DNA from: a virus
Direction: 5' to 3' (one strand)
IMG/VR virus record: IMGVR_UViG_3300020000_000011
Coordinates: 1-64,000 of that record
DNA: 64,000 bases
In this document: positions 1 through 64,000 of the stretch, in pieces
Position numbering within the stretch: position 1 is the first letter of the stretch
Layout: each line of letters starts with the position of its first letter
The notes under the pieces: generated by a model
Told to the model about the DNA's origin: nothing
Databases searched by the model: none
The model's input: the letters and a program-made list of their open reading frames with translations, nothing else
Position numbers and translations under genes: made by a program

Positions 1-1
1 C

Positions 2-148
2 GGCAACACCCTCGACGTGAAGTCGCCGTACAACGCCGACTCGACCGACCGTGAAGCCGCCCTCGCCGAAGCGCGCCGCCAGTTCGGCCCGCACCTCGAC
101 CGCAAGATCGAAGGCGTCGCCCGCCTCCCCGAAGAGACGGACGAGTGA
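2..148 (+). CDS. 3' end of a hypothetical protein (5' truncated)
   Basis: An open frame enters from outside the window and ends in TGA; 48 residues are visible. The visible part is charged, probably helical, and ends PEETDE. The next gene starts with a GTG overlapping this stop (GTGA), the same coupling used throughout the window, which supports the frame. No family is recognised. Confidence 0.6.
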   Translation, partial: GNTLDVKSPYNADSTDREAALAEARRQFGPHLDRKIEGVARLPEETDE

Positions 149-378
149 TCGTCTCCGACACCCAGTTGCAGATCTTCGTGATCTACGAGAACCCGGCCGA
201 CGTCCTCGTGCCGTGTTTCGTCACCCGAATGTGGGTGATCGAAGACGGTGAGCAACGTCCGTTGTGGGCGGCGATCGCCCGCACGTTGGACGGTGCCCGC
301 TCTGCGGTCCCGCCCGGCCTGTTCCGCCTCGACCGTTCCCCCGACGACGACCCGGTGATTGTCGAGTGCTGGCTGTGA
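145..378 (+). CDS. small hypothetical phage protein
   Basis: A 77-residue protein starting at a GTG that overlaps the previous stop. It contains IYENPADV and a CFVTRMWV strand followed by acidic turns, a compact alpha/beta pattern of the kind often seen in small actinophage proteins. No catalytic motif is visible and no function is assigned. It is translationally coupled on both sides. Confidence 0.65.
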   Translation: MIVSDTQLQIFVIYENPADVLVPCFVTRMWVIEDGEQRPLWAAIARTLDGARSAVPPGLFRLDRSPDDDPVIVECWL

Positions 379-584
379 CGCTGCGTACAGAGCGCCGCAA
401 GGGCGACCTGACACCGACGCACCTGGTGATCACCCCGACCGCGCAACGCACGATGTGTGGCCGGTTCCGCGACGTGACGTTCCCCCACCAGTGGCTCAAC
501 GCCGCCGTCACCGAAGCCAACCAGGGCCACGACATCTGGTTCTGCGCGAAGTGCGTGAAGGCAGCCGAGGCGCGCCTGACCTAA
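375..584 (+). CDS. small Cys-containing hypothetical protein
   Basis: The GTG at 375 overlaps the previous TGA, giving 69 residues; the open frame extends further upstream, but that would invade the preceding gene. A single Cys (MCGRF) and a CAKC pair near the C-terminus could bind a metal together with nearby His residues. The family is unknown. Confidence 0.6.
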   Translation: MTLRTERRKGDLTPTHLVITPTAQRTMCGRFRDVTFPHQWLNAAVTEANQGHDIWFCAKCVKAAEARLT

Positions 585-601
585 CATCGGCGCTCGTGAC
601 G

Positions 602-1090
602 ATGGACCACGAGACGATCCGCAAGTCGGTCAAGGCCCGCACCAAGGACATCCGCCGCAAGGCCCGCGAGTCCGCAGCGACCGACGCCGAACTGATCACC
701 CGCCAACTGGACACCGTCGACCTGATCGTCAACGGGGCCACCGTCCGCCAAGTCGCCGAACTGTTCGTGCGCGACATGTCCGACGTCACCGTCGACTACC
801 ACGCCGGGCTGGCGCTGCTGATCGACAAGTCGATCGACCGCTCGATCGCCCTGCGCGAAGAGATCACCGCCCGCCAACGCTCTCTCGTGTTCGCCAACAT
901 GCCCAAGGCCCGCGCCGGTGACCGCAACGCCGCCCAGATCGTCATCGCCGCCGACGGGATGCTCGCTTCGATCTGGGGTCTGCGTTCGTTGCGGATCGAA
1001 CGCCCGCCGCGCACCGGCGACCCGGGGATCGCCGACGCCGTCGGCGCGTACCTCGCCGGGCTGGCCGACTCCGTGAAGGGCAAGTCGTGA
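602..1090 (+). CDS. HTH protein, terminase small-subunit-like
   Basis: About 162 residues. Residues ~38-75 read as a helix-turn-helix (LIVNGATVRQVAELFV then VTVDYHAG), followed by long charged helices with a GDRNAAQ segment. This order (HTH, then helices with a GD-x-A stretch) resembles phage terminase small subunits, which bind DNA for packaging. The large subunit is 50 kb away, so another DNA-binding role is possible. A GTG at 596 is an alternative start, 8 nt after a TAACAT box (582-587), which would give a nearly leaderless mRNA. The function is inferred from pattern only. Confidence 0.5.
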   Translation: MDHETIRKSVKARTKDIRRKARESAATDAELITRQLDTVDLIVNGATVRQVAELFVRDMSDVTVDYHAGLALLIDKSIDRSIALREEITARQRSLVFANMPKARAGDRNAAQIVIAADGMLASIWGLRSLRIERPPRTGDPGIADAVGAYLAGLADSVKGKS

Positions 1091-1329
1091 ACGACCAGGA
1101 ACTGAAACTGGAGCACTTCTACAAGGTGGCGACGATCGTCGACTCGGTGCAGGAAGCGTTCGAACTGGTGATGGTCGCCCTCGACGTGATCGCCGACGAC
1201 CCGCACATCGTCATCAACCCGATCTGGATCTACGGCTGCACCGGTCCCGACGGGACCACCGACAACACCCGCCGGTTCGAAGTCTCGATCTCGGGAACCC
1301 CGAAGAACCCGGCCCCCATTGCCCTCTGA
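1087..1329 (+). CDS. small hypothetical protein
   Basis: 80 residues, GTGA-coupled to the HTH gene. It begins with an acidic helix (NDQELKLEHFYK) followed by beta-rich sequence with an IYGCTGPDG turn. It is soluble and has no recognised family. Coupling to the terminase-small-like gene suggests co-expression only. Confidence 0.6.
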   Translation: MNDQELKLEHFYKVATIVDSVQEAFELVMVALDVIADDPHIVINPIWIYGCTGPDGTTDNTRRFEVSISGTPKNPAPIAL

Positions 1330-1343
1330 GTTACGGTAGCGGG

Positions 1344-1541
1344 GTGGCTTCCACTCGGATCTCGTTCGACCTGTCACCCGAGTTGTACGAGTTCGCTGCG
1401 GCACGGGCCGAGCGGCACGGGGTCAGCGTGAACATCTACCTGCGTGACCGGCTCGTTGACGCGTTGCAACGTCAGAAAGCCCGAGACGACGCCCGGTCCG
1501 AGCCGCGGTGGAAGCAGAGCATGACGAAGTCCAAACCATGA
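1344..1541 (+). CDS. ribbon-helix-helix-like DNA-binding protein
   Basis: 65 residues. The N-terminus TRISFDLSPELYEFAAARA has the alternating strand followed by two helices typical of ribbon-helix-helix (CopG/Arc) regulators, with GVSVNIYLRDRLVDAL as helix two. The GTG start is preceded by TACGGT at 1332-1337 with a 6-nt gap, so the mRNA is probably leaderless. The target operator is unknown. Confidence 0.6.
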   Translation: MASTRISFDLSPELYEFAAARAERHGVSVNIYLRDRLVDALQRQKARDDARSEPRWKQSMTKSKP

Positions 1542-1559
1542 GCATGGGAGACTGCCCCG

Positions 1560-1832
1560 ATGACTGACGTAGACGAGTCGTTCGGCGACGCCGAACCGGA
1601 AGACGCCTGGGATGCCGAGGACCCGGTCCCGGTCCAGATCGACAACCTGTTCTTGCGCCTCGCCGTGCTCGACCAGGTCGACGCCGGTGACCACGACCAT
1701 CTGCTGCTCAACCTCCTGCGCCACGCCTTCCTTCAGCGGTTCAAGGACGGGATCACCGACCGTGCCCGGCTGCGGATCGAACAGGCCCTGGAAGACATCG
1801 AGTTCGTACGAGGGAGGCTCGACAATGGGTGA
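1560..1832 (+). CDS. acidic hypothetical protein upstream of endolysin
   Basis: 90 residues with a very acidic first third (DVDESFGDAEPEDAW) followed by an amphipathic helical part. A GGGAG ribosome-binding site precedes the ATG. Its end overlaps the endolysin start by 8 nt, suggesting coupled translation in a lysis cassette. It has no recognised domain. Confidence 0.65.
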   Translation: MTDVDESFGDAEPEDAWDAEDPVPVQIDNLFLRLAVLDQVDAGDHDHLLLNLLRHAFLQRFKDGITDRARLRIEQALEDIEFVRGRLDNG

Positions 1833-2757
1833 CCGCTTCTTGACCGACATGGCCGACGTGCTGCGCGCCGCCGGATGCGAGGTCGTCGAACACCTCGGAT
1901 GGGAGAAGCGCGCCCGTTCCTCCGGCGGCTACGAACCCGGCCGACCGTGGGCGATCTTTTGGCACCACACGGCGTCGCGCCCGGGGACGTCGTCGGCGAG
2001 CAACGTCGCCTACATCATCACCGGATCCCCGGTCGCCCCGGTCGCCAACCTGTACCTGCACACCGACGGCGTCTACCACGTGTGTGCCGCCGGGGCGACG
2101 AACACCAACGGCAAAGGCAACGCCATGCCGGTCAGCAAGGGAACAATTCCCAGCGACCAGGCCAACACCTATGCGGTGTCGATTGAGGCCGGGAACGACG
2201 GTGTCGGCGAGCCGTGGCGTGAAGAGATGATCGACGCCTACTTCCGAGGCAGCAACGCGCTCGCCGCCGCGTACGGATTGAAGCCATCGGACATCGTCAG
2301 TCACTCCGCCTACACCTCCCGCAAGATCGACCCAGCAACCGCTCGTGCCGTCATCGGCGCATGGTCGCCGCGTTCGATCAACACCGCAGGCTCGTGGTCG
2401 CTGGACGACATGCGCGCCGAAGCCACCCGCCGGGCTAGCGCCCCGACACCACCACCGACAGGAGACGACGTGCAAGTACGACTGCTCATCCTCACCGACA
2501 GCGACGCCCAGTTCCTGGCGATGACCGACGACGAGGGCCAGGCGCTGTACGTCACTTGGGCCGGTCCCGGCGGCGAAGGCAGTGCTGCCGACAAGGCAGT
2601 CACGGCGCACCGCGCCGAGGCCAAGCGCAAGCGCCACAAGTTCGAACAGGAGGGCGACCTCGCCGGTCTGTTCAACTGTGTCCGTGTCGGCCCGCTTCCG
2701 TACGGCGACAGCAAGCACACCTGGGATGGCTCCGAGACATGGAGCAGCGCCCCCTGA
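1825..2757 (+). CDS. N-acetylmuramoyl-L-alanine amidase (endolysin)
   Basis: 310 residues. The N-terminal domain (~20-190) has the Amidase_2/PGRP layout: IFWHHTA with paired His at 47-48, a central NTYAVSIEAGN segment and a later SHSAYTSRKIDP zinc-site segment. These enzymes cleave the bond between N-acetylmuramic acid and L-alanine in peptidoglycan at lysis. A Pro/Thr-rich linker near residue 210 leads to a small C-terminal domain of unknown type, possibly for wall binding. There is no signal peptide, so export needs a holin, and the next gene fits that role. The open frame extends upstream of 1825, but ATG 1825 follows an AGGGAGG ribosome-binding site and overlaps the previous gene. Confidence 0.85.
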   Translation: MGDRFLTDMADVLRAAGCEVVEHLGWEKRARSSGGYEPGRPWAIFWHHTASRPGTSSASNVAYIITGSPVAPVANLYLHTDGVYHVCAAGATNTNGKGNAMPVSKGTIPSDQANTYAVSIEAGNDGVGEPWREEMIDAYFRGSNALAAAYGLKPSDIVSHSAYTSRKIDPATARAVIGAWSPRSINTAGSWSLDDMRAEATRRASAPTPPPTGDDVQVRLLILTDSDAQFLAMTDDEGQALYVTWAGPGGEGSAADKAVTAHRAEAKRKRHKFEQEGDLAGLFNCVRVGPLPYGDSKHTWDGSETWSSAP

Positions 2758-2774
2758 GCCTTCGGAGGTGAGCG

Positions 2775-3068
2775 TTGTTCAGAAACCGGAGCGTGATCGA
2801 GATCATGATCCTGGTGTTCACGTGCATCGTCGGGTTCTTCATCGTCGGTCTGAGCGTGCTCATCCTGGTCGTGGAGACACGCAACCCCGAGGCCGACACC
2901 GGGATCATCGCCAACACGCTCGCCTCTCTGGTGTCCGGCATCCTCGGCGCCCTGCTCGGTGTGATCGCAGGCAAGTCGTCGGCCGATTCGGAACTGCACC
3001 GCCGCCCCGACGGCCACTCCGACTCGATTGAGCAGCCGCCGACCGAAGAGATCAAGGTGATCGAATGA
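2775..3068 (+). CDS. holin-like membrane protein
   Basis: 97 residues from a TTG start with a strong GGAGGTGAG site just upstream. Two hydrophobic segments (about 9-33 and 45-65) are followed by a charged, acidic cytoplasmic tail. Size, topology and position directly after the amidase fit a holin, which makes the membrane lesions that release endolysin. Family membership cannot be proved by eye because holins are diverse. Confidence 0.65.
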
Positions 3069-3643
3069 GGCTGATCGCCCCGATCTACGGCCTGTCGTGC
3101 ATCGCTGCGGCGGGGGCGTTGACGGTGAGCACCCTGTTCGTCTACCAGACCGCGGCCGGTGTCGAGACGACGGCGACGACCACGACCACCTCGACGACCA
3201 CGACGACGATCCCCGAACCGATCCCCGGTCCGCGAGGTCCGCCAGGCCCGGCCGGTCCGAAGGGCGCCCCGGGCGCGCAAGGTGTGTCCGGCCCGCCGGG
3301 ATCCACCGGCCCGCAAGGCGTGTCCGGTCCGCCGGGGCCACCAGGCGCGCAGGGCGCCCAAGGCCAGCAGGGGTCGAGAGGCTCCGACGGTGCCCAAGGT
3401 CAGCGCGGTGCGACCGGCGCCACGGGCGCCCAGGGGCTGCCAGGTGCCACGGGAGCGGCCGGAACGCAAGGTCCGCCAGGATCGGTCGGTGCGACTGGTG
3501 CGGCCGGTGAGATCGGTCCACAGGGGCCAGCGGGGCCTCCCGGTCCGCAGTGCCCGATCGGGTTCCACGGTGCTGTGGTGGCGCTGCACCAGCGCGCCCC
3601 GGTCGACCAGGACCTGACGGTCGCGGTGTGTGTCCCCGACTAG
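3065..3643 (+). CDS. membrane-anchored collagen-like protein
   Basis: 192 residues: an N-terminal hydrophobic segment (~4-27), a threonine-rich linker (~38-50), then about 35 uninterrupted Gly-X-Y triplets rich in Pro, Ala and Gln, and a short end with [10 protein letters not shown]. Gly-X-Y repeats form collagen-like triple helices and are common in phage fibres. The membrane anchor and position beside the holin instead suggest a product displayed on the infected cell, or a spanin-like or adhesion role. It overlaps the holin-like gene by ATGA. Base use is GC-rich and repeat-driven. Confidence 0.75.
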
Positions 3644-3667
3644 AACCCGGCTGCTACGGTTACGCCT

Positions 3668-3874
3668 GTGAGAAGGACCCGCTCTGATCCGATCCAGTTC
3701 CGTCTGTTGCTCGACGACTACGCCGTGCTGGAGCAGATCGCCGACGCCGCCGGGCAGACCCCGAAGGACTTCGTGATCGACCTGACCTTGAAGCGCGTCG
3801 CCACAGAGCGCCGCAAGATGAAGACGACCACGTCGAGGACGAGCACGGCGACGAACGCCGTCGCTGGCCGTTAG
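3668..3874 (+). CDS. ribbon-helix-helix-like small protein
   Basis: 68 residues; IQFRLLLDDYAVLEQIADAAG followed by KDFVIDLTLKRVA gives the strand-helix-helix pattern of CopG-type regulators. The C-terminal tail is basic and Thr-rich. A TACGGT box (3655-3660) ends 7 nt before the GTG, so the transcript is probably leaderless. It may be a second DNA-binding regulator at the start of the small-gene region. Confidence 0.6.
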   Translation: MRRTRSDPIQFRLLLDDYAVLEQIADAAGQTPKDFVIDLTLKRVATERRKMKTTTSRTSTATNAVAGR

Positions 3875-3924
3875 ACACACCTCACGTATAACCTCCAATA
3901 CCCTAGACAAGGACCTGACTCCCG

Positions 3925-4167
3925 ATGACCAAGCCCGCTGGACGCCCGTCCAATTTCGTCTCTGACCAGCACACCCTGTACTGCGGCTGGGTGATGGGCC
4001 TGATGGTCAAGGCCGGGCTGCCGTTCGAACCGGTCGCCGACGAGCACGGCAACTTCACCAACCGCGTCTCCGTCCCCACCCTGTCCGGGGTGGGGATCAC
4101 GCTGCTCATCCCACCCCCGCCGGACGACTGGAAGTTCCCGCTGATCGACGAAGCGATCACCCCGTGA
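3925..4167 (+). CDS. small hypothetical protein
   Basis: 80 residues opening TKPAGRPSNFVS and ending with a Pro-rich LIPPPPDDW segment. It has one Cys and a Met-rich hydrophobic stretch (WVMGLMVKAGL) too short to be a clear membrane span. The upstream sequence has TATAAC near 3888 and a CTAGACAAGGACC leader resembling the CAGAC leader of other genes here. No function is recognised. Confidence 0.6.
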   Translation: MTKPAGRPSNFVSDQHTLYCGWVMGLMVKAGLPFEPVADEHGNFTNRVSVPTLSGVGITLLIPPPPDDWKFPLIDEAITP

Positions 4168-4568
4168 ACCCGGCGTACACCGCCGCCCAGATGTGGGTCC
4201 GCAACCTGTCCGGCGACCAGGGCTGGCAAACCCACGTCTCGACACTCGACGAAGATGTCCTGCGCCACCTCGCCGCGCTGCTGAGGATCGAGGAACGCAC
4301 CACCAAGTCCCGCCGCGGGTTCGTCGAGATCCTGCTCGACCTGCTCCCCGCCCACGAATGCAACTGCGACAAACGGTGGACATCCGATGACGTCCCCCAC
4401 GCCGCCGACTGCGAACGACTGAAGGCGTGCACCTGCTACCGCCAGTGGTCCGGCCCGGCCCTGCACATCAACGACCACTCCCCTGACTGCGAGTTGATGC
4501 GCCGCTGGATCCCGGCGCGCCCGACGATGCCGGACAACTACGACGACGAGGAAACGATCGTGCCCTGA
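4164..4568 (+). CDS. tandem Cys/His (zinc-binding-like) protein
   Basis: 134 residues, GTGA-coupled. A helical first half is followed by two similar Cys/His units: ECNC...HAADC and ACTC...HSPDC. The two-fold repeat of C-x-C and H-x2-D-C suggests two structural zinc sites. No enzyme motif is visible. It is one of several Cys-rich small proteins in this run. Confidence 0.65.
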   Translation: MNPAYTAAQMWVRNLSGDQGWQTHVSTLDEDVLRHLAALLRIEERTTKSRRGFVEILLDLLPAHECNCDKRWTSDDVPHAADCERLKACTCYRQWSGPALHINDHSPDCELMRRWIPARPTMPDNYDDEETIVP

Positions 4569-4699
4569 TGCCGGACCGTAACAAGGAACTGTTGGAAGCC
4601 GCCCGGGCCTGGCGCGAGTCGCTGATCCCGAACACCTCGACCGCCGGACACGACACCGTTGTCCGACTGCTCGCTGCGATCGCTAGGTTCGACTCATGA
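4568..4699 (+). CDS. very small hypothetical protein (43 aa)
   Basis: An ATG overlapping the previous stop and a TGA overlapping the next ATG frame a 43-residue helical peptide (PDRNKELLEAARAWRESLIP). The double overlap continues the chain of coupled genes, which is the main evidence that it is real. Its function is unknown. Confidence 0.55.
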   Translation: MPDRNKELLEAARAWRESLIPNTSTAGHDTVVRLLAAIARFDS

Positions 4700-5007
4700 C
4701 CGACGAACCCGACCCGATCGACACCGAGTACGAGTTGATCATGCCGTTCATCGTCTGCCAGTCGAACGGTGGACCGTACGACGACGACTCGTTCGTCGCC
4801 GGGTGGGAGTTGGGCAAGCTGGACGTCGAGCTACCGACGCACGCTGCGCTCGGCTACCAGTCGTTGTCGCGGCTGGCGCACACCGGGACGGTCCCGCAGG
4901 TCGAGTTGTTGGCGATGAAGCACGGCTTCCGAGTGAGGCACGTGAGCGACGACCAGGACGGCTGGGTCAACATCGACCTGGAACGCATCGAAGACGGCGC
5001 CGAGTGA
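4696..5007 (+). CDS. acidic hypothetical protein
   Basis: 103 residues, acidic, with alternating strands (YELIMPFIVCQ) and short helices. A TAGGTT box at 4684-4689 lies 6 nt before the ATG, so a leaderless transcript may start here inside the preceding gene as well as read-through. No motif is recognised. Confidence 0.6.
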   Translation: MTDEPDPIDTEYELIMPFIVCQSNGGPYDDDSFVAGWELGKLDVELPTHAALGYQSLSRLAHTGTVPQVELLAMKHGFRVRHVSDDQDGWVNIDLERIEDGAE

Positions 5008-5285
5008 ACGACGGCGAACCGATCGGTGCGCTCGCCAACTATCCCGGCTGGGACGAGGAAACGCTGCGCGCCGAGATCCGGTTGCAGATCCCCGGCATCC
5101 CGTGCGAGATCTGTTCGGTCGGCAAGCTGCACACCCCGTCGAGCAAACTGTCGACCCGATACGTCCATCATCCGGCGAACCGGCCGTGCACCACCGTCAT
5201 GTCGTTGGAAGCCCTGACGTCGGTGGCCCCCGAGCCGCGGTGGGAGAGAGTGGCGAGCAACCGGTGGAAGTGGGTGCTGCCGTGA
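5004..5285 (+). CDS. small Cys-containing hypothetical protein
   Basis: 93 residues from a GTG overlapping the previous stop. IPGIPCEICSVGKLH contains a CEIC pair, with a later HHPANRPC that could complete a zinc site. GTGA overlap with the ParB-like gene suggests co-translation. The family is not recognised. Confidence 0.6.
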   Translation: MNDGEPIGALANYPGWDEETLRAEIRLQIPGIPCEICSVGKLHTPSSKLSTRYVHHPANRPCTTVMSLEALTSVAPEPRWERVASNRWKWVLP

Positions 5286-5854
5286 GCGTGTGGAAGAACC
5301 GCGTCAAGAACCTGACGATGGAAGTCCCCGAGGACCTACTGGCCAACCCGATGAACATGCGCCGACACCCCGGCGCCCAGCGGGATGCGATGCGCGGCTC
5401 GCTCGACGAGTTGGGCTGGATCGCCCCGGTCGTCGTCAACGACGTCACCGGCCGCGTTGTCGATGGACACCTGCGGATCGAGGAAGCCATCAGTGAGGGC
5501 ACCCCGGTGATCCCGGTGATCCACGTCGATCTCACCGAGGCACAGGAACGGCTGGCGCTCGCAGTGTTCGATCCGATCGGGTCGATGGCCCGCAACGACT
5601 CCGAGCGTCTCGACGATCTGCTGGCCTCGATCTCCACGAGCAACGAGTCGTTGCAGGCGCTGCTCGATTCGTTGCAGGCCGAAGAGATCGACTCGGCCCC
5701 GATCCACGGCGGGAAATCGAAGGACACGGCGTCGTTCGTGATCCTGTTCGAAGACTCCGTCGACCAGTCCGAGTTCGTCGGTTGCCTGGCCCTGTTGTCG
5801 GGCAACAACCCGGCCGACAAGCTGCTGCGCGTGATGCGAAACGCGATCTCGTAG
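5282..5854 (+). CDS. ParB/Srx-like domain protein
   Basis: 190 residues. Residues ~20-100 have the ParB N-terminal fold signature: a stretch of MNMRRHPGAQRDAMRGSL, then APVVVNDVTGRVVDGHLR with D61-G-H-L-R in place of the usual DGHRR. ParB-like domains bind DNA in segregation or act as nucleases or nucleotide hydrolases in phage modification and defence proteins. The C-terminal half is helical and lacks a clear HTH, so a CTPase/nuclease-type role fits better than centromere binding. It is the last gene before a hairpin at 5939-5972. Confidence 0.65.
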   Translation: MSVWKNRVKNLTMEVPEDLLANPMNMRRHPGAQRDAMRGSLDELGWIAPVVVNDVTGRVVDGHLRIEEAISEGTPVIPVIHVDLTEAQERLALAVFDPIGSMARNDSERLDDLLASISTSNESLQALLDSLQAEEIDSAPIHGGKSKDTASFVILFEDSVDQSEFVGCLALLSGNNPADKLLRVMRNAIS

Positions 5855-5938
5855 AACGCGCTATCATCCGCCGGTCGCCCAAGCTGGACGGGTTCGGCGC
5901 CCTGGGAGTTACGGACCGGACGCCGAAGGGTGATCAGG

Positions 5939-5972
5939 CAGCAGCACCGTGCCGGGAGGGCCGGTGCTGCTG
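5939..5972 (+). terminator. hairpin, terminator-like, after ParB-like gene
   Basis: A perfect 11-bp inverted repeat (CAGCAGCACCG / CGGTGCTGCTG) with a 12-nt GC-rich loop. No T-run follows, as is common for actinobacterial terminators. It separates the 3668-5854 gene run from the next unit. A TATCAT box at 5862-5867 lies upstream, so it could also be the 3' end of a short non-coding RNA. Confidence 0.5.
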
Positions 5973-6011
5973 ACGCGTTACAGCATCGTCGCATCTGGGT
6001 AGTGTGCGGCC

Positions 6012-6278
6012 ATGACAGACACCAACCCAGGCCCCGGCGGACCGCCGGAAGCCACACAGCTACCAGCAGAACCCGACCGCGAGGACCGCACCGACGTCGA
6101 GCGCGACGCGCGCGAAGGCCGCGAAGGTGAAGAGGGCGCCCCCGACGACGGCTCCGGCCCGCAGCCCCCAGGTTCCGGCTACCCGCCCGGCGAGTACCCG
6201 ACCGAAGGCACGTTCGGCTACCCGACCGGCGAAGAGGCCGAACCGAAGGACGAACCCGAGGTCGACCCAGAGGCGTAA
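6012..6278 (+). CDS. disordered Pro/Glu/Gly-rich protein
   Basis: 88 residues, almost entirely low-complexity acidic and Pro/Gly-rich. Its end carries SGYPPGEYPTEGTFGYPTG, closely matching SGYPTGMYPTTGTFGYG in the next gene, so the two share a short peptide module. The ATG lies 6 nt after TAGTGT (6000-6005), so it is probably leaderless. It may be a virion surface or linker protein. Confidence 0.6.
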   Translation: MTDTNPGPGGPPEATQLPAEPDREDRTDVERDAREGREGEEGAPDDGSGPQPPGSGYPPGEYPTEGTFGYPTGEEAEPKDEPEVDPEA

Positions 6279-6289
6279 GGTTCGGTCCC

Positions 6290-6637
6290 ATGACCGACAC
6301 ACTTGAAGTCACACCAACCGCGCTGCCAGCACCGAGCAAGCCGCCTGTCGGGTCGGGCTATCCGACCGGCATGTACCCGACCACGGGCACGTTCGGTTAC
6401 GGCAACATCATCCAAGGCGCCACCGATCCGCTGACAGCGACGGCCGGGACTCCTGGCTCGTGGGACAACCCGGGCGGGAAGATCCCGGCGAACGCCGCAG
6501 CGGCCAACACCGCGGGCGTGAACGCGTCACCGGCGACCGTGTGGACGACCGGCCAGTACGTGCAAGGCTCGACCGCCGGTGTGCCTGGCCAGATGCACTG
6601 GAACGGCACCGCCTGGGTCGCCGGTCCCAAGCCCTGA
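6290..6637 (+). CDS. decoration-like domain protein (shares C-terminal domain of the major tail gene)
   Basis: 115 residues. After a GYPTGMYPTTGTFGYG peptide, residues ~50-115 (GSWDNPGGKIPANAAAAN ... GQMHWNGTAWVAG) align well with the last ~60 residues of the 41761-42738 protein (GTWSAPASRPADAAAAN ... GEMHWTGSTWASG). Such add-on domains decorate phage tubes or capsids. A separately encoded copy could bind the virion surface. It ends at a strong hairpin (6645-6678). The function is inferred from the shared domain. Confidence 0.65.
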   Translation: MTDTLEVTPTALPAPSKPPVGSGYPTGMYPTTGTFGYGNIIQGATDPLTATAGTPGSWDNPGGKIPANAAAANTAGVNASPATVWTTGQYVQGSTAGVPGQMHWNGTAWVAGPKP

Positions 6638-6644
6638 GTCGCGA

Positions 6645-6678
6645 GGAAGGGACCGACGTCACGTTCGCGGTCCCTTCC
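6645..6678 (+). terminator. strong hairpin terminator
   Basis: A perfect 11-bp stem (GGAAGGGACCG / CGGTCCCTTCC) with a 12-nt loop, starting 8 nt after the stop of the decoration-like gene and before the promoter at 6768-6795. Confidence 0.65.
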
Positions 6679-6767
6679 CCTCGTACAACTCCAGCAGCAG
6701 GCACCCGGCGGAGGTGCGCCCGGCTCTCGGTTGTAACGACCCGATCGTAGAACTTCTCGCCCCCACG

Positions 6768-6795
6768 TTGCAATCGAGTAATAACACGCTATAGT
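6768..6795 (+). promoter_or_regulatory. promoter TTGCAA-N16-TATAGT, leaderless for 6802
   Basis: A -35 TTGCAA and -10 TATAGT separated by 16 bp, with TACCTC and then the ATG following directly. Transcription starting about 7 nt after the -10 would begin at the start codon. It matches the promoter family repeated through the window. Confidence 0.7.
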
Positions 6796-6801
6796 TACCT
6801 C

Positions 6802-7323
6802 ATGAACGAGACACAGACACCAGAAACCCTCCGAGCAGCCGCAGCCGCGGCCGACAAGGAAGCCGCTGACAGCTTCGAACGCTGCGACACCGACGGCTTC
6901 GTCTCCCAGTGGGCTTCCGGCCTCACCGCCGACAAGCTGCGCCGCCAAGCCCAGATCGTCGAAGACGGCGGCATGGCAGTCTTCCCCGCCCTGTTCGACC
7001 TCGACACCAACGCCCCGGTCCCGGCCCGCCTGGTCAAGACCCGCTACGGCACCAAGTTCGCAGTGTTCGCCACCGCCGCCGATGCGCTCGCCAACCACGC
7101 CAACGTGATCGCCTGGATCGACCCGTTCGTCTCCGAGAAGACGCTGGCTCGCAAGGGCTACAAGGTCGCTGACGTGTGGGCACCGGCAGTCGCCGACATC
7201 ACCGGCACGGGCCACGGCCTCTCCGGCTCCGCCTGGGTGATCACCCGGCGCACCGACGGCGGTTTCGACCCGAACGCGAAGCTGGCCGACGCCACGAGCG
7301 ACACCAAGGGCTGGACGTCATGA
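6802..7323 (+). CDS. hypothetical protein, first gene of small-gene operon
   Basis: 173 residues. It opens NETQTPETL, the coding version of the ACACAGACACC start seen in other leaderless genes. An Ala-rich helix is followed by an alpha/beta part with WASGLTADKLRRQA and a C-terminal VITRRTDGG segment. No family is recognised. It heads a chain of ATGA-coupled genes up to 7798. Confidence 0.7.
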   Translation: MNETQTPETLRAAAAAADKEAADSFERCDTDGFVSQWASGLTADKLRRQAQIVEDGGMAVFPALFDLDTNAPVPARLVKTRYGTKFAVFATAADALANHANVIAWIDPFVSEKTLARKGYKVADVWAPAVADITGTGHGLSGSAWVITRRTDGGFDPNAKLADATSDTKGWTS

Positions 7324-7544
7324 GCGCCTGGAAGCCCTCGGTCACCTACGCCAACGAGCGCCGCCAACGCTGGACTCGCAACGGCACCAAGACCTACGTC
7401 GCTCGCGGCCTGCGCGGCGTCGCCCGGCGGATCGCCGACGGGCACGAGCAGTACGAACGCTGCGACCACGTCCACGTCAAGCGCGGCCCGGCGATGGCCT
7501 GCGCCGAGCAACTCGCCCGCCACCTCAACGAGACGTCGTCATGA
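7320..7544 (+). CDS. small basic hypothetical protein
   Basis: 74 residues, rich in Arg and His (ANERRQRWTRNG, RGVARRIADGHEQYERCDH), so probably nucleic-acid or anion binding. ATGA overlaps join it to both neighbours. No known fold is recognised. Confidence 0.6.
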   Translation: MSAWKPSVTYANERRQRWTRNGTKTYVARGLRGVARRIADGHEQYERCDHVHVKRGPAMACAEQLARHLNETSS

Positions 7545-7798
7545 CCCCGTACGACCGCTGGCTGACCCGCGAACCCGAGGGCTACGACCGTTTCGACGAG
7601 TACGACCCGCCTTGCCCGAAGTGCGGGCACCTCTGCACCGACCACGAACCGATGCAAGTCGTCGATCTCGACGGCAACGACTACGAGACGCTGCGCTGCC
7701 CCGAGGGCGACCCCGAGTCGCTGGCCGATGACCGGGCACGGATCGAGTGGAACCGCAAGCACGGGATCTCCCGGCGCGAGTCTGCTGCCGGGTTGTGA
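7541..7798 (+). CDS. zinc-ribbon-like small protein
   Basis: 85 residues with CPKCGHLCTDH at residues ~24-34 and a later LRCPEGD, a plausible four-ligand zinc ribbon. The rest is acidic. It ends just before the promoter at 7793-7820, which overlaps its last codons. Confidence 0.65.
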   Translation: MTPYDRWLTREPEGYDRFDEYDPPCPKCGHLCTDHEPMQVVDLDGNDYETLRCPEGDPESLADDRARIEWNRKHGISRRESAAGL

Positions 7799-7842
7799 AC
7801 CACAGATACCCCGCTATACTGATCTCAGACCCAGACAGAAAG
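7793..7842 (+). promoter_or_regulatory. promoter TTGTGA-N16-TATACT plus conserved CAGAC leader
   Basis: TTGTGA (7793-7798) and TATACT (7815-7820) are 16 bp apart. The 5' leader holds CAGACCCAGACAGAAAG (7826-7842), repeated nearly base for base before 43407, 44420 and 45074. The leader may combine a start-site motif with the GAAAG ribosome-binding region. Confidence 0.7.
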
Positions 7843-7851
7843 AACCTGACC

Positions 7852-8136
7852 ATGCCCCGCAACGACCACCCCTCCAACTGGCCCGCCAACCGGGCCTCCC
7901 TCGCCCTCGACTACCACGACCGGCTGCTGCTGGCCTACGCCCAGTGCCAACTCACCCAGGTCCGCCGCGACGGGTTCTTCTCCAACGACGACGTCCTCGA
8001 CGCCGCCGAAGCCTGGACGACCACCGACATGGCCGCATGGGCCGACGACGCGACCGACTCCAGCGACTACGTCAACCTTGTCGAAGAACTGAACGCAGCG
8101 ATCTGGCCCGACGAGTACACGGAGCCGGGACGATGA
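7852..8136 (+). CDS. hypothetical protein
   Basis: 94 residues, acidic C-terminal half; YHDRLLLAYAQCQLTQVRRDG is a clear amphipathic helix. It heads a coupled operon (7852-9083) driven by a consensus promoter with a 31-nt leader. No function is recognised. Confidence 0.65.
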   Translation: MPRNDHPSNWPANRASLALDYHDRLLLAYAQCQLTQVRRDGFFSNDDVLDAAEAWTTTDMAAWADDATDSSDYVNLVEELNAAIWPDEYTEPGR

Positions 8137-8519
8137 CCCCGGTCTGCGAACACGCCTGGAAGGACGCCAACGGCTACACCCACCGCTGCGACCGCCGCCC
8201 CCACGACGTCGACAGTCTCCACGTCGAGAACTCCCACGAGATCGGTCGCACCGACTGCGAGATCGGCCCGTACGGCGAAGCCGACTGCCTGTCCCTCGGC
8301 TACCACACCCGCGGCCCCCTGTGCACCCTGTGGAACGGTGGCGCGTTCAAACGCTACGTCGACTCCGGGTTCCCCCAAGGCACCTGCCGGTTCTGTGACG
8401 CCGACATCGTGTTCGACGGCAAGGACTGGATCGCGTACCGTTCCGACTCGTCGGCGTGCAACGAGGGCGACTCGACGATGCACCCCGATTCCTGCGAACT
8501 GGAGCACCTGCCGTCATGA
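8133..8519 (+). CDS. Cys/His-rich zinc-binding-like protein
   Basis: 128 residues with regularly spaced Cys and His: CEHAW, HRCDRRPHD, CRFCDAD and two further Cys near the end. The paired CEHAW...HRC and CRFC sites suggest two zinc modules. ATGA-coupled to both neighbours. Its role is unknown; such proteins are frequent in actinophage small-gene arrays. Confidence 0.65.
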   Translation: MTPVCEHAWKDANGYTHRCDRRPHDVDSLHVENSHEIGRTDCEIGPYGEADCLSLGYHTRGPLCTLWNGGAFKRYVDSGFPQGTCRFCDADIVFDGKDWIAYRSDSSACNEGDSTMHPDSCELEHLPS

Positions 8520-8683
8520 TGCGCGTCGACGAACTCATCGAACTACTCCAACAGCAAGACCCGAAGGCCCCGGTGATGTACTGGCAAGACGGCGACCTGA
8601 TGGACATCCTCGTTGTCGAGCGCGTCAACCCCGACCAGGCCCGCTTCGAACGCCTCCACAAGCACACGGTGACGATCTCATGA
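8516..8683 (+). CDS. very small hypothetical protein (55 aa)
   Basis: It starts at tandem Met codons overlapping the previous stop. An acidic helix (RVDELIELLQQQD) is followed by two strands (APVMYWQDGDLMDILVVERV), a compact beta-hairpin fold. No function is recognised. Confidence 0.6.
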   Translation: MMRVDELIELLQQQDPKAPVMYWQDGDLMDILVVERVNPDQARFERLHKHTVTIS

Positions 8684-8829
8684 AGCGGTCGTCCGGCAAG
8701 GTGTCCATCACCGTCGACGTCAAACCCGGCTTCATCGGCTGGTGGGATGCACTGACCCCTGATCAACGCAACTCGATCCGCGACCGCATCGACTCGATCG
8801 CCGACGACCTGAACGAATGGACGCCATGA
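8680..8829 (+). CDS. very small hypothetical protein (49 aa)
   Basis: Coupled by ATGA on both sides. A beta strand (KVSITVDVKPG) precedes a helix with DQRNSIRDRIDSIADDLN. It is too short for the usual gene finders, but the overlaps and codon use match its neighbours. Confidence 0.55.
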   Translation: MKRSSGKVSITVDVKPGFIGWWDALTPDQRNSIRDRIDSIADDLNEWTP

Positions 8830-9083
8830 GCGCCGACGACATGAACCCGTCCCTCGCCCAGATCCTGCGAGACACGTCACCACAGATGTTCCTCAATGGC
8901 CGCGCTGCGCTGATGCGCTACCACGACTCGCCGACCGGTTGGATCGTTGTCCACCCCGGCTCACCGTGGCCGTCGTGCCCGAACCCGCTCTGCCTGGAAC
9001 AGCGTCCCCACGAGCATTACGCCGAACCGGATCCTCGTGGCGAGCAGTACGGCTCGGTCATCGGCACCCGCCTACTCGGATGA
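8826..9083 (+). CDS. small Cys-containing hypothetical protein
   Basis: 85 residues; the ATG at 8826 forms the ATGA overlap, whereas a Met codon at 8817 would overlap more. WPSCPNPLCLEQRPHEH contains two Cys and two His, a possible zinc site. It is the last gene of the 7852 operon. Confidence 0.6.
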   Translation: MSADDMNPSLAQILRDTSPQMFLNGRAALMRYHDSPTGWIVVHPGSPWPSCPNPLCLEQRPHEHYAEPDPRGEQYGSVIGTRLLG

Positions 9084-9093
9084 ACCACTAAGG

Positions 9094-9121
9094 TTGCGAA
9101 ACCTGTACAGTCCGATATACT
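9094..9121 (+). promoter_or_regulatory. promoter TTGCGA-N16-TATACT, leaderless for 9128
   Basis: TTGCGA (9094-9099), 16-bp spacer, TATACT (9116-9121), then six bases (TACCCC) and the ATG. This is the clearest consensus copy and predicts a leaderless mRNA. Confidence 0.75.
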
Positions 9122-9127
9122 TACCCC

Positions 9128-9352
9128 ATGACCAAGACACAGACACCCACCATCACCTACCACGGCCCCGACCGCGAACGCCCCACCCAGTTCAAAGTCA
9201 TCGTCCGCATCGGATCCGTCGCCGTCCATCACGCCCGGCTCACCGCAGCCGAGTACGAAGCCCTCCTGGCCAGCCCATCGTTCACCCGCCCCGGCACCGC
9301 ACCCGCTCTCGCCGCCGGTGCTGCTCTCGCCGCTGAGGTCCTGGCGTCATGA
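9128..9352 (+). CDS. small hypothetical protein
   Basis: 74 residues; it begins TKTQTPTIT, sharing the MT-x-TQTP start with the genes at 6802 and 53889. Beta strands (FKVIVRIGSVAVHHARL) precede an Ala-rich C-terminal helix. It heads the operon 9128-11736. No family is recognised. Confidence 0.65.
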   Translation: MTKTQTPTITYHGPDRERPTQFKVIVRIGSVAVHHARLTAAEYEALLASPSFTRPGTAPALAAGAALAAEVLAS

Positions 9353-9495
9353 GCAAGTGGGGCCAACGAGAACCCGGCTGCCGCTGCGACTACAACTTCA
9401 CGTGCCGCGCCTGCCTCACCGCCGCCGCCCACCGGATCATCCGGTTCGGCGCACTCCAAACCACAGACCCAGACAAGAAAGCGAACCCATCATGA
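9349..9495 (+). CDS. very small Cys-rich protein (48 aa)
   Basis: ATGA-coupled on both sides. GCRCDYNFTCRACLTAA contains four Cys in a C-x-C...C-x2-C pattern suited to one zinc. Its last codons lie in a CAGACCCAGAC stretch resembling the conserved leader, so the next gene may have its own control element inside this one. Confidence 0.55.
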   Translation: MSKWGQREPGCRCDYNFTCRACLTAAAHRIIRFGALQTTDPDKKANPS

Positions 9496-9857
9496 GCACC
9501 ACCGAACAACGCATCGAAGTCCTCCGAGCCATCGACGACTTCTGCGAGATGGCCACCAACCATCCCGGCACACCCCGCCACGAATGGGGCGTCTACGGCT
9601 TCCGAGCCGACACCCCCGGCCTGAAGTTCACCCGCATCATCCAAACCATCACCCGCGACGGTGTCGCCAAGGACGAGAGCGTCCACTGCTTCGTCGACAA
9701 CATGACCGGCGACCTGTTGAAGGCCGAAGGCTGGAAGAAACCAGCACCGAAGGCCCGCTACAACCTGCTCACCGAATGGGACATCATCGTCGCCAACTTC
9801 GGCTGGGCCAGCGGCTACCTGTACGCCGACTACAAGCGCAAGCCGGTGGCGTCATGA
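9492..9857 (+). CDS. hypothetical protein
   Basis: 121 residues, alpha/beta; EQRIEVLRAIDDFCEMA is an N-terminal helix, and the middle has TRIIQTITRDGVAKD strands. It is preceded by a CAGACAAGAAAG sequence like the conserved leader. Its function is unknown. Confidence 0.6.
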   Translation: MSTTEQRIEVLRAIDDFCEMATNHPGTPRHEWGVYGFRADTPGLKFTRIIQTITRDGVAKDESVHCFVDNMTGDLLKAEGWKKPAPKARYNLLTEWDIIVANFGWASGYLYADYKRKPVAS

Positions 9858-10024
9858 TCGGCGAGATCTTCACCTGGCTGTACATCGGCATCGGCGTCCT
9901 CTACGCGTTCGCCACGTCCTACAAGGTCACCCGGATGTTCACCTTCCGGTGGCACCTGATGAAGAACACGTTGCTGTGGCCAGTCATCATGTTCATGGAC
10001 TTGCGCCGAGGTCGACCGTCATGA
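9854..10024 (+). CDS. small membrane protein (56 aa)
   Basis: One clear N-terminal membrane segment (IFTWLYIGIGVLYAFATSY) followed by a basic segment and a second hydrophobic patch (LLWPVIMFMDL). ATGA-coupled on both sides. It may modify the host envelope or anchor a partner; no family is known. Confidence 0.6.
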   Translation: MIGEIFTWLYIGIGVLYAFATSYKVTRMFTFRWHLMKNTLLWPVIMFMDLRRGRPS

Positions 10025-10230
10025 AGACCTACAAGCCCGTGCAGGGCGACGTCGTCAAGTTCCCCAACGGCATCGAGATCAACTACGACGAGGTGACCCG
10101 CTCCCTCGTCGTGCTCCACCCCGACCCGGCCGTGACACTCACGATGCGACCCGAGATGGCAGCGAACGACCCCGACAACCACCTGCGAATGTCGGACGGC
10201 ACCCTCTGGCTGATCGGCACCGTCACATGA
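10021..10230 (+). CDS. small hypothetical protein
   Basis: 69 residues with mostly beta sequence (VVKFPNGIEINYDEV, RSLVVLHPDPAVTLTM), suggesting a small barrel. ATGA coupling on both sides. No function is recognised. Confidence 0.6.
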   Translation: MKTYKPVQGDVVKFPNGIEINYDEVTRSLVVLHPDPAVTLTMRPEMAANDPDNHLRMSDGTLWLIGTVT

Positions 10231-10385
10231 AGATCCTGTGCCCGAGCCACGTGTGGTGCGACGTCCACTGCACCATCCACGAAGCCAAGACGAACCCGTA
10301 CGGGTACGACGAACCGGACTGCAACCGCAGCCAATGGCGCAAGGTGTTCGTCGAATCCACCGACCCGAAGGAAACGTTCACATGA
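10227..10385 (+). CDS. very small Cys/His-rich protein (52 aa)
   Basis: LCPSHVWCDVHCTIHEAK packs three Cys and three His into 18 residues, followed by PDCNRSQW, a strong candidate zinc site. The overlapping ATGA junctions support translation. Confidence 0.55.
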   Translation: MKILCPSHVWCDVHCTIHEAKTNPYGYDEPDCNRSQWRKVFVESTDPKETFT

Positions 10386-10729
10386 GCGACAACCACGACC
10401 ACCCCGAACGTCCGGCGCCGACGATCACTGTCCGCCCGGTCACGTTCTACGTCACCGGCCTCCCCGAAGACGACGAGAACTGCTACTCGTGGATGATCAC
10501 GATCGAGTGGCGCGGTCCCGGCGATCTGTGGGCCGTGATGCGCCTCGGCCGCTGCCTCGCCCACGACGGATCCTGGGACCTGGAACCGTCCCCGTCGAAC
10601 CGCGAAGACGAGTGGAAAGCCTCGCACCGGTTCACGTGGGACACCGCCGTGACCCTCGCCGTCGAAGAACTCCCGAAACTCGTCATCAACGGCCTGTGTG
10701 TCCGTGACGGCAAGCTGGTGAAGCCATGA
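10382..10729 (+). CDS. hypothetical protein
   Basis: 115 residues; a disordered acidic start (SDNHDHPERPAP) leads to beta strands with TFYVTGLPEDDENCYSWM and a C-terminal helix. It is ATGA-coupled in the 9128 operon. Its function is unknown. Confidence 0.6.
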   Translation: MSDNHDHPERPAPTITVRPVTFYVTGLPEDDENCYSWMITIEWRGPGDLWAVMRLGRCLAHDGSWDLEPSPSNREDEWKASHRFTWDTAVTLAVEELPKLVINGLCVRDGKLVKP

Positions 10730-10977
10730 TCGGTACCAGCATCGGTCCGGTGTTCGTCGCCGGGCGCCCCGTACGCGGCTTCGGTGGCTTCATTGTCGGC
10801 ATGCTCCAGTTCGCACTGTGGATCATCGTCGCCTGCGTCACCGTCATCTACTACGCCATCAAGTACACGGCCCTCGCCATCATCTGGATCCACGGCCGGG
10901 TCGTCCTGCGCCGACACCGCCGTGCCCTCGCTACCCCGCCCACCGGCCCCGCCACGATCGGAATCCCGACACCATGA
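10726..10977 (+). CDS. small membrane protein
   Basis: 83 residues with one long hydrophobic stretch (~24-55, including LWIIVACVTVIYYAIKY and LAIIWI), probably two tightly spaced spans, and a basic RRHRR segment after it. Positive-inside reasoning puts the C-terminus in the cytoplasm. No homologous family is recognised. Confidence 0.6.
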   Translation: MIGTSIGPVFVAGRPVRGFGGFIVGMLQFALWIIVACVTVIYYAIKYTALAIIWIHGRVVLRRHRRALATPPTGPATIGIPTP

Positions 10978-11141
10978 CAAGGAAGCACACCGTGACCTTC
11001 ACCACCCAAGAGATCGTCAACGCCCTCGTCGAGAAGTACCCCGGCGAGTTCTCCGACCAGGAGATCAAAGGCATCCCGACGCTGTACTCCCACATCGACG
11101 GCACCTGGGAAGTCCGCTACGAATCGGCGATCCCCCAATGA
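10974..11141 (+). CDS. very small hypothetical protein (55 aa)
   Basis: A beta strand (KHTVTFTTQEIVNALV) followed by FSDQEIKGIPTLYSHIDG and a last strand (WEVRYESA). It looks like a compact soluble domain. It is ATGA-coupled on both sides. Confidence 0.6.
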   Translation: MTRKHTVTFTTQEIVNALVEKYPGEFSDQEIKGIPTLYSHIDGTWEVRYESAIPQ

Positions 11142-11389
11142 CCACATCGAAGCAGTGGTTCAACGCCGCCAACGTGCTGCGCGAACACGCCGTCAAACTG
11201 GAAGACATCGCCGTACGCGAGCAGGAGATCGAACGCGCCGCCAAGGCCGAAGAGGACGAGGACGCCCCGAAGATCGTCGCTGCGATCCGCCGGGCACTCA
11301 CCGAGTTGGAAGAGGCGTACGCCCGCCACGAACACGGCGGTGTCGCCCAAGACCAGTGCATCCGCAAGATCAAGGACGCCCTCGGATGA
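11138..11389 (+). CDS. helical hypothetical protein
   Basis: 83 residues, nearly all helical with heptad-like spacing (LREHAVKLEDIAVREQEI), so probably a coiled coil. It ends with a basic IRKIKDAL. Coupled by ATGA. Its function is unknown. Confidence 0.6.
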   Translation: MTTSKQWFNAANVLREHAVKLEDIAVREQEIERAAKAEEDEDAPKIVAAIRRALTELEEAYARHEHGGVAQDQCIRKIKDALG

Positions 11390-11736
11390 GGATCACCGAC
11401 GAGATGATCGACGAGGTTGTCGCCCGCTCGATCCGAGCGCAAGGCGGCTGCTGCGGTGGCCCCGAATGGCGCGGCCGATACTGCGACTACCACCGTGGCT
11501 ACGAAGACGGCCTCGACGTCGCCCGCACCATGTGGCTCGGCGAACCCGACGACCCTCGTGCGATCATCGTCACCGACGACGCCCACGAACGCCAGGAACG
11601 ACTCCGCCGCCTCGCACGCGCCGGTGTCCCAACGGACGAGGACACGACACCGGACCGGCATATTCCACCGTCGCAACGCGACCTGTCGACCCACCCGGCG
11701 GGCTGCACCTGCATGGGATGCTTCTACGCCGACTGA
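11386..11736 (+). CDS. Cys-containing hypothetical protein
   Basis: 116 residues. It has a GGCCGG...YCDYHRGYEDG segment and a C-terminal CTCMGCFY motif, giving six Cys in total and probably one or two metal sites. The centre is an acidic/basic helix. It is the last gene of the operon that began at 9128. Confidence 0.6.
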   Translation: MRITDEMIDEVVARSIRAQGGCCGGPEWRGRYCDYHRGYEDGLDVARTMWLGEPDDPRAIIVTDDAHERQERLRRLARAGVPTDEDTTPDRHIPPSQRDLSTHPAGCTCMGCFYAD

Positions 11737-11747
11737 CTTATATCGCG

Positions 11748-11777
11748 TTGTGTGAACCTCCGAGGTTCGGGCATACT
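11748..11777 (+). promoter_or_regulatory. promoter TTGTGT-N18-CATACT, leaderless for 11784
   Basis: A weaker family member: the spacer is 18 bp and the -10 is CATACT (11772-11777). CGCGTC and then the ATG follow, keeping the 6-nt leaderless spacing. Confidence 0.5.
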
Positions 11778-11783
11778 CGCGTC

Positions 11784-12017
11784 ATGAGATCCCGCGAAGG
11801 AACCGGACGGCACCGCCAGCCCGAGTTCCGCATCGACTGCCCGCACTGTGGACTGTCGTGCCTCGCACGCCGCCAGGGCCGCAACCGCGTCCAGCACATC
11901 CGCGCTCACCTCGACAACGACGGCAACGTGTGCCCGCCGCTCACCCCGACCGACACCAAGGTCCTCGCCTCGACCGGCACCGACCCGCGGTTCGGCAACC
12001 AGCTTGCGTTGTTCTGA
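11784..12017 (+). CDS. zinc-finger-like small protein
   Basis: 77 residues with CPHCGLSCLARRQGR followed by HIRAH at residues ~20-45, i.e. a C-x2-C and a His pair 16-20 residues later, close to a C2H2-type finger. It is basic overall, so DNA or RNA binding is plausible. The start is set by the leaderless promoter. Confidence 0.65.
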   Translation: MRSREGTGRHRQPEFRIDCPHCGLSCLARRQGRNRVQHIRAHLDNDGNVCPPLTPTDTKVLASTGTDPRFGNQLALF

Positions 12018-12319
12018 TGAAGAACTCTGCCACCTGGATCGCACGCGCCCGCCTCGCCGAAACCGCCCCCGAGTTGGTCGCCGCGCTCGTGAAGCTGGGA
12101 GACGAGTACGGTCCGACCGGTGTCGCCGACGTCGCCCAACTGATCGTCGACGGCTGGACCACACCGAACGAGATCGTCGACACACCGCAGAACATCAACC
12201 CGGCGCCGGTCTGCCCCGGCTGTGGCGCGATCGCCGTGCTGCTCGGACCAGTCTGGGAGACACGCCACGAACTCGACTGCACGTGGATGGCCGACCCCGA
12301 CGCGGAGCCGTACGACTAA
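12017..12319 (+). CDS. zinc-ribbon-like hypothetical protein
   Basis: 100 residues joined to the previous gene by TGATG. A helical N-terminal half precedes CPGCGAIAVLLGP and RHELDC, a probable Cys3His zinc site. After the TAA stop the same frame stays open for 29 codons that would encode a membrane segment (see findings). Confidence 0.6.
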   Translation: MKNSATWIARARLAETAPELVAALVKLGDEYGPTGVADVAQLIVDGWTTPNEIVDTPQNINPAPVCPGCGAIAVLLGPVWETRHELDCTWMADPDAEPYD

Positions 12320-12418
12320 CCTGACCCGATCGACTGGTTCTGGAAAGCACTGGCCGTTGTCGTAGCCGTCATCGTTGTGATCGCCATCTACTGGGACCGT
12401 GTGGATTAGCCTCCGACC

Positions 12419-15400
12419 GTGGATGTGGCACTGCGTGACCTTGACGGCCCCCTGCTAGCCGCCAGATGGGCACGAGCGGTCCTCGCTCAGGACCCGGCAC
12501 TGGTAGCGGCCTGCGAACAGGAGGCGTCCGTACGGGGCTTCACAGCGGCAGGTCTGGTCGCGGCGACGAAGAAGAAGAAGGAACCGTCGTTCAAGGCCGA
12601 CATCAAACCGACCGGGAAGTCGTACCAGACCCTCGCCAACGAAGCGAAGGCCAACCGCGACGCCGGGAACCCCGGCGGGATGAAGCGCGGCAAGACGAAG
12701 CCGGAGAACGTCGGCAAGGGCAAGTTCCGCAAGAAGTCCGGCGCCGGTGGCGGTGGCCAGTTCACCTCCGCCGACGACCCTGAAGCGATCGCCGAGGGCG
12801 AGATCGTCGCCGGGCACAAGGAACAGCAGTCGCTGTCCGACGAGCGTGCCAAGGTCCGCGAGCGCCGATCCGGTGAGGACGAGCAGCAACGCCAGCAGCA
12901 CTACGCCGACGACCAGACCGACCGGGAAGCCGACCAGGCGAACCGTGACGCCGACGAACAGGACCGTGCCGCAGCCGACGCACGCAAAGCAACCCGTGAT
13001 GCGCGCAAGGCGATGGAGGCAGCCGAGGACCAAGACATCGACGACCGTGTCCGCGCCAACGACACGTACCAGCGGACCGCCCAAGGCCAGATCGCCCTGA
13101 TGCAACGGCAACTGTCCGAAGCCCGCCAGGTCGGCCACACCGACGACGAGAACAAACTGCTCGACCAGATCAAGGAAGCGAACACGGCGTTGGAACAGGC
13201 CCGCGCCGACCGTGCCGCGCTGGAGCAGGAACGCACATCGAAGAAGACCGACCGGGCGACGTCTCGTGTCGTCGACGCCACCACCGAAGCCGAAGCCCGC
13301 GCCAAGGCGGCAGCGGACAAACGGGCACGCGACAACGCCAAGCGGACCCGTGACGAGACGAAGCGATCCACCCGTGAGTCGGAGCGCCGGGCGATTCGTG
13401 AAGCCCGTGCTGCCGAGGACGCGGCGCTCGCTGCGAAGTCGGCCGAGTTGCGTGACCGGATCGAAGAAGCCCGGCAACGCAAGCGTGACGCCGCCGCAGC
13501 CCGCAAGGCCGAAGCGAAAGCGAAGAAGGAAGCCAAGGCAGCAGCCAGGGGCCGGAAGGCGTCGGGCATGGTCGCCGCGTTCGGCCGGTTCAGTGAGGAT
13601 CTCCACCCTCGTGGCAAGGACGGCAAGTGGATCGAACTCCACGGCCTCGTCGACGTGTTCGGCCTGTCCGGGTTCCAACACGGCCAGCGGGGCAACAAGC
13701 ACGTCCAGGGCGAAGTGACCGAGATCATCCCCAACCCGAAGGACCCGGGCAACCCGGTCGTCCGCGTGAAGATGACCGACCCGCGCTGGTCGCCGGACAA
13801 GTTCGGTCCGACCGTCGACGTTGACCGTCACCAGATCCAGGCCCGTGTGAAGCCGAAGGCGACACTGACACCGACCGCACCGAAGACCGGGACACCGACC
13901 GCTGTCCCGGCGGTGAAGCCCTCGATCGCCCCGGCGAAACCTGGCGTCACAGTTATACCACCGCGTACGCCAACGCCTGCGATGACCCCGCACCCCGACG
14001 GCCCCGGGTTCGCACCGCTCAACCCGCCATCCGAATGGGCAACGATGACCCAGCCCGAGCAGTTGGCGTGGATCACCGACCTGATGCACGCCGACTTCAC
14101 CAAGTGGCGCGAGCAGGAAACCGGATTCGACTTCACCGGCTTCGACTCCGGCATCGCGTTGAACACGGCGAACACGTACCGCGACCTCGCCAACTGGGAC
14201 CCGCAGACGGCACGCCGGATCGACAACCCGATCATGTCGACCGGCGGACTCGGCCAGGGCCTCAACTCCAACGCCATCGCCGTCGCCCACCCCGGCACCG
14301 AACATCCCGGCGGGATCGGCGAGAAGACCGGCCCGGCCTCGATGGTGTTCGGCGCCAAGTACATGTCGGGCATGAAGTTCTGGAAGCAGCAACAGGAAGC
14401 ATCCGGCGGCAAGGACATCCCGTGGTCGATGTCGTCGCAGTACGGCGACCCGATGTTGACCGTCACCCACGAGTTCTCCCACCAACGCCAGTTCCGTTTC
14501 CTCGACATGGCGATGCGCGACGCCAACAAGCCGTTCGCGACCGCAGTGCGCGACGACGGATTCGGGATGGTGCCCGACTCCAGCAACTGGGCAGAAACCC
14601 AGGCACTGCGCTACGACATCCAGAAACTGGCACCGACGAAGTACGGCAAGTCGAAGTCGTCCGAAGCGTTCGCCGAGTCGTGGACCGCGAAGATGACCGG
14701 CGACTCCAGCCCCGAGCTAGACAACGCGTTGGAGCAGTGGGACATGTACATGGGCCTCGTCGAACACCTGCCGACCGACCGGCACTGGGACGCCACCCCG
14801 TTCGACCAGTTGTCCGCCGCCGAACAGGACCAGTTCTGGAAGGACAACGGCAAGTACCTCGATCTCCCCGGGATGGCCGAGCACTACCCCGATTCAGCCG
14901 CGGCCTACTCGGCGTGGCAGGCCGGGACCGAAGCACCCGAGGCGACCACACCGTTCGGGCACGGCTACTCGACTCCGGCAGCCGACTGGACCGAAGACGC
15001 CCCGGCGGCGATGCGAACCGCACCGGTGACCGACCCCGCCCAACTCGACGACCTGTACACGCGGCTCAACGCCAACCGTGCACAGGCGCGGCGGCTGCGT
15101 CTCACCTACCCGGCCGGGATCGGCGACCCGCAAGCACAGACTCCGCGTGTCCGGCCCCCAGGCGCGCAAGCCGAACTCGACCGCCTCGACGCCGAGTACG
15201 CCGATCTCCGCTCCCAGTACCATCCGCCGGTCGACTACACCGGCCCCGTGGTTACCCCGGCCGCACCGGGCGATGTCGTCGAAGGCCCGAACGGCACCCA
15301 GTGGGAAGCGACCGCCAACGCCAACGGTGTCGAACTCACCTACGACCACCCGTCCGGCACACGCCTGTACGTCGACTCCGGCCCGAACGGCGTGAAGTGG

Positions 15401-16387
15401 TCGATCCACGAAGAAGGCCACGACGAACCGTTGAAGGCCGGGATGGCCCGCACCGAAGCGGCAGCGATGGACGACGCCTTGTGGTACGCCAACCTCGACA
15501 CCGGCCCGGCCGAGATGCAACCGGTCGACTACGGCGAGGCGCCGGAGCGTCCGTTCAGTCTGTCGGAGATGCCGATCTCGCCGAACGGGCAAGGTGCCGG
15601 TGGGATGGTCGGCGCCGGGATCGACTTCTACAACCAGTACCGCGGTGCGAAAGAGATCGTCGACAACCTCGGCGACGCCGGTCCGGCGATGCGCGAACAA
15701 CTCAAAGCGGTCGACATCAGGTTGCTGCCCAAGACGGTGCACACCGCCCTCGATCTGCGTGGCCCGAACGTGCCGATCTCCGGGCGTACGGCGATGCAGT
15801 TCATGGCTGCGATCGCTCACGCAGCGGCAGCCGACGACGTCGGGATCATCAACACCGCCGTCGCGAACGTGATGGCCAAGGGCCGTTCCGACGAAGAGAT
15901 CTCCGACCAGTTGACGAAACTCGGTTATACACCAGAGTTGGGTCTGGTGACGACGATGCAGAACGGCTGGAACGAGTCGTCCCGGTCGGCGTTCGGGTAC
16001 GCGATGCAGGGCCTCGTCGGCGGCAAGGCGCCACGCCAGCTACGCCGGATCTCCGACGTCGGTGGGGCCGCGGCGCTCACCGAACAGATCGGCGACCCGA
16101 TGCGAACGGTGATGGACACCCAGGCCCGAATGACCCAGGACTTCCTGCGACTCAACGGCCTCACCTCGCTGACCGTGCACCGCGGCGTGAACATCGACGT
16201 GTCCAAGCGTGAAGTGATCGCCAACCCGTTGTCGTCGTGGGCGCTCGACCCTGGCATCGCCAACCGGTTCGGGATGACGGTGTACTCCACCTCGCTCCCG
16301 GCCGAACGGATCTTCGCGGTTCCTGAAGCGACCGGGTTCGGCTACTCAACCCTCGGTGAGATCGTCGTCTACGGCGGGAAGGTGTGA
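12419..16387 (+). CDS. giant polyvalent protein: coiled coil, HPRG module, metallopeptidase, ADP-ribosyltransferase
   Basis: 1,322 residues from a GTG placed 6 nt after TAGCCT (12407-12412). In order: an N-terminal segment with QDPALVAACEQEAS; a Lys/Gly-rich stretch; a long charged coiled coil (~120-375); the shared DLHPRGKDGKWIELHG motif (~397) with a beta-rich, SH3-like segment; a Pro/Thr linker; a zincin-like domain with H684-E-F-S-H and later SSEAFAESWTAKM; further linkers; and a C-terminal ART domain (~1200-1322) with VHRG (R~1255), PLSSW and LGEIVVYGG (E~1314), the R-S-E order of arginine-type ADP-ribosyltransferases. Family knowledge: phage polyvalent proteins combine such domains and are delivered with DNA. 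Virion packaging is inferred. Confidence 0.75.
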   Translation: MDVALRDLDGPLLAARWARAVLAQDPALVAACEQEASVRGFTAAGLVAATKKKKEPSFKADIKPTGKSYQTLANEAKANRDAGNPGGMKRGKTKPENVGKGKFRKKSGAGGGGQFTSADDPEAIAEGEIVAGHKEQQSLSDERAKVRERRSGEDEQQRQQHYADDQTDREADQANRDADEQDRAAADARKATRDARKAMEAAEDQDIDDRVRANDTYQRTAQGQIALMQRQLSEARQVGHTDDENKLLDQIKEANTALEQARADRAALEQERTSKKTDRATSRVVDATTEAEARAKAAADKRARDNAKRTRDETKRSTRESERRAIREARAAEDAALAAKSAELRDRIEEARQRKRDAAAARKAEAKAKKEAKAAARGRKASGMVAAFGRFSEDLHPRGKDGKWIELHGLVDVFGLSGFQHGQRGNKHVQGEVTEIIPNPKDPGNPVVRVKMTDPRWSPDKFGPTVDVDRHQIQARVKPKATLTPTAPKTGTPTAVPAVKPSIAPAKPGVTVIPPRTPTPAMTPHPDGPGFAPLNPPSEWATMTQPEQLAWITDLMHADFTKWREQETGFDFTGFDSGIALNTANTYRDLANWDPQTARRIDNPIMSTGGLGQGLNSNAIAVAHPGTEHPGGIGEKTGPASMVFGAKYMSGMKFWKQQQEASGGKDIPWSMSSQYGDPMLTVTHEFSHQRQFRFLDMAMRDANKPFATAVRDDGFGMVPDSSNWAETQALRYDIQKLAPTKYGKSKSSEAFAESWTAKMTGDSSPELDNALEQWDMYMGLVEHLPTDRHWDATPFDQLSAAEQDQFWKDNGKYLDLPGMAEHYPDSAAAYSAWQAGTEAPEATTPFGHGYSTPAADWTEDAPAAMRTAPVTDPAQLDDLYTRLNANRAQARRLRLTYPAGIGDPQAQTPRVRPPGAQAELDRLDAEYADLRSQYHPPVDYTGPVVTPAAPGDVVEGPNGTQWEATANANGVELTYDHPSGTRLYVDSGPNGVKWSIHEEGHDEPLKAGMARTEAAAMDDALWYANLDTGPAEMQPVDYGEAPERPFSLSEMPISPNGQGAGGMVGAGIDFYNQYRGAKEIVDNLGDAGPAMREQLKAVDIRLLPKTVHTALDLRGPNVPISGRTAMQFMAAIAHAAAADDVGIINTAVANVMAKGRSDEEISDQLTKLGYTPELGLVTTMQNGWNESSRSAFGYAMQGLVGGKAPRQLRRISDVGGAAALTEQIGDPMRTVMDTQARMTQDFLRLNGLTSLTVHRGVNIDVSKREVIANPLSSWALDPGIANRFGMTVYSTSLPAERIFAVPEATGFGYSTLGEIVVYGGKV

Positions 16388-16500
16388 CCGTGACCGACCT
16401 CGACCCTGTGTACATCGACGAAGACGACGAGATCTCCGACCCCGACTGGCCCAAGCACGACACCACCCCGTTCGTCGACCCCGAAGAGGAACGGCCATGA
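16384..16500 (+). CDS. very small acidic protein (38 aa)
   Basis: A GTG overlapping the stop of the giant gene and a TGA overlapping the next ATG define a highly acidic peptide (PVYIDEDDEISDPDWP). A second GTG at 16390 is possible. It is too short to classify. Confidence 0.45.
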   Translation: MTVTDLDPVYIDEDDEISDPDWPKHDTTPFVDPEEERP

Positions 16501-16718
16501 CCTCGATCGCCGTGCCGATCTGCTACTCGTGCATCCGTCTCCACCCCGGCGACGGGATGACCTGCGAAGCGTTCCCCGCCGGGATCCCCGAACAGATCGT
16601 CTCCAGCGAAGCCGACCATCGCCTGCCGTTCGCCGGTGACGGTGGCCTCACGTTCGAACAAGACCCCGATCTGCCCGAACCGGACGACACCGTGTTCGAA
16701 GGGAGCACCGATGAATGA
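16497..16718 (+). CDS. small Cys-containing protein of a phage-associated family
   Basis: 73 residues with ICYSCIRLHPGDGMTCEAFP and GIPEQIVSS, then H-R-x-P-x-x-GD-G-x-x-F. I recognise this C-x2-C...C-x-AFP-x-GIP pattern from small proteins often found beside phage head or toxin genes, but it has no established function. A single zinc site is likely. Here it sits between two HPRG-motif genes. Confidence 0.65.
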   Translation: MTSIAVPICYSCIRLHPGDGMTCEAFPAGIPEQIVSSEADHRLPFAGDGGLTFEQDPDLPEPDDTVFEGSTDE

Positions 16719-17448
16719 CGCCGAGGTGATGACCGCGTGGCTCACCGAACTCAACCGCCCGGCCCCCGACCCTGTGACCGTCGCCGCGTTGGAGGCGTCC
16801 GCCGAAGCCAACGGCTGGCAACCGCAGGCCGTGCTCGCCGCGTTCGACGAAGTGCTGCACCCCCGTGGTCACGACGGCCGGTTCATCGAGATCGGTGGAC
16901 TGATGAAGATCATCTCCGGCGACTACAAGGACGAGCGCGGCACGGTCGAGTCGATCACCCCCGACAAGTCCGGTCGCCCGACGATCCGGTTGAAGCTCGA
17001 CGACGGCGAGTCGATCGACGTCAAACCGGATGCCATCGAACAAGCCGCCGACAAGGCCCGGCTCATCGACGCAACGGATATGCCCGCTGTCGGCCGCATC
17101 CCGAGGTCACCGAAGCGGGAGGGACCGGCGCCGACGTTCGCACCGGGCGAACTCGACTGGATCGCCAACCGCGGTCAGGTCGAAGAGACACCGAACGAGG
17201 CTGGTCACAAGAAGTGGACGTACTACGGGAACGAGACGCACACCTCTGGATGGGGCGACTCGGTCAGCAGGCCAGTGACGATTCGGACTGAACTGTCGGA
17301 CCCGGCCGAGTTGGACGACGAAGAGGTGTACCAAGCGTTGATGCTCGTGAAAGATGCACGGTACGGCGTCGATCCACCCGAGGTGACCGCCTACCGCGAC
17401 GCGCTCCAAGACGAATGGCGCATGCGGATCGCCCGGAGTTACCAGTGA
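16711..17448 (+). CDS. HPRG-module protein (possible virion-delivered effector)
   Basis: 245 residues. The N-terminus (EVMTAWLTELNRPAPDPV ... EANGWQPQ) matches that of the next gene, and VLHPRGHDGRFIEIGG (~48-63) is the shared motif. An SH3/KOW-like beta segment follows (GTVESITPDKSGRPTIRL). The C-terminal ~100 residues (WTYYGNETHTSGWGD) are unassigned and may be a small effector domain. It starts 8 nt inside the preceding gene. Confidence 0.65.
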   Translation: MNDAEVMTAWLTELNRPAPDPVTVAALEASAEANGWQPQAVLAAFDEVLHPRGHDGRFIEIGGLMKIISGDYKDERGTVESITPDKSGRPTIRLKLDDGESIDVKPDAIEQAADKARLIDATDMPAVGRIPRSPKREGPAPTFAPGELDWIANRGQVEETPNEAGHKKWTYYGNETHTSGWGDSVSRPVTIRTELSDPAELDDEEVYQALMLVKDARYGVDPPEVTAYRDALQDEWRMRIARSYQ

Positions 17449-19955
17449 ACGATGACGCCGACGTCCTCGCAGCGTGGCTGGTCGAACTGACCCAACCGGA
17501 ACCGAACCCGGCGATCATCGCCTCACTGGAATCGGTCGCCGAAGACAGCGGCTGGTCGCCTCGCCACGCCCTCACTGCCCTGCTGGCACGCACCGACTTC
17601 AACCCCGACCTGCACCCCCGCGGTCACGACGGCAAGTTCATCGAGAAGTTCGGCATCGTCAAACTGCTCGGCAACGTCATCGCACCCGACGGACGCAAGG
17701 TCGACGCCACCGGCCGACGCGGTGTCGTCGAAGGCATCGACCCCGACCCGCGCACCCCCGGCCGACCGAACATCCGTGTCCGCATGATCGACAAGGACGG
17801 CCGACCCGGCCCGCCTGTCCACGTCAAGCCCGACGGTGTCGAACAGGCACCCGAGAAGGCCCGCCTCGACAAGCCTCTCGACCGTGCACCCAGTGGACCC
17901 AGACGCCCGGCACAGGCGCCAGGGCGTCCGCTGGCGACCCCGAAGCGCACCGTGGTACCCGAGACACCCGAACAACGCCAGGCACGCGCTGACGCCGACG
18001 AGAAGGCAGCGATCGCCCGCGAGGCACGCACCGTCCCCAACGCCGACATCGACTACCAGACCACCGTCGGCCCGTCGCAGTGGCGCGACGCGGTGATGAC
18101 CGAGAAGCAGGCCCGCGAAGCCAAAGCCGCAGCCGACCAAGCACGACGCCAGGCGCTGATCGACGACGTCAACGAACAAGCCAAGGGACTGTCAACAACC
18201 GACGCCGAAGAACGAGCCATTGGCCTCGACGCCATCCTCGCCAAGTTGCGGTTCTCGATCATCGACACCGACAAGGTCCACGACCACCTGTACCCGCCCG
18301 AAGACGGCAGCCAGTGGACCCCGGAGCGCACCGCCCAACACGAAGCGATGTGGGAAGAGTTGCTCGCCGACGTCGAGAAGGCCGGGATCCCCAAGGACAA
18401 GGACGCGTTCGTGCTCGGTGGACTCCCGGGCGCGGGCAAGTCGTACTCGCTGCGCCCCGGCGAAGCAGCCGACTCGTTCGGTGTCGTCGCCTGGGAACCG
18501 AACGTCCCCGTCCCCGAAACAGCGACGCACGTGTCGATCAACCCCGACGTCGTGAAAGAGATGCTGATCGCTCACGGCATGCTGCCCGAGGGCCTGTCCG
18601 ACGACATGAAACCGATGGAGAAGGTCACGTTCCTCCACGAAGAATCGTCGTACCTCGCCAAGATGTTCTCCGCCCGACTCGGCGAAGAGGGCTACAACGT
18701 GGTGCTCGACAACACGTTCGACTCCGAGGGCGGGATGCTGAAGCGGATGGCCCCACTCGCTCGCGAGGGCTACACGTTCCGTGGCCTGTTCGCCGACATC
18801 CCGATCGACGAATCGAAGAAGTCGGCCAAGGACCGCTACATCCGTGGCGCGCTGACACCCGAAGGTGGACGGTTCGTCCCCTCCAGCGTGCAGGGCAACC
18901 GGCAGTCGACGAAGTCGTTGTCGAAGAACCGTGACGCGTTCGATCTGATGGTCGCCCAGGACTGGTTCACCGACTGGAAGGTGATCGACAACACCGGCGT
19001 CACTGAAGGCCACCCGAAGAAAGAGATCGTCGGCGAAGGCCAAGGCACCGGCGCGGCAGCGTTCGCCTACCGTCCCGGCCAGGAGAAGAACGCACCCAAG
19101 GTCGGCCCGCGCCTGACACCCGAACAGCAACCGGCACCGACGATCGACGTGTCGACGATCGGTGGACCGAACCGCACCTCGATCTCCCCGGCCGGATCCG
19201 AACAGTTGGCCAAGGACATGATGTCCGGCAAACCGATCGCACCCGAAGACCACGACGTCGACGACATCGTCGACCACTTCGCCGACAGCGAGAACCCGGT
19301 CGACCTGACCCTGATGTCGCAGTTCTCGGCGATGCGCGCCGGTGGCATCCCCCGCTCGCAGATGCCGCAGATCTCCAAGAAACACACCGACGCGTTCCAG
19401 AACCGGTTGCGTGAATCCGGTGTCGACTTCGGCCCCGGGATCGTCGACCCGCTCGACCTGAAAGCGACCCAGTCCGAGTTGGACGGCAAGACCGTCGGCG
19501 GGATCATGCGCGCCGCGAGGGCCGGGGAGATGGACCTCCACGGGCACCCGATCTGGATCTCCAACGACGGGTACGTCCTCGACGGCCACCACCGTTGGGG
19601 CGCGGCGTCGGCACTGTCGTCGAACTGTGGTGAGCCGGGCTGTGTGCAGATCCCGGTGATCCGAGTCGACCTGCCGATGTCCGAGCTACTCCAGTTCGCC
19701 AACACGTTCAATGACGACATGGGTGTCCAGCGTCTCGGTTTCGGAGAGTCGCTCCCGGCCGGGCAGATCGCACCGGTCGCGTCGGGCATGCTCGCTGCCG
19801 CAGAGTTCGGTCCACCGGCGCAACTCCCGGCGCCGGACGACAACGGGAACTACGAGATGGCCACCGACGAAGAGGACGGCGTCAACCCCGCCGATCTGGA
19901 GGGCTTGTCGCACGGTGACGGTTCAGCGTTCGGCTATGAACCGAAGGGCGAGTAA
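17445..19955 (+). CDS. polyvalent protein: HPRG module, zeta-toxin-like kinase, ParB-like domain
   Basis: 836 residues, GTGA-coupled. The N-terminal module repeats the previous protein (AAWLVELTQPEPNP) with DLHPRGHDGKFIEKFG (~55). A long linker leads to a zeta-toxin/UDP-N-acetylglucosamine kinase-like domain: Walker A GGLPGAGKS (G325-S333), VSINPDVVKEML, and NVVLDNTFDSEGGMLKR. Zeta toxins phosphorylate UDP-N-acetylglucosamine and block wall synthesis. A second domain at ~680-740 has ISNDGYVLDGHHRWGAA (D713-G-H-H-R-W), a ParB/Srx-like motif. The end is acidic and disordered. No epsilon-type antitoxin is evident nearby. Substrate and delivery are inferred. Confidence 0.75.
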   Translation: MNDDADVLAAWLVELTQPEPNPAIIASLESVAEDSGWSPRHALTALLARTDFNPDLHPRGHDGKFIEKFGIVKLLGNVIAPDGRKVDATGRRGVVEGIDPDPRTPGRPNIRVRMIDKDGRPGPPVHVKPDGVEQAPEKARLDKPLDRAPSGPRRPAQAPGRPLATPKRTVVPETPEQRQARADADEKAAIAREARTVPNADIDYQTTVGPSQWRDAVMTEKQAREAKAAADQARRQALIDDVNEQAKGLSTTDAEERAIGLDAILAKLRFSIIDTDKVHDHLYPPEDGSQWTPERTAQHEAMWEELLADVEKAGIPKDKDAFVLGGLPGAGKSYSLRPGEAADSFGVVAWEPNVPVPETATHVSINPDVVKEMLIAHGMLPEGLSDDMKPMEKVTFLHEESSYLAKMFSARLGEEGYNVVLDNTFDSEGGMLKRMAPLAREGYTFRGLFADIPIDESKKSAKDRYIRGALTPEGGRFVPSSVQGNRQSTKSLSKNRDAFDLMVAQDWFTDWKVIDNTGVTEGHPKKEIVGEGQGTGAAAFAYRPGQEKNAPKVGPRLTPEQQPAPTIDVSTIGGPNRTSISPAGSEQLAKDMMSGKPIAPEDHDVDDIVDHFADSENPVDLTLMSQFSAMRAGGIPRSQMPQISKKHTDAFQNRLRESGVDFGPGIVDPLDLKATQSELDGKTVGGIMRAARAGEMDLHGHPIWISNDGYVLDGHHRWGAASALSSNCGEPGCVQIPVIRVDLPMSELLQFANTFNDDMGVQRLGFGESLPAGQIAPVASGMLAAAEFGPPAQLPAPDDNGNYEMATDEEDGVNPADLEGLSHGDGSAFGYEPKGE

Positions 19956-19960
19956 CCCGC

Positions 19961-19966
19961 TATACT
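19961..19966 (+). promoter_or_regulatory. -10 box TATACT, leaderless for 19974
   Basis: CCCGC-TATACT is identical to the core of the repeated promoter and is followed by CCGGGGC and the ATG (7 nt). The -35 match is poor, so it may be weaker or activator-dependent. Confidence 0.55.
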
Positions 19967-19973
19967 CCGGGGC

Positions 19974-20285
19974 ATGACACAGACTCTGACTCCGACCATG
20001 ATCCTGCCTATCCGCAAGGTGACGCTGGGACTCTCCGATCTCGACCAGTTCACGCTGCGCGACGGGATCGACAGTTACCTGTTGAACCCGCACGGCGCGT
20101 ACGGCTTCCCGATCGTCCACGCCGATCTCGACAACCAGCACGTGTTCCACAAGGACCTGTGCCATCCGTTGACCCGTTCCGAGGTGGAAAGCCTGTGGGC
20201 CAACGAACGCGAGATCCGTCCGCATGGTCTGTCGGCCGTGCAGTTCTGCTCGATGTGCGTCACGAACATCCACCTGGTGTTCTGA
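19974..20285 (+). CDS. hypothetical protein
   Basis: 103 residues; it opens TQTLTPTM with an ACACAGAC coding start as in other leaderless genes. Contains HKDLCHPLTRSE and FCSMCVTN, so two Cys pairs/His may bind metal. No family is recognised. Confidence 0.6.
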   Translation: MTQTLTPTMILPIRKVTLGLSDLDQFTLRDGIDSYLLNPHGAYGFPIVHADLDNQHVFHKDLCHPLTRSEVESLWANEREIRPHGLSAVQFCSMCVTNIHLVF

Positions 20286-20812
20286 TGAGCGCCGAGCTAC
20301 GAGACGAGATCGCCCAAGTCCTCAACCGGCACTCGCGAGAGAACCGGTCGGATACCCCCGATCATCTGCTCGCCGAGTTCGTGCTGGATTCGCTCGATGC
20401 GTTCGATCGTGTCGTGCGGATGCGTGAGTCGTGGTACGGGCGAGTGCTGCGCTACGGCAACGACGTCCCGGCACCGTTGCAACTCGTCCACAACGATCCA
20501 CTTCAGATCGCCGATCCCGTTCCGTCGCGTGACGCCGACCTGGATCCACCGATCCCCGTCGACCAACTGAAGTTCATCGCCGAGGTACGCGACGAGGAAC
20601 CACCCGTCGAAGAGGACCGCGTCCCGGTACGTCACTTCGACTGGGACGAGAACACACCGCTCGGCACCGCGCTCGGTGAAGCGATCGGCCTCGCGTCGAT
20701 GTGCTGGACTGAAACCCCCGGCGGGATCTTCGAATCCGAACGTGCCGGTGACATCGTCAACGAACTGCTCTGGTTCCTGACCAAACGAGACGAGGAACTC
20801 CATGCAAACTGA
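20285..20812 (+). CDS. phage-type hypothetical protein
   Basis: 175 residues. The first ~55 residues (NRHSRENRSDTPDHLLAEFV ... FDRVVRMRESWYGR) follow a pattern common in small actinophage proteins of unknown function. The second half is acidic and helical. TGATG links it to the previous gene. Confidence 0.65.
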   Translation: MSAELRDEIAQVLNRHSRENRSDTPDHLLAEFVLDSLDAFDRVVRMRESWYGRVLRYGNDVPAPLQLVHNDPLQIADPVPSRDADLDPPIPVDQLKFIAEVRDEEPPVEEDRVPVRHFDWDENTPLGTALGEAIGLASMCWTETPGGIFESERAGDIVNELLWFLTKRDEELHAN

Positions 20813-21134
20813 AGACGACATCGCCAAGGCCGTTCGCAAAGGGACGATGACACTCGACGAGGTGGTCACCGCGTTCCAAGGCACCGACGTCGTGGTCTAC
20901 CCGGCGATGAACCTGACCGAGGGCCAAGAGACGTGGGAACAGGTCGAAGAACTCGGCGCCGGATCCACGATGTTCGCCGCGTTGCAGACCGCCGGTGCGA
21001 CCCCCGAGCAGTTGGAAGAGATCGGCACCCAGATCGTCCGGCTGCGTGCCATCGGCAACACGATGGACCAGGTGTTCGGATGGGGACCCGGCGAAGCCGC
21101 CAACACCGCGCCCGCCGAGCCACCCAGTGAATGA
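20802..21134 (+). CDS. helical hypothetical protein
   Basis: 110 residues; it begins with EDDIAKAVRKGTMTLDEVV, a short helical repeat-like start, and ends Pro/Ala-rich. It overlaps the previous gene by 11 nt. Its function is unknown. Confidence 0.6.
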   Translation: MQTEDDIAKAVRKGTMTLDEVVTAFQGTDVVVYPAMNLTEGQETWEQVEELGAGSTMFAALQTAGATPEQLEEIGTQIVRLRAIGNTMDQVFGWGPGEAANTAPAEPPSE

Positions 21135-21399
21135 CCCGAACGCCGGGCTGGCGTCGTGGGCCGACGCCGCCAGTGTCATCTTGTACACCGCCCGCTACGC
21201 CGACGAGGAAGCCGCCACGCACGCCGCTGAACTGATCCTGCGCCACGACGGCTGGATCAACTTCGGTGGCCCTGAACTCGCCATCCTCCCCGCCGACATC
21301 GGTGTCGAGGACGGCCTGTGGTGGCTCTGCGACCTGTCCGAAGTCCCCGAAGCCCGCGCCCACGCGAAGGCCATCGTCGGTAGTACCCCGTCGGAGTGA
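21127..21399 (+). CDS. hypothetical protein
   Basis: 90 residues from a GTG overlapping the previous end by 8 nt. Ala-rich helices (WADAASVILYTARYADEEAA) and a WWLCDLSEV segment. It is the last small gene before the 6.8-kb gene. Confidence 0.6.
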   Translation: MNDPNAGLASWADAASVILYTARYADEEAATHAAELILRHDGWINFGGPELAILPADIGVEDGLWWLCDLSEVPEARAHAKAIVGSTPSE

Positions 21400-21422
21400 T
21401 TCGATAGAACTAGCCTCGGTCC

Positions 21423-24400
21423 GTGCCACCGAGGACGTTCGATCTCCGCGTCGACCAGATCACCACCGAGAACTTCGCGGCGATCGCTGCCAATCCCGAG
21501 ACGAGGTGGTACGCGCAACGCTCCCTGCGGCGCCTCGCCCCGGCTCTGACCGCTGCCGGTGAGTGGAACCCGCTGCTCCACCCCCGCGGGAAGGACGGCA
21601 AGTTCTTGGAACGGTTCGGGTGGGTCCGTTGGCTCGACAAGAACTTCAACTGGCAAGAGGGCTGGATCCAAGACATCGACCCGAACACCGGCGAACTGTC
21701 GGTCCGCTCCGGTGGCTCGACGAACAAGTTCCCGAACGCCAAGAACCTGTACTCGCGACCCAAGCGCAAAGCGCGCCTCGGCCTCCCCAACCCCGTCGAC
21801 GGGACCGTGCCCGACGGATGGAAGAAGGTCGGTGGCCAAGGCGGATCGAACCCCGGCGGGATGTACCAGACCGTCGGCGGCAACGCCAACGCCTCACCCG
21901 AACTCGGCCCCAGGTCGAACACCGTGTACTCGCTGATGCAGATGTCGGCCGGGCAACCGCTGTACGGACTGTTCCTGAAAGACAAGGGCCTCCCCGCCGC
22001 ATCGTTCGCCGGTGGCTCCAACGTCGTGTCCGTGCCCCGCCTCGACGGCACCAAGGGGCGCCAGGATGTCCTCTACCGATCCGGGCCTGACTGGTACCGA
22101 GTCCCGGCGTCCGGCTCGATGCTCGACGCTGACGGGGTCCTGCGTGACGATCTGAAGTGGGCGGCGACCGACGTGTTCGGCGAACCCAACTCGGAGCGAC
22201 GCAAAGCGGTCCTCGACGACCAGGACGCGCTCGGCACGAACCTCGGCGAAGGGTTCGAAGTCGACGATCTCGCCGGGCTGATCCAATCGACCGGGTCGAG
22301 CCTGCCCGACGACGGCGACAAGTTCTACGTGAAGACGATGAGCATCCCCGAACGGGCGCGCAACGAGGCGATGGCCAACCACCTGTACGAGATGCTCGGT
22401 GTCCCGGTGCCCGAGGTGGCGGTCGGCACCGACGGCAAGACGATCTCGTCGAAGCTGATCCCCGGCAACGTCCCGTTCGACCCGTCGAACACGGCGCACA
22501 TCGAAGCCGCGCAGAAGGGATTCATCGCCGACGCGCTGCTCGCCAACTGGGACGCGGTCGGGATGACCTACGACAACATGCAGGTCGACGCCGACGGCAA
22601 CGTGTGGCGGATCGACGCCGGGGGCGCGCTCGCCTACCGGGCGCAAGGCAAACCGAAGGGCGCGATGTTCGGGACCACCGTCGGCGAGATGAACTCGCTG
22701 CGGAACCCGCAGATCAACCCGCAAGCCGCACTCGTATACGGCGGTATCCCTCACGCCGACCAGGTCGCCCAAGCCGAGGTGCTGGCCACGATCCACCCCG
22801 AGGACCTGCTCGCGCTGGCCGAAGAGTTCGAACTCCCCGAGATCGGCCCGATCCTCGTCGCCCGGCGCCAGAACATCCTCGACGCCTACCACGTCACCAC
22901 GTTCAAGGCACCCGAGCCGGAACCGGTGAAGGCCCCCGAGATCAACCTGAACCCGCCACCGCAAGGCACCGGCCCGCAAGTCGCCGTCGACACCTACGAC
23001 CAGCAGTTCGCCAACCTGTCGACCGTCACGTTCGGTGGCGTGTGGAACAGCAACGTCTCCGAAGCGAACCGTGCCGAGTGGTGGAAGAACGCCGTGATCG
23101 CCCGCGGCGGCGACCTGCACACCTACTACGGCGAGTACAACCACCAGCCGAACACCGACAACGTGTCGATGCTTGCCCGCAACCAGATGAACGGCAAGGT
23201 CGAGAAGATCTACTTGTCCGACCAGACGCCGGTCCTCGGCGAACTGTTCCGCGACGACCCGGGCCTCGACAACCTCGTCGACGACTTGAAGGTGTCGCGT
23301 GAACTGGCGATCGCCGAGATCGTCGACCAGTCGAAGGGCGTCCCGCTCAACGACATCATGGCCGACACGAAGATGTTCGTCGGTGACGACTCGGTCGATT
23401 CGGGCACGATGGCGTTGCACCACTTCCAAGTCGGCATCCCGAACTGGCAGACGCTGATGGCCGGGCGGGAACGCAACTACTACGGGCCAGAGAACGCCTG
23501 GGCGCTGCGCGACGGGTACGGCCAACTGTGGGAGATCACCACGTTCCCCGAAGACGACGGCGACGACCTCGTGTTGCAGTGGATCTCACCCTCGGGCAAG
23601 GCGTCGACATGGACGCTGAACAAAGAGTCGTTCGCCAACAGCAACTGGTTCCGGGCGGGCAACGACACCACCGCAGCGATCTGGAAGTCGAAGATCCCCG
23701 AGACTGCCGCCAAGCCGAACCCCGACGACGTCGACGTCTCGCACCTGTCACCGGACGACCAGAAGTGGTACCAGCAGATGTCGGCGACCGATGTCGACAA
23801 GCCGGAACCGATCGAAGCCGACCCGGCCGACGCGCCGAGCCAGGTGTTCGTCAAGACCGACCCGACGACATGGAAGTACGCCTCCGACGAAGAGTTCAAC
23901 GAGGCGTTCCCCGACTCGACGGTCGCCACCCAGATCCAGAACGACGTCGACCCGGAACTGGAGAAGGTGATCGCCGAAGAGGAAGCGATCGCTCAGGCGG
24001 TCGCCAACGCCGCGCCGACAGTCGAGATCAAGACGAACGGCACCATCGTCGACGCCCTCGGCCCCGGCGAACCGATCATGTCGACCGAGTGGCTGCCCGG
24101 CGACATCGACCAGATCACCGCCGACCTGATGGGCAAGAACGTCGTGGTCCTGCCGCTCGGCGCGCTCGACAACCCCGACTGGGACGGCCAGATGGGGATC
24201 GCCAACGGCCTCGGCACCGTCGTCGAAGTGAAGCTGAACAACGAATGGGTCGGCGGCTACGACTCTACGGGCAAGTACAACTCCGGCTGGGAGGATGTCG
24301 TCAAGGTCAGGGTGCAACTCCCGTCCGGGCAGTTCACCACGATCATCGGTGGCGACTCCGGCAAGAACCCGAAGGTCGTGTTCCCGGTGGAGATGACCCC

Positions 24401-27400
24401 GGTGCCGATGACCCCGACGTTCAAGAAGACCGGCGAGATCGTCATCAACGGCACCGTCGTCGGCACCTGGCACGCACCGTATACCGGGCCATACGAAGAC
24501 CAGGGTTACTACTACTACCGCGGCGTGATCGACGCCGACCACTCGATCACCGGCAAGCCGGTGAAGTTCCAGACCAACAAGAAGAAGAACATGAAGGCCG
24601 GACCGGCGTCGCTCGTCGTGCCGATCGCACCGAAGCCGACGAAAGCGAAGTCGACCAAGGTGTACATGACCGAGCAGGAGATCAAGGATCTCAACGCCCA
24701 ACTCGTCAACGTCCAAGCCGACATCGCAGCGACCACCGACCTGATCGCCAACCCGACCCAGACCCCGGTCGGTGAAGGCGTCCCCCTCGCCGATGGTTCG
24801 TACCCGCAGATCGGCGACTGGGTGATGTCGACCAAGGACGGCAAGTACGGCAAGGTCGTCGAACTCTCACCGAACATCGGCCCGGCGTACTCGGCCGCGG
24901 TCGCCGCCAACTACATCAAGCTGAACTTCCAAGACCCGGCCACGGGGAAGTGGAAGAAGTCGAACCGCACCCTGCCGACACTCGTCGCCGTCGCCGGGCC
25001 GGGTGAACCACCGTTCGTGATGGAGACGAAGGCGTTGCAGGACGTCTCCGGCGACTGGTACGGGCCGGGCATGGAGGTCTATGCCGCAGGCGCAGTGGGT
25101 GGCGCCACCGACGTCGGTGACTTCTCCAACCAGTTGGTCCTCGACACCACCACCGACGGCAAGGTCAAGTTGAAGCACGCCGACGGCACCGTCCACTGGA
25201 CGACGTCGAAGAAGGTGTTCGCCCCCGGCAAGGCAGCCGAAGAGGAAGGGGCCGTGCTGCCGACGATCAAGAAACTGCCGACCGGCGCGTCCGCCGAGGA
25301 ACTCAACGCCCACCTCGCCGCGCTCAACGACACCCACACGCTGATCGCCGCACAGATCGCCAACTCGACGTCGAAGAAACCGAAAGCGAAGAAGGCGGTC
25401 GGGACCCCGTACCCCGGCCCGAACGGCAAGACCGTCAACCAGCCCGCGTACTACGCCGAGCAACGCACCGCCAAGGGCCTCAACAACTACAAGGACGGCT
25501 ACGCCCCATCGGTCGGCCAGATCCTGCGACACAACGACGGCACCCAGTACGTCGTTGCCGAAGTCGGACTGGAGTACACATCCCACAAGAACTCGGTGCG
25601 TGTCTATCCGCTCGGCGACGCGTACAACTCCAAGTGGCGTGCAGTGACCACGATGGTCGTCGACCACGAGACGACGCTGACCGACGGATTCGGCAACCCG
25701 CTACCGATCATCAACCAGGTCGAGGGCGCCGACTGGTCACCGACGTCGGGTGTGCTGTGGCGCCAGGACACCGAAGAGAGCTACTACCACAAGAACCCGC
25801 TGACCTTGAAGACCGAGTGGCGCACGAAGCCGGTGTCGAAGTTCTACGTCGTGTCCGGCGAAGGCGCGGTGTACAACATCGACGGCACCAAGGTGCAGTC
25901 GTGGAATGTCAGTTCGACGCTGGCCAACTCGGTGCGCGTCGGTTACATCGACAAGGACGACAACAGCGCCGGGGCGATGAAGCTGACGGTGTCGATCCAG
26001 CAGCACGACAAGATCGGCGCAGTCCAATACGCCGTTATACACGACCCGGCTGATTCGGCCGGTGTGATCCTCACCAAGCCGAAGGTCGAAGGCCCGAAGC
26101 CCGACCTCGGTGTCTACGACAAGGTGAAGGAAATGTACACAATCATCACGCAGGAAGAGTACGACGCCTCGCCGACGACCTACACGATCCTGCCCAACCA
26201 GGAGCACACGCAGACCGCGGCACAGTGGAAGGCAGCGCATGGCGTGCAGCCGGTCGTGCCACCCGTCGCTGAACCTGCACAGGCGCCCGAGGTGGCGCTG
26301 CCGGAACCCAGCGAGCTACCCACCGCGCCGGATCTCCCCGTGTTCGCAGGCGCCAACCCGCAAGGCACAGAGGTCCCGCACCCGGCGGTCACCACGTCGT
26401 CGGTCGGGGTCCCCTCGTACAAGGCGACCGGCGGCACGAACCTCGACGTCGCCGGGATCGGCGGGGCACGCTCGGTGATGGGCGCGCTCGCCGAAACGAT
26501 CGACACCGCCAAGGCGAACAAGCAGACCGGTGAGAAGACGTGGATCTCGACGTACGGCCTCGCCGACCACGACGTCATCGAAGACATGATGGTCCAGACC
26601 CAAGTGGTACGCGACTCCGCCGGGAAAGAGTTCGTCGAAGTCCGCTTCCGTGTCGACACCGAAGCCGCCCGCACCAACCACGCCACGTTCATCACGTCGT
26701 CGACGAACCAGTCCGGCGACTGGGACTTCAACGACCGCAACGCCAAGAACCTCGTCGCCGGTGACCTGATCGCCGTGCGCGTCTCCGGTGGTGGTGGCGT
26801 GACGGTGTCCGGTGCGCTGCGACCCGACGGTGGCGCTGGTGAAGGCAAGACCCCGAACGCGACGGTGACCGGCCCACCGACGCTGATCGGCAAGAACAAG
26901 GCCGGGACGTACGACGTGTGGCGCACCCCGGTGGTCACCGCCAACGGTGACGAAGGCTGGATCGACCTGGAAGACCGCGACGGTGCCGACACGATCGCCA
27001 CAGCGTTCTGGGATCCGACCAAGCCGCGGACGACGAACGGTAACAAGAGCCTCAACCCGAACGCCCAAGCCGACGGCTGGTCGGTGAAGACCACGAGCCT
27101 CGGCTGGGAACGTTCTGACTACCAGGACGGCAAGGACGAACGCTACGACGACGCCGTCAAGAAACTCGGCAACGGATCGAACACGACCACAGTCGGCCAG
27201 GGCTGGGTGCTGAACCGCGACTACGACGGCGCCAACATCCAGTACCAGACGTCGTCCGGCCGGAACTCCAACGACGGCAAGGTCGTGATCCGCGTCCCGG
27301 TCGACGACCCCGAAGCGCAACGCAAGATCTCCGAAGCGATGGAGTTGGTCGGCGTGTCGAAGGAAGCGCAGGCCCCGCCGGACAAGGCGGCGTTGCAGAA

Positions 27401-28226
27401 GATGGCGACGAACAAGGTGTGGGCGCAGTTCAACCCGATCTACACGAAGGGGAAGAAGCCGAACTCGCCGCAAGAGGCGCTGACGGCGATCGACAACGCG
27501 GTCGGCGCACAGTTGGGTCGCAAGGCGACGATGGACGACATCTCGCTGCGAGTGTTCGACGACGGCCGGGTGCAAGTCCTCGTGTCCGAAGACGTGTCGC
27601 GAGCGATCGTCGCCAAGAACGGTGTCAAGGCGTACACCCACCACTTCTCGTCGCAGGGCATGAAGAAGACGATCGAGGGCGCGATGACCCAAGAGCACCC
27701 GGGGTTGATGGCGACCACCGAACGGTGGCAGCACGGCATGTTCTACAACGGGATGTCGTCGGTCGCCGACCACGGTCACGACTCCGCCGACCATCTGTTC
27801 TTGCGGATGTCGAAGGACAACACGTCGTCGTCGCAGGGGACGCTGATCATGGACCCGGTGATGATCCACCGGCAGGTCGACTACTACTGGCAGCCGCACG
27901 ACACGTACGGCGAACGGCCGCACGCTCACAACTCCGACCAGTTGAACTGGTTGACGCCCGGCAGCCTTCAGTCCGGCAACGAGTTGATGATCAAGCGGCG
28001 ACTGGAAGCGACCCTGTGGGGCCACGTCATCCTCACCGCCTCCGAGCGTCAGGAGTACATCGACCGGCTGCACAAGGAAGGCGTCACCCACGCACCGAAC
28101 GGGATGCTGTTGGAGGACTTCTTCGTGACCACCGGCGGCGCGGCGGCGCTCCCCAAGGACGCCCCGTCGTTCGGGCAGGAGATCCCGCTCACGGCGCTGC
28201 CCGAGAACTTCCCTGGAGCGATCTGA
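21423..28226 (+). CDS. giant multidomain protein (2,267 aa) with HPRG module and HipA-like kinase domain
   Basis: The largest gene; its GTG lies 6 nt after TAGCCT (21411-21416). Residues ~50-70 carry LLHPRGKDGKFLERFG, then an SH3-like segment. Residues ~300-410 read as a HipA/phosphoinositide-kinase-like fold: KFYVKTM, a RNEAMANHLYEMLGVPVPE helix, LLANWDAVGMTYDNM and WRIDAGGAL (the N and D resembling kinase catalytic and metal-binding residues). About 1,300 residues of repeated beta segments and Pro/Ala linkers follow. The last ~250 residues contain MFYNGMSSVADHGHDSADH and are unassigned. It lacks the helical make-up of a tape measure. I infer a polyvalent, possibly injected protein. Confidence 0.7.
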   Translation: MPPRTFDLRVDQITTENFAAIAANPETRWYAQRSLRRLAPALTAAGEWNPLLHPRGKDGKFLERFGWVRWLDKNFNWQEGWIQDIDPNTGELSVRSGGSTNKFPNAKNLYSRPKRKARLGLPNPVDGTVPDGWKKVGGQGGSNPGGMYQTVGGNANASPELGPRSNTVYSLMQMSAGQPLYGLFLKDKGLPAASFAGGSNVVSVPRLDGTKGRQDVLYRSGPDWYRVPASGSMLDADGVLRDDLKWAATDVFGEPNSERRKAVLDDQDALGTNLGEGFEVDDLAGLIQSTGSSLPDDGDKFYVKTMSIPERARNEAMANHLYEMLGVPVPEVAVGTDGKTISSKLIPGNVPFDPSNTAHIEAAQKGFIADALLANWDAVGMTYDNMQVDADGNVWRIDAGGALAYRAQGKPKGAMFGTTVGEMNSLRNPQINPQAALVYGGIPHADQVAQAEVLATIHPEDLLALAEEFELPEIGPILVARRQNILDAYHVTTFKAPEPEPVKAPEINLNPPPQGTGPQVAVDTYDQQFANLSTVTFGGVWNSNVSEANRAEWWKNAVIARGGDLHTYYGEYNHQPNTDNVSMLARNQMNGKVEKIYLSDQTPVLGELFRDDPGLDNLVDDLKVSRELAIAEIVDQSKGVPLNDIMADTKMFVGDDSVDSGTMALHHFQVGIPNWQTLMAGRERNYYGPENAWALRDGYGQLWEITTFPEDDGDDLVLQWISPSGKASTWTLNKESFANSNWFRAGNDTTAAIWKSKIPETAAKPNPDDVDVSHLSPDDQKWYQQMSATDVDKPEPIEADPADAPSQVFVKTDPTTWKYASDEEFNEAFPDSTVATQIQNDVDPELEKVIAEEEAIAQAVANAAPTVEIKTNGTIVDALGPGEPIMSTEWLPGDIDQITADLMGKNVVVLPLGALDNPDWDGQMGIANGLGTVVEVKLNNEWVGGYDSTGKYNSGWEDVVKVRVQLPSGQFTTIIGGDSGKNPKVVFPVEMTPVPMTPTFKKTGEIVINGTVVGTWHAPYTGPYEDQGYYYYRGVIDADHSITGKPVKFQTNKKKNMKAGPASLVVPIAPKPTKAKSTKVYMTEQEIKDLNAQLVNVQADIAATTDLIANPTQTPVGEGVPLADGSYPQIGDWVMSTKDGKYGKVVELSPNIGPAYSAAVAANYIKLNFQDPATGKWKKSNRTLPTLVAVAGPGEPPFVMETKALQDVSGDWYGPGMEVYAAGAVGGATDVGDFSNQLVLDTTTDGKVKLKHADGTVHWTTSKKVFAPGKAAEEEGAVLPTIKKLPTGASAEELNAHLAALNDTHTLIAAQIANSTSKKPKAKKAVGTPYPGPNGKTVNQPAYYAEQRTAKGLNNYKDGYAPSVGQILRHNDGTQYVVAEVGLEYTSHKNSVRVYPLGDAYNSKWRAVTTMVVDHETTLTDGFGNPLPIINQVEGADWSPTSGVLWRQDTEESYYHKNPLTLKTEWRTKPVSKFYVVSGEGAVYNIDGTKVQSWNVSSTLANSVRVGYIDKDDNSAGAMKLTVSIQQHDKIGAVQYAVIHDPADSAGVILTKPKVEGPKPDLGVYDKVKEMYTIITQEEYDASPTTYTILPNQEHTQTAAQWKAAHGVQPVVPPVAEPAQAPEVALPEPSELPTAPDLPVFAGANPQGTEVPHPAVTTSSVGVPSYKATGGTNLDVAGIGGARSVMGALAETIDTAKANKQTGEKTWISTYGLADHDVIEDMMVQTQVVRDSAGKEFVEVRFRVDTEAARTNHATFITSSTNQSGDWDFNDRNAKNLVAGDLIAVRVSGGGGVTVSGALRPDGGAGEGKTPNATVTGPPTLIGKNKAGTYDVWRTPVVTANGDEGWIDLEDRDGADTIATAFWDPTKPRTTNGNKSLNPNAQADGWSVKTTSLGWERSDYQDGKDERYDDAVKKLGNGSNTTTVGQGWVLNRDYDGANIQYQTSSGRNSNDGKVVIRVPVDDPEAQRKISEAMELVGVSKEAQAPPDKAALQKMATNKVWAQFNPIYTKGKKPNSPQEALTAIDNAVGAQLGRKATMDDISLRVFDDGRVQVLVSEDVSRAIVAKNGVKAYTHHFSSQGMKKTIEGAMTQEHPGLMATTERWQHGMFYNGMSSVADHGHDSADHLFLRMSKDNTSSSQGTLIMDPVMIHRQVDYYWQPHDTYGERPHAHNSDQLNWLTPGSLQSGNELMIKRRLEATLWGHVILTASERQEYIDRLHKEGVTHAPNGMLLEDFFVTTGGAAALPKDAPSFGQEIPLTALPENFPGAI

Positions 28227-28990
28227 TGGCCATGAAGCGACTGTTCGGCAACCAGTTCCCGGTGACGATGGAACGCAAAGACGGCCGACTGATCTACCTC
28301 GTCAACGAAGCGTTCTACGACGAGCACGCCCGTGAGGCGCGCATCGACGACGACTACGCCGGGAAGTTCATGGCCGTCGACACCGTCGTGTTGGACTCCG
28401 ACAACGAGTTCCGGTTCCTCGACGACTCCGGCGACAAGGTCGTGTTGCGCCCGACCCGGCCAGATGACGCCGCAGCGTCGCCCATGTTCAGCCTCGGCAT
28501 CCCACTTCCCGTCGAAATCATTGGAGCATTCATGACCGGCACCATCAGCGAACCGTCGATCTCGGCAGCCGTCGACGACGAAGGCGACGTTCACACCATG
28601 ATCCTCGAAACCGGTACGGGGTTATACGCAAGGTACTCGCGGCAGTGGATCCTGCTGTCCGACATCTCGCCGATCGAATCGCTCGACATCGTCGATGTCC
28701 CAGGGTCGGACCTGGAGCACTACGACATGGCCGACGACGTCGGCAAGGTGATCTCGATCCGTGACCTGTCGCCGATCAACCCGCCCGCAGCGTCGGCGAC
28801 CGGGCCGTCGCGTGCCGAACCACCCCCGGCGGTGACCGCCTCGGCGTCGGCGATGATCGTGGTCGCCTCCGCAGCCGACATCCCCGAGGCCATCGCCTGG
28901 GCTGAAGGCCACCCCGAGTCACGCTGGTACGTCGCCAGGAAGGCCCAGGCGCTCGGCTGGGCCGCTCCGATGCCGTGGGCTGACCAGTGA
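28226..28990 (+). CDS. hypothetical protein downstream of giant gene
   Basis: 254 residues, TGATG-coupled. The N-terminal half is beta-rich and acidic; the last ~30 residues (PEAIAWAEGHPESRWYVARK) resemble AANPETRWYAQRSL at the start of the giant protein, a short phage-type helix. This suggests assembly with, or targeting like, the large proteins. No enzyme motif is visible. Confidence 0.6.
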   Translation: MAMKRLFGNQFPVTMERKDGRLIYLVNEAFYDEHAREARIDDDYAGKFMAVDTVVLDSDNEFRFLDDSGDKVVLRPTRPDDAAASPMFSLGIPLPVEIIGAFMTGTISEPSISAAVDDEGDVHTMILETGTGLYARYSRQWILLSDISPIESLDIVDVPGSDLEHYDMADDVGKVISIRDLSPINPPAASATGPSRAEPPPAVTASASAMIVVASAADIPEAIAWAEGHPESRWYVARKAQALGWAAPMPWADQ

Positions 28991-29994
28991 AGCCCAGAAC
29001 GTTCCCGGTCCCTGTGGGGGCACGTAGCGGCCTCCTGGGGGCTGCTGCAACGTTCGATCAGATCGACCTCGCGGCCACGCTCGGCAACCGGTGGGCGGGC
29101 AAGATCCTGGCCCGCGAGAACGCCCGCATCCTCGGCTCGGTCCTCGGCAACGACATGCGGCTCCCGTTCGGGATCTGCACCGAAGTCGACGACGACCTGT
29201 TCGTCACCGCCCTCGTGCGCGGCAACGAGTGTTTCACCGCCGCCGGATGGCTCCCTGTGGACGACCCTGTGGACGACCCGATCCCGCTCGACGCCGACGA
29301 GGTCGCGTTCGTTGCCCGGGCGTTCGGCGAAGGGTACGACTGCGTGATCATGAAGGGCTACGCACCTGTGGCGATGCTGGCCACCTCGATGCCGGTCCCT
29401 GGCACCGACGCCCCGGCCGTCGACGTTCCTGAAGGCGCCAAGATCCTCGCCGTGGTCGACGACGGTGACCGCAACGCTGTCCTCGACGTCATCGCTGTCG
29501 CGCCTGGCCCGAAGGTGTACCGCCGCCACGACGGCACCTGGCAGGAAGACACGTCGTTCATCGCCCGGCTGCGCTCGGTGAAACCGCCGCCGGTCGTCGC
29601 CCTCGACGAGGCACAGTTGGCGTCGGTGCTCCCGCAGGTCGACGAGCAGACCGCCGGGATCCCGTTCACCAAGGAACCCCCGAAGAAAGCGACGACGGCG
29701 TCGGCGTACTCGGATCGGGCCGACGAGATGGCAATCGAGTTCGCGCTGCTCGCAGCAGGGCCGGGCAAGGCCCTGTCGCAGGCGACACCGGGCGGGCGTG
29801 AACCGGCGCAGCTACGCGAATACTGGGCGTTCGGTCCCGGCGCAGCGAAGATCCGGTGGGGCACACCAGGCGCATGGCGCAGGTGCCACCGCCAGTTGAC
29901 GAAGTACGTCGGCCCACTCATCTCCAAGGGGCTGTGTACGAATCTGGCGAAGCTGCGTGGCGGGCATGGTGTCGCCACGCACGTCGGCAGCTAG
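28987..29994 (+). CDS. head-associated-type protein with C-terminal YW-GxG-KIRW domain
   Basis: 335 residues, GTGA-coupled. The C-terminus (LREYWAFGPGAAKIRWGTPG then RRCHRQLTKYV) is a motif I recognise from C-terminal domains of actinophage capsid-region proteins. The N-terminal ~200 residues are mixed alpha/beta with Pro-rich linkers. It ends the 12419-29994 block just before a hairpin. A structural or packaging-signal role is inferred. Confidence 0.6.
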   Translation: MKPRTFPVPVGARSGLLGAAATFDQIDLAATLGNRWAGKILARENARILGSVLGNDMRLPFGICTEVDDDLFVTALVRGNECFTAAGWLPVDDPVDDPIPLDADEVAFVARAFGEGYDCVIMKGYAPVAMLATSMPVPGTDAPAVDVPEGAKILAVVDDGDRNAVLDVIAVAPGPKVYRRHDGTWQEDTSFIARLRSVKPPPVVALDEAQLASVLPQVDEQTAGIPFTKEPPKKATTASAYSDRADEMAIEFALLAAGPGKALSQATPGGREPAQLREYWAFGPGAAKIRWGTPGAWRRCHRQLTKYVGPLISKGLCTNLAKLRGGHGVATHVGS

Positions 29995-29998
29995 GTGC

Positions 29999-30031
29999 GG
30001 ACTCGGGCCAGCGCGGCACCGACCCGAGTCC
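29999..30031. terminator. hairpin between convergent genes
   Basis: A 9-bp perfect stem (GGACTCGGG / CCCGAGTCC) with a 15-nt loop, between the rightward gene ending at 29994 and the leftward gene ending at 30082. It could terminate both. Confidence 0.6.
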
Positions 30032-30081
30032 TGGGTCGAACCGCGACTGGGTGGTAAGCAAGTCCGACCGTTGGTCGCAGG

Positions 30082-31659
30082 TTAGGCGATCTTCCGGCGG
30101 CGACTAGCGACGGCCAGCAAGGTGCCCGCGCCGACCATCAAGAATGCGATGCCCGACGTCGTGTCGGTGGTCGAACCGGTGTGCGGCAGCCCCGTCGGTG
30201 GGGGCGTGACACCAGGCGGGAACGGGCCATCAGGGTTGGCGCAGTTCGCCGACTCCGGCGGGTAGGTGACAAACGCCGTCGCCGTCGGGTTGACCGTGTA
30301 CGTCAAGTTGATCCCGGCCCGAAGGAACTCGTCGCTCGGGTCACGAACCCAGAAGCCAGCGCCGTTCAGGTTCCATCCCGGCACATCGGCGATCGTGCCG
30401 TCAGCGTTGACCCTCGTGCCCGGGTACAGCAGGTCCACCGTCGCGCCCGGCTGGTAGACCAGCGGCTGGGTCGACACCACGTTGCCGTTGACGTCGGCCA
30501 TCGTCAGCGTCCCGGTCTGCCCGGCCAACTGTGGGAACTGGTTCTGGAACACGATGCGGATCGTCGGGACCTCGCGGACGCACACCGTCGCCGCGGCTCC
30601 GAAACTGAAGGTCGGTGGCAGCGTCGTCGTTGAAGCCGGAAGCGTCGAAGTGGGGCCGGTGGGCGAGAGGGTGGTCGTGACGCCCGTGGTCGTCGGGGCA
30701 ACCGTCCCCGTAGTAGTGGGTGCGACCGTTGTCGATGTCGTTGATGTCGTTGCTCCTGTGGTCGTGGTCGCCGGGATCGTGGTGGTGCTCGTCGTCGTCG
30801 TGGCGGGCGGGCAGTCCGGCGGGAACGTCACCGACGCCGTTGCTGTCTCCTGGCCGAGCGAGAAGATCAGGTTCACGTTCTGTGTCGTGTTCGGGTAGGC
30901 GATCGTCACCGTGGTGTTCGACTGGAAGGTCAGGAACACCGACCCTCCGGTGCTGAACGACAGGACCCCGATCTGACCGTCCAAGTCGGGCCGGTTGCCG
31001 AACGTGATCGAGATCTCGGGCAGGAAGTCGGCACCGCAGAAGGCGAAGACGTTGACGCCGAACAGGCTGACTCTCGGCCCCGTCGTCGTGGTCGCCGGGA
31101 TCGTGGTGCTCGACGTGGTCGTCGCCGCGGCGGTCGTGGTCGTGTTCTTCACGGTCGTCGTTGTCGCAGCGGCAGTCGTCGTGGTGGCCTTGACCGTGGT
31201 GGTCGTGGCCTTCTCCGTCGTCGTGGTGTTCTTCACGGTGGTCGGCGGGTATGTCGTCGTGTCGTGCTTCACCGTGGTGGTCGTGTGTGCCGCGGTGGTC
31301 GTGGTGGCCTTCTCGGTCGTCGTGGTCCCACCACCATCGGCTGGCGGGCACTCGTGCACCGACGGCTCCGGCTGACCGACGTCGAAAGCGATCGCCACGC
31401 TGCGACCCTGCGCGTCGTTGAAGAAGTCACCGATCCGCACGAAGTTGCGGAGACTGTTGGTGTCGACGGAGATCGGATTGTCGCCGGTCTGCAACCGCTC
31501 ATCGACGCCGGGTTTGCCGACGTACTTGCACACGAACACCTTGTGCGACACCTCGACCGTCGTCTCCGTCGTCGGGTACGGGTTGTCCTCCAGTGCCAGT
31601 GCGGCGGTGCCGCAACTCGCGAGTAGCAATCCACTCAGCAGGGCCAGTGTGCGTTTCAC
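30082..31659 (-). CDS. threonine-rich LPXTG-anchored surface protein
   Basis: 525 residues from the GTG at 31659, 7 nt after TACTGT on the minus strand; tandem GTGs allow a start one codon earlier. A signal peptide with a lipobox-like LLASC (C16) is followed by an N-terminal domain, a long Thr-rich stretch, and two beta-domains separated by Thr-rich linkers. The end has LPHTG, a hydrophobic span and RRRK, a complete sortase signal. Such proteins are covalently fixed to the wall of Gram-positive hosts. The combination of lipobox and LPXTG is odd. Architecture and Thr linkers resemble Acidimicrobiia surface proteins. On a phage it may act as a surface modifier or superinfection barrier. Confidence 0.8.
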   Translation of the reverse strand: MKRTLALLSGLLLASCGTAALALEDNPYPTTETTVEVSHKVFVCKYVGKPGVDERLQTGDNPISVDTNSLRNFVRIGDFFNDAQGRSVAIAFDVGQPEPSVHECPPADGGGTTTTEKATTTTAAHTTTTVKHDTTTYPPTTVKNTTTTEKATTTTVKATTTTAAATTTTVKNTTTTAAATTTSSTTIPATTTTGPRVSLFGVNVFAFCGADFLPEISITFGNRPDLDGQIGVLSFSTGGSVFLTFQSNTTVTIAYPNTTQNVNLIFSLGQETATASVTFPPDCPPATTTTSTTTIPATTTTGATTSTTSTTVAPTTTGTVAPTTTGVTTTLSPTGPTSTLPASTTTLPPTFSFGAAATVCVREVPTIRIVFQNQFPQLAGQTGTLTMADVNGNVVSTQPLVYQPGATVDLLYPGTRVNADGTIADVPGWNLNGAGFWVRDPSDEFLRAGINLTYTVNPTATAFVTYPPESANCANPDGPFPPGVTPPPTGLPHTGSTTDTTSGIAFLMVGAGTLLAVASRRRKIA

Positions 31660-31702
31660 CACCCGCACAGTACCCACCTGTAACGGCGAATAACCGGATA
31701 TC

Positions 31703-31780
31703 TGGTGGCAGGGGCGGGATTCGAACCTCGCGACCTCCGGGTTATGAACCCGACGAGCTACCGGACTGCTCTACCCTGCG
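31703..31780 (-). tRNA. tRNA-fMet (anticodon CAU, initiator type)
   Basis: A complete cloverleaf with encoded CCA. Initiator hallmarks: C1 opposite C72 (unpaired end), A11:U24 in the D stem, and three consecutive G:C pairs in the anticodon stem (TCGGG TTCATAA CCCGG). It resembles E. coli initiator tRNA across most of its length. The T arm has one extra base (an A bulge in GCGAGG opposite CCCGC), giving 78 nt. It overlaps the 3' end of the gene at 31742 and lies upstream of the LPXTG gene on the same strand. Confidence 0.8.
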
Positions 31781-31954
31781 CTGCTCGGACTGTACATCGT
31801 CGTCGGCATCGTCGACGTCGGTTAACACGTAGATCGGCTGACCGGCACGGTCCCACGCCTCGGCGTCCTCGACCGTGTCGAACGTGATGCAGATCAGTCG
31901 CTGCCTGGCCGAGAAGGTGTGCGACCGGTGATCGTGCGGCGTGTGGCGCCTCAC
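31742..31954 (-). CDS. small hypothetical protein overlapping tRNA
   Basis: 70 residues from a GTG overlapping the upstream stop. RLICITFDTVEDAEAWDRAG is a credible folded core; the Ser/Gln-rich tail is encoded inside the tRNA-fMet gene (39 nt overlap). The true product may end early by RNA processing. Its function is unknown. Confidence 0.5.
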   Translation of the reverse strand: MRRHTPHDHRSHTFSARQRLICITFDTVEDAEAWDRAGQPIYVLTDVDDADDDVQSEQRRVEQSGSSSGS

Positions 31955-32130
31955 CGCTTCAACCTGTCGAGGTAGTCGATGTACGCCTCGGCCGAGTTCA
32001 ACAGTTCCGGCCCGGTGTACGGCCCCGGCGTCATCACCCCGGCGGCGACGAGGATGTCGCCGAGCGCCTGCCACGCCTGCGTTGCCTGCGCGGCCTTGAT
32101 CATCAACTCTTCACGTTCGCGGCGTCGCAT
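31951..32130 (-). CDS. small helical protein (59 aa)
   Basis: Starts at an ATG overlapping the upstream gene by 20 nt. Helical, with TQAWQALGDILVAAGVM. Coupled to the gene below by GTGA. Its function is unknown. Confidence 0.55.
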   Translation of the reverse strand: MRRREREELMIKAAQATQAWQALGDILVAAGVMTPGPYTGPELLNSAEAYIDYLDRLKR

Positions 32131-32401
32131 CCGGCAGCACCTCCGTCCAGCCGTCGTCGCCGTACATCCAGTTGCGACCGTCGTCGACGGTGTAGGCCAA
32201 CGAGCCACGGGCAAGACGGACCGGTGGGACGTACGCGGCCCATTCTTCGGTCTGGTCCGGCAGCACCGTCGGCACCGGCCCGCGCAGCGCCTCGGCGAAC
32301 CGGGCCTCTCGACGTCGCCGCTCGCGCATGATCTGGCCGACCGTGCGGGCAAACAGAACGATCCCGAAACCGATCAACAAGATCCCGATCAACGCCTTCA
32401 C
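32111..32401 (-). CDS. small membrane protein with cytoplasmic tail
   Basis: 96 residues from a GTG overlapping the upstream stop. One N-terminal span (LIGILLIGFGIVLFART), then a basic RERRRREAR helix and a C-terminal domain with DGRNWMYGDDGW. Single-span topology with the C-terminus inside is likely. Part of the leftward membrane-protein group. Confidence 0.6.
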   Translation of the reverse strand: MKALIGILLIGFGIVLFARTVGQIMRERRRREARFAEALRGPVPTVLPDQTEEWAAYVPPVRLARGSLAYTVDDGRNWMYGDDGWTEVLPDATPRT

Positions 32402-32505
32402 AGCAGCGACTTCCACATCCCGACGTACAACCCGACCGCCAACAACGGGACACCGATGTACGCCCCGATCGCCAACGCCCGCTCCCACCGCGTGTACGGC
32501 TCCAT
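32398..32505 (-). CDS. very small membrane peptide (35 aa)
   Basis: ATG overlapping the upstream TGA (TGATG) and TGA overlapping the downstream GTG. A single span, ALAIGAYIGVPLLAVGLYVG, flanked by charged ends. Too short to classify; the overlap evidence is good. Confidence 0.5.
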   Translation of the reverse strand: MEPYTRWERALAIGAYIGVPLLAVGLYVGMWKSLL

Positions 32506-32771
32506 CAACGCCTTCCCTTCCTCGGTGGCCACGGCCACCCGATATCAGCCAACGGACTGTCCGCCGCCACTCTCCACCAAACCTTGCCGCTCCGCACGAA
32601 CCGATTGATCCCGGCCAGGTGCTCGTCGCACCAATAGCGCGCCGAGATCCGCCGGTACCCGCGCTTGCGAACGACCGCCACCGCCGGGTTCTCGCAGTGC
32701 GGCTGCGAACAACGATGCTCCATCCCGACCGCCCACGTCGCCTCGTCCTCGACGACCGCCGTCCGCTTCAC
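32505..32771 (-). CDS. Cys/His zinc-binding-like protein
   Basis: 88 residues from a GTG overlapping the upstream stop. HRCSQPHCENPAVAVVRKRG with a later YWCDEHLAG gives a C-x4-C...C-x2-H site, a ribbon pattern seen in small phage proteins. Basic overall. Its role is unknown. Confidence 0.6.
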   Translation of the reverse strand: MKRTAVVEDEATWAVGMEHRCSQPHCENPAVAVVRKRGYRRISARYWCDEHLAGINRFVRSGKVWWRVAADSPLADIGWPWPPRKGRR

Positions 32772-33037
32772 TCGACATACCCGGCCGGTAGCCACTGGCG
32801 GACCGCAGCGAGTCGCCGATCGGCCTCCGGTGTCCCACGGATATCACGCATCACCAGCCCCGTCGCTGACCGCTCGGCGAACGACAGACGTCGACGCAGG
32901 TGCATCGCGATGGTGCCCCGCTCGACCCACTCGTGGTCGGTGTCGCCGACGCCACGCAACGCCCGCTCGGCACGCGCCAGGTGGTCGGCAATCGGCGCGC
33001 CGCGGCGCCCGTGGTATGCGATCGAGGCGTGCCACAC
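32768..33037 (-). CDS. hypothetical protein, head of leftward sub-operon
   Basis: 89 residues, Arg-rich helices (MHLRRRLSFAERS). The GTG start lies 6 nt after TACGGC on the minus strand, a weak match to the leaderless box, and a palindrome (33075-33091) lies upstream. Its function is unknown. Confidence 0.55.
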   Translation of the reverse strand: MWHASIAYHGRRGAPIADHLARAERALRGVGDTDHEWVERGTIAMHLRRRLSFAERSATGLVMRDIRGTPEADRRLAAVRQWLPAGYVE

Positions 33038-33074
33038 GGGTCCGCCGTAGCCCTGCTCAATTCATTCATAGCCG

Positions 33075-33091
33075 GTGTTGATCGTCAACAC
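33075..33091. promoter_or_regulatory. palindromic operator-like site
   Basis: GTGTTGA-TCG-TCAACAC, a perfect 7-bp inverted repeat with a 3-bp centre, about 38 bp upstream of the leftward start at 33037. It could bind a dimeric regulator such as the Cro-like protein at 34920. Confidence 0.35.
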
Positions 33092-33189
33092 GAGCGACCA
33101 GGCGTCGGTGATCCGATGCCGGAACCGTGGGTGGGTCGTCTCCCCGGCGAGCAGGCACGGATGGGCGACCGCGGCGAGTTGCGCCGGGG

Positions 33190-33417
33190 TCACGTTTCGG
33201 CCTCGCCCGATCGGGCTACCCTCTGGGCATGCTCAGTCTCTTGGCCGACGGTGTGTACATCGGTGGTGGCGCGATCCTGTTGGTCATCGTCATCCTGTTG
33301 ATCTGGGCGATCTTCTTCCGCTGACAGGATGTGGATGGCGGCTAGGAACCCCTGGCCACACTCGCGGCATTCCGAGCCGGGCAGACCGCGAACCGACGGC
33401 TGATGACGATGCGTCAC
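33190..33417 (-). CDS. small CxxC protein, antisense to 33229-33324
   Basis: 75 residues from a GTG overlapping the upstream stop. The N-terminal part has SECRECGQGFLAAIHI, a plausible zinc-ribbon half; the rest is Asp/Gln-rich and lies opposite a hydrophobic gene on the plus strand. Either gene may be spurious; the GTGA coupling favours this one. Confidence 0.45.
   Translation of the reverse strand: MTHRHQPSVRGLPGSECRECGQGFLAAIHILSAEEDRPDQQDDDDQQDRATTDVHTVGQETEHAQRVARSGEAET
33229..33324 (+). CDS. very small membrane peptide (31 aa)
   Basis: One strong span, GGGAILLVIVILLIWAIFF, ending in Arg. A TACCCT box (33217-33222) sits exactly 6 nt before the ATG, matching the leaderless pattern. It is fully antisense to the CxxC gene, so only one of the two may be expressed at a time. 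Confidence 0.45.
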   Translation: MLSLLADGVYIGGGAILLVIVILLIWAIFFR

Positions 33418-33563
33418 AGTCGCAGTTTCCAATCGTCGATCGACTCGACGAGATCCTCGTCGGCGTACTCGGCCAACGTGTTGAACAACGACTCTCCGGC
33501 CGTGTGCGGGTCGACGTCATCGGGAATCGAGACAGTGACCACGACGTCAATCTCGCGGGCCAT
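33414..33563 (-). CDS. very small hypothetical protein (49 aa)
   Basis: TGATG-coupled to its upstream neighbour. A beta strand (IDVVVTVSIPDDV) followed by helices with SLFNTLAEYADED. Acidic and soluble. Its function is unknown. Confidence 0.55.
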   Translation of the reverse strand: MAREIDVVVTVSIPDDVDPHTAGESLFNTLAEYADEDLVESIDDWKLRL

Positions 33564-33805
33564 CAGTGCCGGTCCAACTCGCGTAGGTCCACGTCGTTGA
33601 TGACCGCCTCGCAACGCAGCCGCCACTTGTCGGGGTCGGGCCTGTCGAACTTGACCCTTTCCTCGTGCAGCTTGTGCGGGATCGCTCCCAGCAGGGTGAC
33701 CGTCAGGACCCCGAAGTCGCCCTTCCGTTGCACCTTGCAGCCGTACCAGCCAGCGTCGTAACGGCGCTGCTCCCAAACGGTGTCAGTCATCTCGGTCATG
33801 GTCAT
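33563..33805 (-). CDS. small hypothetical protein
   Basis: 80 residues; Met codons at 33805, 33799 and 33790 are in frame, and the first makes the ATGA overlap. Beta-rich centre (GWYGCKVQRKGDFGVLTVTL) and a C-terminal basic helix. No family is recognised. Confidence 0.6.
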   Translation of the reverse strand: MTMTEMTDTVWEQRRYDAGWYGCKVQRKGDFGVLTVTLLGAIPHKLHEERVKFDRPDPDKWRLRCEAVINDVDLRELDRH

Positions 33806-34026
33806 GGTTCCCCTTGTCTTGGTCTTGATCTTGTCGCGAGATCGGAGAAGAAGTCGAGCGTCTCGCCGATCGCAGATGGTGTCATCGGTGCCATCGCCTC
33901 GCGGGCCTCGATCTCTCGGGCCAACGTCATCCCCGGGTCGATCTTGTAGGCCAGTTCACGGCCGCGGATCCGTTCCCGCACTGCGGCAATCGCTGCCGCA
34001 ATCTTGGCGTCTTGTCTGGAAGGCAT
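33802..34026 (-). CDS. small hypothetical protein, head of leftward operon
   Basis: 74 residues. The ATG at 34026 lies 6 nt after TAGTGT on the minus strand, so leaderless; a GTG one codon upstream is possible. Helical and basic at the N-terminus (QDAKIAAAIAAVRERIRG). It is divergent from the transglycosylase gene. Confidence 0.6.
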   Translation of the reverse strand: MPSRQDAKIAAAIAAVRERIRGRELAYKIDPGMTLAREIEAREAMAPMTPSAIGETLDFFSDLATRSRPRQGEP

Positions 34027-34046
34027 CACGGCACACTACTCGACCT

Positions 34047-34063
34047 GTTACGGTTACCGCAAC
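34047..34063. promoter_or_regulatory. palindrome overlapping -10 of the transglycosylase gene
   Basis: GTTACGGTTACCGCAAC reads almost the same on both strands (two mismatches off centre). It overlaps TACGGT (34049-34054), the likely -10 box for 34085, and lies between divergent genes, so it is a good operator candidate. Confidence 0.4.
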
Positions 34064-34084
34064 GGGCAACTTGGAGGGAAACCC

Positions 34085-34765
34085 ATGATCAACTTTCTAC
34101 GACGCAACGACCTGACCACCGACTGGGTCCGATGGGCCGTCGGTGCTCTGCTCGTCGCCGGGCTGTTCTGCCCGTACCTGACATCGTCGACGGCCACCGC
34201 CGCGCCAGCACCGGCCACCAAGGCGCCCGCCGTCGCCAAGACCACCCCGATCGGGGTGACGAATACGTTGAGGGCGCTCGATAAGTTGAGGTCCTTCGGC
34301 TACTCGATCGACACGCCCGCCCGCGCCGCCAAAGCAATCCGGCACTGGCAGAAAGTCAACGGTTTAGTCGTCGATGGGATCGTCGGTTCGGAGACTCTCG
34401 GGTCGCTGAACCTGAGCGCGCAGCCCACCGTCCCGGCTGTTCGTCTCAACCCGCCAGCCCCGGCGCCCGAACCGGTGGTGGGTAACGATCCCGCGTCCAC
34501 CGAGCAGATCATCCGCGAGGTGTGGCCCGACAACATCGAAGACTGGGCGGTGCGGATCGCCAAACGCGAGTCCGGCCCGAACCTCAAAGTCGACGCCGCC
34601 AACTACTGCTGCTACGGAATCTTCCAGATCTACTACTCGGTCCACCGGGCCTGGCTCGCCGACTACGGCGTCAACCAGCCGTCCGACCTGTTCGACCCTC
34701 GCGTCAACGCCACCGTCGCACTGGCCCTGTACGGACAGGTGGGGTGCCGACCGTGGGGATGCTGA
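34085..34765 (+). CDS. secreted lytic transglycosylase-like protein with peptidoglycan-binding domain
   Basis: 226 residues with a GGAGG site. An N-terminal signal/anchor (~15-40, GALLVAGLFCPYL) is followed by a PG_binding_1-like domain (~60-105, AAKAIRHWQKVNGLVVDG) and a C-terminal lysozyme/SLT-like domain (~150-226) with RIAKRESGPN (E162 as candidate catalytic acid), YGIFQIYYS and a late ALALYGQ. Such enzymes cleave glycan strands. Having its own export signal, it could act outside the lysis cassette, for example on DNA entry or wall remodelling. The C-terminus CRPWGC suggests a disulfide. Confidence 0.7.
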   Translation: MINFLRRNDLTTDWVRWAVGALLVAGLFCPYLTSSTATAAPAPATKAPAVAKTTPIGVTNTLRALDKLRSFGYSIDTPARAAKAIRHWQKVNGLVVDGIVGSETLGSLNLSAQPTVPAVRLNPPAPAPEPVVGNDPASTEQIIREVWPDNIEDWAVRIAKRESGPNLKVDAANYCCYGIFQIYYSVHRAWLADYGVNQPSDLFDPRVNATVALALYGQVGCRPWGC

Positions 34766-34920
34766 CCACCAAGGACCTGCTCGACGAAGCCGAAGCACAA
34801 CTGAACAACTCCGACAACGAAGCCGACACCGTCTCCGAGCGGGTCCTGTGGGCGCTGAAGTCGATCGCCGCGTCGCAACTCGTCATCGCCCGCGCCAGCG
34901 CCGGGATCCGAGCGAAGTAA
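34759..34920 (+). CDS. small helical protein (53 aa)
   Basis: The ATG overlaps the transglycosylase stop (ATGCTGA); GTG at 34744 or 34753 are alternatives. Entirely helical (KDLLDEAEAQLNNSDNEAD). TAATG couples it to the regulator gene. Its function is unknown. Confidence 0.55.
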   Translation: MLTTKDLLDEAEAQLNNSDNEADTVSERVLWALKSIAASQLVIARASAGIRAK

Positions 34921-35159
34921 TGCCGAAGCAATCCGCAGTCAACGTGTTCGACGTCCCGGCGTTCTCCGAGGATGTCGAACGGTTCAGGGTCCGGCGCGGC
35001 TGGTCGAAAGCGGAGATGGCCGACGTGTGCGGGATCTCACTGTCGACGTTGAAGATGTTCGTCCAGAACTCGCGCCCGCCGGGCCTGTTCCTGGTGTGTG
35101 TCCTCGCCGACGTCTGCGACCTGTCGCTCGACAAGTACCGAGTCAACGAGGGCATATGA
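34920..35159 (+). CDS. Cro/XRE-like helix-turn-helix regulator
   Basis: 79 residues; VRRGWSKAEMADVCGISLST is a textbook HTH_3 segment (turn VCGIS), followed by LKMFVQNSRPP and two more helices. Such proteins repress or activate phage promoters. The nearby palindromes at 33075 and 34047 are candidate targets. Start set by TAATG overlap. Confidence 0.7.
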   Translation: MPKQSAVNVFDVPAFSEDVERFRVRRGWSKAEMADVCGISLSTLKMFVQNSRPPGLFLVCVLADVCDLSLDKYRVNEGI

Positions 35160-35320
35160 GATGGCAGTTGGTCAACCTGGAGAAGCACTACGCGATGAGC
35201 GAGGCGATCTTCACCCCGAAGCTGAAACGGGCCAAGTGCGGCCTGTGTTTGCAGGAGTTCGGTCCGGCGCCGATCACGGAACTGGGCGACACGATCGTTC
35301 ACGTAGCGTGCGTGCCGTGA
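35156..35320 (+). CDS. small zinc-binding-like protein (54 aa)
   Basis: RAKCGLCLQEFGPAPITELG followed by VHVACV gives C-x2-C...H-x2-C, a single treble-clef or ribbon-like site. ATGA-coupled to the regulator. Confidence 0.6.
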   Translation: MRWQLVNLEKHYAMSEAIFTPKLKRAKCGLCLQEFGPAPITELGDTIVHVACVP

Positions 35321-35412
35321 TCCCTCACTGGCTCGTCATCTGGTGGCTCTGTGGCCTGTCGATCGCCCTCGCGTTGATCGTGGTCGCCGTTGTCGTCGGG
35401 AGGAACCCGTGA
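35317..35412 (+). CDS. very small membrane peptide (31 aa)
   Basis: GTGA-coupled on both sides; one membrane span, WLCGLSIALALIVVAVVVG, and a short polar end. Its function is unknown. Confidence 0.5.
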   Translation: MIPHWLVIWWLCGLSIALALIVVAVVVGRNP

Positions 35413-35633
35413 CCCCGAAGTGGACCTGGTCGGCGTTCGCGTTCGGGGTCGGGGTCGTCATCGTGTTGATCCTCGTCATCGTCGGCTGCTCGGCCCTGCC
35501 GACTCACTCGGATGATCCGAAGACGTGTCGTGAGCGGGCCGCGTACCGGCTCGCTGACACGTACCCGGATCCGGCGAACCTGGCGTTGGCGCTCAACACC
35601 GTCTGCCAAGACCAAACCGGGACCGTGCCATGA
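35409..35633 (+). CDS. small lipoprotein-like protein
   Basis: 74 residues with a hydrophobic N-terminus ending VIVGCSALP, a plausible lipobox with Cys ~28, then a polar part with two more Cys. It may be an outer-leaflet lipoprotein, a class used by some phages for superinfection exclusion; that role is inferred. Confidence 0.55.
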   Translation: MTPKWTWSAFAFGVGVVIVLILVIVGCSALPTHSDDPKTCRERAAYRLADTYPDPANLALALNTVCQDQTGTVP

Positions 35634-35908
35634 GTGAACGTGACCCGATGTCGCCGATCCCACCGATCGCTCAACACGCGACGTCGCCGCAGAACCGCAA
35701 CGGGCCGCACCACGGCACCGTCGACATCACCGCCGCCGACTCACTGCACGAAGCAGTCGACCTCGCCGCGGCGTGGATCTCCGAGTTCATCGACGGCCGC
35801 AACTTTGTGATGGCGTCACACTCGACACCGATCATGATCCACCTCGGCGACGGCGTGTCGCGAGTGGCCGGGTGGAACGTGTCGATCGACTGGCGTGTCG
35901 TCAGCTAG
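35630..35908 (+). CDS. small hypothetical protein
   Basis: 92 residues; a Pro-rich disordered start, then DSLHEAVDLAAAWISEFIDG and beta strands. Its 3' end overlaps the convergent gene below by 4 nt. Its function is unknown. Confidence 0.55.
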   Translation: MSERDPMSPIPPIAQHATSPQNRNGPHHGTVDITAADSLHEAVDLAAAWISEFIDGRNFVMASHSTPIMIHLGDGVSRVAGWNVSIDWRVVS

Positions 35909-36093
35909 AGCACGAACGCGGCGACCGACACCAGACAGAGGCCGAGCGCAATGAGCACCGCTGCGGCCTTGTCTTTGGCCGGGGCGGGCGTGTGGGTCCA
36001 TGTGTAGATGACGTGGACGGCGAACACGACGGCGGCGACGAGGAACAGGAAATCGGCCAGGTCGATGTGACCCTCCGAGATCTGAGCGATCAT
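35905..36093 (-). CDS. small two-span membrane protein
   Basis: 62 residues; spans at ~14-32 (LADFLFLVAAVVFAVHVIY) and ~44-61 (AAVLIALGLCLVSVAAFV). A TACGGT box on the minus strand lies 6 nt before the ATG, so it is leaderless. It is divergent from 36245 across the iteron-like array. Confidence 0.6.
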   Translation of the reverse strand: MIAQISEGHIDLADFLFLVAAVVFAVHVIYTWTHTPAPAKDKAAAVLIALGLCLVSVAAFVL

Positions 36094-36108
36094 GCGCGCA
36101 CCGTAGCA

Positions 36109-36180
36109 CTTGCCGCTACTTGCCAAGTTAGGGCAAGTCTGGGCAAGGCGAAGGGCAAGCGAAAGGCAGCGAAAGGCAAG
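36109..36180. repeat. iteron-like array of CTTGCC / GGCAAG hexamers
   Basis: CTTGCC at 36109 and 36119, then its complement GGCAAG at 36132, 36142, 36154 and 36175, with a degenerate GGCAGC at 36165. Successive units are 10-13 bp apart, close to one DNA turn, and the two orientations face each other around 36128. It lies between divergent genes. This layout fits a multi-copy protein-binding site: replication origin, partition site or operator. Confidence 0.6.
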
Positions 36181-36210
36181 CGAAGCTGCACACCCGATCT
36201 GGGTGACACG

Positions 36211-36238
36211 TTGCGATACTGGGATAGCGCGCTATACT
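36211..36238 (+). promoter_or_regulatory. promoter TTGCGA-N16-TATACT, leaderless for 36245
   Basis: TTGCGA (36211-36216), 16 bp, TATACT (36233-36238), AGAACC and then GTG. The spacer shares GATACTGGGATA with the promoter at 42830. It lies downstream of the iteron-like array, which may regulate it. Confidence 0.75.
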
Positions 36239-36244
36239 AGAACC

Positions 36245-36520
36245 GTGACCGAGATGCTGACTTCCTCCCTCCTGGCCGGGGCCGACTTCGTGCCTGCTGG
36301 CACCGTGTTCTTGAACTGCGGCACGCTGGCCTCCCCGGCCACGATGGCCGCGGCCAACAACACGTGCGTGTGGTGCCACGAGTTGATGGTCGCCAAGGTC
36401 GGCGGTGGGCTGGTCGCCGGTGCGATGATCGGCCAACGGGCCTCGGCCTCCGACGAGTGGACCTGGTCCGGTCCGTTCTGCAAGGCATGTGATAAGGCGC
36501 ACGGGCGGATGCTCGACTGA
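36245..36520 (+). CDS. zinc-binding-like small protein
   Basis: 91 residues; TCVWCHELMVAK and FCKACDKAHG form two C-x2-C pairs about 40 residues apart, a typical zinc finger spacing. Start fixed by the leaderless promoter. Its function is unknown. Confidence 0.65.
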   Translation: MTEMLTSSLLAGADFVPAGTVFLNCGTLASPATMAAANNTCVWCHELMVAKVGGGLVAGAMIGQRASASDEWTWSGPFCKACDKAHGRMLD

Positions 36521-36537
36521 CCCGCTACCGTAGCGTG

Positions 36538-36810
36538 ATGGCAATCCGGCTGGTCCACACCCTGTGCGGCGACACGGCGTTCTTCTACGACGACATGCTC
36601 GTGCCCGGCACCGCGATGCGCGCCGAGAAGGCGACGATGCCCGACGGCACCCACCCGATCAACGGGATGATGATGAAGTGCGGTTCGTGCGGTGAACCGA
36701 TCCCGACGTTCGACGGCACCGTGTTGGAACTGGAAGTCGACCCGACCACCGCCAAGCGCCTCGACGATCCCGTCGACTGGCCCGGCGAGTGGGACGGACA
36801 CGCTGGCTGA
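36538..36810 (+). CDS. zinc-binding-like small protein
   Basis: 90 residues; MKCGSCGEPIPTFDG is a C-x2-C knuckle, with CGDTAFFYDD near the start. TACCGT (36526-36531) is 6 nt before the ATG; the GTG at 36535 is an alternative start. It ends just before the tRNA-Glu gene on the other strand. Confidence 0.65.
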   Translation: MAIRLVHTLCGDTAFFYDDMLVPGTAMRAEKATMPDGTHPINGMMMKCGSCGEPIPTFDGTVLELEVDPTTAKRLDDPVDWPGEWDGHAG

Positions 36811-36811
36811 G

Positions 36812-36882
36812 CAGCCCCAACGGGATTCGAACCCGTGTTTCCACCCTGAGAAAGTGGAGTCCTGCCGCTGAACGATGGGGCC
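36812..36882 (-). tRNA. tRNA-Glu (anticodon probably CUC)
   Basis: Acceptor GGCCCCA pairs with TGGGGCT, the T arm is ACGGG TTCGAAT CCCGT, and the anticodon stem is CCACT/GGTGG with loop TTCTCAG. Reading the loop gives CUC (Glu, GAG). The 31-39 pair is U:G, and shifting the loop by one base would give UUC, also Glu. No CCA is encoded. Confidence 0.75.
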
Positions 36883-36883
36883 G

Positions 36884-36959
36884 TGGAGCGGATGACGGGA
36901 ATCGAACCCGCGACCTCGACCTTGGCAAGGTCGCGCTCTGCCAACTGAGCCACATCCGC
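36884..36959 (-). tRNA. tRNA-Gly (anticodon GCC)
   Basis: A clean cloverleaf: acceptor GCGGATG/CATCCGC, anticodon arm CGACC TTGCCAA GGTCG, T arm GCGGG TTCGATT CCCGT, discriminator T and encoded CCA. It decodes GGC, the most frequent Gly codon in this window. One base separates it from tRNA-Glu, so both come from one leftward transcript. Confidence 0.9.
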
Positions 36960-37085
36960 TTGGTTGGCCCGGGCATCCCGGGTCGGTTGAGAGGTTTTGC
37001 AACCACCAACCAAGGACGCCGGACCGGCCACGACGATAGCCAGATCCGCTCCCGAAAGCACCGGCGCGTCTAACGTGTCGTACTC

Positions 37086-37778
37086 GTGAAATGGGGACTG
37101 TCGAACGGCCACGTGGCTAGCTGGTTCATCAACCCCCCGAGCCTCATCGCTGCGGCGCATGAACGCGACGCGATGCGCTCGATGTACCGGGCGTTGATGG
37201 TCGGCTCGCGACGCACCACCGACCTCACAGAGCGTGCCGCGCTGCAAGCCTCCGCGGCGGTCCTACGGCGCGCCCTGGTCGCCTCCGGCGGCTTCGATGG
37301 GGCTGCGCTCGTGCTGATGGTCGAAGGCGACGAGACGCACACCTACGACGACGGGGAGGCAGCCCCGCTGCACTGCACGATCAAGTACCTCGGCCCCGCC
37401 GCGGACCTGTCGACGATCGACAAGCACCGGGTGATCTCCACCGCCCAACGCATCGGCGACGCCGTCGGCCCGTTCACCGCCGGGGTCAACGCCGACGCCC
37501 AGTTCGGACCCGACGGCAACGTCCCGGTGAAGATCGTCGAAGCCGACGAGTTCAACACCGTCCGAGATCTCGCCCTCGACGATGCCACGGTCCGCCACTA
37601 CGGCGACCTCAACGACGAACACCCGCAGTGGATCCCGCACGTCGCTGGCCTCGACGACCGTGACGACGTCCGCTTCGACCGTGTCGCCGCGTTTCTCGGC
37701 GGCACCAACCACATCTATGACCTGACAGGAACCCAGACCCCTGACGCAGACCTTGACTCTGAGATCCACAGGAGATGA
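37086..37778 (+). CDS. 2H phosphoesterase (LigT)-like protein
   Basis: 230 residues from GTG. The core (~75-195) has LHCTIKYLG (H96-C-T) and a second WIPHVAGL (H185-V-A), the two-His arrangement of 2H phosphoesterases, although the second motif has Ala where Thr/Ser is usual. These enzymes act on RNA ends or 2'-5' linkages. Actinophage head operons sometimes carry such a domain beside or fused to the maturation protease, and here it overlaps that gene by ATGA. The enzyme may be inactive. Confidence 0.55.
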   Translation: MKWGLSNGHVASWFINPPSLIAAAHERDAMRSMYRALMVGSRRTTDLTERAALQASAAVLRRALVASGGFDGAALVLMVEGDETHTYDDGEAAPLHCTIKYLGPAADLSTIDKHRVISTAQRIGDAVGPFTAGVNADAQFGPDGNVPVKIVEADEFNTVRDLALDDATVRHYGDLNDEHPQWIPHVAGLDDRDDVRFDRVAAFLGGTNHIYDLTGTQTPDADLDSEIHRR

Positions 37779-39034
37779 CCCCAATGACCGTTCTTGAAGA
37801 CTTCGACGTGGCCGACGGCGTGTACGCCGGAACCCTCGACTGGGAAGGGATGATCCGCCAACCGGCCAGTGCGCTTGTCGCTGCCGGGTTCCCGGCCAAG
37901 CCACCCTCGGCGTGGTTCGCGAACCCGAACTTCGATCGGCTGATGCCGTTGTCGATCACCAGTGACGGTCACGCGTTCGGGCACATCGCCTCGTGGCGCC
38001 AGGACCACATCGGGATGTCCGGCAGCATCAAGGCCCCGAAGTCGAAGTCCGGGTACGCGTTCTTCGCCACCGGTGTGCTGGAGACGCAGGAAGGCAAGCT
38101 GGTCAACGTCGGCCAGATCACCCTGACCGGCGGACACGCACCGTTGGAAGCCAGCGTTGCCGAAGCGGTCGCCCACTACGACAGCACCGACTCGGCGATC
38201 ATGGACGTCGCCGTCGGCGAGGACAAGCACGGGATCTGGGTCGCCGGTGCGTTGCGCCCGACCGTCGACGAGAACCAGTTGCGTGCCATCCGCGCCAGCA
38301 GCGTGTCCGGCGACTGGCGTCCGATCAACGGCTCGTTGGAGATGGTCGCCGTGTGCGCGGTCAACGTGCCCGGGTTCCCGATCCCCCGCGCCCGTGTCGC
38401 CAGCGGACACCCGATGGCTCTCGTTGCCGCCGGGACCGGCGCCCTCGTCGACCTGGCCACGCACCTCGACACCGGTGCCACCGCCGACGTCGCCCAAGCG
38501 TTCGAAGACCGGTTGCGGTTCGTCGAGAACGTGTTGCTCGGCAAGGTCGAAGACGTCCGTATGGCGATGACCGCAGCAGTCGAGCAGGCCCGGGTCAACA
38601 ACGAGGACCAGGCGATGATCGCCGCCGCGTTGCGTGACCGTGTCCACGGTTCGGCAGCCGCCGTTGTCGCCTCGTTGCGTGACCGCGTCCACGCCAACGA
38701 CCCGCAAGAGATCTGGGACGGCGACGGGATGCCGATCGACGAGACGACCGTCGACTGCCACCAGTTGGCAATGCGCGCCAGCGTCCACCCCGAGCAGTTC
38801 CCGCTGATCGCCCGAGCCACGAAGTCGTGGACGGCAGGTGAACGCAAGAAGGCCGAGTCCCGTGGCGCGGCGATGCCCGGCGGACGGTTCCCGATCTCCG
38901 ACAAGCGCGACGTCACCAAGGCCGTCCATGCCCTCGGCCGGGCCAAGGGCGACAAGGCCAAGATCAAGTCCCACATAAAGAAGCGTGCCCGTGCGCTCGG
39001 CGCGATGGACTCGATCCCCGACAGTTGGAAGTGA
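37775..39034 (+). CDS. capsid maturation protease / prohead protease
   Basis: 419 residues. I recognise the actinophage prohead protease signature: FGHIASWRQDHIGM, a FFATGVLETQEG strand, TGGHAPLEASVAEAVAHYD, VGEDKHGIWVAGALRP and SGDWRPING...VPGFPIPR. These proteases cleave scaffold and capsid proteins during head maturation. The C-terminal ~100 residues are basic and helical (RAKGDKAKIKSHIKKRARAL), a likely scaffold-binding or DNA-binding part. It sits two genes before the capsid gene and ends in a hairpin. Confidence 0.8.
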   Translation: MTPMTVLEDFDVADGVYAGTLDWEGMIRQPASALVAAGFPAKPPSAWFANPNFDRLMPLSITSDGHAFGHIASWRQDHIGMSGSIKAPKSKSGYAFFATGVLETQEGKLVNVGQITLTGGHAPLEASVAEAVAHYDSTDSAIMDVAVGEDKHGIWVAGALRPTVDENQLRAIRASSVSGDWRPINGSLEMVAVCAVNVPGFPIPRARVASGHPMALVAAGTGALVDLATHLDTGATADVAQAFEDRLRFVENVLLGKVEDVRMAMTAAVEQARVNNEDQAMIAAALRDRVHGSAAAVVASLRDRVHANDPQEIWDGDGMPIDETTVDCHQLAMRASVHPEQFPLIARATKSWTAGERKKAESRGAAMPGGRFPISDKRDVTKAVHALGRAKGDKAKIKSHIKKRARALGAMDSIPDSWK

Positions 39035-39069
39035 CGAGCGATTCGCAGAATCGTTCTGCAATTCGCTCG
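39035..39069. terminator. bidirectional hairpin terminator
   Basis: A 16-bp arm (39035-39050) and its near-perfect complement (39054-39069) with a 3-nt loop (TCG); 14 of 16 positions pair. It lies between the protease stop and the convergent gene at 39071. Confidence 0.7.
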
Positions 39070-39070
39070 T

Positions 39071-39268
39071 TCACCCGTTGCTGATCGACACGACCCGCTG
39101 ACGTAGGCCCGGCCGGTTCGGGCACCTGTTGGATCGGTGCCCGTTCTGCCCGCAGTACGAGCAGTCCCCAGCGTGGATCCAGATGTGGTACTCGATCATG
39201 TGATGTGGCCCGATGTCGGGAACCTCGTCGGGTCGAGTGTGTAGCGGCGCGTCAGGCGATGGGCGCAT
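39071..39268 (-). CDS. CCHC zinc-knuckle small protein
   Basis: 65 residues, starting at an ATG overlapping the upstream gene by 17 nt. DCSYCGQNGHRSNRCPNRPG is an exact C-x2-C-x4-H-x4-C zinc knuckle, the retroviral nucleocapsid type that binds single-stranded nucleic acid. The rest is His-rich. Rare in phages. It is convergent with the head operon. Confidence 0.65.
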   Translation of the reverse strand: MRPSPDAPLHTRPDEVPDIGPHHMIEYHIWIHAGDCSYCGQNGHRSNRCPNRPGLRQRVVSISNG

Positions 39269-39518
39269 CGTCGGCCGTCGCTGACGAGAAGTCGACGAAC
39301 ACCTCCGGCTTGCCGCGGCCCTCGCGGGCATCGTTGAGGATCGAAGCGAACCAGTCCAGCGCGGGCTGGTTGAGGATCGACATCTTGATCTCGCCGGACG
39401 GTGTCGCCTGGCTCCACGACTTGTTCTCGTCGCCGCGGCACACCGGGAACAACGACACCGACCCGCCCGAGATCGACTGAGTGATGTCTCTGACTACGAA
39501 CTTGGCACGTACGCCCAT
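39252..39518 (-). CDS. small conserved-type phage protein
   Basis: 88 residues with an AGGAG site. Pattern RAKFVVRDITQ...VSLFPVCRGDENKSW...TPSGEIKMSILN...FVDFSSA is one I recognise from small phage proteins of unknown function found in many genomes. It and the zinc-knuckle gene form a leftward pair next to the capsid gene. The longer frame to 39596 lacks a good start site. Confidence 0.65.
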   Translation of the reverse strand: MGVRAKFVVRDITQSISGGSVSLFPVCRGDENKSWSQATPSGEIKMSILNQPALDWFASILNDAREGRGKPEVFVDFSSATADDAPIA

Positions 39519-39735
39519 GACTGTCTCCTGTTGGTTGAAGGTGCTGTCACGGATGCGACGGGCGTTCGCCAGGCCGACCTGTCCGAAGGGTATCACCGTC
39601 CGATGCTTGCATCGGTGTAACTCGTGGTCTACTGTTCCGCCCCAGGAGCGACCCGACAGAGTCTGGTACCTCCCGCATCCTGACCTTCAGACCTCCGTCG
39701 CTATCCCGTTATACGGGAAGAGAAGGTGAATCGAA

Positions 39736-41727
39736 ATGGATGCTTTCGCAGATCGTCTGGCCCGGCTCGCAGAGTTGACACCGGATGAGATCGAGGCCCT
39801 TGAAGCCGAACTCGTTGCCGCATTCGACGCGGCCGACTCGTCCGGCGACGTGGACCTGATGCAGGCCCTCGCCGACGCACTCGACACGGTTCGGGCAGCG
39901 AAGACAGCGACGCCACCCGAAGAGGCCGCACCAGCGGCTCCCGGGCAGGCCGCGCCGGTCGCCGCAGCCGCCGACGTGCTCGACGCCGACAAGGTCCTTG
40001 CAACCGACGTTCCCGAGGTACCCGAGGTCCCGACCCCGGACGTACCAGAGGCACCCGCACCCGGCGAGGTGCCTGCGGAGCCAGAGGCTCCCGAAGGCGC
40101 ACCAGCGGAACCCGCGGACCCAGCAGTCCCCGCCACCGACGACGAGATCCTGAAGGCCCTCGTGAAGCTGACCGAAGCCGAACTGAAGGCTCTCGCTCTG
40201 CTCCCCGAAGAAGACCGGCAGGCGCTCGCACAGATGGCGATCGCAGCACAAACACCAATCCCCACGGAGGCGGAGCAGGTCGCTCCCGAACTGGAGCCAC
40301 AGGAGGAACCACCCGTGTCAACCGCAGTGGTCACGCAATCAGACGTGCCGGACGCCAACAAGCCGGTCCCTGTGGCCGCATCGGCGATGCCGTTCACCAT
40401 CACAGCCGGTGGAGACATCCCCGGCGTGACATCAGGTCAGAAGCTGGACGGCATGGATGATGTCGTCGAAGCAATGACGAAGAAGATCAACTCGATGCGC
40501 GGCGTCGGTGGTGATGGCGAGTACGTCATCGTTGCCTCGCTCCGTCGAGATGAGGATGCCGTCGACGAAGACAAGATGCTTCGCAAGTCGGATCCCGAGG
40601 GGAACTCGCAGAAGATCCGCAAGTTCCTTCAGGAGAACGGCTCCCGCGAGGCGATGACCGCCGCCGGTTGGTGCGCCCCGCGCACGCCGCTGTACGACAT
40701 CCCGGGCATCGGTTCGACCGATACCCCGGTGGCCGACAGCATGGCGTCGTTCGGTGTCGACCGTGGTGGCATCATCTGGACCGAGCCGCCGTCGATCGGT
40801 GGCGTGATCGCCTCGATGGGCGCCAACGCATTCGTGCGTTGGGACCCGAACGCAGCGACCGGCTCGATCGCCCAGACCGGCGTCATCGGCACCACGCCGA
40901 CCGTCCCGGCCGACACGAAGCCGTGCATCGACATCACCTGTGGTGTCGAGCGCCACGCAGACCTGATCGCCTTGCCGATGTGCTTGTGCTTCGATCTGCT
41001 CTCCAGCCGGACGAACCCCGAGTTCGTCAAGGCCGCAACCGATCTCGTGCAAGTCGCCCAGGCGCACTTCAAGGAGCAGTACCTGTTGGCCGCGATGTGG
41101 AGCGCCCCCGGCGTTGTCAACCACTCCGCCGCCAACATCTACGGCACCCCCGACGTCAAGGTCGGCATCGCCCGCGACTGGCTGATCACGATCCGCGTCG
41201 TGGCCGCACAGTTCCGTTGGCGCAACCGCCTCTCGGCAACCCAGCAGGTTCGTGTGTACGCACCGGCATGGTTGCGTGACGCAGTCGCAGCCGACCTGAT
41301 GTTGCAGATGCCCGGCGACGACACGATGTCGACGTCGTACGCAGAAGTCGACGGCTACCTCGACGATGCCAACATCGACCCGGTGTGGTTCATCGACGAC
41401 GTCCCGGCAGTCGGCGACAACGTCGTGGCCGCGACAGCGAACTTCGATTCGTACCTCGGGTTCCCGCTCAACGCCGAATGGTTGGTGACCACGCCAGGCG
41501 TGTTCACCCGCCTCGACGGTGGCCAGGTCGACCTGGGTGTCGTGCGGACCAAGGACGACGTGCAGAAGAACAAGTTCTGCGAGTTCGCAGAGACGTTCGA
41601 AACGGTCGCCTACATGGGGCCGCAGGACGCGGCCAACGCATGGGCGGTTCGTGGCACGACACCGGTGCTGATCGCTGGGGCAACGGCTCTCGGCGTGAAC
41701 ACAGCCACCGGCGTCATCAACGAGTAA
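39736..41727 (+). CDS. major capsid protein with N-terminal scaffold domain
   Basis: 663 residues. The first ~220 residues are acidic, Ala/Pro/Glu-rich and helical (LAELTPDEIEALEAELVAAF), typical of a fused scaffold that is removed by the protease. The rest reads as an HK97-type capsid: an N-arm, TAAGWCAPRTPLYDIPG, GGIIWTEPPSIGG, then FVKAATDLVQVAQAHFKEQY (spine helix) and WLRDAVAADLMLQMPGDD near the A-domain. Preceded by a GAAGGTGA site and a ~200-bp region with TATACG near 39710. It is followed by the tail gene. Confidence 0.75.
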   Translation: MDAFADRLARLAELTPDEIEALEAELVAAFDAADSSGDVDLMQALADALDTVRAAKTATPPEEAAPAAPGQAAPVAAAADVLDADKVLATDVPEVPEVPTPDVPEAPAPGEVPAEPEAPEGAPAEPADPAVPATDDEILKALVKLTEAELKALALLPEEDRQALAQMAIAAQTPIPTEAEQVAPELEPQEEPPVSTAVVTQSDVPDANKPVPVAASAMPFTITAGGDIPGVTSGQKLDGMDDVVEAMTKKINSMRGVGGDGEYVIVASLRRDEDAVDEDKMLRKSDPEGNSQKIRKFLQENGSREAMTAAGWCAPRTPLYDIPGIGSTDTPVADSMASFGVDRGGIIWTEPPSIGGVIASMGANAFVRWDPNAATGSIAQTGVIGTTPTVPADTKPCIDITCGVERHADLIALPMCLCFDLLSSRTNPEFVKAATDLVQVAQAHFKEQYLLAAMWSAPGVVNHSAANIYGTPDVKVGIARDWLITIRVVAAQFRWRNRLSATQQVRVYAPAWLRDAVAADLMLQMPGDDTMSTSYAEVDGYLDDANIDPVWFIDDVPAVGDNVVAATANFDSYLGFPLNAEWLVTTPGVFTRLDGGQVDLGVVRTKDDVQKNKFCEFAETFETVAYMGPQDAANAWAVRGTTPVLIAGATALGVNTATGVINE

Positions 41728-41760
41728 TCCCGACCACTCTGAAACCGGAGGAATTGAACG

Positions 41761-42738
41761 ATGGCAAGCAGAGATGGTGCGGCGAGCATCCAGGGCGAGA
41801 TGATTCGCATTACGCCGTTGTACCTCGACGGCTCAATCGACCCAACACGCCCAATCCTCACCACCAACGGGTTCATCACGGCCTCGTTCGGTACCGAGTT
41901 CGAAGACGGCGACGAGATCACAGAGAAGGCCGCAGACGGCACGATCTGCATCCAGTACAAGGCCGACGACTCGATGAAGGGGATCACCTTCAACCTGTCG
42001 TTGTGCACGCCTGACCCGGAAGCCGCGGCGCTGTTGGCTGGTGGCAAGATCATCTGTGCTGCCGCGGACGTCATCGAGGGCGGCAACACGGTGGTCGCCA
42101 AGGGTGAAGTCATCGGCTACTCGTCCCCACCGGTCGGCGGTACCGTCGGCAACCCGGTGGCCATCGAGATCTGGTCGAAGGCGATCGTCAAGGGCAAGCC
42201 CGCACAAGGCACCCCGTACTGGCACTGGGCGTTCCCATACGTTCGTGTCCGTTACGAAGGCGACCGCGAGTTCACCAACGGTGCGCTGGCCAACGACTAC
42301 TCGGGTACCGGTGTCGGCAACGAGGCGCTCGTCGCCGATGGGCTGAACCCGGACAACGCCGGTGACGACTTCGTGACCTACAAGGACGCGTTGACCAACC
42401 CGTTCAGCTACGTCCGCTCGACGTCGAAGCCGGACATCTCGCTCGGTCACTGGACCGGCGGCGCCGGGGACACCGGCGACTGGGAGAAGACCACGGCCAA
42501 CTCGATCTCGTGCGACGCGGTCGTGCAGGTCGGTACCGCCGGGGCAGCCAATGTCGCGGGAACCTGGTCCGCCCCGGCGAGCCGACCGGCCGACGCTGCC
42601 GCAGCGAACGCGATGGGCGCCACGGCCTCACCGACCGGCAACTGGTTGACGAACACGTTCGTGCAAGGCTCGATCGCTGGTGCGTCCGGCGAGATGCACT
42701 GGACCGGTTCGACCTGGGCGTCTGGGCGAGGCGTCTAA
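41761..42738 (+). CDS. probable major tail protein with C-terminal decoration domain
   Basis: 325 residues, GGAGG site. The body (~1-250) with EFEDGDEITEKAADGTICIQ and LSLCTPDPEAAALLAGG fits phage tail-tube proteins, which often follow the capsid gene. The last ~60 residues (WSAPASRPADAAAAN ... GEMHWTGSTWASG) form an add-on domain also encoded alone at 6290-6637. Followed by a strong terminator. A capsid decoration role is the main alternative. Confidence 0.6.
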   Translation: MASRDGAASIQGEMIRITPLYLDGSIDPTRPILTTNGFITASFGTEFEDGDEITEKAADGTICIQYKADDSMKGITFNLSLCTPDPEAAALLAGGKIICAAADVIEGGNTVVAKGEVIGYSSPPVGGTVGNPVAIEIWSKAIVKGKPAQGTPYWHWAFPYVRVRYEGDREFTNGALANDYSGTGVGNEALVADGLNPDNAGDDFVTYKDALTNPFSYVRSTSKPDISLGHWTGGAGDTGDWEKTTANSISCDAVVQVGTAGAANVAGTWSAPASRPADAAAANAMGATASPTGNWLTNTFVQGSIAGASGEMHWTGSTWASGRGV

Positions 42739-42754
42739 CCCACAACACGTGAGT

Positions 42755-42806
42755 GCGAGAGTGCGTCGGCCCCCTGGCCCTAACCCCGGGGTCGGCGCAC
42801 TCTCGC
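42755..42806 (+). terminator. strong hairpin terminator after tail gene
   Basis: An 11-bp perfect stem (GCGAGAGTGCG / CGCACTCTCGC) extended inward by a second GC stem (CGGCCCC / GGGGTCG, one G:U). It ends the head-gene transcript before the promoter at 42830. Confidence 0.75.
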
Positions 42807-42829
42807 GTCTGGGGACTCGTATAGCGTGG

Positions 42830-42857
42830 TTGTGAAGTTGGGATACTGGGATATACT
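42830..42857 (+). promoter_or_regulatory. promoter TTGTGA-N16-TATACT, leaderless for 42864
   Basis: TTGTGA (42830-42835), 16 bp, TATACT (42852-42857), CGGGGC, ATG. The spacer contains GATACTGGGATA, shared with the promoter at 36211. Confidence 0.75.
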
Positions 42858-42863
42858 CGGGGC

Positions 42864-43304
42864 ATGACCAAGACCAAGACCCATCCACCGCCCATCGACC
42901 TCATCCCCGAGGAACCCATGTCCACAGCCACAAAGCCCACCAAGTCCAAGGCCCGCAAGCCCCGCAAGCCAGCGAAGAAGGTCGACACCCGCACGTCGGC
43001 ACTGCCCGCGCTGGAACCAGAGATGATGAACGACATCCTGCTTCAGATCCACGAGAAGGCCAAGGAAGTCGACGAAGCCCGCCTGCACCTCGACAAGATC
43101 GTTGCCGAGTCCGACGCCCTCGTGCGTGAAGCCGTCGACGACGGTGAACGGTACCGAGACATCGCCGCGTCCGCCGATCGAACGGTGCCGTGGGTGCAGA
43201 TGTCGCTGCGCCGGTACGCCGGTGTGCCGACCCATCCCGCTGCGCCGATCCCGGTGTCGCGTGTTCGCCGAACCCCGGCCACCCCGGCACGGAAAGCATC
43301 CTGA
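42864..43304 (+). CDS. basic HTH-type DNA-binding protein
   Basis: 146 residues. A Lys/Pro-rich N-terminal tail (KSKARKPRKPAKK) resembles histone-like tails; the middle is a coiled helix (MNDILLQIHEKAKEVDEARL), and ~85-115 (RYRDIAASADRTVPWVQMSL) reads as an HTH. It starts TKTKTHPPP, related to other leaderless starts. It may organise DNA or regulate the MoxR-VWA operon that follows. Confidence 0.6.
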   Translation: MTKTKTHPPPIDLIPEEPMSTATKPTKSKARKPRKPAKKVDTRTSALPALEPEMMNDILLQIHEKAKEVDEARLHLDKIVAESDALVREAVDDGERYRDIAASADRTVPWVQMSLRRYAGVPTHPAAPIPVSRVRRTPATPARKAS

Positions 43305-43344
43305 CCGTGTAACACCCCTGTGGTTGACTGATCCCGCTGGGACG

Positions 43345-43396
43345 TTGCCACATCCTGTACAACCCGCTATAGTTACTTCCAGACCCAGACAGAAAG
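43345..43396 (+). promoter_or_regulatory. promoter TTGCCA-N17-TATAGT plus conserved CAGAC leader
   Basis: TTGCCA (43345-43350), TATAGT (43368-43373), then the leader CCAGACCCAGACAGAAAG (43379-43396), identical over its core to that before 7852. Confidence 0.7.
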
Positions 43397-43406
43397 ACCC
43401 AGACCC

Positions 43407-44366
43407 ATGACCGACACATCCACCATCAACCTGCCCGATCTCGTCGGGCTGTTCTGGTCGCCGCTGGCCCACCAGGCCAACTTCTCCGACTTCACCTCGA
43501 CGTCAGCGGCGACCAGCACCGACGACCCGACCATCCCCGCCACGACCACGAGCGTCGTTGTCGAGCAGAAGGAATACCTGCGCCCGAACGGCCTCGTGTA
43601 CCTGCCCCGCTCGCTGATGGTCAACGAGGTGAAGAAACAAGACGTCACCTTGGTGCGCGAGTCGATCGCCGCCGGACTCACCGTCCTGCTCTACGGCGAA
43701 CCCGGCTGCGGCAAGACCGCCCTCGTCGAGGCAGCGTTCGGCGACGACCTGTACACCGTGCAGGGCACCGTCGAAACCGAGACGGCCGACTTCGTCGGTT
43801 CGTGGGTGCAGCAGCCTGACGGCACCTACCTGTGGGTCGACGGCCCGCTGATCCGTGCGGCCGAGGAAGGCAAGAAACTGCTGGTCGACGAGATCGCTCT
43901 GATCGACTCCCGCGTCATGGCCGTCGTCTACGGCATGATGGACGGCCGAGGCGAACTCGTCGTCACCCAGAACCCGCTGCGCGGCTCCGTGAAGGCCAAG
44001 GAAGGCTTCGCCGTCATCGGCGCCTGCAACCCGAACGTGCCCGGCGCCCAGATGTCCGACGCGCTGCTGTCCCGCTTCGTGATCCACGTCGAGATGGGCA
44101 CCGACTGGGGCCTGGCCACCAAGCTGGGCTGCGGATCGAAGATCATCCAGGTGACCCGCAACCTCGTCGAGAAGTACGGCCGGGGCGAGATGACCCAGGC
44201 CCCGCAGTTGCGTGAACTGCTCCAGTTCCGCGACGTGTCCGCCACCTTCGGCGAGACGTTCGCCCTCCGCAACTTCATCTCCCAGGTGCGTCCCGAGAAC
44301 AGGGCGATCGCACAGGCAGCCGTCGAGGCCGTGTTCGGCAACAATGTCGCCCCGCTCACGGTGTGA
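43407..44366 (+). CDS. MoxR-type AAA+ ATPase
   Basis: 319 residues. Walker A GEPGCGKT (G97-T104), Walker B LLVDEIALID, a sensor-type GACNPNVPG segment and LLSRFVIHVEM (arginine-finger region) place it in the MoxR/CbbQ group. These ATPases remodel or activate partner complexes together with VWA proteins. The first ~75 residues are disordered and Ser/Thr-rich. Its own promoter and leader precede it, and a VWA partner is two genes downstream, so a chelatase-like or chaperone module is likely. Substrate unknown. Confidence 0.8.
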   Translation: MTDTSTINLPDLVGLFWSPLAHQANFSDFTSTSAATSTDDPTIPATTTSVVVEQKEYLRPNGLVYLPRSLMVNEVKKQDVTLVRESIAAGLTVLLYGEPGCGKTALVEAAFGDDLYTVQGTVETETADFVGSWVQQPDGTYLWVDGPLIRAAEEGKKLLVDEIALIDSRVMAVVYGMMDGRGELVVTQNPLRGSVKAKEGFAVIGACNPNVPGAQMSDALLSRFVIHVEMGTDWGLATKLGCGSKIIQVTRNLVEKYGRGEMTQAPQLRELLQFRDVSATFGETFALRNFISQVRPENRAIAQAAVEAVFGNNVAPLTV

Positions 44367-44383
44367 CCCGACAGATACCCCGC

Positions 44384-44411
44384 TATACTCCACTCCAGAC
44401 CCAGACGAAAG
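44384..44411 (+). promoter_or_regulatory. -10 TATACT plus conserved CAGAC leader for 44420
   Basis: TATACT at 44384-44389 with a weak TGTGAC 16 bp upstream, then CCAGACCCAGACGAAAG (44395-44411). ACAGATACCCCGCTATACT matches the promoter at 7793 almost base for base. Confidence 0.65.
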
Positions 44412-44419
44412 GCAACACC

Positions 44420-45031
44420 ATGACCAGCACACCAGTCCCCAACTCACCCGGCCCCACGATCGGCACCCTGATCCGAGGCGACGTCACGATCCACGCCCGC
44501 GACGGAGCAGCCAACACGCTGCTGCTCGACAAGCTGGCAGCGATCCCGCACTGCTCCGGCTTCGTCCAGAAGGCCCGCACCGGTGAAGGCACCGGCGTCG
44601 TCGGCCTGTACATGGAAGCGGTCGTGTTCACCGCCGCCGGGGCGCCGTTCGCCCACCTCCGGTTCTTCGTCATCGACCGCCACATCTACGTGTACAACCG
44701 CTCGGCCGGTGACACCCGGGCCAACTGGCGGATCCGCACCGAGCAGTCGCTGGCCCACGCGCTGATGGTCGTCCACGAGGCGTTGAACCGCCCGAACGTG
44801 CGCCTCTTCGGTCACCCTGTGGTGGTCGAGTTGACCGCCGACGACCTGTCCGCCGTCGAGTCCGGCGCGATGCCACCGGCCCGGTTCCGTGGCGCCTACC
44901 GGATCGAGCGCGACTTCGGCCGCTACGACTTCGTGATGGACGTCGTGTCGAAGCCGCTCCCGGCGAAGATGGAGAAGCTGCTGTCTGATCCGTCGTGGAT
45001 CGTTCCGGCCGTCACGCCCGTCTCGGTGTAG
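44420..45031 (+). CDS. unknown protein between MoxR and VWA genes
   Basis: 203 residues, alpha/beta, with IGTLIRGDVTIHARDGAAN, a YMEAVVFTAAGAPFAHLRFF stretch and VVELTADDLSAVESG. No family is recognised. Position and the identical promoter-leader unit suggest it is the third component, perhaps an adaptor or substrate, of the MoxR-VWA system. Confidence 0.65.
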   Translation: MTSTPVPNSPGPTIGTLIRGDVTIHARDGAANTLLLDKLAAIPHCSGFVQKARTGEGTGVVGLYMEAVVFTAAGAPFAHLRFFVIDRHIYVYNRSAGDTRANWRIRTEQSLAHALMVVHEALNRPNVRLFGHPVVVELTADDLSAVESGAMPPARFRGAYRIERDFGRYDFVMDVVSKPLPAKMEKLLSDPSWIVPAVTPVSV

Positions 45032-45038
45032 AACCCGC

Positions 45039-45065
45039 TATACTGACTCCAGACCTAGACGAAAG
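45039..45065 (+). promoter_or_regulatory. -10 TATACT plus CAGAC leader for 45074
   Basis: CCCGC-TATACT (box 45039-45044) followed by CCAGACCTAGACGAAAG (45049-45065). The -35 is not obvious. It is the third copy of the promoter-leader unit in one operon. Confidence 0.6.
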
Positions 45066-45073
45066 CCGATCCG

Positions 45074-47029
45074 ATGCCCCGACAAACCATCCTCCACAAC
45101 CTGCACTCCACCAACTCCAGGCTGATGGAACGCTCCGCCGACCTGAACGCTCTCTCGTTCGTCGGCACGATCGCCGGGCCAGGCAAGTACCCGCTGGCCC
45201 GCTACGTCGACAACGGTGACCTGCCGAACCCGCCAGCACCGGCGTGGTACCTGCCCGACACCGGCGACATCTACATCCACGTCGACGACGCCAAGGTCGG
45301 CAGCCCCGAACGGATCCTGGCAGCCGACATCCACAGCACCAGCCTGATATCGAACAAGCAGGCCCGCATCCTCGGCCTGCTGGCCCACGAAGCCGCACAC
45401 GCCGGGATCTCCGACCGGATCACGGTCATCGAGAAGCTGGCCCCGCACCACCAGTCGCTGCTCACCGCGCTGGAAGAACTCCGAGTCGAGAACCACGCAG
45501 TGCGTACCGCACCGCCGGTCCGCCGGTTCCTGCGGGCATCGTTCGGTCTGATCCTGGCCAACCTGCCCGACACGTTTGAGAACAACTCGCACGTCGTCCG
45601 AGCATGGATGCTGGCCCGAGGCCGGACCCTGGCCGGGGTCGCCGCACCCGACGAAACCGACGCCGTCGACACCGCCGCACGAACGCTGCTCGGTGACGAG
45701 ATCATCGACGCACTAACCGACCTGTTGCAGGAAGCGTTGACGCTGCGGCTCGACTCAGAGACGTCCCGCGCTGCGCTGCTGCGAATCTGTGACGAGTGGG
45801 TCGCACTGGTCGGCGAACCTGCCGAGTCGACAAGCTGCACCGGTTGCGCCCGACGGGCACGACCCGGCGAGAAGCCCGACGTCATCGCCGAACCATCCAC
45901 CGGCAAGGGCGAAGGCGACGACGAAGAGGGCGACGAGGGCGCAGGCTCCGGTTCCGGCGACGGCGACGAGCACTACGACGGCGACGACTTCGAATCCGAC
46001 TACGGCACCCCCGGCCAGGACGACCCGGCCGACGACTCCGATCTCGCCCACCTCGACGACGAACTACTCGACGACGAAGATGCCGAACTGCTGAAGATGC
46101 TGATGCGCGAAGTCGCCGAGACGATGGACGACGACTGGAAGAAAGACACCGACATGGTGCAACTCTCCAACGCCGCCGAGTGGGGCGCCAAGATCTTCGG
46201 CAACCGACGCAAGTCGCAGCGAGTCATCGCCAGCCAGCCGACGGCGAAAGCCCGCCAGCACGTCGTCGAGGTCGCCACGGTGCTGTCCAGCCTCGCTCTG
46301 CCCTCGATCACCAAGCAGGCCCGCCCACAGCAGGCGCCCCCAGGCCGCATGCGGTCACGAGAGGCCCTCAGAGCGTCCGCTGAGCGTGCCCAGGGCAAGA
46401 TGATGACCGCCAAGCCGTGGAAGGCCACAGTGCGCCGCCACACGTCAGCCAAGCCCCTCGTGGTCGGTGTCGCCACCGACACGTCCGGCTCGATGAAATG
46501 GGCCGAGTCCGGTGTCGCCGAGTTCGCCTACGTCTACGCCAACGCCGGGCACCGCATCGGCGCCCGCACCGCCGCGGTCACCTTCGGTGATCACGTCCAC
46601 CGCATCGCCCGCCCCGGCGAAGTCCTCAACGAGGTACTGACCAAGACCGCCAACGACGGCACCGAAGAGTTCGACCAGGCAATGGCGGCACTCGACGGGG
46701 TCCTCCACCTGACCACGCCGGGCACCTCAGCACGAATCCTGATCGTCGTCTCCGACGCCCAGTACGTGAAGTCCAACGAGGCCGAGCGTGCCTACCGCTG
46801 GGTGCAGGCGATGATCAAGGCCGGGACGCACATCGTGTGGATCACCGACCGCTCACAGAACATCGCCAGCGGCTCGTACACCCACTGGGTCCGCAAGGCG
46901 ATGCTGCTCCCCGGCTTCACGCTGGTCGGCGCGTTCGACGGGGCCACCGACCGGTACACCCGCTCACACGTCGGAGTGTTCGACAAGCTGAACGAGGTCG
47001 CCCTCGCAGCGATCCGCGGCGCCGACTAG
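45074..47029 (+). CDS. VWA-domain protein with HExxH-like motif, MoxR partner
   Basis: 651 residues. An N-terminal domain has LLAHEAAHAG (H105-E-x-x-H), a zincin-like metal site, followed by a helical region with CTGCARR. The middle (~275-350) is a very acidic Asp/Glu/Gly linker. The C-terminal VWA domain (~460-650) has the MIDAS D469-T-S-G-S-M and later TEEFDQAMAAL and VVSDAQYV. Metallopeptidase-like plus VWA proteins paired with MoxR occur in several prokaryotic modules (CoxE/NorD-like). In a phage this may remodel a host or virion complex; the role is inferred. Confidence 0.75.
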   Translation: MPRQTILHNLHSTNSRLMERSADLNALSFVGTIAGPGKYPLARYVDNGDLPNPPAPAWYLPDTGDIYIHVDDAKVGSPERILAADIHSTSLISNKQARILGLLAHEAAHAGISDRITVIEKLAPHHQSLLTALEELRVENHAVRTAPPVRRFLRASFGLILANLPDTFENNSHVVRAWMLARGRTLAGVAAPDETDAVDTAARTLLGDEIIDALTDLLQEALTLRLDSETSRAALLRICDEWVALVGEPAESTSCTGCARRARPGEKPDVIAEPSTGKGEGDDEEGDEGAGSGSGDGDEHYDGDDFESDYGTPGQDDPADDSDLAHLDDELLDDEDAELLKMLMREVAETMDDDWKKDTDMVQLSNAAEWGAKIFGNRRKSQRVIASQPTAKARQHVVEVATVLSSLALPSITKQARPQQAPPGRMRSREALRASAERAQGKMMTAKPWKATVRRHTSAKPLVVGVATDTSGSMKWAESGVAEFAYVYANAGHRIGARTAAVTFGDHVHRIARPGEVLNEVLTKTANDGTEEFDQAMAALDGVLHLTTPGTSARILIVVSDAQYVKSNEAERAYRWVQAMIKAGTHIVWITDRSQNIASGSYTHWVRKAMLLPGFTLVGAFDGATDRYTRSHVGVFDKLNEVALAAIRGAD

Positions 47030-47190
47030 GACGGTTCCTCGTCCACGCCCTCGGGCGGGCCGGGATGATCGTCGGGGAGTTCCGGCTCGGGAAGATCCGG
47101 CTCGGGACCGACGGTGTGGATGATCTTCGGGTCGAGTGTCGCCGGTCCGCCGTCCTCGATCATCGGCTCCGGTTCGGGGGTGTCGCTCAT
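47026..47190 (-). CDS. small acidic disordered protein (54 aa)
   Basis: Pro/Glu-rich (SDTPEPEPMIEDGGPATLDP), no fold expected. Its stop overlaps the VWA gene's stop on the other strand and its ATG overlaps the upstream gene (ATGA). Its function is unknown. Confidence 0.5.
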   Translation of the reverse strand: MSDTPEPEPMIEDGGPATLDPKIIHTVGPEPDLPEPELPDDHPGPPEGVDEEPS

Positions 47191-47399
47191 CTGTCCAAGA
47201 GGGCGTTGCCCAACTCGTCCAGCTTCTGGTCGATCTTGTCCTGAATGGTCTGGACGCGCTGGCGAGCATCGTCGGCCAACTCGGCCAGCTTCGGCCCCAC
47301 CTCGGCCTTGATCTCGGTGACCGCTTGCTTGATCTCATCGACGAGATTGCTGAGTCGGGAGTTGTCCTCTGTGGGTGTGTCTGGGTTGGTGTCTGTCAT
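47187..47399 (-). CDS. coiled-coil protein (70 aa)
   Basis: A heptad-rich helix (LSNLVDEIKQAVTEIKAEVG) spans most of the length. TACCGT on the minus strand lies 7 nt before the ATG, so it is leaderless. Its promoter region overlaps the divergent leaderless promoter of 47430. Confidence 0.6.
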   Translation of the reverse strand: MTDTNPDTPTEDNSRLSNLVDEIKQAVTEIKAEVGPKLAELADDARQRVQTIQDKIDQKLDELGNALLDR

Positions 47400-47429
47400 G
47401 GGCGCGACGGTAGCCCATAGTCTGAGCGT

Positions 47430-47837
47430 GTGGCCGAGATGGTGTTCGTCCCCAACGTCGTCAACTGGGAACGCGAGTTCAACGGGCCGACCGGGATGGT
47501 CGCCGAACACATCCGCAAGATCGCCCTGGAAACCACCGCCGAAGCGAAGCTGGCCGCACCGAAGAAGACCTGGCAACTCACCTTCTCGATCGTCCCGTCG
47601 CCGACCGGCGCCACCGAGTGGAAGGTCGAAGCCCAGGCCCGGTACTCGCTGTTCGTCCACGAAGGCACCGCAGCGCACACGATCAAACCGAAAGGCCCCG
47701 GCTACCCGCTCAGGTTCTTCTGGCCGAAGGTCGGCAAGTGGGTGGCGTTCATGTCGGTCCGCCATCCCGGCACCAAGGCGCAACCGTTTCTCACCGACCC
47801 GCTCACCAAGATGATGCGCCGCTACACCAAGCACTGA
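47430..47837 (+). CDS. HK97 gp10-like neck/tail completion protein
   Basis: 135 residues. LFVHEGTAAHTIKPKG and FMSVRHPGTKAQPFLTDPL are the characteristic segments of HK97 gp10-like proteins, which join head and tail. GTG start 6 nt after TAGTCT (47418-47423). It begins the neck/tail operon 47430-50674. Confidence 0.75.
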   Translation: MAEMVFVPNVVNWEREFNGPTGMVAEHIRKIALETTAEAKLAAPKKTWQLTFSIVPSPTGATEWKVEAQARYSLFVHEGTAAHTIKPKGPGYPLRFFWPKVGKWVAFMSVRHPGTKAQPFLTDPLTKMMRRYTKH

Positions 47838-47881
47838 CCCGGTTCCCGTTGGTGGAGGTGGCCGCGGACTAGCCTCGGTCC

Positions 47882-48868
47882 GTGCATGTAGCCACGGTGC
47901 CGACGTACGAAGAGATGTGGGTCCATCCGGCGATCGTCGCCGCACTCTCCGACGGGATGTACACGTACACCCCGGCGCTGCCGTGGGATCCGCTCGTCAC
48001 CTACGAAGTGGGTGAGCACGTGCTCGCCGGGGAGTGCCCGTTCGACGGCTGCATCTACACCGCGTTGCAGTCGAGCATCGGGATCGACCCGACCACCAAC
48101 GACGTCGTCTGGGACTTCAACGAAGCGTTGACCGGTGAACGGCTGCGCCTGTACACGGCAACGACGCAGGCCACATGGCTGCTCGACACGTTGACCGGCT
48201 ACCGCCTCCACGGCTACGAGTCCTGGCTGGAGGACTACCGGGTGCAGTCGTCGACGATCACGCTGCGCCGCCAACCCGTCGCAGCGGTCACCTCGGTCAA
48301 GTCGGTGCACCGCTGCAACCAGATCGGCGAAGAGATCTCCGGGTGGTGCTGGTCGGCAGCGAACCAGGTGTCGCTGGCCTGCTCCGGCGGGCAACCGATC
48401 CCGTGGTACCCGGGGTATATCGACCCATACTACAGCGGGGGTACGATGCCGAGGCTCGGCTGCGGCTGCGACGACAACGTCGTGCGTGTCGCCTACGACA
48501 TCGAATCGAACCTCCCGCCGGGCAGCGAAGGACTGGTCGCCTGGATCGCCGTCGAGTACGGCAAAGCCGCCGCCGGACAGGCGTGCGCGCTGCCGGAACG
48601 CATCTCCAACGTCACCCGTCAAGGTGTCTCGTGGACGATCCTCGACCCGCAGGACTTCCTCGACAAGGGTTACACCGGGATGTCGCGAGTCGACAACTGG
48701 TTGGCCCCACTGAAGATGACGTTGGGCGGCAGGATCATCGACCCGTTGCGCTCGACGCGCCTGTTCAGCCAACGCCAAGACCGCGCTCCCGCAGAGCCGA
48801 TCCCACCACCGGCGTCCGGCTACGGCGCCAGCCCCTACGGCACCGGCCCCTACGGAGGATCCTCATGA
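47882..48868 (+). CDS. head-tail adaptor-type protein
   Basis: 328 residues, GTG start 6 nt after TAGCCT (47870-47875). Segments TTQATWLLDTLTGYRLHGYE, then ALPERISNVTRQGVSW and DPQDFLDKGYTGMSRVD, match an adaptor/neck protein type I know from actinophages. Six Cys around SGWCWSAA and RLGCGCDDN may form disulfides or a metal site. The C-terminus is Gly/Tyr/Pro-rich. Confidence 0.65.
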   Translation: MHVATVPTYEEMWVHPAIVAALSDGMYTYTPALPWDPLVTYEVGEHVLAGECPFDGCIYTALQSSIGIDPTTNDVVWDFNEALTGERLRLYTATTQATWLLDTLTGYRLHGYESWLEDYRVQSSTITLRRQPVAAVTSVKSVHRCNQIGEEISGWCWSAANQVSLACSGGQPIPWYPGYIDPYYSGGTMPRLGCGCDDNVVRVAYDIESNLPPGSEGLVAWIAVEYGKAAAGQACALPERISNVTRQGVSWTILDPQDFLDKGYTGMSRVDNWLAPLKMTLGGRIIDPLRSTRLFSQRQDRAPAEPIPPPASGYGASPYGTGPYGGSS

Positions 48869-49323
48869 GCGACACCCCGCCAGTCGTCGGCCAAGAACCG
48901 TGGGGCGACGACCTCAACGCCTACCTCGCTGCGCTGGAAGCCCGCATCGCCGCCGTCGAGTCTCGGCCCGAGTACGTGTACAGCAGCTACTCGTGGCAAT
49001 ACTCCAGCGCCGCGCCGCCACCGACCGGCAGCCAGGTGCGGTTCAACAACGCCTCGCTGCCCGCGGCGACGATCATGGTCGCCCGGCTGATCGACAACGA
49101 CGGCGGTGACCGCACCGCCCTGTTCCGTGCTCTCGACGTCGACTCGCACATCCGCATCAACGACTGGGACGACGCCGACACCGCCCACCGGTTCAGCGTG
49201 ACCGGCCCGGTGAGCATCGACGCCACCGATGTCACCATCCCCGTCGTGTGGATCTCGGGCGCCGGGACCATCCCGAACGCCAAGGTCAACGTCAGCTTCC
49301 TCGTCGCTCTGGAGGTGTTCTGA
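48865..49323 (+). CDS. tail/fibre-associated protein
   Basis: 152 residues. A short coiled helix (LNAYLAALEARIAAVES) then a beta-sandwich-like domain (YSWQYSSAAPPPTGSQVRFN) of a kind found in fibre and baseplate accessory proteins. ATGA-coupled; directly upstream of the tail-collar gene. Confidence 0.6.
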   Translation: MSDTPPVVGQEPWGDDLNAYLAALEARIAAVESRPEYVYSSYSWQYSSAAPPPTGSQVRFNNASLPAATIMVARLIDNDGGDRTALFRALDVDSHIRINDWDDADTAHRFSVTGPVSIDATDVTIPVVWISGAGTIPNAKVNVSFLVALEVF

Positions 49324-50219
49324 TGCCTGTTGCCAAGACGCAACCGGTCTATCCGCCCGATCCCGGCAAGGCGCTGGAAGCCGACTGGGGGATCGCCGCG
49401 TCCGAACACGTCATCCAACGGTTCGCCGACATCGCCGACCGCAACACGAAGTGGACGACACCACCGACCGGCGCGGTGTGCATCACCCTGGCCCCGTCGC
49501 TGACGTCGTGGATCTACGACGGCTCCCAGTGGATCCCGCTCGGCGGCATCCTGATCGGCGAGATCAAGATGTGGCCCGGGGTGGCGACACCGATCAACTG
49601 GTTCCCGTGCGACGGGCGAGCGTTGTCACGCACCCAGTACGCCGCGCTGTTCGCTGCGATCGGCACCGTGTGGGGACCCGGTGACGGGTCGACGTTCAAC
49701 ATCCCCGACTTCCGCGGCCGGGGACCGATCGGCACCGGCACCGGCACCGGCCTCACCGACCGGCCGTTGGCATCCAAGATCGGTGCCGAAACCGTCGCCC
49801 TCGGAGCGACCGAGATCCCGTCGCACTCGCACACGATCAACCACGACCACGGCTCGGCGGGCACCGGCCCCGGTAGCGCCCACGCCCACACCGGTTACAC
49901 CGGCGGACAGTCGCAGAACCACGTCCACGAAACCGTGCTCGGCGTGTCGTACAACTACGTCATCCAACAAGTCGGTGGCCCGTCGGCGATCCAGTTGCAA
50001 CCCGGCTCGGGTGCGACGGTCACCAGTGGCAACACGACGGCCTACGCGGCGTCGGACCACACCCACAACGTCACGACATACGGCGAAGCGTCGCACACCC
50101 ACCAGTTCGACATGCCACCGTTCGGTGGCTCCAGCGGCAACACCGGCTCGGGCGCGGCGCACAACAACATGCAACCCTCGGTCGCGGTCGGGTTCATCAT
50201 CTTCGCCGGGGCCGGATGA
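49323..50219 (+). CDS. phage tail collar domain protein (short fibre)
   Basis: 298 residues. GEIKMWPGVATPINWFPCDG and STFNIPDFRGRGPIGTGTG are the defining parts of the tail collar domain. A Gly/His-rich distal part with SHSHTINHDHG and further H-x-H repeats resembles metal-bearing short tail fibres such as T4 gp12, where His bind metal ions in a trimer. The likely role is receptor contact or baseplate attachment. Confidence 0.8.
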   Translation: MPVAKTQPVYPPDPGKALEADWGIAASEHVIQRFADIADRNTKWTTPPTGAVCITLAPSLTSWIYDGSQWIPLGGILIGEIKMWPGVATPINWFPCDGRALSRTQYAALFAAIGTVWGPGDGSTFNIPDFRGRGPIGTGTGTGLTDRPLASKIGAETVALGATEIPSHSHTINHDHGSAGTGPGSAHAHTGYTGGQSQNHVHETVLGVSYNYVIQQVGGPSAIQLQPGSGATVTSGNTTAYAASDHTHNVTTYGEASHTHQFDMPPFGGSSGNTGSGAAHNNMQPSVAVGFIIFAGAG

Positions 50220-50674
50220 CCCCGCTCGGGTTCGCTCAGGCGCTCGCCGTCGACCTGGCCCCACCGTTCCCGACGGGCGGGCCGCTACCGGACCCGTTCC
50301 ACGCCCAACTCGGCGACGTCGTCATCGACTGCCCGGGCACCTACGTGACGATCCAGACGATCACCGACGTCGACCCGACCGGTGGCGGTGGCCTCGGGAA
50401 CCGGAACTGCGACAAGATCGAGATGGCGACCGTGATCATCATCGCCGCTCGCGACTGCTCGTTCGTCGCCAACGAGGACGGCACCACCGACTGGTCGAAG
50501 CAGGACGCCGTGTCCGCCCAACAGGACCGTGACGCCGAAGCGTTGCGCGAGCAGTGCGAGAAGTGGCGGGCCGACGCCTGGTACATCCCGCCCGGGGTCC
50601 CGGTGACGTTGGTGTACGCCAACACCGGCAATCTGGCCTGGGTGCAGATGACGTTACAGTTACCGATCCCGTAG
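50216..50674 (+). CDS. tail completion-like hypothetical protein
   Basis: 152 residues, ATGA-coupled. Beta-rich with DVDPTGGGGLGNRNCDKIEM, four Cys, and a C-terminal VPVTLVYANTGNLAWVQMTL strand pair. Size and position between fibre and terminase fit tail terminator/completion proteins, but no firm motif. Confidence 0.5.
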   Translation: MTPLGFAQALAVDLAPPFPTGGPLPDPFHAQLGDVVIDCPGTYVTIQTITDVDPTGGGGLGNRNCDKIEMATVIIIAARDCSFVANEDGTTDWSKQDAVSAQQDRDAEALREQCEKWRADAWYIPPGVPVTLVYANTGNLAWVQMTLQLPIP

Positions 50675-50684
50675 ATTCGGGGCC

Positions 50685-52208
50685 ATGACCACGATCGCTC
50701 CTGACGTCGACATCGACGACATGAGCATCATCGAACAGATCGCGCTGCTCGACGACGACGAACGCGACCGGTTGATCGGCGACTTCGACGAGCACGATCT
50801 CCACGACCCGGAACTGTGGCTCCGGCCGTCGCAGCTACGAGCACTGCATGACGTCGCTGCGATCGTGGCGATGCTCGCCGGGCGTGGCGCTGGCAAGACC
50901 CGTGTCGGTGCCTCGTGGTCGATCGAGAAAGCCGAAGCGGAACCCGGCTCGATCGGTCACCTCGTCGGGCGGACCGTGTCCGACTGTCGTGACGTCATGA
51001 TCCAAGGCGAGTCGGGGATCCTCGCCCTGTCCCGGCCGGACTTCATGCCGACGTACACGCCGTCGCTGCGCCGGTTGGACTGGCCCAACGGCTCGCACGC
51101 GTTGACGTTCTCGTCGGAGGAACCGTCGCAGTTGCGTGGCCCGCAGTCGAACTGGACGTGGGTCGACGAGATGGCCGCGCTCAACCACCGGCCGGACAAC
51201 TCGGGGGCGACCGCCTGGGACCACGTCCGCATCGGTACCCGCCTCGGGCCGCACCCGCAGATCTTCGTGACGACGACACCGAAGCGGATCAAGGCGATCA
51301 AGGACCTCGTCGCTGAAGGCCGGACCACCCGGCGTGTGTCGCTGCACGGGGCCTCGACGTTGGCGAACCGGGCGCACCTGTCGGCCGACTACCTGCGGAA
51401 CCTGTTCGACATGTACGCCGGGACCGCGCTGGAGCGCCAGGAGTTGGGTGGCGAACTGCTCGACATCGTCGAGACGGCCCTGTGGCAACCCGACGACATT
51501 GTTATAGCGGACCATACCTTTCTGGAACGGTTCGTCGGAGTCGACACCCTGTCGGTGATCGGTGTTGACCCGGGCCTGACGACCGGCGGTGACGCCACCG
51601 GGATCGTCGTCACCCGCTCCACCCTGGAACTCGGGCTGACAACCCGGCGGGCGCTCGTCGTTGCCGACTGGACCGAAGACGGGCTGCAACCAGAACGGTG
51701 GGCCGCTCGTGTCGTCGAGGCGTGGCGCACCGAACACGACCTGACCGGGAACGTGCCGATCATCGTCGCCGAGAAGAACGCCGGTGGCGAGATGATCGCC
51801 ACCACCATCGAAGGTGTCGCCGGAGAGAACGCGCTGCCGATCGCTCTCGTCCCGGCGTCACGTTCGAAGGCTGCTCGTGCCGAACCGATCGTGCTCGCCT
51901 ACCGCCAAGGGCGCGTCCGCCACATCGAGGACTTCGTCGAGATGCAAGAGGAAATGACCGGCTGGGAACCACCGGTGCCCGGCGTGTCGAAAGGCTCCGG
52001 CTGGTCGCCGAACAAGATGGACGCGCTGGTCACGGCGTTGCGCGCCCAGCTTGTCGACGACAAGCCGTTGCGCCGGTTCGGCCGGTTGGACGCTCAGGAG
52101 ACGTCCGAAGTGCTCCACGTCGAAGAGGCCCGCTGGCGTCGCGGCATCAAGCCGCTCGGGCACATGCCGTGGCGCCAAGAGGCAGAAGACATCGACCCGC
52201 CGTACTGA
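50685..52208 (+). CDS. terminase large subunit
   Basis: 507 residues; ATG 7 nt after TAGATT (50672-50677). The ATPase domain has GRGAGKT (G66-T72), FSSEEPSQLRGPQSNWTWVDEMAA with the Walker B VDEM, and TTTPKRIKAIKDLV (coupling motif region). The nuclease domain starts with VIGVDPGLTTGGDATGIVV (RNase H-like first Asp) and continues with VAEKNAGGEM and NKMDALVTAL (last acidic residue). It packages DNA into proheads. No small subunit is adjacent. Confidence 0.9.
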   Translation: MTTIAPDVDIDDMSIIEQIALLDDDERDRLIGDFDEHDLHDPELWLRPSQLRALHDVAAIVAMLAGRGAGKTRVGASWSIEKAEAEPGSIGHLVGRTVSDCRDVMIQGESGILALSRPDFMPTYTPSLRRLDWPNGSHALTFSSEEPSQLRGPQSNWTWVDEMAALNHRPDNSGATAWDHVRIGTRLGPHPQIFVTTTPKRIKAIKDLVAEGRTTRRVSLHGASTLANRAHLSADYLRNLFDMYAGTALERQELGGELLDIVETALWQPDDIVIADHTFLERFVGVDTLSVIGVDPGLTTGGDATGIVVTRSTLELGLTTRRALVVADWTEDGLQPERWAARVVEAWRTEHDLTGNVPIIVAEKNAGGEMIATTIEGVAGENALPIALVPASRSKAARAEPIVLAYRQGRVRHIEDFVEMQEEMTGWEPPVPGVSKGSGWSPNKMDALVTALRAQLVDDKPLRRFGRLDAQETSEVLHVEEARWRRGIKPLGHMPWRQEAEDIDPPY

Positions 52209-52227
52209 GTGGCTACGCTCGCGGTTC

Positions 52228-52476
52228 ATGAGCGATACCGGAGTTTCGTACAACGACGCACCGACGGAGGGCACGGAGGAAGTCGTCATCCCGGCCCCGT
52301 GCGCTGTGTCGATCTACACCGGAGTGATCACCGCCGGAGGCGAGATCGACGACATCGACCGTCGACTGCTCGTCGGCTGGAACTCGGCCGGTTCCCCGAT
52401 CGTGGTCGGCGACAACGGCGCGCTGCGCCTGCTGGAACCCGGCGAAGCGGTCACCGCCCTGGAGTGGTCCGACTGA
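52228..52476 (+). CDS. small hypothetical protein after terminase
   Basis: 82 residues, acidic, beta-rich (VSIYTGVITAGGEIDDIDR). TACGCT (52214-52219) is 8 nt before the ATG. TGATG joins it to the next gene. Possibly a head accessory factor. Confidence 0.55.
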   Translation: MSDTGVSYNDAPTEGTEEVVIPAPCAVSIYTGVITAGGEIDDIDRRLLVGWNSAGSPIVVGDNGALRLLEPGEAVTALEWSD

Positions 52477-52871
52477 TGCCCGGTGTCATCTCGGCACCGG
52501 CGCGCACACCGGTGTTCCTCGTGTGGGGCGCCTACGTGGCGATCACCGGTGCCCGCTCCCATCCTCGTGGCCGTGTGTGGATCCTCGCCGACTCGGCCGA
52601 CATCGACGCTCGGATGACGTGCGTGATCGCCTGGAACGACCCTGTGACCGGACGGGCCACGTACGAAGATCTCGGCGAACTCGCCCAAGCCTCGGTGCGC
52701 CCGAAGAAGCATTCGGAGTTCCACATGATCTCGGGTGAGACGATCATGACTGTCGAGCATCCGTGCGTGTGCGGCGCCGGGCAGGTCGGTAACGCCGCTC
52801 CCGCCGAAGGGCGGATCACACTGACGTACGTCAACCCGTACAACCGGCCGCGTCTGAACCTGCTGACGTGA
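52476..52871 (+). CDS. hypothetical protein in packaging operon
   Basis: 131 residues. TPVFLVWGAYVAITGARSHP and a C-terminal HPCVCGAGQVGN...RITLTYVNPYNR. Two Cys in CVC. No family is recognised; between terminase and MuF genes, so head-related expression is likely. Confidence 0.55.
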   Translation: MPGVISAPARTPVFLVWGAYVAITGARSHPRGRVWILADSADIDARMTCVIAWNDPVTGRATYEDLGELAQASVRPKKHSEFHMISGETIMTVEHPCVCGAGQVGNAAPAEGRITLTYVNPYNRPRLNLLT

Positions 52872-53035
52872 GAGCCGCGCAGATCGCGATTGCTGTGCTC
52901 GCCGGTGTGCTGATCGCCGCCGGGACCGTGCTGCTGGTCACCGACCGGACCGTGTCCGGCTGGATCATGGGCGGGTTCGGGCTGCTCGGGTTCATGACGC
53001 TGCTCGGCATGGTCGCCGCGGACCGGCGGACGTGA
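52868..53035 (+). CDS. small two-span membrane protein (55 aa)
   Basis: GTGA-coupled. Spans at ~4-24 (AIAVLAGVLIAAGTVLLV) and ~31-50 (GWIMGGFGLLGFMTLLGMVA) with a short polar loop. Holin-like size, but located in the packaging operon. Function unknown. Confidence 0.55.
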   Translation: MRAAQIAIAVLAGVLIAAGTVLLVTDRTVSGWIMGGFGLLGFMTLLGMVAADRRT

Positions 53036-53038
53036 GTC

Positions 53039-53848
53039 GTGGCCACCGCCGACGACGCAGCCGAGGCGGCACGAGCGCGTGACGACATCGAAACTCAGAC
53101 GAAGCTGGTGTACGCAGCGGCGCTCGCATGGGTGGCGTTCCACGGCGAGGACGAGGAACCGGCCAAGGACTCCACACTGGCACGTGCGTCGACGACGCTC
53201 TCACTGATGCTGCTGCGCTCGCTGAAGCGCATGACCCGAGCGCCGGTGCCGATGCCCCGCGGCGAGGACAGGGCCAAGTGGATCGACAGCACCGCCCACG
53301 ATGTCACCAGACGGGCCGTGAAGGACGCGAGGGCGCATTGGTCCACCGTGTACAAGCGGGAGAAGCGCAAGGCCGCTGACGTGTCGCTGCGGACCGTGCA
53401 GACGGTGTTCGCCGACGAGAAGGCATGGTCGGAGGCGGCAGCGCGCACCGAAGCCACCCAACTCGCTGCCGAGTCGGCGATGACGCTGCACCCCGACGTC
53501 GAGACGATCACCGGGGAACCGCACTCCAAGATGTGGATCTCGCGTGGCGATTCGAAGGTCCGCAAGTCGCACCGCCACCTCCACGCCAACGTGATCCCGG
53601 TCGGCGACGCGTTCAAACCGGGCCTGAGCTACCCCGGCGACCCGACCGCCCCGCCGGAGGAACGGTACAACTGCCGGTGCGTCCTGTTCCTGGTGCCGAC
53701 TGCCGAGGCCGACAAGGCGAACGAGGTGTTCAAGGCGGAGGACTTCGTCGGTGACGCCGACGCTCTGGCGGCATCCGGTGTGTCGAAGTGGGACCGTGAG
53801 CAGGCGCGCAGGGACTGGCTCGTCGAGCAAGGATTAATGAACCTCTGA
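53039..53848 (+). CDS. Mu gpF-like head morphogenesis protein
   Basis: 269 residues from GTG. The C-terminal ~110 residues carry the MuF signature: SKMWISRGDSKVRKSHRHLH, then VGDAFKPG, and PPEERYNCRCVLF near the end. The helical N-terminus (~1-150) is of the type that binds the portal. MuF proteins assist head assembly and may enter the host. It usually follows the portal gene; no portal is adjacent here. Confidence 0.8.
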   Translation: MATADDAAEAARARDDIETQTKLVYAAALAWVAFHGEDEEPAKDSTLARASTTLSLMLLRSLKRMTRAPVPMPRGEDRAKWIDSTAHDVTRRAVKDARAHWSTVYKREKRKAADVSLRTVQTVFADEKAWSEAAARTEATQLAAESAMTLHPDVETITGEPHSKMWISRGDSKVRKSHRHLHANVIPVGDAFKPGLSYPGDPTAPPEERYNCRCVLFLVPTAEADKANEVFKAEDFVGDADALAASGVSKWDREQARRDWLVEQGLMNL

Positions 53849-53850
53849 GG

Positions 53851-53881
53851 TTGTGGCACCTACCGTACACGGTGCTATACT
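53851..53881 (+). promoter_or_regulatory. promoter TTGTGG-N19-TATACT, leaderless for 53889
   Basis: TTGTGG (53851-53856) and TATACT (53876-53881) 19 bp apart, a longer spacer than usual, followed by TCAGACC and ATG (7 nt). The initial sequence again contains CAGAC. Confidence 0.6.
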
Positions 53882-53888
53882 TCAGACC

Positions 53889-55421
53889 ATGACCGAGACA
53901 CAGACTCCCCCGCCCGCCTGCGAGAAGTGCGGCGATACCGGCACCATCCCACCCTTCATGGACGCCTGCACCTGCGGCGCGATGCCCACCAGCTACGCAC
54001 CCGAGTTCCCGGCACCCAGCGTTGTCGAGGCCGGAGCCGCGATGGACGCCTGGGACGCCGAGCACCCCGAGGTCCGCCCCATGATCCCTGGCACGACGAT
54101 CCCGACGCCCGGCTTCCCCGCCCACCCGGCCACCGGCCAGGTTCACCACCACGACAACGGCAGCGCCTACATCTTCACCGGCGCCACCTGGAACGTGATC
54201 CCGTCCGGCTTCCCGCTCGACCCGAAGGTCGGCGAGATCTCGTGGAACATGGGCAAGGCGTACGCCTGGGACGGCTCGACGTGGCGCCAGTTCGACACCG
54301 AGGCCCTGACCTACGAGCAGTTCCACGCCCGCTACGGCCCCGACGCCGTGCTGCCCGAGGCCGAGGTCGAGCGCGAAGCCGACGACGCTGCGCTGTTCGC
54401 CCGCCGTGCTGCCGAGATGGAAGCCGAAGAGAACACGGCGACATGGGGCGACATCGACGGCGGCACCCCCGAGTCCTCGTCGACCTGGTCCGGTGGCGCA
54501 ACGTGGGGTGCGCCCGCAGCCGACGACAAGGTCACCGCTGCCGGACCCGAGATCGAGTGGGCCGACGTCCACGGTGTCGCCGAGGAAACCGACGGCGAGT
54601 ACGTGACGACCACCGCCACCATCGCCGAAACCGTCGCAGCCGTCGTCGCCGCTCACCCACCGACCGGTGTGAAGCTGGCCTCGGCTCCGCAAGGTGCGCT
54701 GCTGGCCCGCCTGATCGCCGAACGCGACCCGGCCAACATCCTCGTCCAAGCCGCCAAGAGCGAATGCACCGGCCCGCCGATGACCGCCAAGCGGGCCTCG
54801 CAACTGATCGACGCCCTCGTCAAGCTGCCCTCCACGAAGCCGCCGGTCCGACCGAACAAGTACCCGGGCGCGTGCGTCAAGTGCAGCGGCGAAGTTGCCG
54901 CCGGGGCCGGACGCATCGAGAAGGACTCCAGCACCGGCCGCTGGAAGACCTACCACCTCACCGGTAGCGACTGCATCACCGACGCCGAGAAGGCCAAGCT
55001 GGAGATCGACCGAGTCGACGAGCCGGGCCTGTACAGCTACATCACCGGCGACATCTACCGAGTTCGTCACGCCCGCGGTTCGAAGCGGCTGTACGGCGAG
55101 AAGGTCGTCACCTACGAACGCCACAACCCCGACGGGACCTCCTACACCGAAGTCCGGTTCGTCTACAACGGCAACGCGATGCGGTTTCTCCGCAAGGTCG
55201 ACAAGCTGACGTGGGCCGAGGCCCGCGACTTCGGCAAGGCGTACGGCGCCTGCGTGGCATGCGGCCGGACCCTCAACGATCCCCGCTCCCTCGTCCAGTC
55301 GTACGGTCCGACGTGCGCCAAGAAATACCACTGGCCGACCGTCACGCTGAAGCAGGCCGAGGCGATCATCGCCGGGACCGTCACCTGGGAAGAGGTCACC
55401 GGGGCGCTGACCGTCCTGTAG
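53889..55421 (+). CDS. large protein with C-terminal Cys-rich (DUF6011-like) zinc domain
   Basis: 510 residues starting TETQTPPPACEKCGDTG, with an N-terminal Cys cluster (CEKCGD...CTCG). Two W-x-x-G short repeats (GSAYIFTGATWNVIPSG, GKAYAWDGSTWRQF) and an acidic linker follow. The C-terminal half has CVKCSGEVAAGAG and YGACVACGRTLNDP...YGPTCAKKYHW, the CxxCGRxLxDPxS...GPxC pattern of DUF6011. Such domains occur in phage and plasmid proteins of unknown function. It has its own leaderless promoter, unlike the structural genes around it. Confidence 0.65.
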   Translation: MTETQTPPPACEKCGDTGTIPPFMDACTCGAMPTSYAPEFPAPSVVEAGAAMDAWDAEHPEVRPMIPGTTIPTPGFPAHPATGQVHHHDNGSAYIFTGATWNVIPSGFPLDPKVGEISWNMGKAYAWDGSTWRQFDTEALTYEQFHARYGPDAVLPEAEVEREADDAALFARRAAEMEAEENTATWGDIDGGTPESSSTWSGGATWGAPAADDKVTAAGPEIEWADVHGVAEETDGEYVTTTATIAETVAAVVAAHPPTGVKLASAPQGALLARLIAERDPANILVQAAKSECTGPPMTAKRASQLIDALVKLPSTKPPVRPNKYPGACVKCSGEVAAGAGRIEKDSSTGRWKTYHLTGSDCITDAEKAKLEIDRVDEPGLYSYITGDIYRVRHARGSKRLYGEKVVTYERHNPDGTSYTEVRFVYNGNAMRFLRKVDKLTWAEARDFGKAYGACVACGRTLNDPRSLVQSYGPTCAKKYHWPTVTLKQAEAIIAGTVTWEEVTGALTVL

Positions 55422-55462
55422 GTCACGGGGCCGGTGGCCTCGGCAACGTAGTGTTGCGGGCT

Positions 55463-55948
55463 GTGAGCAACGTTCCCGCTGTATCGACGGTCTGGGCCGG
55501 GTCCACGGACCCCGCTCCAGCCCCGCAACCGAGCGCGATGGCACGCTCGGTGGCACCACAAGCCCAGCAGACCGTCCAGGTGAGCCTGCAAGCCGCCTCG
55601 CAGACGATCGTGTTCTCTCAGCCCACCGAGGTCGACCTGGTCGTCTACAGGGGCGACACGGGCCGGTTCCGTGTCTCGGTGTCGAACCCCGACGGATCCC
55701 CGCTCGATGTGTCGGCCGCGACGTGGGACTGCGACATCCGCACCAGCGAGGACGCCGAGCCGCCGTTGGCGTCGCTCAACGTCTACCCCGTCGCGGGTGA
55801 AACCGACACCATCGAGGTCCAACTCAACTCGATCACGTCGAGAACGTTGACCGGCGGCGTGTGGGATCTGGAGATGACCCTCGGCGGCGAAGTGCAGACT
55901 CTCCTGAAAGGCAGAGTCATCGTCCAGAAGGACGTGTCGAGGACGTGA
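55463..55948 (+). CDS. baseplate/fibre accessory protein (Ig-like)
   Basis: 161 residues from GTG, 8 nt after TAGTGT (55449-55454). After a disordered Ala/Pro segment, residues ~65-160 form a beta-sandwich (RGDTGRFRVSVSNPDGSPLD, VWDLEMTLGGEVQTLLKG) like BppU/upper-baseplate N-terminal domains. GTGA-coupled to the large fibre gene. Confidence 0.6.
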   Translation: MSNVPAVSTVWAGSTDPAPAPQPSAMARSVAPQAQQTVQVSLQAASQTIVFSQPTEVDLVVYRGDTGRFRVSVSNPDGSPLDVSAATWDCDIRTSEDAEPPLASLNVYPVAGETDTIEVQLNSITSRTLTGGVWDLEMTLGGEVQTLLKGRVIVQKDVSRT

Positions 55949-57795
55949 GCGACGTCGACCCGTGCATGACCGTTGACATCGGTGTCACCGCCGGGCCGAC
56001 ACCGGAGATCGCTGCTGTTGCGCGCCCCGCTGTCGGCGGGGTCATCGTCTCGACGATCGCCGCGCAACCAGTCGCCGCTGTCGTCGGTGGACGCACCTCG
56101 ACCCTCACCGCCATCCGCCCGGCCGTTCCCCAAGTCGGCGGCACGACCCGCCTCACCGCAGGCGTCACCGCGCCGACACCGTCAGTCGGCCACGTCGGCC
56201 TGATCGGCACCCCCGGCCCGCCAGGACCGCCAGGCCCCGAAGGCCCCGAAGGCCCGGCCGGTCCGCCAGGGTCCGGCGTCGCAATCATCGGCTCGATCGA
56301 AGAAACCGATCCGCCGCCCGTCGACCCGTCGACCGGTGACATGTGGGTCCTCGGTGACCCTGTCCCGTCGTGGGCGCCACCATCGGCGACCGGTCCGGCG
56401 CAACCAGGCGACGGGATCGTGTGGGACGGCGACGAGTGGATCAACACCGGCCAGATCCAAGGCCCGTCAGGTCCGCCAGGCGAGTCGGGGCTGCTCCCGC
56501 AGTTCCACATCGACGGTGCCACAAGCTGGTTCACGGCCACCGAACCGGGGATGTACTCGACCGACAAGATCGTCCAGCCGACGGTCTTCGCTCCGCTGTA
56601 CATCTACCCGAGCTACCTCGGATGGTGGGACCCGTACTACGCGAACCCTCCCGACTGGGGCGTCGTCAACGTCGCCGGTGGGCCGGGGACCGCACCGAAC
56701 TCCGACTACACGTTGGGGATCAACACCTTGCGTGGCCTCGGGTCGAAGCTGCTCGGCTACGTCGACACGAATTACGGGGCCGTGCTGCTGACGACCGTGA
56801 AGGCCGACATCGACCTGTGGTTCTCGCTGTACAACGTCGACGGGATCTTCTTCGACCGGGTACCGACCGGGGCCTCGGCTCCCGAGATCACGTACATGGC
56901 CGACGCCGCGGCCTACGCGAAAGCGAAGCAGGCCGGGTGGAAGGTGGCGTTCAACCACGGCGACTATCCGATCGTCTCCGACTACGCCACGGTCGCCGAC
57001 TTCTCGATCGTCTTCGAGAACACGTACACCGTGTACACGACGTTCGCTATACCAAGCTATGCGACATACGTGCCGGGGTTCCCGGCGTCGCAGTGGGTGC
57101 ATCTCGTGCACGCCTGCCCCGACGAAACGAGCATGCGCGACGCCGCCGCTCGATGCACCGCCTTCGACGTCGCCAACTTCTACGCGACCGCCGACGCCAA
57201 CTTCGCCGAGATCCCGCCGTACTACTCGGCAGAGTTCGATCTCGCGACGGGGCAACAGGCGGCGCCGGATGCGCGCTGGTCGTCCGGCACGCTGACCGTG
57301 TTCCAAGGTCTGAGCGACGACCTGATGCAGATGTGGATGGGTGACAACACGAACACCTGGTTCCGTGTCTACACCGCAGAGTTCAACGCGTGGTCGGCAT
57401 GGACGACATCGGTGCGCCTCCCCTCCGAGGCCGGGCAGACGTTGGTGTCCGTCGACGACGGCTTCGGAGGGTTCACGTTCTACCCGGGGCCGTACGTGTC
57501 CGGCGACGACGCGAACGAGGTGTTCATCGGACCCGACGACCCGGGCACCGACGTCGGATTCGAACTGTGGTACGACGTCGACGACGAGGGCACCGGCGCC
57601 GGACTCAGCTACGTCCACCACCAGACCCTGTTGACGACCGTGTGGACGATCGTTCACAACCTCGGCTGGTTCCCGAACGTGCTCGTGATCGACAGTGCCG
57701 GGGCCAACGTCGAAGGCGACATCACCCAGGTCGACCACAACTCGATGCGGATCCAGTTCAGCGCCTCTTTCACCGGGACCGCCTACCTCTCGTAA
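55945..57795 (+). CDS. tail fibre with collagen stretch and spherulin-4/GH135-like domain
   Basis: 616 residues. A beta-rich N-terminus, then a short collagen-like Gly-X-Y run (~90-112), a W-rich linker, and a TIM-barrel-like domain (~215-440): YIYPSYLGWWDPYYANPP, LLGYVDTNYGA, DGIFFDRVPTG and KVAFNHGDYP. These match spherulation-specific family 4 (GH135-type) glycosidases. The usual FFDE is FFDR here (D304, R305), so one expected acid is missing and activity is uncertain. The end has EVFIGPDDPG and ELWYD, a motif repeated in the following fibres. Probably a host-glycan-binding or degrading tail fibre. Confidence 0.7.
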   Translation: MSDVDPCMTVDIGVTAGPTPEIAAVARPAVGGVIVSTIAAQPVAAVVGGRTSTLTAIRPAVPQVGGTTRLTAGVTAPTPSVGHVGLIGTPGPPGPPGPEGPEGPAGPPGSGVAIIGSIEETDPPPVDPSTGDMWVLGDPVPSWAPPSATGPAQPGDGIVWDGDEWINTGQIQGPSGPPGESGLLPQFHIDGATSWFTATEPGMYSTDKIVQPTVFAPLYIYPSYLGWWDPYYANPPDWGVVNVAGGPGTAPNSDYTLGINTLRGLGSKLLGYVDTNYGAVLLTTVKADIDLWFSLYNVDGIFFDRVPTGASAPEITYMADAAAYAKAKQAGWKVAFNHGDYPIVSDYATVADFSIVFENTYTVYTTFAIPSYATYVPGFPASQWVHLVHACPDETSMRDAAARCTAFDVANFYATADANFAEIPPYYSAEFDLATGQQAAPDARWSSGTLTVFQGLSDDLMQMWMGDNTNTWFRVYTAEFNAWSAWTTSVRLPSEAGQTLVSVDDGFGGFTFYPGPYVSGDDANEVFIGPDDPGTDVGFELWYDVDDEGTGAGLSYVHHQTLLTTVWTIVHNLGWFPNVLVIDSAGANVEGDITQVDHNSMRIQFSASFTGTAYLS

Positions 57796-57807
57796 AGGGG
57801 CACAGCA

Positions 57808-59625
57808 ATGGCACGCAACTTCCTCACCGCGATCAACCTCAACAAGAACGAGTTGCAGAACGCCGCGGTCCAGAACCTTGGTACGGCACCGCTGACGCCG
57901 GTCAAGGGCCAGTTGTACTTCAACTCGACCGGTGGTGATAACACCCTATACTGGTGGGACGGTACGTCGTGGATCCCGGCCAAAGCGACGTCGACGATCG
58001 CAATGGGACCAGTCGCAGCGGAGCAGACCTTCGGCAGCGCCTCGGCTGACGGTGTCGCTTCGACGGCGTCACGGTCCGATCACAAGCACGGCAACCCGGC
58101 ACACGACAACGCAGCCCACTCGGCGATCCCGCTGTACGCGTTGCAGAACCCGTTCGGCCCGTCGACGTCCGAGAAGGTGTTCGGCGCCGACGCCGCGAAC
58201 GGTGTGTCGAACTCGGCGGCACGAGCCGATCATACCCACGGCAACCCGTACCACGACGGCCCCGCGCACGCCTCCGTCTCGCTCTCGGCGCTCGCCGCGC
58301 CGACCGCCGATCTCAGCATGGCCGGGTTCAAGATCACCAGCCTCGGCACACCGACCGCAGGGACCGACGCAGCCAACAAGGCGTACGTCGACAACCTCGC
58401 CGCGGGTCTGATCTGGAAAGCGCCGGTGCGGTTGGCGAGTGCCCCTGCGACCAACTACGGGACACTGGCGGGGCTGATCGCAGTCGATGGCGTGACTCCG
58501 GTTGCTGGTGACCGCATCCTGCTGAAGAGCCAATCGACGCCAGCGAACAACGGCATCTACATCGCAGCCGTCGGTGCATGGACTCGGGCGACTGACGCCG
58601 ACACCAGCGCCGAGTTGGTCGACGCCGCAGTGTTCGTCTCCGAAGGCACCGTCAACGCCGACACCGCATGGGTGCAGACAGCCAACGCACCGATCACCAT
58701 CGGCACGACAACGATCACTTGGGTCCAGTTCGTTGGCGGCGGCGCGGTCACCGCCGGTGCCGGTATGACCCAAGTGGGCAACCAACTCGACGTTGTTGCC
58801 GCCAACGGCTCGATCGTCGTCGGCCCCGACGACATCCAAGTCGGCTACCCCGGCACTGGTGGCGCCAACGGTTCGGCAGTCACCGCGGCGCGCTCCGACC
58901 ACAACCACGACGCCACCTACGTCAACGTCACCGGCGACACGATGTCCGACACGCTGAACATCACCAAGAACCTCGGCATCGGCCTCGCCGCCAACGCTTC
59001 GGCAGTTCAGGCAGCGACCTTCGTCGCCCTCAACGGAGGGCTGGACGGCAACAGCGTCAACCTTCACGGTTCCGGCGCGGCGTTGACGGTCGGCGGCTCG
59101 TTCTCGTCGGTGGACTTCTCCAACCTCGCCGACCAGGTGACGCTCCCGGCGTTCACCCCGGTCCAAAACAACCACGCGGCAACGAAGGCGTACGTCGATT
59201 CTCGCGACGGGGTGATCTCGACCGACGGCGACAAGGGCGACATCACCGTTGGCGGCACCGGCACCACGATGTCGATCGACGCTGCTGCGGTGACCAACGC
59301 CAAGTTGGCGAACATGGCTTCGCTGACGGTCAAGGGCAACAACGTTTCGGCGGGTCCTCCCCTTGATCTGTCGATGGCCCAACTCTCCAACATGCTCGCC
59401 GCGACGTTGGTCAAGAAGTACATCACCCAAGCCGGTGGGTCGACCACTCATGTCATCAACCACAACATGGGCGACAAGGCCGTGATGGTGCAGGTGTACT
59501 CCAACGTCGCACCGTACGACGAGATCGAATGCGACGTCGAACACACCGACATCAACAACGTCACGTTGCGCTTCGCTCCAGTGGCCCCGGCAGCCAACTC
59601 CCTCACGGTGATCGTCCACTACTGA
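57808..59625 (+). CDS. tail fibre protein
   Basis: 605 residues, AAAGGGG site. The N-terminus ([20 protein letters not shown]) and repeated RSDHKHGNP / RADHTHGNP / RSDHNHDAT units are typical of fibre shafts, and [17 protein letters not shown] appears as a trimer-forming segment. The C-terminus (~525-605, [18 protein letters not shown]) is similar in type to the end of the previous fibre (TTVWTIVHNLGWFPNVLV). A long trimeric fibre is likely. Confidence 0.75.
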
Positions 59626-60437
59626 TGGCCAAACAGTTCCTCGTCCCGATCGTCCTTCCCGCGGACCCGACGGCGCCGTTGGAGGCTGCCACGAAGCAGT
59701 ACGTCGACGCGCTCGCTGGTGGCGCATCGAGCGACGAGGTGTTCATCGGTCCGGCCGATCCGCGGCCGGGGATCCCGAACATCGAGTTGTGGTACGACAC
59801 TGACGCGCCGACGACGCCGACGACTCCGAACCCGTTGGATGAGGTGTTCATCGGACCGACGGATCCGCACACGCTGTATCCGTCGGTCGAACTCTGGTAC
59901 GACGAATCCGACAACTCCAGCGGTGTCGTGTCGACCCCGTACGCCGGGACACCGGCACCGATCGCCGCGACCGGTTCGCCGGGTGTGTCGCCGTTGTGGG
60001 CGCGTGGCGATCACATCCACGCCCGGAACTCGGAGATCTTCCACACCGAGTTCACCGCTGACGTCACGATCACCGCGCTGGCGGTCGGATCCGCCCAGAC
60101 GGTCGTCAACCCTGGCACCTTCAGCTACGACGGGTCGCCGATCATGTTGGAGTTCTTCGCCCAGTTGCTCCCCCCGACCGGTGCCAACCTCCAGATCTTG
60201 CTCAACCTGTTCGACGGCGCCACCGATCTCGGCTACTGGATGCAGTGCATGAACGTCGCTGCGGCTTCGATGGTCGTCCCTGTCCATGCGATGCGTCGGC
60301 TCACCCCGAGCGTCGGTTCACACAACTACCACGTGCGTTCCTTCGTCAGCGCCAGTGGCACTGGCACCGTTCGCGGCGGTCTTGGCAACGCGGCTGCCGC
60401 GTTCGCGCCGGGGTTCATGAGAGCGACGAGGGTCTGA
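59625..60437 (+). CDS. fibre protein with two VFIGP-ELWYD motifs
   Basis: 270 residues, TGATG-coupled. It begins with ATKQYVDALAGGASSDEVFI, the anchor used by neighbouring fibres, then carries DEVFIGP...ELWYD twice. After a GDHIHARNS turn, the C-terminal ~140 residues are a beta-sandwich tip. Likely an accessory fibre. Confidence 0.65.
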   Translation: MAKQFLVPIVLPADPTAPLEAATKQYVDALAGGASSDEVFIGPADPRPGIPNIELWYDTDAPTTPTTPNPLDEVFIGPTDPHTLYPSVELWYDESDNSSGVVSTPYAGTPAPIAATGSPGVSPLWARGDHIHARNSEIFHTEFTADVTITALAVGSAQTVVNPGTFSYDGSPIMLEFFAQLLPPTGANLQILLNLFDGATDLGYWMQCMNVAAASMVVPVHAMRRLTPSVGSHNYHVRSFVSASGTGTVRGGLGNAAAAFAPGFMRATRV

Positions 60438-61774
60438 TGGGGACACTCAAAGCGTGGGTCGGCGGCGCCTGGGTGCCGATCGGGGGCGGCTCCGGCAGCG
60501 GTGGTGGCGCGGAAGAAGTGTGGGTCGGTCCGGCCGATCCGGGTACCGTTGGCCCGTTCGAATTGTGGTACGACACCGACGCCTCCGCGCTCCCACCAGC
60601 GGGTACCGGGTTGCCTCCTGGTGGTGCGGCCGGGACGGTGCTTCGGAAGAAATCGGCGACGGACTTCAACACTGAATGGTTCGCCCCCCCGCTCGCCGGT
60701 CGCAACCTGCTCGACAACGGGCAGATGGCCGTCAACCAGCGACAGAACGCCAACGGTGTCATCTCGCGTATCAGTGACCGCTGGTCGATCCCTAACAACG
60801 GGGTCGGCGTGACCACCCTCAACTACGGCACGCTCGCCAACTTCGGTGGGTTCTCGTCCGTCGCCTCGCGCCCTCGGCCAGCGAACGTCCAGTTCGTGCA
60901 GATCTCCACCGCCGAAGCGGCGGGTTCGCTCGCCGCTGCCGACTACTGCCAATGGATCCAGACCGTCGAAGGGTTGAACCTCCAGCACCTCAACTGGGGC
61001 AGTGCCGACGCGCAGCCGGTGACGTACAGCTTCGATATTTACTCGACGATCGCCAGCACGTACGTCGTCGAGTTGTACCGCGCCGAAACCACGGCACGAG
61101 TGATCTCGGCGCTGCTGCCCGTCCCGGCCGGGTGGTCGACACAGTCGGTGACCTTCCCCGGTGACACGGCCGCTGGGATCACCAACGACAACCTGGGCCG
61201 GTTGCAGGTCACCGTGTGGTTGGCAGCGGGATCGAACTACACGTCCGGCACGTTGCAGACGGCGTGGGGCAACGTCGTCCAGACCAACCGTGCCGTGGGC
61301 CTGTCGAACGCCATCCAGGCGACGGTCAACCAGGTCTTCGCTCTGACGAACTGCCAGTTCGAAGTCGGGTCGGCACCGACGCCGTACGAGGTGCTCCGCT
61401 ACGACGTCGATCTGGCTCGCTGCCAGCGGTACGCGTTCTACCCGGGCAAGGACATCCCGACTGCCAACTATGTGGTGCTGGGTGGTGGCATGGCGACGGC
61501 GACAACGTCGGTGGCGTCACTGTTCTGGCTGCCGGTGGCGATGCGAACGGCGCCCACCTGGGACCTGAACGGCACCGCAGCAACGATCTACGGGTTGCAC
61601 GATCGCATCGGCACCGCCGGGGCGGTGTCGGCCATCGCACAGGACGTGGTGTCAACGCCGACGGTCGCCGCGCTCCAGTCGACGTGCAACGCCGTGCTCA
61701 CTGTCGGTCGCTACTACCAGATGCTCAGGAACTCGGGCCAGGCCGGTTGCGGTGGATGGACGGCGGACATCTGA
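60437..61774 (+). CDS. fibre/tip protein, paralogue A
   Basis: 445 residues. A short N-terminal AWVGGAWVPIGGG segment, then EEVWVGP...ELWYDTD, then RNLLDNGQMAVNQR starting a jelly-roll, carbohydrate-binding-like domain (~95-310) with DRWSIPNNGVG and RPRPANVQFVQIS. The C-terminal ~120 residues differ from its paralogues and may set specificity. Start fixed by TGATG. Confidence 0.7.
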   Translation: MGTLKAWVGGAWVPIGGGSGSGGGAEEVWVGPADPGTVGPFELWYDTDASALPPAGTGLPPGGAAGTVLRKKSATDFNTEWFAPPLAGRNLLDNGQMAVNQRQNANGVISRISDRWSIPNNGVGVTTLNYGTLANFGGFSSVASRPRPANVQFVQISTAEAAGSLAAADYCQWIQTVEGLNLQHLNWGSADAQPVTYSFDIYSTIASTYVVELYRAETTARVISALLPVPAGWSTQSVTFPGDTAAGITNDNLGRLQVTVWLAAGSNYTSGTLQTAWGNVVQTNRAVGLSNAIQATVNQVFALTNCQFEVGSAPTPYEVLRYDVDLARCQRYAFYPGKDIPTANYVVLGGGMATATTSVASLFWLPVAMRTAPTWDLNGTAATIYGLHDRIGTAGAVSAIAQDVVSTPTVAALQSTCNAVLTVGRYYQMLRNSGQAGCGGWTADI

Positions 61775-62967
61775 TGGGCGTCCTACGTGTTCTCGTCAAC
61801 GGTGTGTGGGTCGACATCGGTGGCGCGTCCGACGAAGTCGTCGTCGGACCGGACGACCCGATCCTTCTCACCCCGACCGCCGAATTGTGGTACGACACCG
61901 ACGCCACCAGCGTCGCTTCGGCACCGCTGTACTCCGGTCGGAACCTTGTCGACAACGGGCAGATGGCCGTGAGGCAACGCCTGGCGACGTCGGTGGCGAT
62001 GGGCGCCGCCACGGTGCTCGCCGACCGCTGGTACGTGATGAATAACGGCCTCGGCGCGTCCACTCTGACCCACGGCACGTTGGCCGGGTTCGGTCAGTTT
62101 CCGCCCGCCGGTCGACCACGGCCGGGCAACATGCAGTACATCCAGATGACCACCGCCGAGGCTGCCGGTGCGCTCGCCGCGGGCGATCAACTGCTGTTCC
62201 AACACGCCATCGAAGGGCTGTACCTCCAGCACTTGAACTGGGGCACGGCTGATGCCAAGCCGTTGACGATCAGCTTCGATATCTACTCGTCGATCGCCAC
62301 GACCTACGCGGTCGAGTTGATTCGCACCGAGCCAGCGGCGCGTTCGAACTGTCGACTGCTGCCGGTCCCTGCCGGGTTCTCCACCCAGACCTTCACCATC
62401 TCGGGTGACGCCGCCGGGACGGCGGTCACCAACGACAACGCGGCCCGGTTGTACTTCATCGTCTGGATCGGGGCCGGGTCGACCGCAACGTCGGGCGTGA
62501 TGCAGAGCGGATGGGCACCGGCCGTGTCGGCGAACCGTGCTGTCGGGATCTCCAACGCCTTCGCGGCGACGGTCGGCAACGTCGTGGGGATCACCAACGT
62601 GCAGATCGAGGCCGGGTCGCAAGCCACGCCGTACGAGGTGCGCGGCTACGACCAAGAATTGATGAAGTGCATGCGCTACTTCCGTCAGACCGAGAGGTCA
62701 TCCAACCTCCACGGTGAAGGCGGCTGGTACGGCTACAGCCCATCAGCGATGACCTTCATGCACAACATCCCCTTCCCAGTGCCAATGCGAACTACACCGT
62801 CAAGAACCTTCCGGGGTACCTTCGCCAACAACGGGCAGGTCGCCTCGCATGATGTCCTCGTCAACTCGACGTCGTACACGATCTCGATCGCAACGGTCGC
62901 TGCGGCGGGCAACTGGGCGATCTACAGCAACAACAACGGCTACCTAGAGTTCTCGGCGGAAATCTGA
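61774..62967 (+). CDS. fibre/tip protein, paralogue B
   Basis: 397 residues, same architecture as paralogue A: GVLRVLVNGVWVDIGG, EVVVGP...ELWYDTD, RNLVDNGQMAVRQR and a jelly-roll with RPRPGNMQYIQM and LNWGTADAKPLTISFDIYSS. The C-terminal tip (~300-397) is distinct (RQTERSSNLHGEGGWYGYSP). Tandem duplication followed by tip divergence is the simplest reading. Confidence 0.7.
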   Translation: MGVLRVLVNGVWVDIGGASDEVVVGPDDPILLTPTAELWYDTDATSVASAPLYSGRNLVDNGQMAVRQRLATSVAMGAATVLADRWYVMNNGLGASTLTHGTLAGFGQFPPAGRPRPGNMQYIQMTTAEAAGALAAGDQLLFQHAIEGLYLQHLNWGTADAKPLTISFDIYSSIATTYAVELIRTEPAARSNCRLLPVPAGFSTQTFTISGDAAGTAVTNDNAARLYFIVWIGAGSTATSGVMQSGWAPAVSANRAVGISNAFAATVGNVVGITNVQIEAGSQATPYEVRGYDQELMKCMRYFRQTERSSNLHGEGGWYGYSPSAMTFMHNIPFPVPMRTTPSRTFRGTFANNGQVASHDVLVNSTSYTISIATVAAAGNWAIYSNNNGYLEFSAEI

Positions 62968-63653
62968 TGGGCGTCCTCCGTGTTCGTGCCGGTGGCACTT
63001 GGGTCGACGTCGGTGGTGGCAGCGACCCGATCTGGGTCGACCCTTCGGCACCGACCGATCCGAGCTACGAGTTGTGGTACGACACCGACGCCAACGCGTC
63101 GCTCGCCACGAGTGGCGGGTTGGATGGGTCGAAACCGGCAGCGGCTCCGGCGCTCGCCGGGATGCACTACTTCGCGACCGACACGGGTCGCGACTGGTTG
63201 TGTGACGGGACCGGATGGATTGTCATGTCCGAACCCGACCAGCCGTGGGTGGTGACAACGACGAACGTGTCGTTCGGTGGTGGCGGCGGGTCGGTGAACT
63301 CGACGTTCCATCGCAGCGACGGCTACTGCGACGCGCTGCTCATCATGGGCCTCGGCTCGTCGACGTCGGGGAGCATCGGTACCGGCCCGACGTTCACGCT
63401 GCCGCGAGCGTCGCACGCCAACGAGGTGCTGAACGTGATCGGCCAGTTCTCGTTCTACGACGCGACCGGCCCGGTGTTCTCGCTCGACCCGTTGTTGGTC
63501 ACTCCCACCTACTTCGAACCACGGTTCCTTGCCACGGTGGGCAGCGGTGCACCGGCGCTCGGGCAGATCGGGGCGACGTACCCGGCAGCGATCGGTGTCA
63601 ACGACTCGTTCTTCGCCAGGCTCCGCTACCGCATGGCAACGAGGTACCTCTGA
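62967..63653 (+). CDS. short fibre/tip protein lacking the jelly-roll
   Basis: 228 residues. It keeps GVLRVRAGGTWVDVGGG and a diverged DPIWVDP...ELWYDTD, but the DNGQMAV jelly-roll is replaced by a MHYFATDTGRDWLCDGTGW segment and a beta-sandwich. It sits between two copies of the longer type, coupled by TGATG. Confidence 0.65.
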   Translation: MGVLRVRAGGTWVDVGGGSDPIWVDPSAPTDPSYELWYDTDANASLATSGGLDGSKPAAAPALAGMHYFATDTGRDWLCDGTGWIVMSEPDQPWVVTTTNVSFGGGGGSVNSTFHRSDGYCDALLIMGLGSSTSGSIGTGPTFTLPRASHANEVLNVIGQFSFYDATGPVFSLDPLLVTPTYFEPRFLATVGSGAPALGQIGATYPAAIGVNDSFFARLRYRMATRYL

Positions 63654-64000
63654 TGGGTGTGCTACGCGTCAAGGTCGCCGGGCAGTGGATCGACGTCGGC
63701 ACGTCGACGGTGGCGCTCGCCGCCGGGCGCAACCTGCTCGACAACGGCCAGATGGCCGTCAAGCAACGAGCCACGACCGGGTTCGCTCTCTCCAGTGCGC
63801 TGCAATTCCTGTCCGACCGGTGGGGGCTGTACAACAACGGCGTCGGTGTCATCAACGTCGGCGTCGCCGCGTTCGGTGCCGGTGCCCTCGCCGCTGGTCG
63901 GCCGCGTCCCGGCAACCAGCAATACTTCACGGTCGCCACCGGTGAGGCTGCCGGTGCGCTCGCCGTCGGCGATTACTGGCAGATCGCCCAAGGCATCGAG
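63653..64000 (+). CDS. fibre/tip protein, paralogue C (3' truncated by window end)
   Basis: 116 residues visible. GVLRVKVAGQWIDVGTS leads straight into RNLLDNGQMAVKQR without the VFIGP-ELWYD motif, then DRWGLYNNGVGV and RPRPGNQQYFTVATGEAAGA, clearly paralogous to A and B. The gene continues past the window. Confidence 0.7.
   Translation, partial: MGVLRVKVAGQWIDVGTSTVALAAGRNLLDNGQMAVKQRATTGFALSSALQFLSDRWGLYNNGVGVINVGVAAFGAGALAAGRPRPGNQQYFTVATGEAAGALAVGDYWQIAQGIE

Follow-up and report, generated by a model that had tools for sequence, protein, structure and literature searches.

The gene pair and its neighbors in the window

The window (the whole analyzed stretch of 64,000 nucleotides, i.e., bases 1–64000 of a linear IMG/VR virus record of 96,595 bases) carries on its plus strand an endolysin gene (1825–2757) encoding an N-acetylmuramoyl-L-alanine amidase (Pfam Amidase_2, E = 4.2e-11; PHROG phrog_880 endolysin, E = 1.1e-22) in which a hydrophobic N-terminus is absent, as judged by eye. 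After 17 bases it is followed by a gene for a 97-aa two-helix membrane protein (2775–3068, +), a holin-like candidate partner recognized from an AlphaFold2 model and a 31-row alignment, which starts with TTG downstream of a GGAGGTG and is the sole plus-strand ORF shorter than 160 aa with a 19-residue hydropathy of at least 2.0 within 1–10 kb of the window. The ATG of the next gene, at 3065, lies inside the upstream stop in an ATGA overlap (3065–3068, +), so that the coupling to a holin-like gene proposed by the sequence-only reading holds at the level of the junction as well as of the upstream product with its two predicted helices.

The coupled gene (3065–3643, +) encodes a 192-aa collagen-like protein (Pfam Collagen, E = 2.9e-19). 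Its residues 3–31 (3071–3157) form a hydrophobic segment (best 19-residue Kyte–Doolittle mean, KD19, of 1.86; charge bias; VYQ near the end), which is followed by a Thr-rich linker (residues 34–54; 3164–3226) and by 36 uninterrupted Gly-X-Y triplets (residues 55–162; 3227–3550); when this region was shuffled 20,000 times, the longest run was 13. The rise of a collagen triple helix is 0.286 nm per residue, and the repeat would be about 31 nm long if it is triple-helical throughout. The architecture described in the sequence-only reading, a collagen-like ORF with an N-terminal hydrophobic span and a Thr linker, is thus confirmed by hydropathy, triplet count and Pfam match; that reading did not mention the 30-residue C-terminal domain (residues 163–192; 3551–3640; CPIGFH...HQRAPVDQD...VC), which contains Cys163 and Cys189, is modeled as a beta-hairpin and is of a kind conserved in relatives.

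Conservation and anatomy of the unit

Scanning of viral contigs with the two-helix proteins yielded 35 contigs (36 with the window), four of which (L013, L041, L044, L059) were removed because their collagen proteins are 0 or 1 residue away from another's, leaving 32 distinct contigs. The sequence-only reading had proposed looking for the same gene order in related phages, and the outcome is positive: a collagen gene with a hydrophobic N-terminus lies next to the two-helix gene in 29 of the 32, window included, and the two-helix gene is found without it in L014, L064 and L068. Counted among the 29 are L009 and L061, which end before the repeat and show only the collagen N-terminus, and L007, which ends inside the repeat; L017 starts inside the two-helix gene. 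The 4-bp overlap is present in 25 of the 29 contigs carrying both genes (window included), the other junctions being 8 bp of overlap in L012, 17 bp in L060 and L063, and abutting genes in L048. The two-helix gene is single-copy in each of the 14 records searched. Both genes are under purifying selection, with dN below dS in all eight pairs of relatives compared, among which the window–L007 pair offers only 90 collagen codons and the L060–L063 pair is the weakest for the two-helix gene (0.21 vs. 0.31). Overall, the two genes travel as one conserved unit. Pairwise distances between two-helix proteins correlate with those between collagen N-termini (Mantel r = 0.60, p = 0.0002; 24 pairs, with no correction for common ancestry) more strongly than with those between collagen C-termini (r = 0.24, 24 pairs), which fits a contact within the membrane; shared descent alone could also yield such a correlation.

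The collagen N-termini of the relatives align nearly gap-free, with a conserved hydrophobic core followed in many of them by an aromatic residue and Gln. KD19 ranges from 1.44 to 2.71 among the 29 members, two of which fall below 1.6. The ratio of K+R to D+E is 22:2 before the core and 7:51 after it, and nine of the 29 proteins have no K or R before the core. Hydropathy and charge bias together predict an N-in/C-out topology; the export of the collagen protein is well supported, and it is unlikely that the N-terminal segment is not membrane-inserted. A separate hint of export is provided by the C-terminal Cys pair, found in 25 of 26 complete members, since disulfide bonds are expected in extracytoplasmic and not in cytoplasmic parts. 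The repeat spans from about 62 residues (L012) to about 200 (L015, L016, L030, L031), with some starts set too early by the script via chance G-x-x matches and several repeats interrupted. The C-terminus comes mostly in two flavors (HQRxPVDxD and LNxPGGQV), and a model based on a 14-row alignment confidently predicts a hairpin of two strands. L069 carries another stretch, of about 100 residues, in place of this domain, so the C-terminal end looks exchangeable. No sequence match to the domain was found in PDB, a tblastn search in phages gave only two chance-level matches (E of 2 and 7), and fold searches with both predicted models were uninformative (best E of 1.1 and 6.1).

The AlphaFold2 model of the two-helix protein (mean pLDDT 82.6) places helices at residues 7–36 and 43–73. 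Ten residues are invariant across the 31 aligned sequences (R5, T42, I56, G58, A59, L60, L61, G62, A65, G66), and the three invariant glycines give helix 2 a G58xxxG62xxxG66 pattern. In the same 31 sequences the N-terminus is basic (71 K+R to 26 D+E), the loop is acidic (22:90) and the C-terminal tail is mixed (83:129); the basic N-terminus and acidic loop suggest that both ends are inside. The modeled protein with two TMDs would then have the N-in/C-in topology of class II holins. Family searches gave no confident match for it, and it need not be the holin, since other candidates exist near the endolysin of G001, a longer record that contains L030 (a small hydrophobic ORF), and in L036 (another gene matching a PHROG holin, E = 3.6e-4).

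Two pattern scans of one genome each from 84,980 bacterial and archaeal species found no relatives; tblastn searches of INPHARED with four two-helix proteins (E up to 1) and with the window collagen (E up to 1e-3), both limited by low-complexity masking, found nothing; and a scan with collagen N-termini returned only three contigs, all already known. An actinobacterial host without a classical outer membrane may be inferred for the window phage, as its nearest listed MCP and amidase matches belong to actinobacteriophages (e.g., 34.6 and 38.2% identity). The G+C content of the related contigs L056 and L068 is 41–43%.

Genomic settings, parallel cases and ordinary collagen fibers

Of the 32 distinct contigs, 14 have a recognized endolysin next to the unit. 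The lysin gene is upstream on the same strand in 12 (the window, L007–L011, L014, which has no collagen gene, L015, L016, L031, L036 and L049), with one to a few small ORFs between it and the unit in L008, L016, L036 and L049; it lies downstream of the unit in L053 and is divergent in L061. These enzymes are of different kinds, including amidase-type phrog_880 matches (window, L007, L036, L049, L061), an M15 type (L009), a weak VanY match with a peptidoglycan-binding domain (L010, L014), a metallo-endopeptidase (L053), proteins with LysM or peptidoglycan-binding domains (L015, L016, L031, L008) and another PHROG endolysin (L011). In the remaining 18 contigs no endolysin was recognized beside the unit, some of these being cases of contig ends or of unclassified or eye-judged neighbors; the upstream protein in L040, L042 and L045 has no family match, and the family searches left out the neighbors of L017, L056, L058, L062–L064, L067, L068 and L069.

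Several other settings are represented among the relatives. The unit lies between the head (capsid) protease and MCP genes in L012 and L030, upstream of a tape-measure gene in L048 and, judging by its likeness to L048, in L043, after tail-fiber-like genes in L058, L062 and L067 (by eye), and on the strand opposite to its neighbors in L060 and L063. An integrase is nearby in L040, L045 and L049 and, by eye, in L064, the vicinity of an integrase being a usual place for accessory genes. In G001 the pair is located near 6.5 kb between protease and MCP genes that match the same PHROG families as those of the window phage, and the endolysin lies some 38 kb away, near 45–46 kb. Since the unit occurs elsewhere among head or tail genes, or next to neighbors that are unclear, it is not tied to the lysis cassette. 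Thus, the earlier placement of the collagen gene inside a lysis cassette is appropriate for the window, where the amidase gene is upstream, but does not extend to a rule, and a simple reading of it as a lysis-cassette gene is weakened by the relatives at other sites.

A number of further features were observed in the window and the related contigs. By eye, a 531-aa Thr-rich protein (30082–31677, −) with a possible signal or lipobox LLASC ends in an LPHTG-like sorting motif, a hydrophobic stretch and RRRK; it has no Pfam or PHROG match at the cut-offs used and is a possible phage-encoded wall-anchored surface protein. Another protein (34004–34765, +) combines a peptidoglycan-binding domain (E = 5.9e-7) with a hydrophobic segment close to the N-terminus and is a possible second, exported wall enzyme; its look-alikes, recognized by eye, occur near the two-helix gene in L014 (7653–8315, −) and L060 (7816–8460, −; Transglycosylas, E = 2.8e-31). 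A 73-aa two-helix protein (35905–36126, −; no PHROG match) resembles small membrane proteins of the “VDDG..GN..ADIFFL” type that L008, L010 and L036 carry near the unit. The products of the neighboring genes 12419–16387, 16636–17448, 17415–19955 and 21423–28226 (all +) share at their N-termini a motif similar to LHPRGxDGKFIE, which may be a common tag for packaging or processing; the first of them has a weak C-terminal ADP-ribosyltransferase match (E = 0.032). Small hydrophobic proteins with a VPxxPLxxLA-like motif lie near endolysins in L016 (5394–5729), L036 (5697–5978) and L096 (345–932); of these, only that of L036 has a PHROG match, to a holin (E = 3.6e-4).

A comparable arrangement is found in cultured phages of Cutibacterium acnes. 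The gp19 of phage PA6 (L073, phrog_1806), annotated as “collagen like minor tail”, opens with a strongly hydrophobic stretch (KD19 of 2.51), follows the minor tail genes and directly precedes the endolysin gp20 and holin gp21; 232 INPHARED records match it with at least 60% identity over the aligned part. In PHL060L00 and CAP 7-1 the annotated start is further upstream, adding a basic KRQRR before the hydrophobic stretch, and two cysteines near the C-terminus fit the looser but not the stricter form of our Cys-pair pattern; PA6 fits neither. The PA6 gene (L073, 1631–2320) has its annotated start at the membrane segment and a C-terminus unlike that of the other two, and its annotation or sequence may be off. 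This protein shares with the window collagen an N-terminal hydrophobic segment, a Gly-X-Y repeat and adjacency to amidase and holin genes. It differs in that no two-helix partner was seen alongside, its linker bears cysteines instead of Thr and its gene stands before the amidase gene, whereas the window collagen gene stands after it; outside the repeat the likeness is by layout alone. These well-known phages of a skin bacterium probably also carry a gene for a collagen that appears to be membrane-anchored.

A third arrangement is seen in L150 and L155. In L150 the neighbors of the collagen gene are an ORF that overlaps it and looks TM/coiled-coil by eye and, after it, an ORF that looks amidase-like by eye (without a family match) and a small hydrophobic ORF. 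In L155 the overlap with a TM/coiled-coil ORF is 4 bp, and the collagen gene is located between the head protease and MCP genes, with one small ORF before the latter.

We have compared the family with background collagens. These are not a random sample: they come from a scan with one family member, of whose 196 matches the 80 best were kept. Among the 69 distinct collagen ORFs in this set, only those of L150 and L155 reach a KD19 of 1.6 in the stretch that runs from the first start codon to the repeat; six of the 69 pass when the cut is lowered to 1.4, four of them without a Cys pair. Of the 60 background ORFs closed at the 3′ end, L150 and L155 alone have the Cys pair and the other 58 do not (Fisher p = 6e-4 for 2/2 vs. 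0/58, and p = 1.7e-20 for 25/26 members vs. 0/58; these values are descriptive only, because the family members are related). A looser Cys pattern matches three of the 60, the third being L117, with a cysteine-rich zinc-ribbon-like tail, i.e., one of the 58 that have no N-terminal segment of this kind. In cultured actinobacteriophages, six Gly-X-Y proteins were compared; they reach at most 0.53 in their first 60 residues and have no C-terminal Cys pair, and the DSL-LC01 collagens reach at most 1.51 in the 150 residues preceding the repeat. A fibre-like ORF of the window phage itself (55861–57795) attains 1.88 before a short repeat, in a stretch broken by Arg, Pro and Gln, and lacks the Cys pair. 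Thus, hydrophobic N-terminus and C-terminal Cys pair jointly separated the two kinds of collagen in this sample, and hydropathy alone did not. The family is distinct from the sampled tail collagens, and the earlier view that this is not an ordinary Gly-X-Y fiber is supported by the conserved N-terminal segment, the charge bias and the coupling across the 29 contigs. The named PHROG matches of the window collagen are mostly to tail-fiber families; these matches are driven by the repeat, and a tail-fiber reading based on them is disfavored by the differing N-terminal hydropathy and Cys pair. In the CC-licensed PMC literature, no membrane-anchored phage collagen appeared in the titles and abstract openings among the matches listed, and the word “collagen” has no occurrence in the text of PMC9671378.

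Possible roles and comparison with known systems

Overall, many uncultured bacterial viruses appear to encode a rigid collagen-like stalk anchored in the host membrane and not in the particle. In the explanation that we consider best, and to which we would give an even chance, this stalk would work with its two-helix partner at lysis. The collagen protein would be exported and, through its N-terminal segment, stay anchored N-in/C-out in the cytoplasmic membrane of the host. Its chains would trimerize into a rigid triple-helical rod, with lengths of roughly 18 to 60 nm across the relatives and with the outer end closed by a disulfide-stapled hairpin, and the rod would reach into or through the cell wall. 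Spanin analogue, surface spike and wall-spanning spacer, the functions put forward by the sequence-only reading, stay candidates. Made in step with the stalk, the two-helix glycine-zipper membrane protein may act as a holin or holin regulator at the last step of infection, and the stalk would help to break or cross the envelope around the wall cut by the endolysin. Such a division of labor would be the one known from those actinobacteriophage lysis modules that consist of a 2-TMD and a 1-TMD gene, the helical or globular part being replaced by collagen. The pairing in 29 of 32 contigs, the dN below dS in both genes, the correlated distances of the two proteins, the charge bias and Cys pair, the endolysins of different kinds beside the unit in 14 of 32, the parallels in C. 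acnes phages and L150 and the precedent of LysF1a/LysF1b (see below) speak for this explanation; the 18 contigs without a recognized endolysin, the other holin candidates in G001 and L036, the two-helix gene without a collagen gene in L014, L064 and L068, the integrase near the unit in some contigs, a topology opposite to that of LysF1b, the nine of 29 members without K or R before the core and the overlap in hydropathy with the fibre-like ORF of the window phage speak against it.

The unit may, instead, be an accessory surface-display (moron) module, in which the two-helix protein inserts or stabilizes an exported stalk that alters the surface of the infected cell, e.g., by blocking the DNA entry or receptor binding of competing phages, or by mediating adhesion. 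We consider this somewhat unlikely. It would account for the occurrence of the unit as a block at different kinds of site, for its orientation opposite to the neighbors in L060 and L063, for the integrase near it in L040, L045 and L049, and for a C-terminal domain replaceable as a binding tip might be (L069); its presence near lysis genes or attachment sites would then reflect the tolerance of extra genes there. Two-helix membrane proteins are known to act in superinfection exclusion, T4 Imm and HK97 gp15 being examples. However, the endolysin neighbors in 14 of 32 contigs are of different kinds and may well be too many for random placement, and the C. acnes phages that carry gp19 reportedly give no superinfection immunity, a statement that concerns a carrier state (PMC3094311).

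A virion component, i.e., a tail or capsid fiber with the hydrophobic stretch buried in the particle, as the gp19 annotation implies, is improbable. The repeat-driven PHROG matches, the position of gp19 after minor tail genes, the fairly hydrophobic fibre-like ORF of the window phage and the location of the gene just before MCP (L012, L030) or one small ORF before it (L155), similar to that of SPP1 gene 12, are in its favor. They are to be set against the low hydropathy of the six cultured Gly-X-Y proteins as compared with that of PA6 gp19, the small share of background ORFs passing either cut (2/69 and 6/69 among the best 80 of 196 matches) and a Cys pair that would fit export better than cytoplasmic assembly. 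In the published virion gel of phage PAD20, gp3, gp6, gp11, gp14, gp15 and gp16 were identified and gp17 gave a non-significant match; gp19 is not among the identified proteins, all visible bands but one having been identified, so that its absence from the table is negative evidence of limited depth (PMC3094311). Very improbable is release of the collagen into the wall or medium after cleavage of the N-terminal segment as a signal peptide, since the A-x-A-like sites seen by eye right after the core in several members (e.g., ALA/D, AIA/Q) are not conserved in place or kind, nine of 29 members lack positive charges ahead of the core, Gln and an aromatic residue recur where the core ends, and two-helix distances track the N-terminus more than the C-terminus.

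Extending the reading of an anchored stalk at lysis, we tentatively suggest, with more doubt than confidence, that membrane-anchored collagens may constitute a recurrent, overlooked class of phage envelope proteins that finish lysis as rigid rods extending from the cytoplasmic membrane across the wall. Such proteins would occur in three or more settings that appear unrelated: the two-helix unit, gp19 of C. acnes phages and the L150/L155 type with a TM/coiled-coil neighbor. If true, this class would stand in for the spanin, in collagen form, in cells that have no second membrane, the hosts being probably mostly Gram-positive. Phage collagens are often annotated as tail fibers. If a distinct subset is exported and membrane-anchored, such annotations would be wrong for it, and the lysis step of Gram-positive phages, at which virion exit through a thick envelope is poorly understood, would involve a structural protein overlooked so far. 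The C. acnes phages, with their 232 gp19-matching records, provide cultured phages for direct testing.

Among known systems, SPP1 gp12 is a collagen-like protein that binds mature capsids. It is listed as a 64-aa capsid accessory protein, with gene 12 preceding MCP (PMC6316719). It shares with tail-fiber collagens and with the window protein the Gly-X-Y triple-helix repeat; gp12 and the fibers are virion proteins, unlike what is predicted for the window protein. A collagen gene right before MCP is the order seen in L012 and L030 too, and L155 has it with a single small ORF intervening. The i-spanin (lambda Rz type) is a lysis gene product with an N-terminal TMD followed by an extracytoplasmic rod. 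This topology, with the rod outside (PMC13056207), is matched by the window collagen as predicted from hydropathy and charge bias, the rod being helical in the i-spanin and collagenous here. A simple pattern search for an o-spanin partner found no lipobox candidate among ORFs of at least 30 aa on both strands of 2601–4700. LysZ of the Corynebacterium glutamicum phages CL31 and Cog, a 177-aa protein with one TMD and a proposed N-in/C-out topology, has been proposed to act in a spanin-like manner on the envelope of a Gram-positive host, on lipid-anchored glycans (PMC13056207). The window collagen is similar to it, by description only, in its single TMD, topology and size; the passages describing LysZ mention neither a collagen repeat nor a two-helix partner (PMC13056207).

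The closest experimentally studied layout is that of LysF1a (two TMDs, 88 aa, N-in/C-in) and LysF1b (one TMD) of the F1 mycobacteriophages Girr and NormanBulbieJr, which are ATGA-overlapped, are both needed for efficient lysis and are treated alongside Ms6 genes 26/27 (PMC13056207). The window presents the same layout: a lysin gene and, downstream of it, a 2-TMD gene whose end overlaps a 1-TMD gene, with a two-TMD protein of similar size (97 vs. 88 aa), an ATGA overlap of −4, a partner with one N-terminal TMD and a lysis cassette around them, the likeness being one of gene layout and description. The differences concern the proteins themselves: LysF1b is predicted to be N-out/C-in with a charged helical cytoplasmic tail, whereas the window collagen is predicted to be N-in/C-out with a stalk and a Cys domain, and LysF1a is said to be without a defined GxxxG (PMC13056207), as compared with the G58xxxG62xxxG66 invariant in the 31 two-helix sequences. 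In its gene grammar the unit would resemble both LysF1a/LysF1b and LysZ.

Follow-up and report, generated by a model that had tools for sequence, protein, structure and literature searches.

The window, which is the whole 64,000-nt stretch of viral DNA that was analyzed, encodes an initiator-class tRNA whose T stem contains one bulged base. This structure recurs among viral and bacterial initiators, is nearly restricted to initiators, and here occurs together with an intact phage. The gene is probably an intact phage initiator of a recurring bulged sub-type that acts as a working spare for infection, a function that we infer. Both ARAGORN and Rfam (RF00005, cut-off of 29 bits) call the 78-nt tRNA on the minus strand, from 31780 to 31703. 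The relevant features are as follows.

31703–31780, minus strand: initiator-class tRNA gene (tRNA-fMet, CAU), 78 nt including the encoded CCA (ARAGORN, Rfam, covariance models, folding)
31744–31746, minus strand: CAU anticodon (ARAGORN)
31728, minus strand: bulged A at T-stem positions 51/52 (insertion in covariance-model alignments; likewise in viral and bacterial initiators)
31748, minus strand: U32, where nearly all initiators examined have C32 (comparison with viral and bacterial initiators)
31789–31794, minus strand: candidate −10 box TACAGT, 8 nt upstream of C1 (proposed from the sequence)
30082–31677, minus strand: Thr-rich ORF on the same strand as the tRNA; it begins 25 nt past the CCA end and encodes a lipoprotein-like signal peptide

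Read 5′ to 3′, the tRNA consists of CGCAGGG TA GAGC AGTCCGGTA GCTC G TCGGG TTCATAA CCCGG AGGTC and, following the AGGTC variable loop, GCG[A]GG TTCGAAT CCCGC CCCTGC C A CCA. All of the features listed in the initial annotation are present: an unpaired C1xC72, A11:U24, three G:C pairs in the anticodon stem, the CAU anticodon, the encoded CCA, and the extra A in the T stem. The 1:72 position is open in both the minimum free energy (MFE) fold and the Rfam alignment, and the three consecutive G:C pairs (29–31:39–41) are found in the sequence, the model alignment, and the fold. A11:U24, G2:C71, and C3:G70, which have a role in formylation (PMC11231383), are likewise all observed in the sequence and the model alignment. 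The MFE fold is a cloverleaf in which the A is bulged and two additional pairs are drawn across the anticodon loop. In agreement with this fold, the covariance-model alignments treat the A as an insertion, placed between nucleotides 51 and 52 and flanked by the pairs 51:63 and 52:62. The T stem thereby has one extra nucleotide and five standard pairs, and the bulge is real.

In place of tRNAscan-SE, the class was assigned using two purpose-built covariance models: R1, made from 30 canonical-length viral initiators, and R2, made from 20 other CAU tRNAs, mostly elongator Met. R1 gives the window tRNA 83.9 bits and R2 gives it 60.9 bits, whereas a true elongator tRNA-Met in locus L142, the control, scores 70.8 and 92.5 bits, respectively. 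The tRNA is of the initiator class, as had been claimed, and the elongator assignment that would have contradicted this claim was not obtained. Relative to the canonical bacterial initiator, it shares the 1:72 mismatch, G2:C71, C3:G70, A11:U24, the three G:C pairs, CAU, A37, and the AGGUC variable loop. It differs in the bulge between positions 51 and 52, in U32, in A4:U69, and in having C1xC72 instead of the commoner C1xA72.

The 96,595-base IMG/VR record contains tailed-phage genes for a portal/protease, major capsid, major tail, and terminase, which bears out the view that the tRNA is phage-encoded. Its nearest cultured relatives are the actinophages DSL-LC01 and Gordonia GodonK/Phendrix (terminase identity of about 40–43%), and the host phylum is likely Actinomycetota. 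With the 12.5 kb around the tRNA as the query, a DNA search of phages gave no match, and a search for relatives via the protein encoded at 28987–29994 found none. Searches with the capsid and portal proteins returned relatives with syntenic structural modules. These relatives have no initiator tRNA at the corresponding place, so the tRNA gene is accessory. The TACAGT box is of the TANNNT type seen in the leaderless promoters, and from this sequence the tRNA may be transcribed from its own promoter. The downstream Thr-rich ORF, which has no match in Pfam or PHROGs, may share its transcript. An upstream ORF on the same strand (31742–32074, minus) overlaps the tRNA, and its stop codon TAA (31744–31742) is located within the anticodon loop. 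Elsewhere in the window, a tRNA-Gly with an encoded CCA adjoins a tRNA-Glu without one (36811–36959, minus), and an 846-aa protein (17415–19955, plus) contains a Zeta_toxin-type P-loop domain at residues 327–495 (Pfam E 3.4e-10). A tRNA-Cys called by ARAGORN at 61216–61289 (minus) is likely false; it lies within an ORF that resembles tail fibres and does not reach the Rfam cut-off.

An initiator tRNA had been considered uncommon in phages. This description does not hold: 202 phage records match the window tRNA by blastn, not every one of them a phage-borne initiator, and a scan of viral contigs for initiator tRNAs gave at least 119 matches. A phage-encoded initiator tRNA is, by itself, common and ordinary. 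Those of Gordonia GodonK, Sixama, GMA2, and Mycobacterium Myrna are phage-borne like the window tRNA and also initiator-like (80.7–90.6 bits on R1). Unlike the window tRNA, they have a T stem of canonical length and sit in tRNA clusters, and in those of GodonK and Myrna, the third pair of the anticodon stem is A29:U41.

The bulge sets the window tRNA apart. A search pattern for an initiator with one additional base before GGTTC matches 16 viral contigs, 12 of which have an intact bulged tRNA. In bacteria, it matches at least 120 stretches, the majority of them from Clostridia; intact bulged initiators are thus present in 12 viral contigs besides this phage and in more than 100 bacterial ones. 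Five pairs plus one bulged base are formed by 123 of the 128 bulged-pattern tRNAs called by ARAGORN, and the bulged base is T in 72, A in 49, and C in 2. The flanking triplets at 49:65, 50:64, and 51:63 covary (GTG/CAC, GCG/CGC, ATG/CAT, AGG/CCT, GAG/CTC, and ACG/CGT), and three random pairs would all be standard with a chance of about 5%. Among 384 elongators from the contigs bearing bulged initiators, only one has the same bulge; because the initiators were retrieved by the pattern, the bulge counts measure specificity and not prevalence. The bulge is recurrent in initiators and nearly absent from the elongators sampled. The lone bulged elongator, at 343–420 (plus) of locus L015, is an odd 78-nt tRNA-Ser(tga) that lacks a long variable arm; it adjoins a bulged initiator, and the T-stem bulge is common to both. 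At 3105–3131 (minus) of locus L014, the T arm of a viral initiator, GGGAGG-TTCGATT-CCTCCC, could form six pairs instead of five and a bulge.

In the bulged initiators of Clostridia (e.g., L144 and L258) and in the accessory copies of Streptomyces-type genomes (L183 and L196), the bulge is placed as in the window tRNA, and the T arm of L144 is identical to that of the window tRNA. The Clostridia copies, unlike the window tRNA, are chromosomal and have C32 and C1xA72. In a sample of this class, 11 of 104 Clostridia genomes have only a bulged initiator among the matches listed, and none are mixed. As the bulged gene is the sole matched initiator in these 11 genomes, the bulged form can by itself suffice for initiation. 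The Streptomyces-type genomes, which were chosen for having the bulge, retain canonical initiators beside it: an Actinacidiphila genome and a Streptomyces (L183 and L196) each have bulged copies alongside three canonical ones. In the Acidimicrobiia and Actinomycetia samples (about 150 matches listed each), the listed matches are canonical initiators, except in the seed Actinacidiphila genome; several of these class surveys cover only the matches listed, and their proportions are those of samples. With the listed Actinomycetota matches canonical, the phage tRNA departs from the initiators typical of its likely host phylum.

These observations argue against the suggestion that the bulge marks decay. 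A decaying pseudo-tRNA, with the bulge as an early lesion, would account for the one extra base and for the modest general tRNA score (56.7 bits on RF00005), but all of the other stems are intact, the CCA is present, and the chromosomal initiator in Clostridia loci such as L144 has exactly the T arm of the window tRNA, GCG[A]GG-TTCGAAT-CCCGC. Considered with the recurrence of the variant, its covarying flanks, and its presence as the sole matched initiator in the Clostridia genomes listed, this explanation is highly improbable and already largely refuted. The open-access literature searched yielded no account of a bulge like this. The bulge represents a recurrent structural variant, not a product of decay, and this variant deserves a test.

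The position of the bulge suggests a role. The affinity of EF-Tu is set by T-stem pairs 49:65, 50:64, and 51:63, and a G51–G52 motif is reported to aid IF2 (PMC11231383). As the bulge falls between these affinity pairs and G52, it most likely helps to exclude the tRNA from elongation and would leave initiation intact. A G:C pair at 51:63 (G51) is found in 94% of bulged versus 16% of canonical initiators. Weak pairs at positions 49–51 occur in 16% of bulged versus 47% of canonical initiators in the pooled set, a contrast that is confounded by phylogeny and for which the bulged set, because of how it was retrieved, could contain no mismatches; within Clostridia, the contrast is not significant (62% versus 45%, n = 11). 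We hypothesize that the bulge acts in place of the weak pairs to bar the tRNA from elongation. More tentatively, the 51/52 bulge could be a natural device that recurs, is restricted to initiators, and either substitutes for weak T-stem pairs as a barrier to EF-Tu or tunes the binding of IF2; phages would have spread or re-evolved it.

The phage most likely carries the initiator to secure initiation while the host tRNA is short or cleaved. The tRNA would be expressed, perhaps under its own TANNNT promoter, would receive Met and be formylated, and would then supplement or replace the host initiator when the latter is limiting or cleaved during infection. Nuclease evasion by phage tRNAs is a published model (PMC10264068). 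A more specific purpose would be escape from a putative VapC-type host anticodon nuclease via U32, or via the bulge if the T arm is read. In enteric bacteria and Leptospira, initiator tRNA is the cleavage target of VapC toxins, and phage tRNAs tend toward anticodon-loop changes (PMC10264068). U32 is found in 6 of 101 distinct viral versus 0 of 83 distinct bacterial initiators (p = 0.03; the bacterial set is mostly Clostridia), and the only U32 match in 198 Actinomycetota genomes (L375) is not an initiator, its acceptor and D stems being elongator-like, and was discarded. By this comparison, U32 appears to be a viral-enriched anticodon-loop change, with a small contrast. However, this contrast is weak, the bacterial initiators compared may not be those of the host, and most phage initiators keep C32; nuclease escape is therefore credible but rather unlikely.

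A connection to leaderless translation, which had also been put forward, is less likely still. The leaderless genes themselves are real: at 19 candidate starts, a TANNNT box ends 6–7 nt ahead of the start codon, compared to about one at any other offset. In addition, fMet-tRNA enhances leaderless translation strongly and canonical translation only mildly (PMC9031893), and extra fMet-tRNA could thus favor leaderless initiation on 70S ribosomes. Across 12 phages, however, initiator carriage does not track the leaderless signal. The signal is missing from Myrna despite its initiator, whereas Cece and Big4 show the signal but lack an initiator, and the signal in the initiator-bearing GodonK, Sixama, GMA2, and Myrna is below that in the relatives Cece, Big4, Mareelih, and DSL-LC01, which carry none. 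Initiators are also present in many phages of non-leaderless hosts. As this survey is rough, with a crude gene caller and a small sample, it weakens the proposed link rather than refuting it. Lower again is the probability of tRNA-dependent lysogeny, in which integration of the phage disrupts the host tRNA-fMet gene and the phage-borne copy stands in for it. Such lysogeny has been published for lysogens of actinobacteriophages (PMC10865867), and initiator genes do serve as integration sites: at loci L010, L013, L143, L234, and L250, all that is present of a bulged initiator is its 3′ half, from about the anticodon loop on, and these are probable integration-site remnants. Lysogeny is disfavored because neither a tyrosine integrase (PF00589) nor a serine recombinase (PF00239) was found in the 96.6-kb record at E ≤ 1. 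Related phages measure 103–194 kb, so the record may be a fragment, which makes this absence less firm.

T-stem pairs 49–51 determine the affinity for EF-Tu, and the exclusion of initiators from elongation is a standing question; a bulge at this place, which initiators tolerate and elongators almost always lack, provides a ready-made natural experiment. Finally, the structure of a phage initiator tRNA can depart from that of the initiators in the likely host phylum, and the purpose of phage initiators thereby becomes testable.
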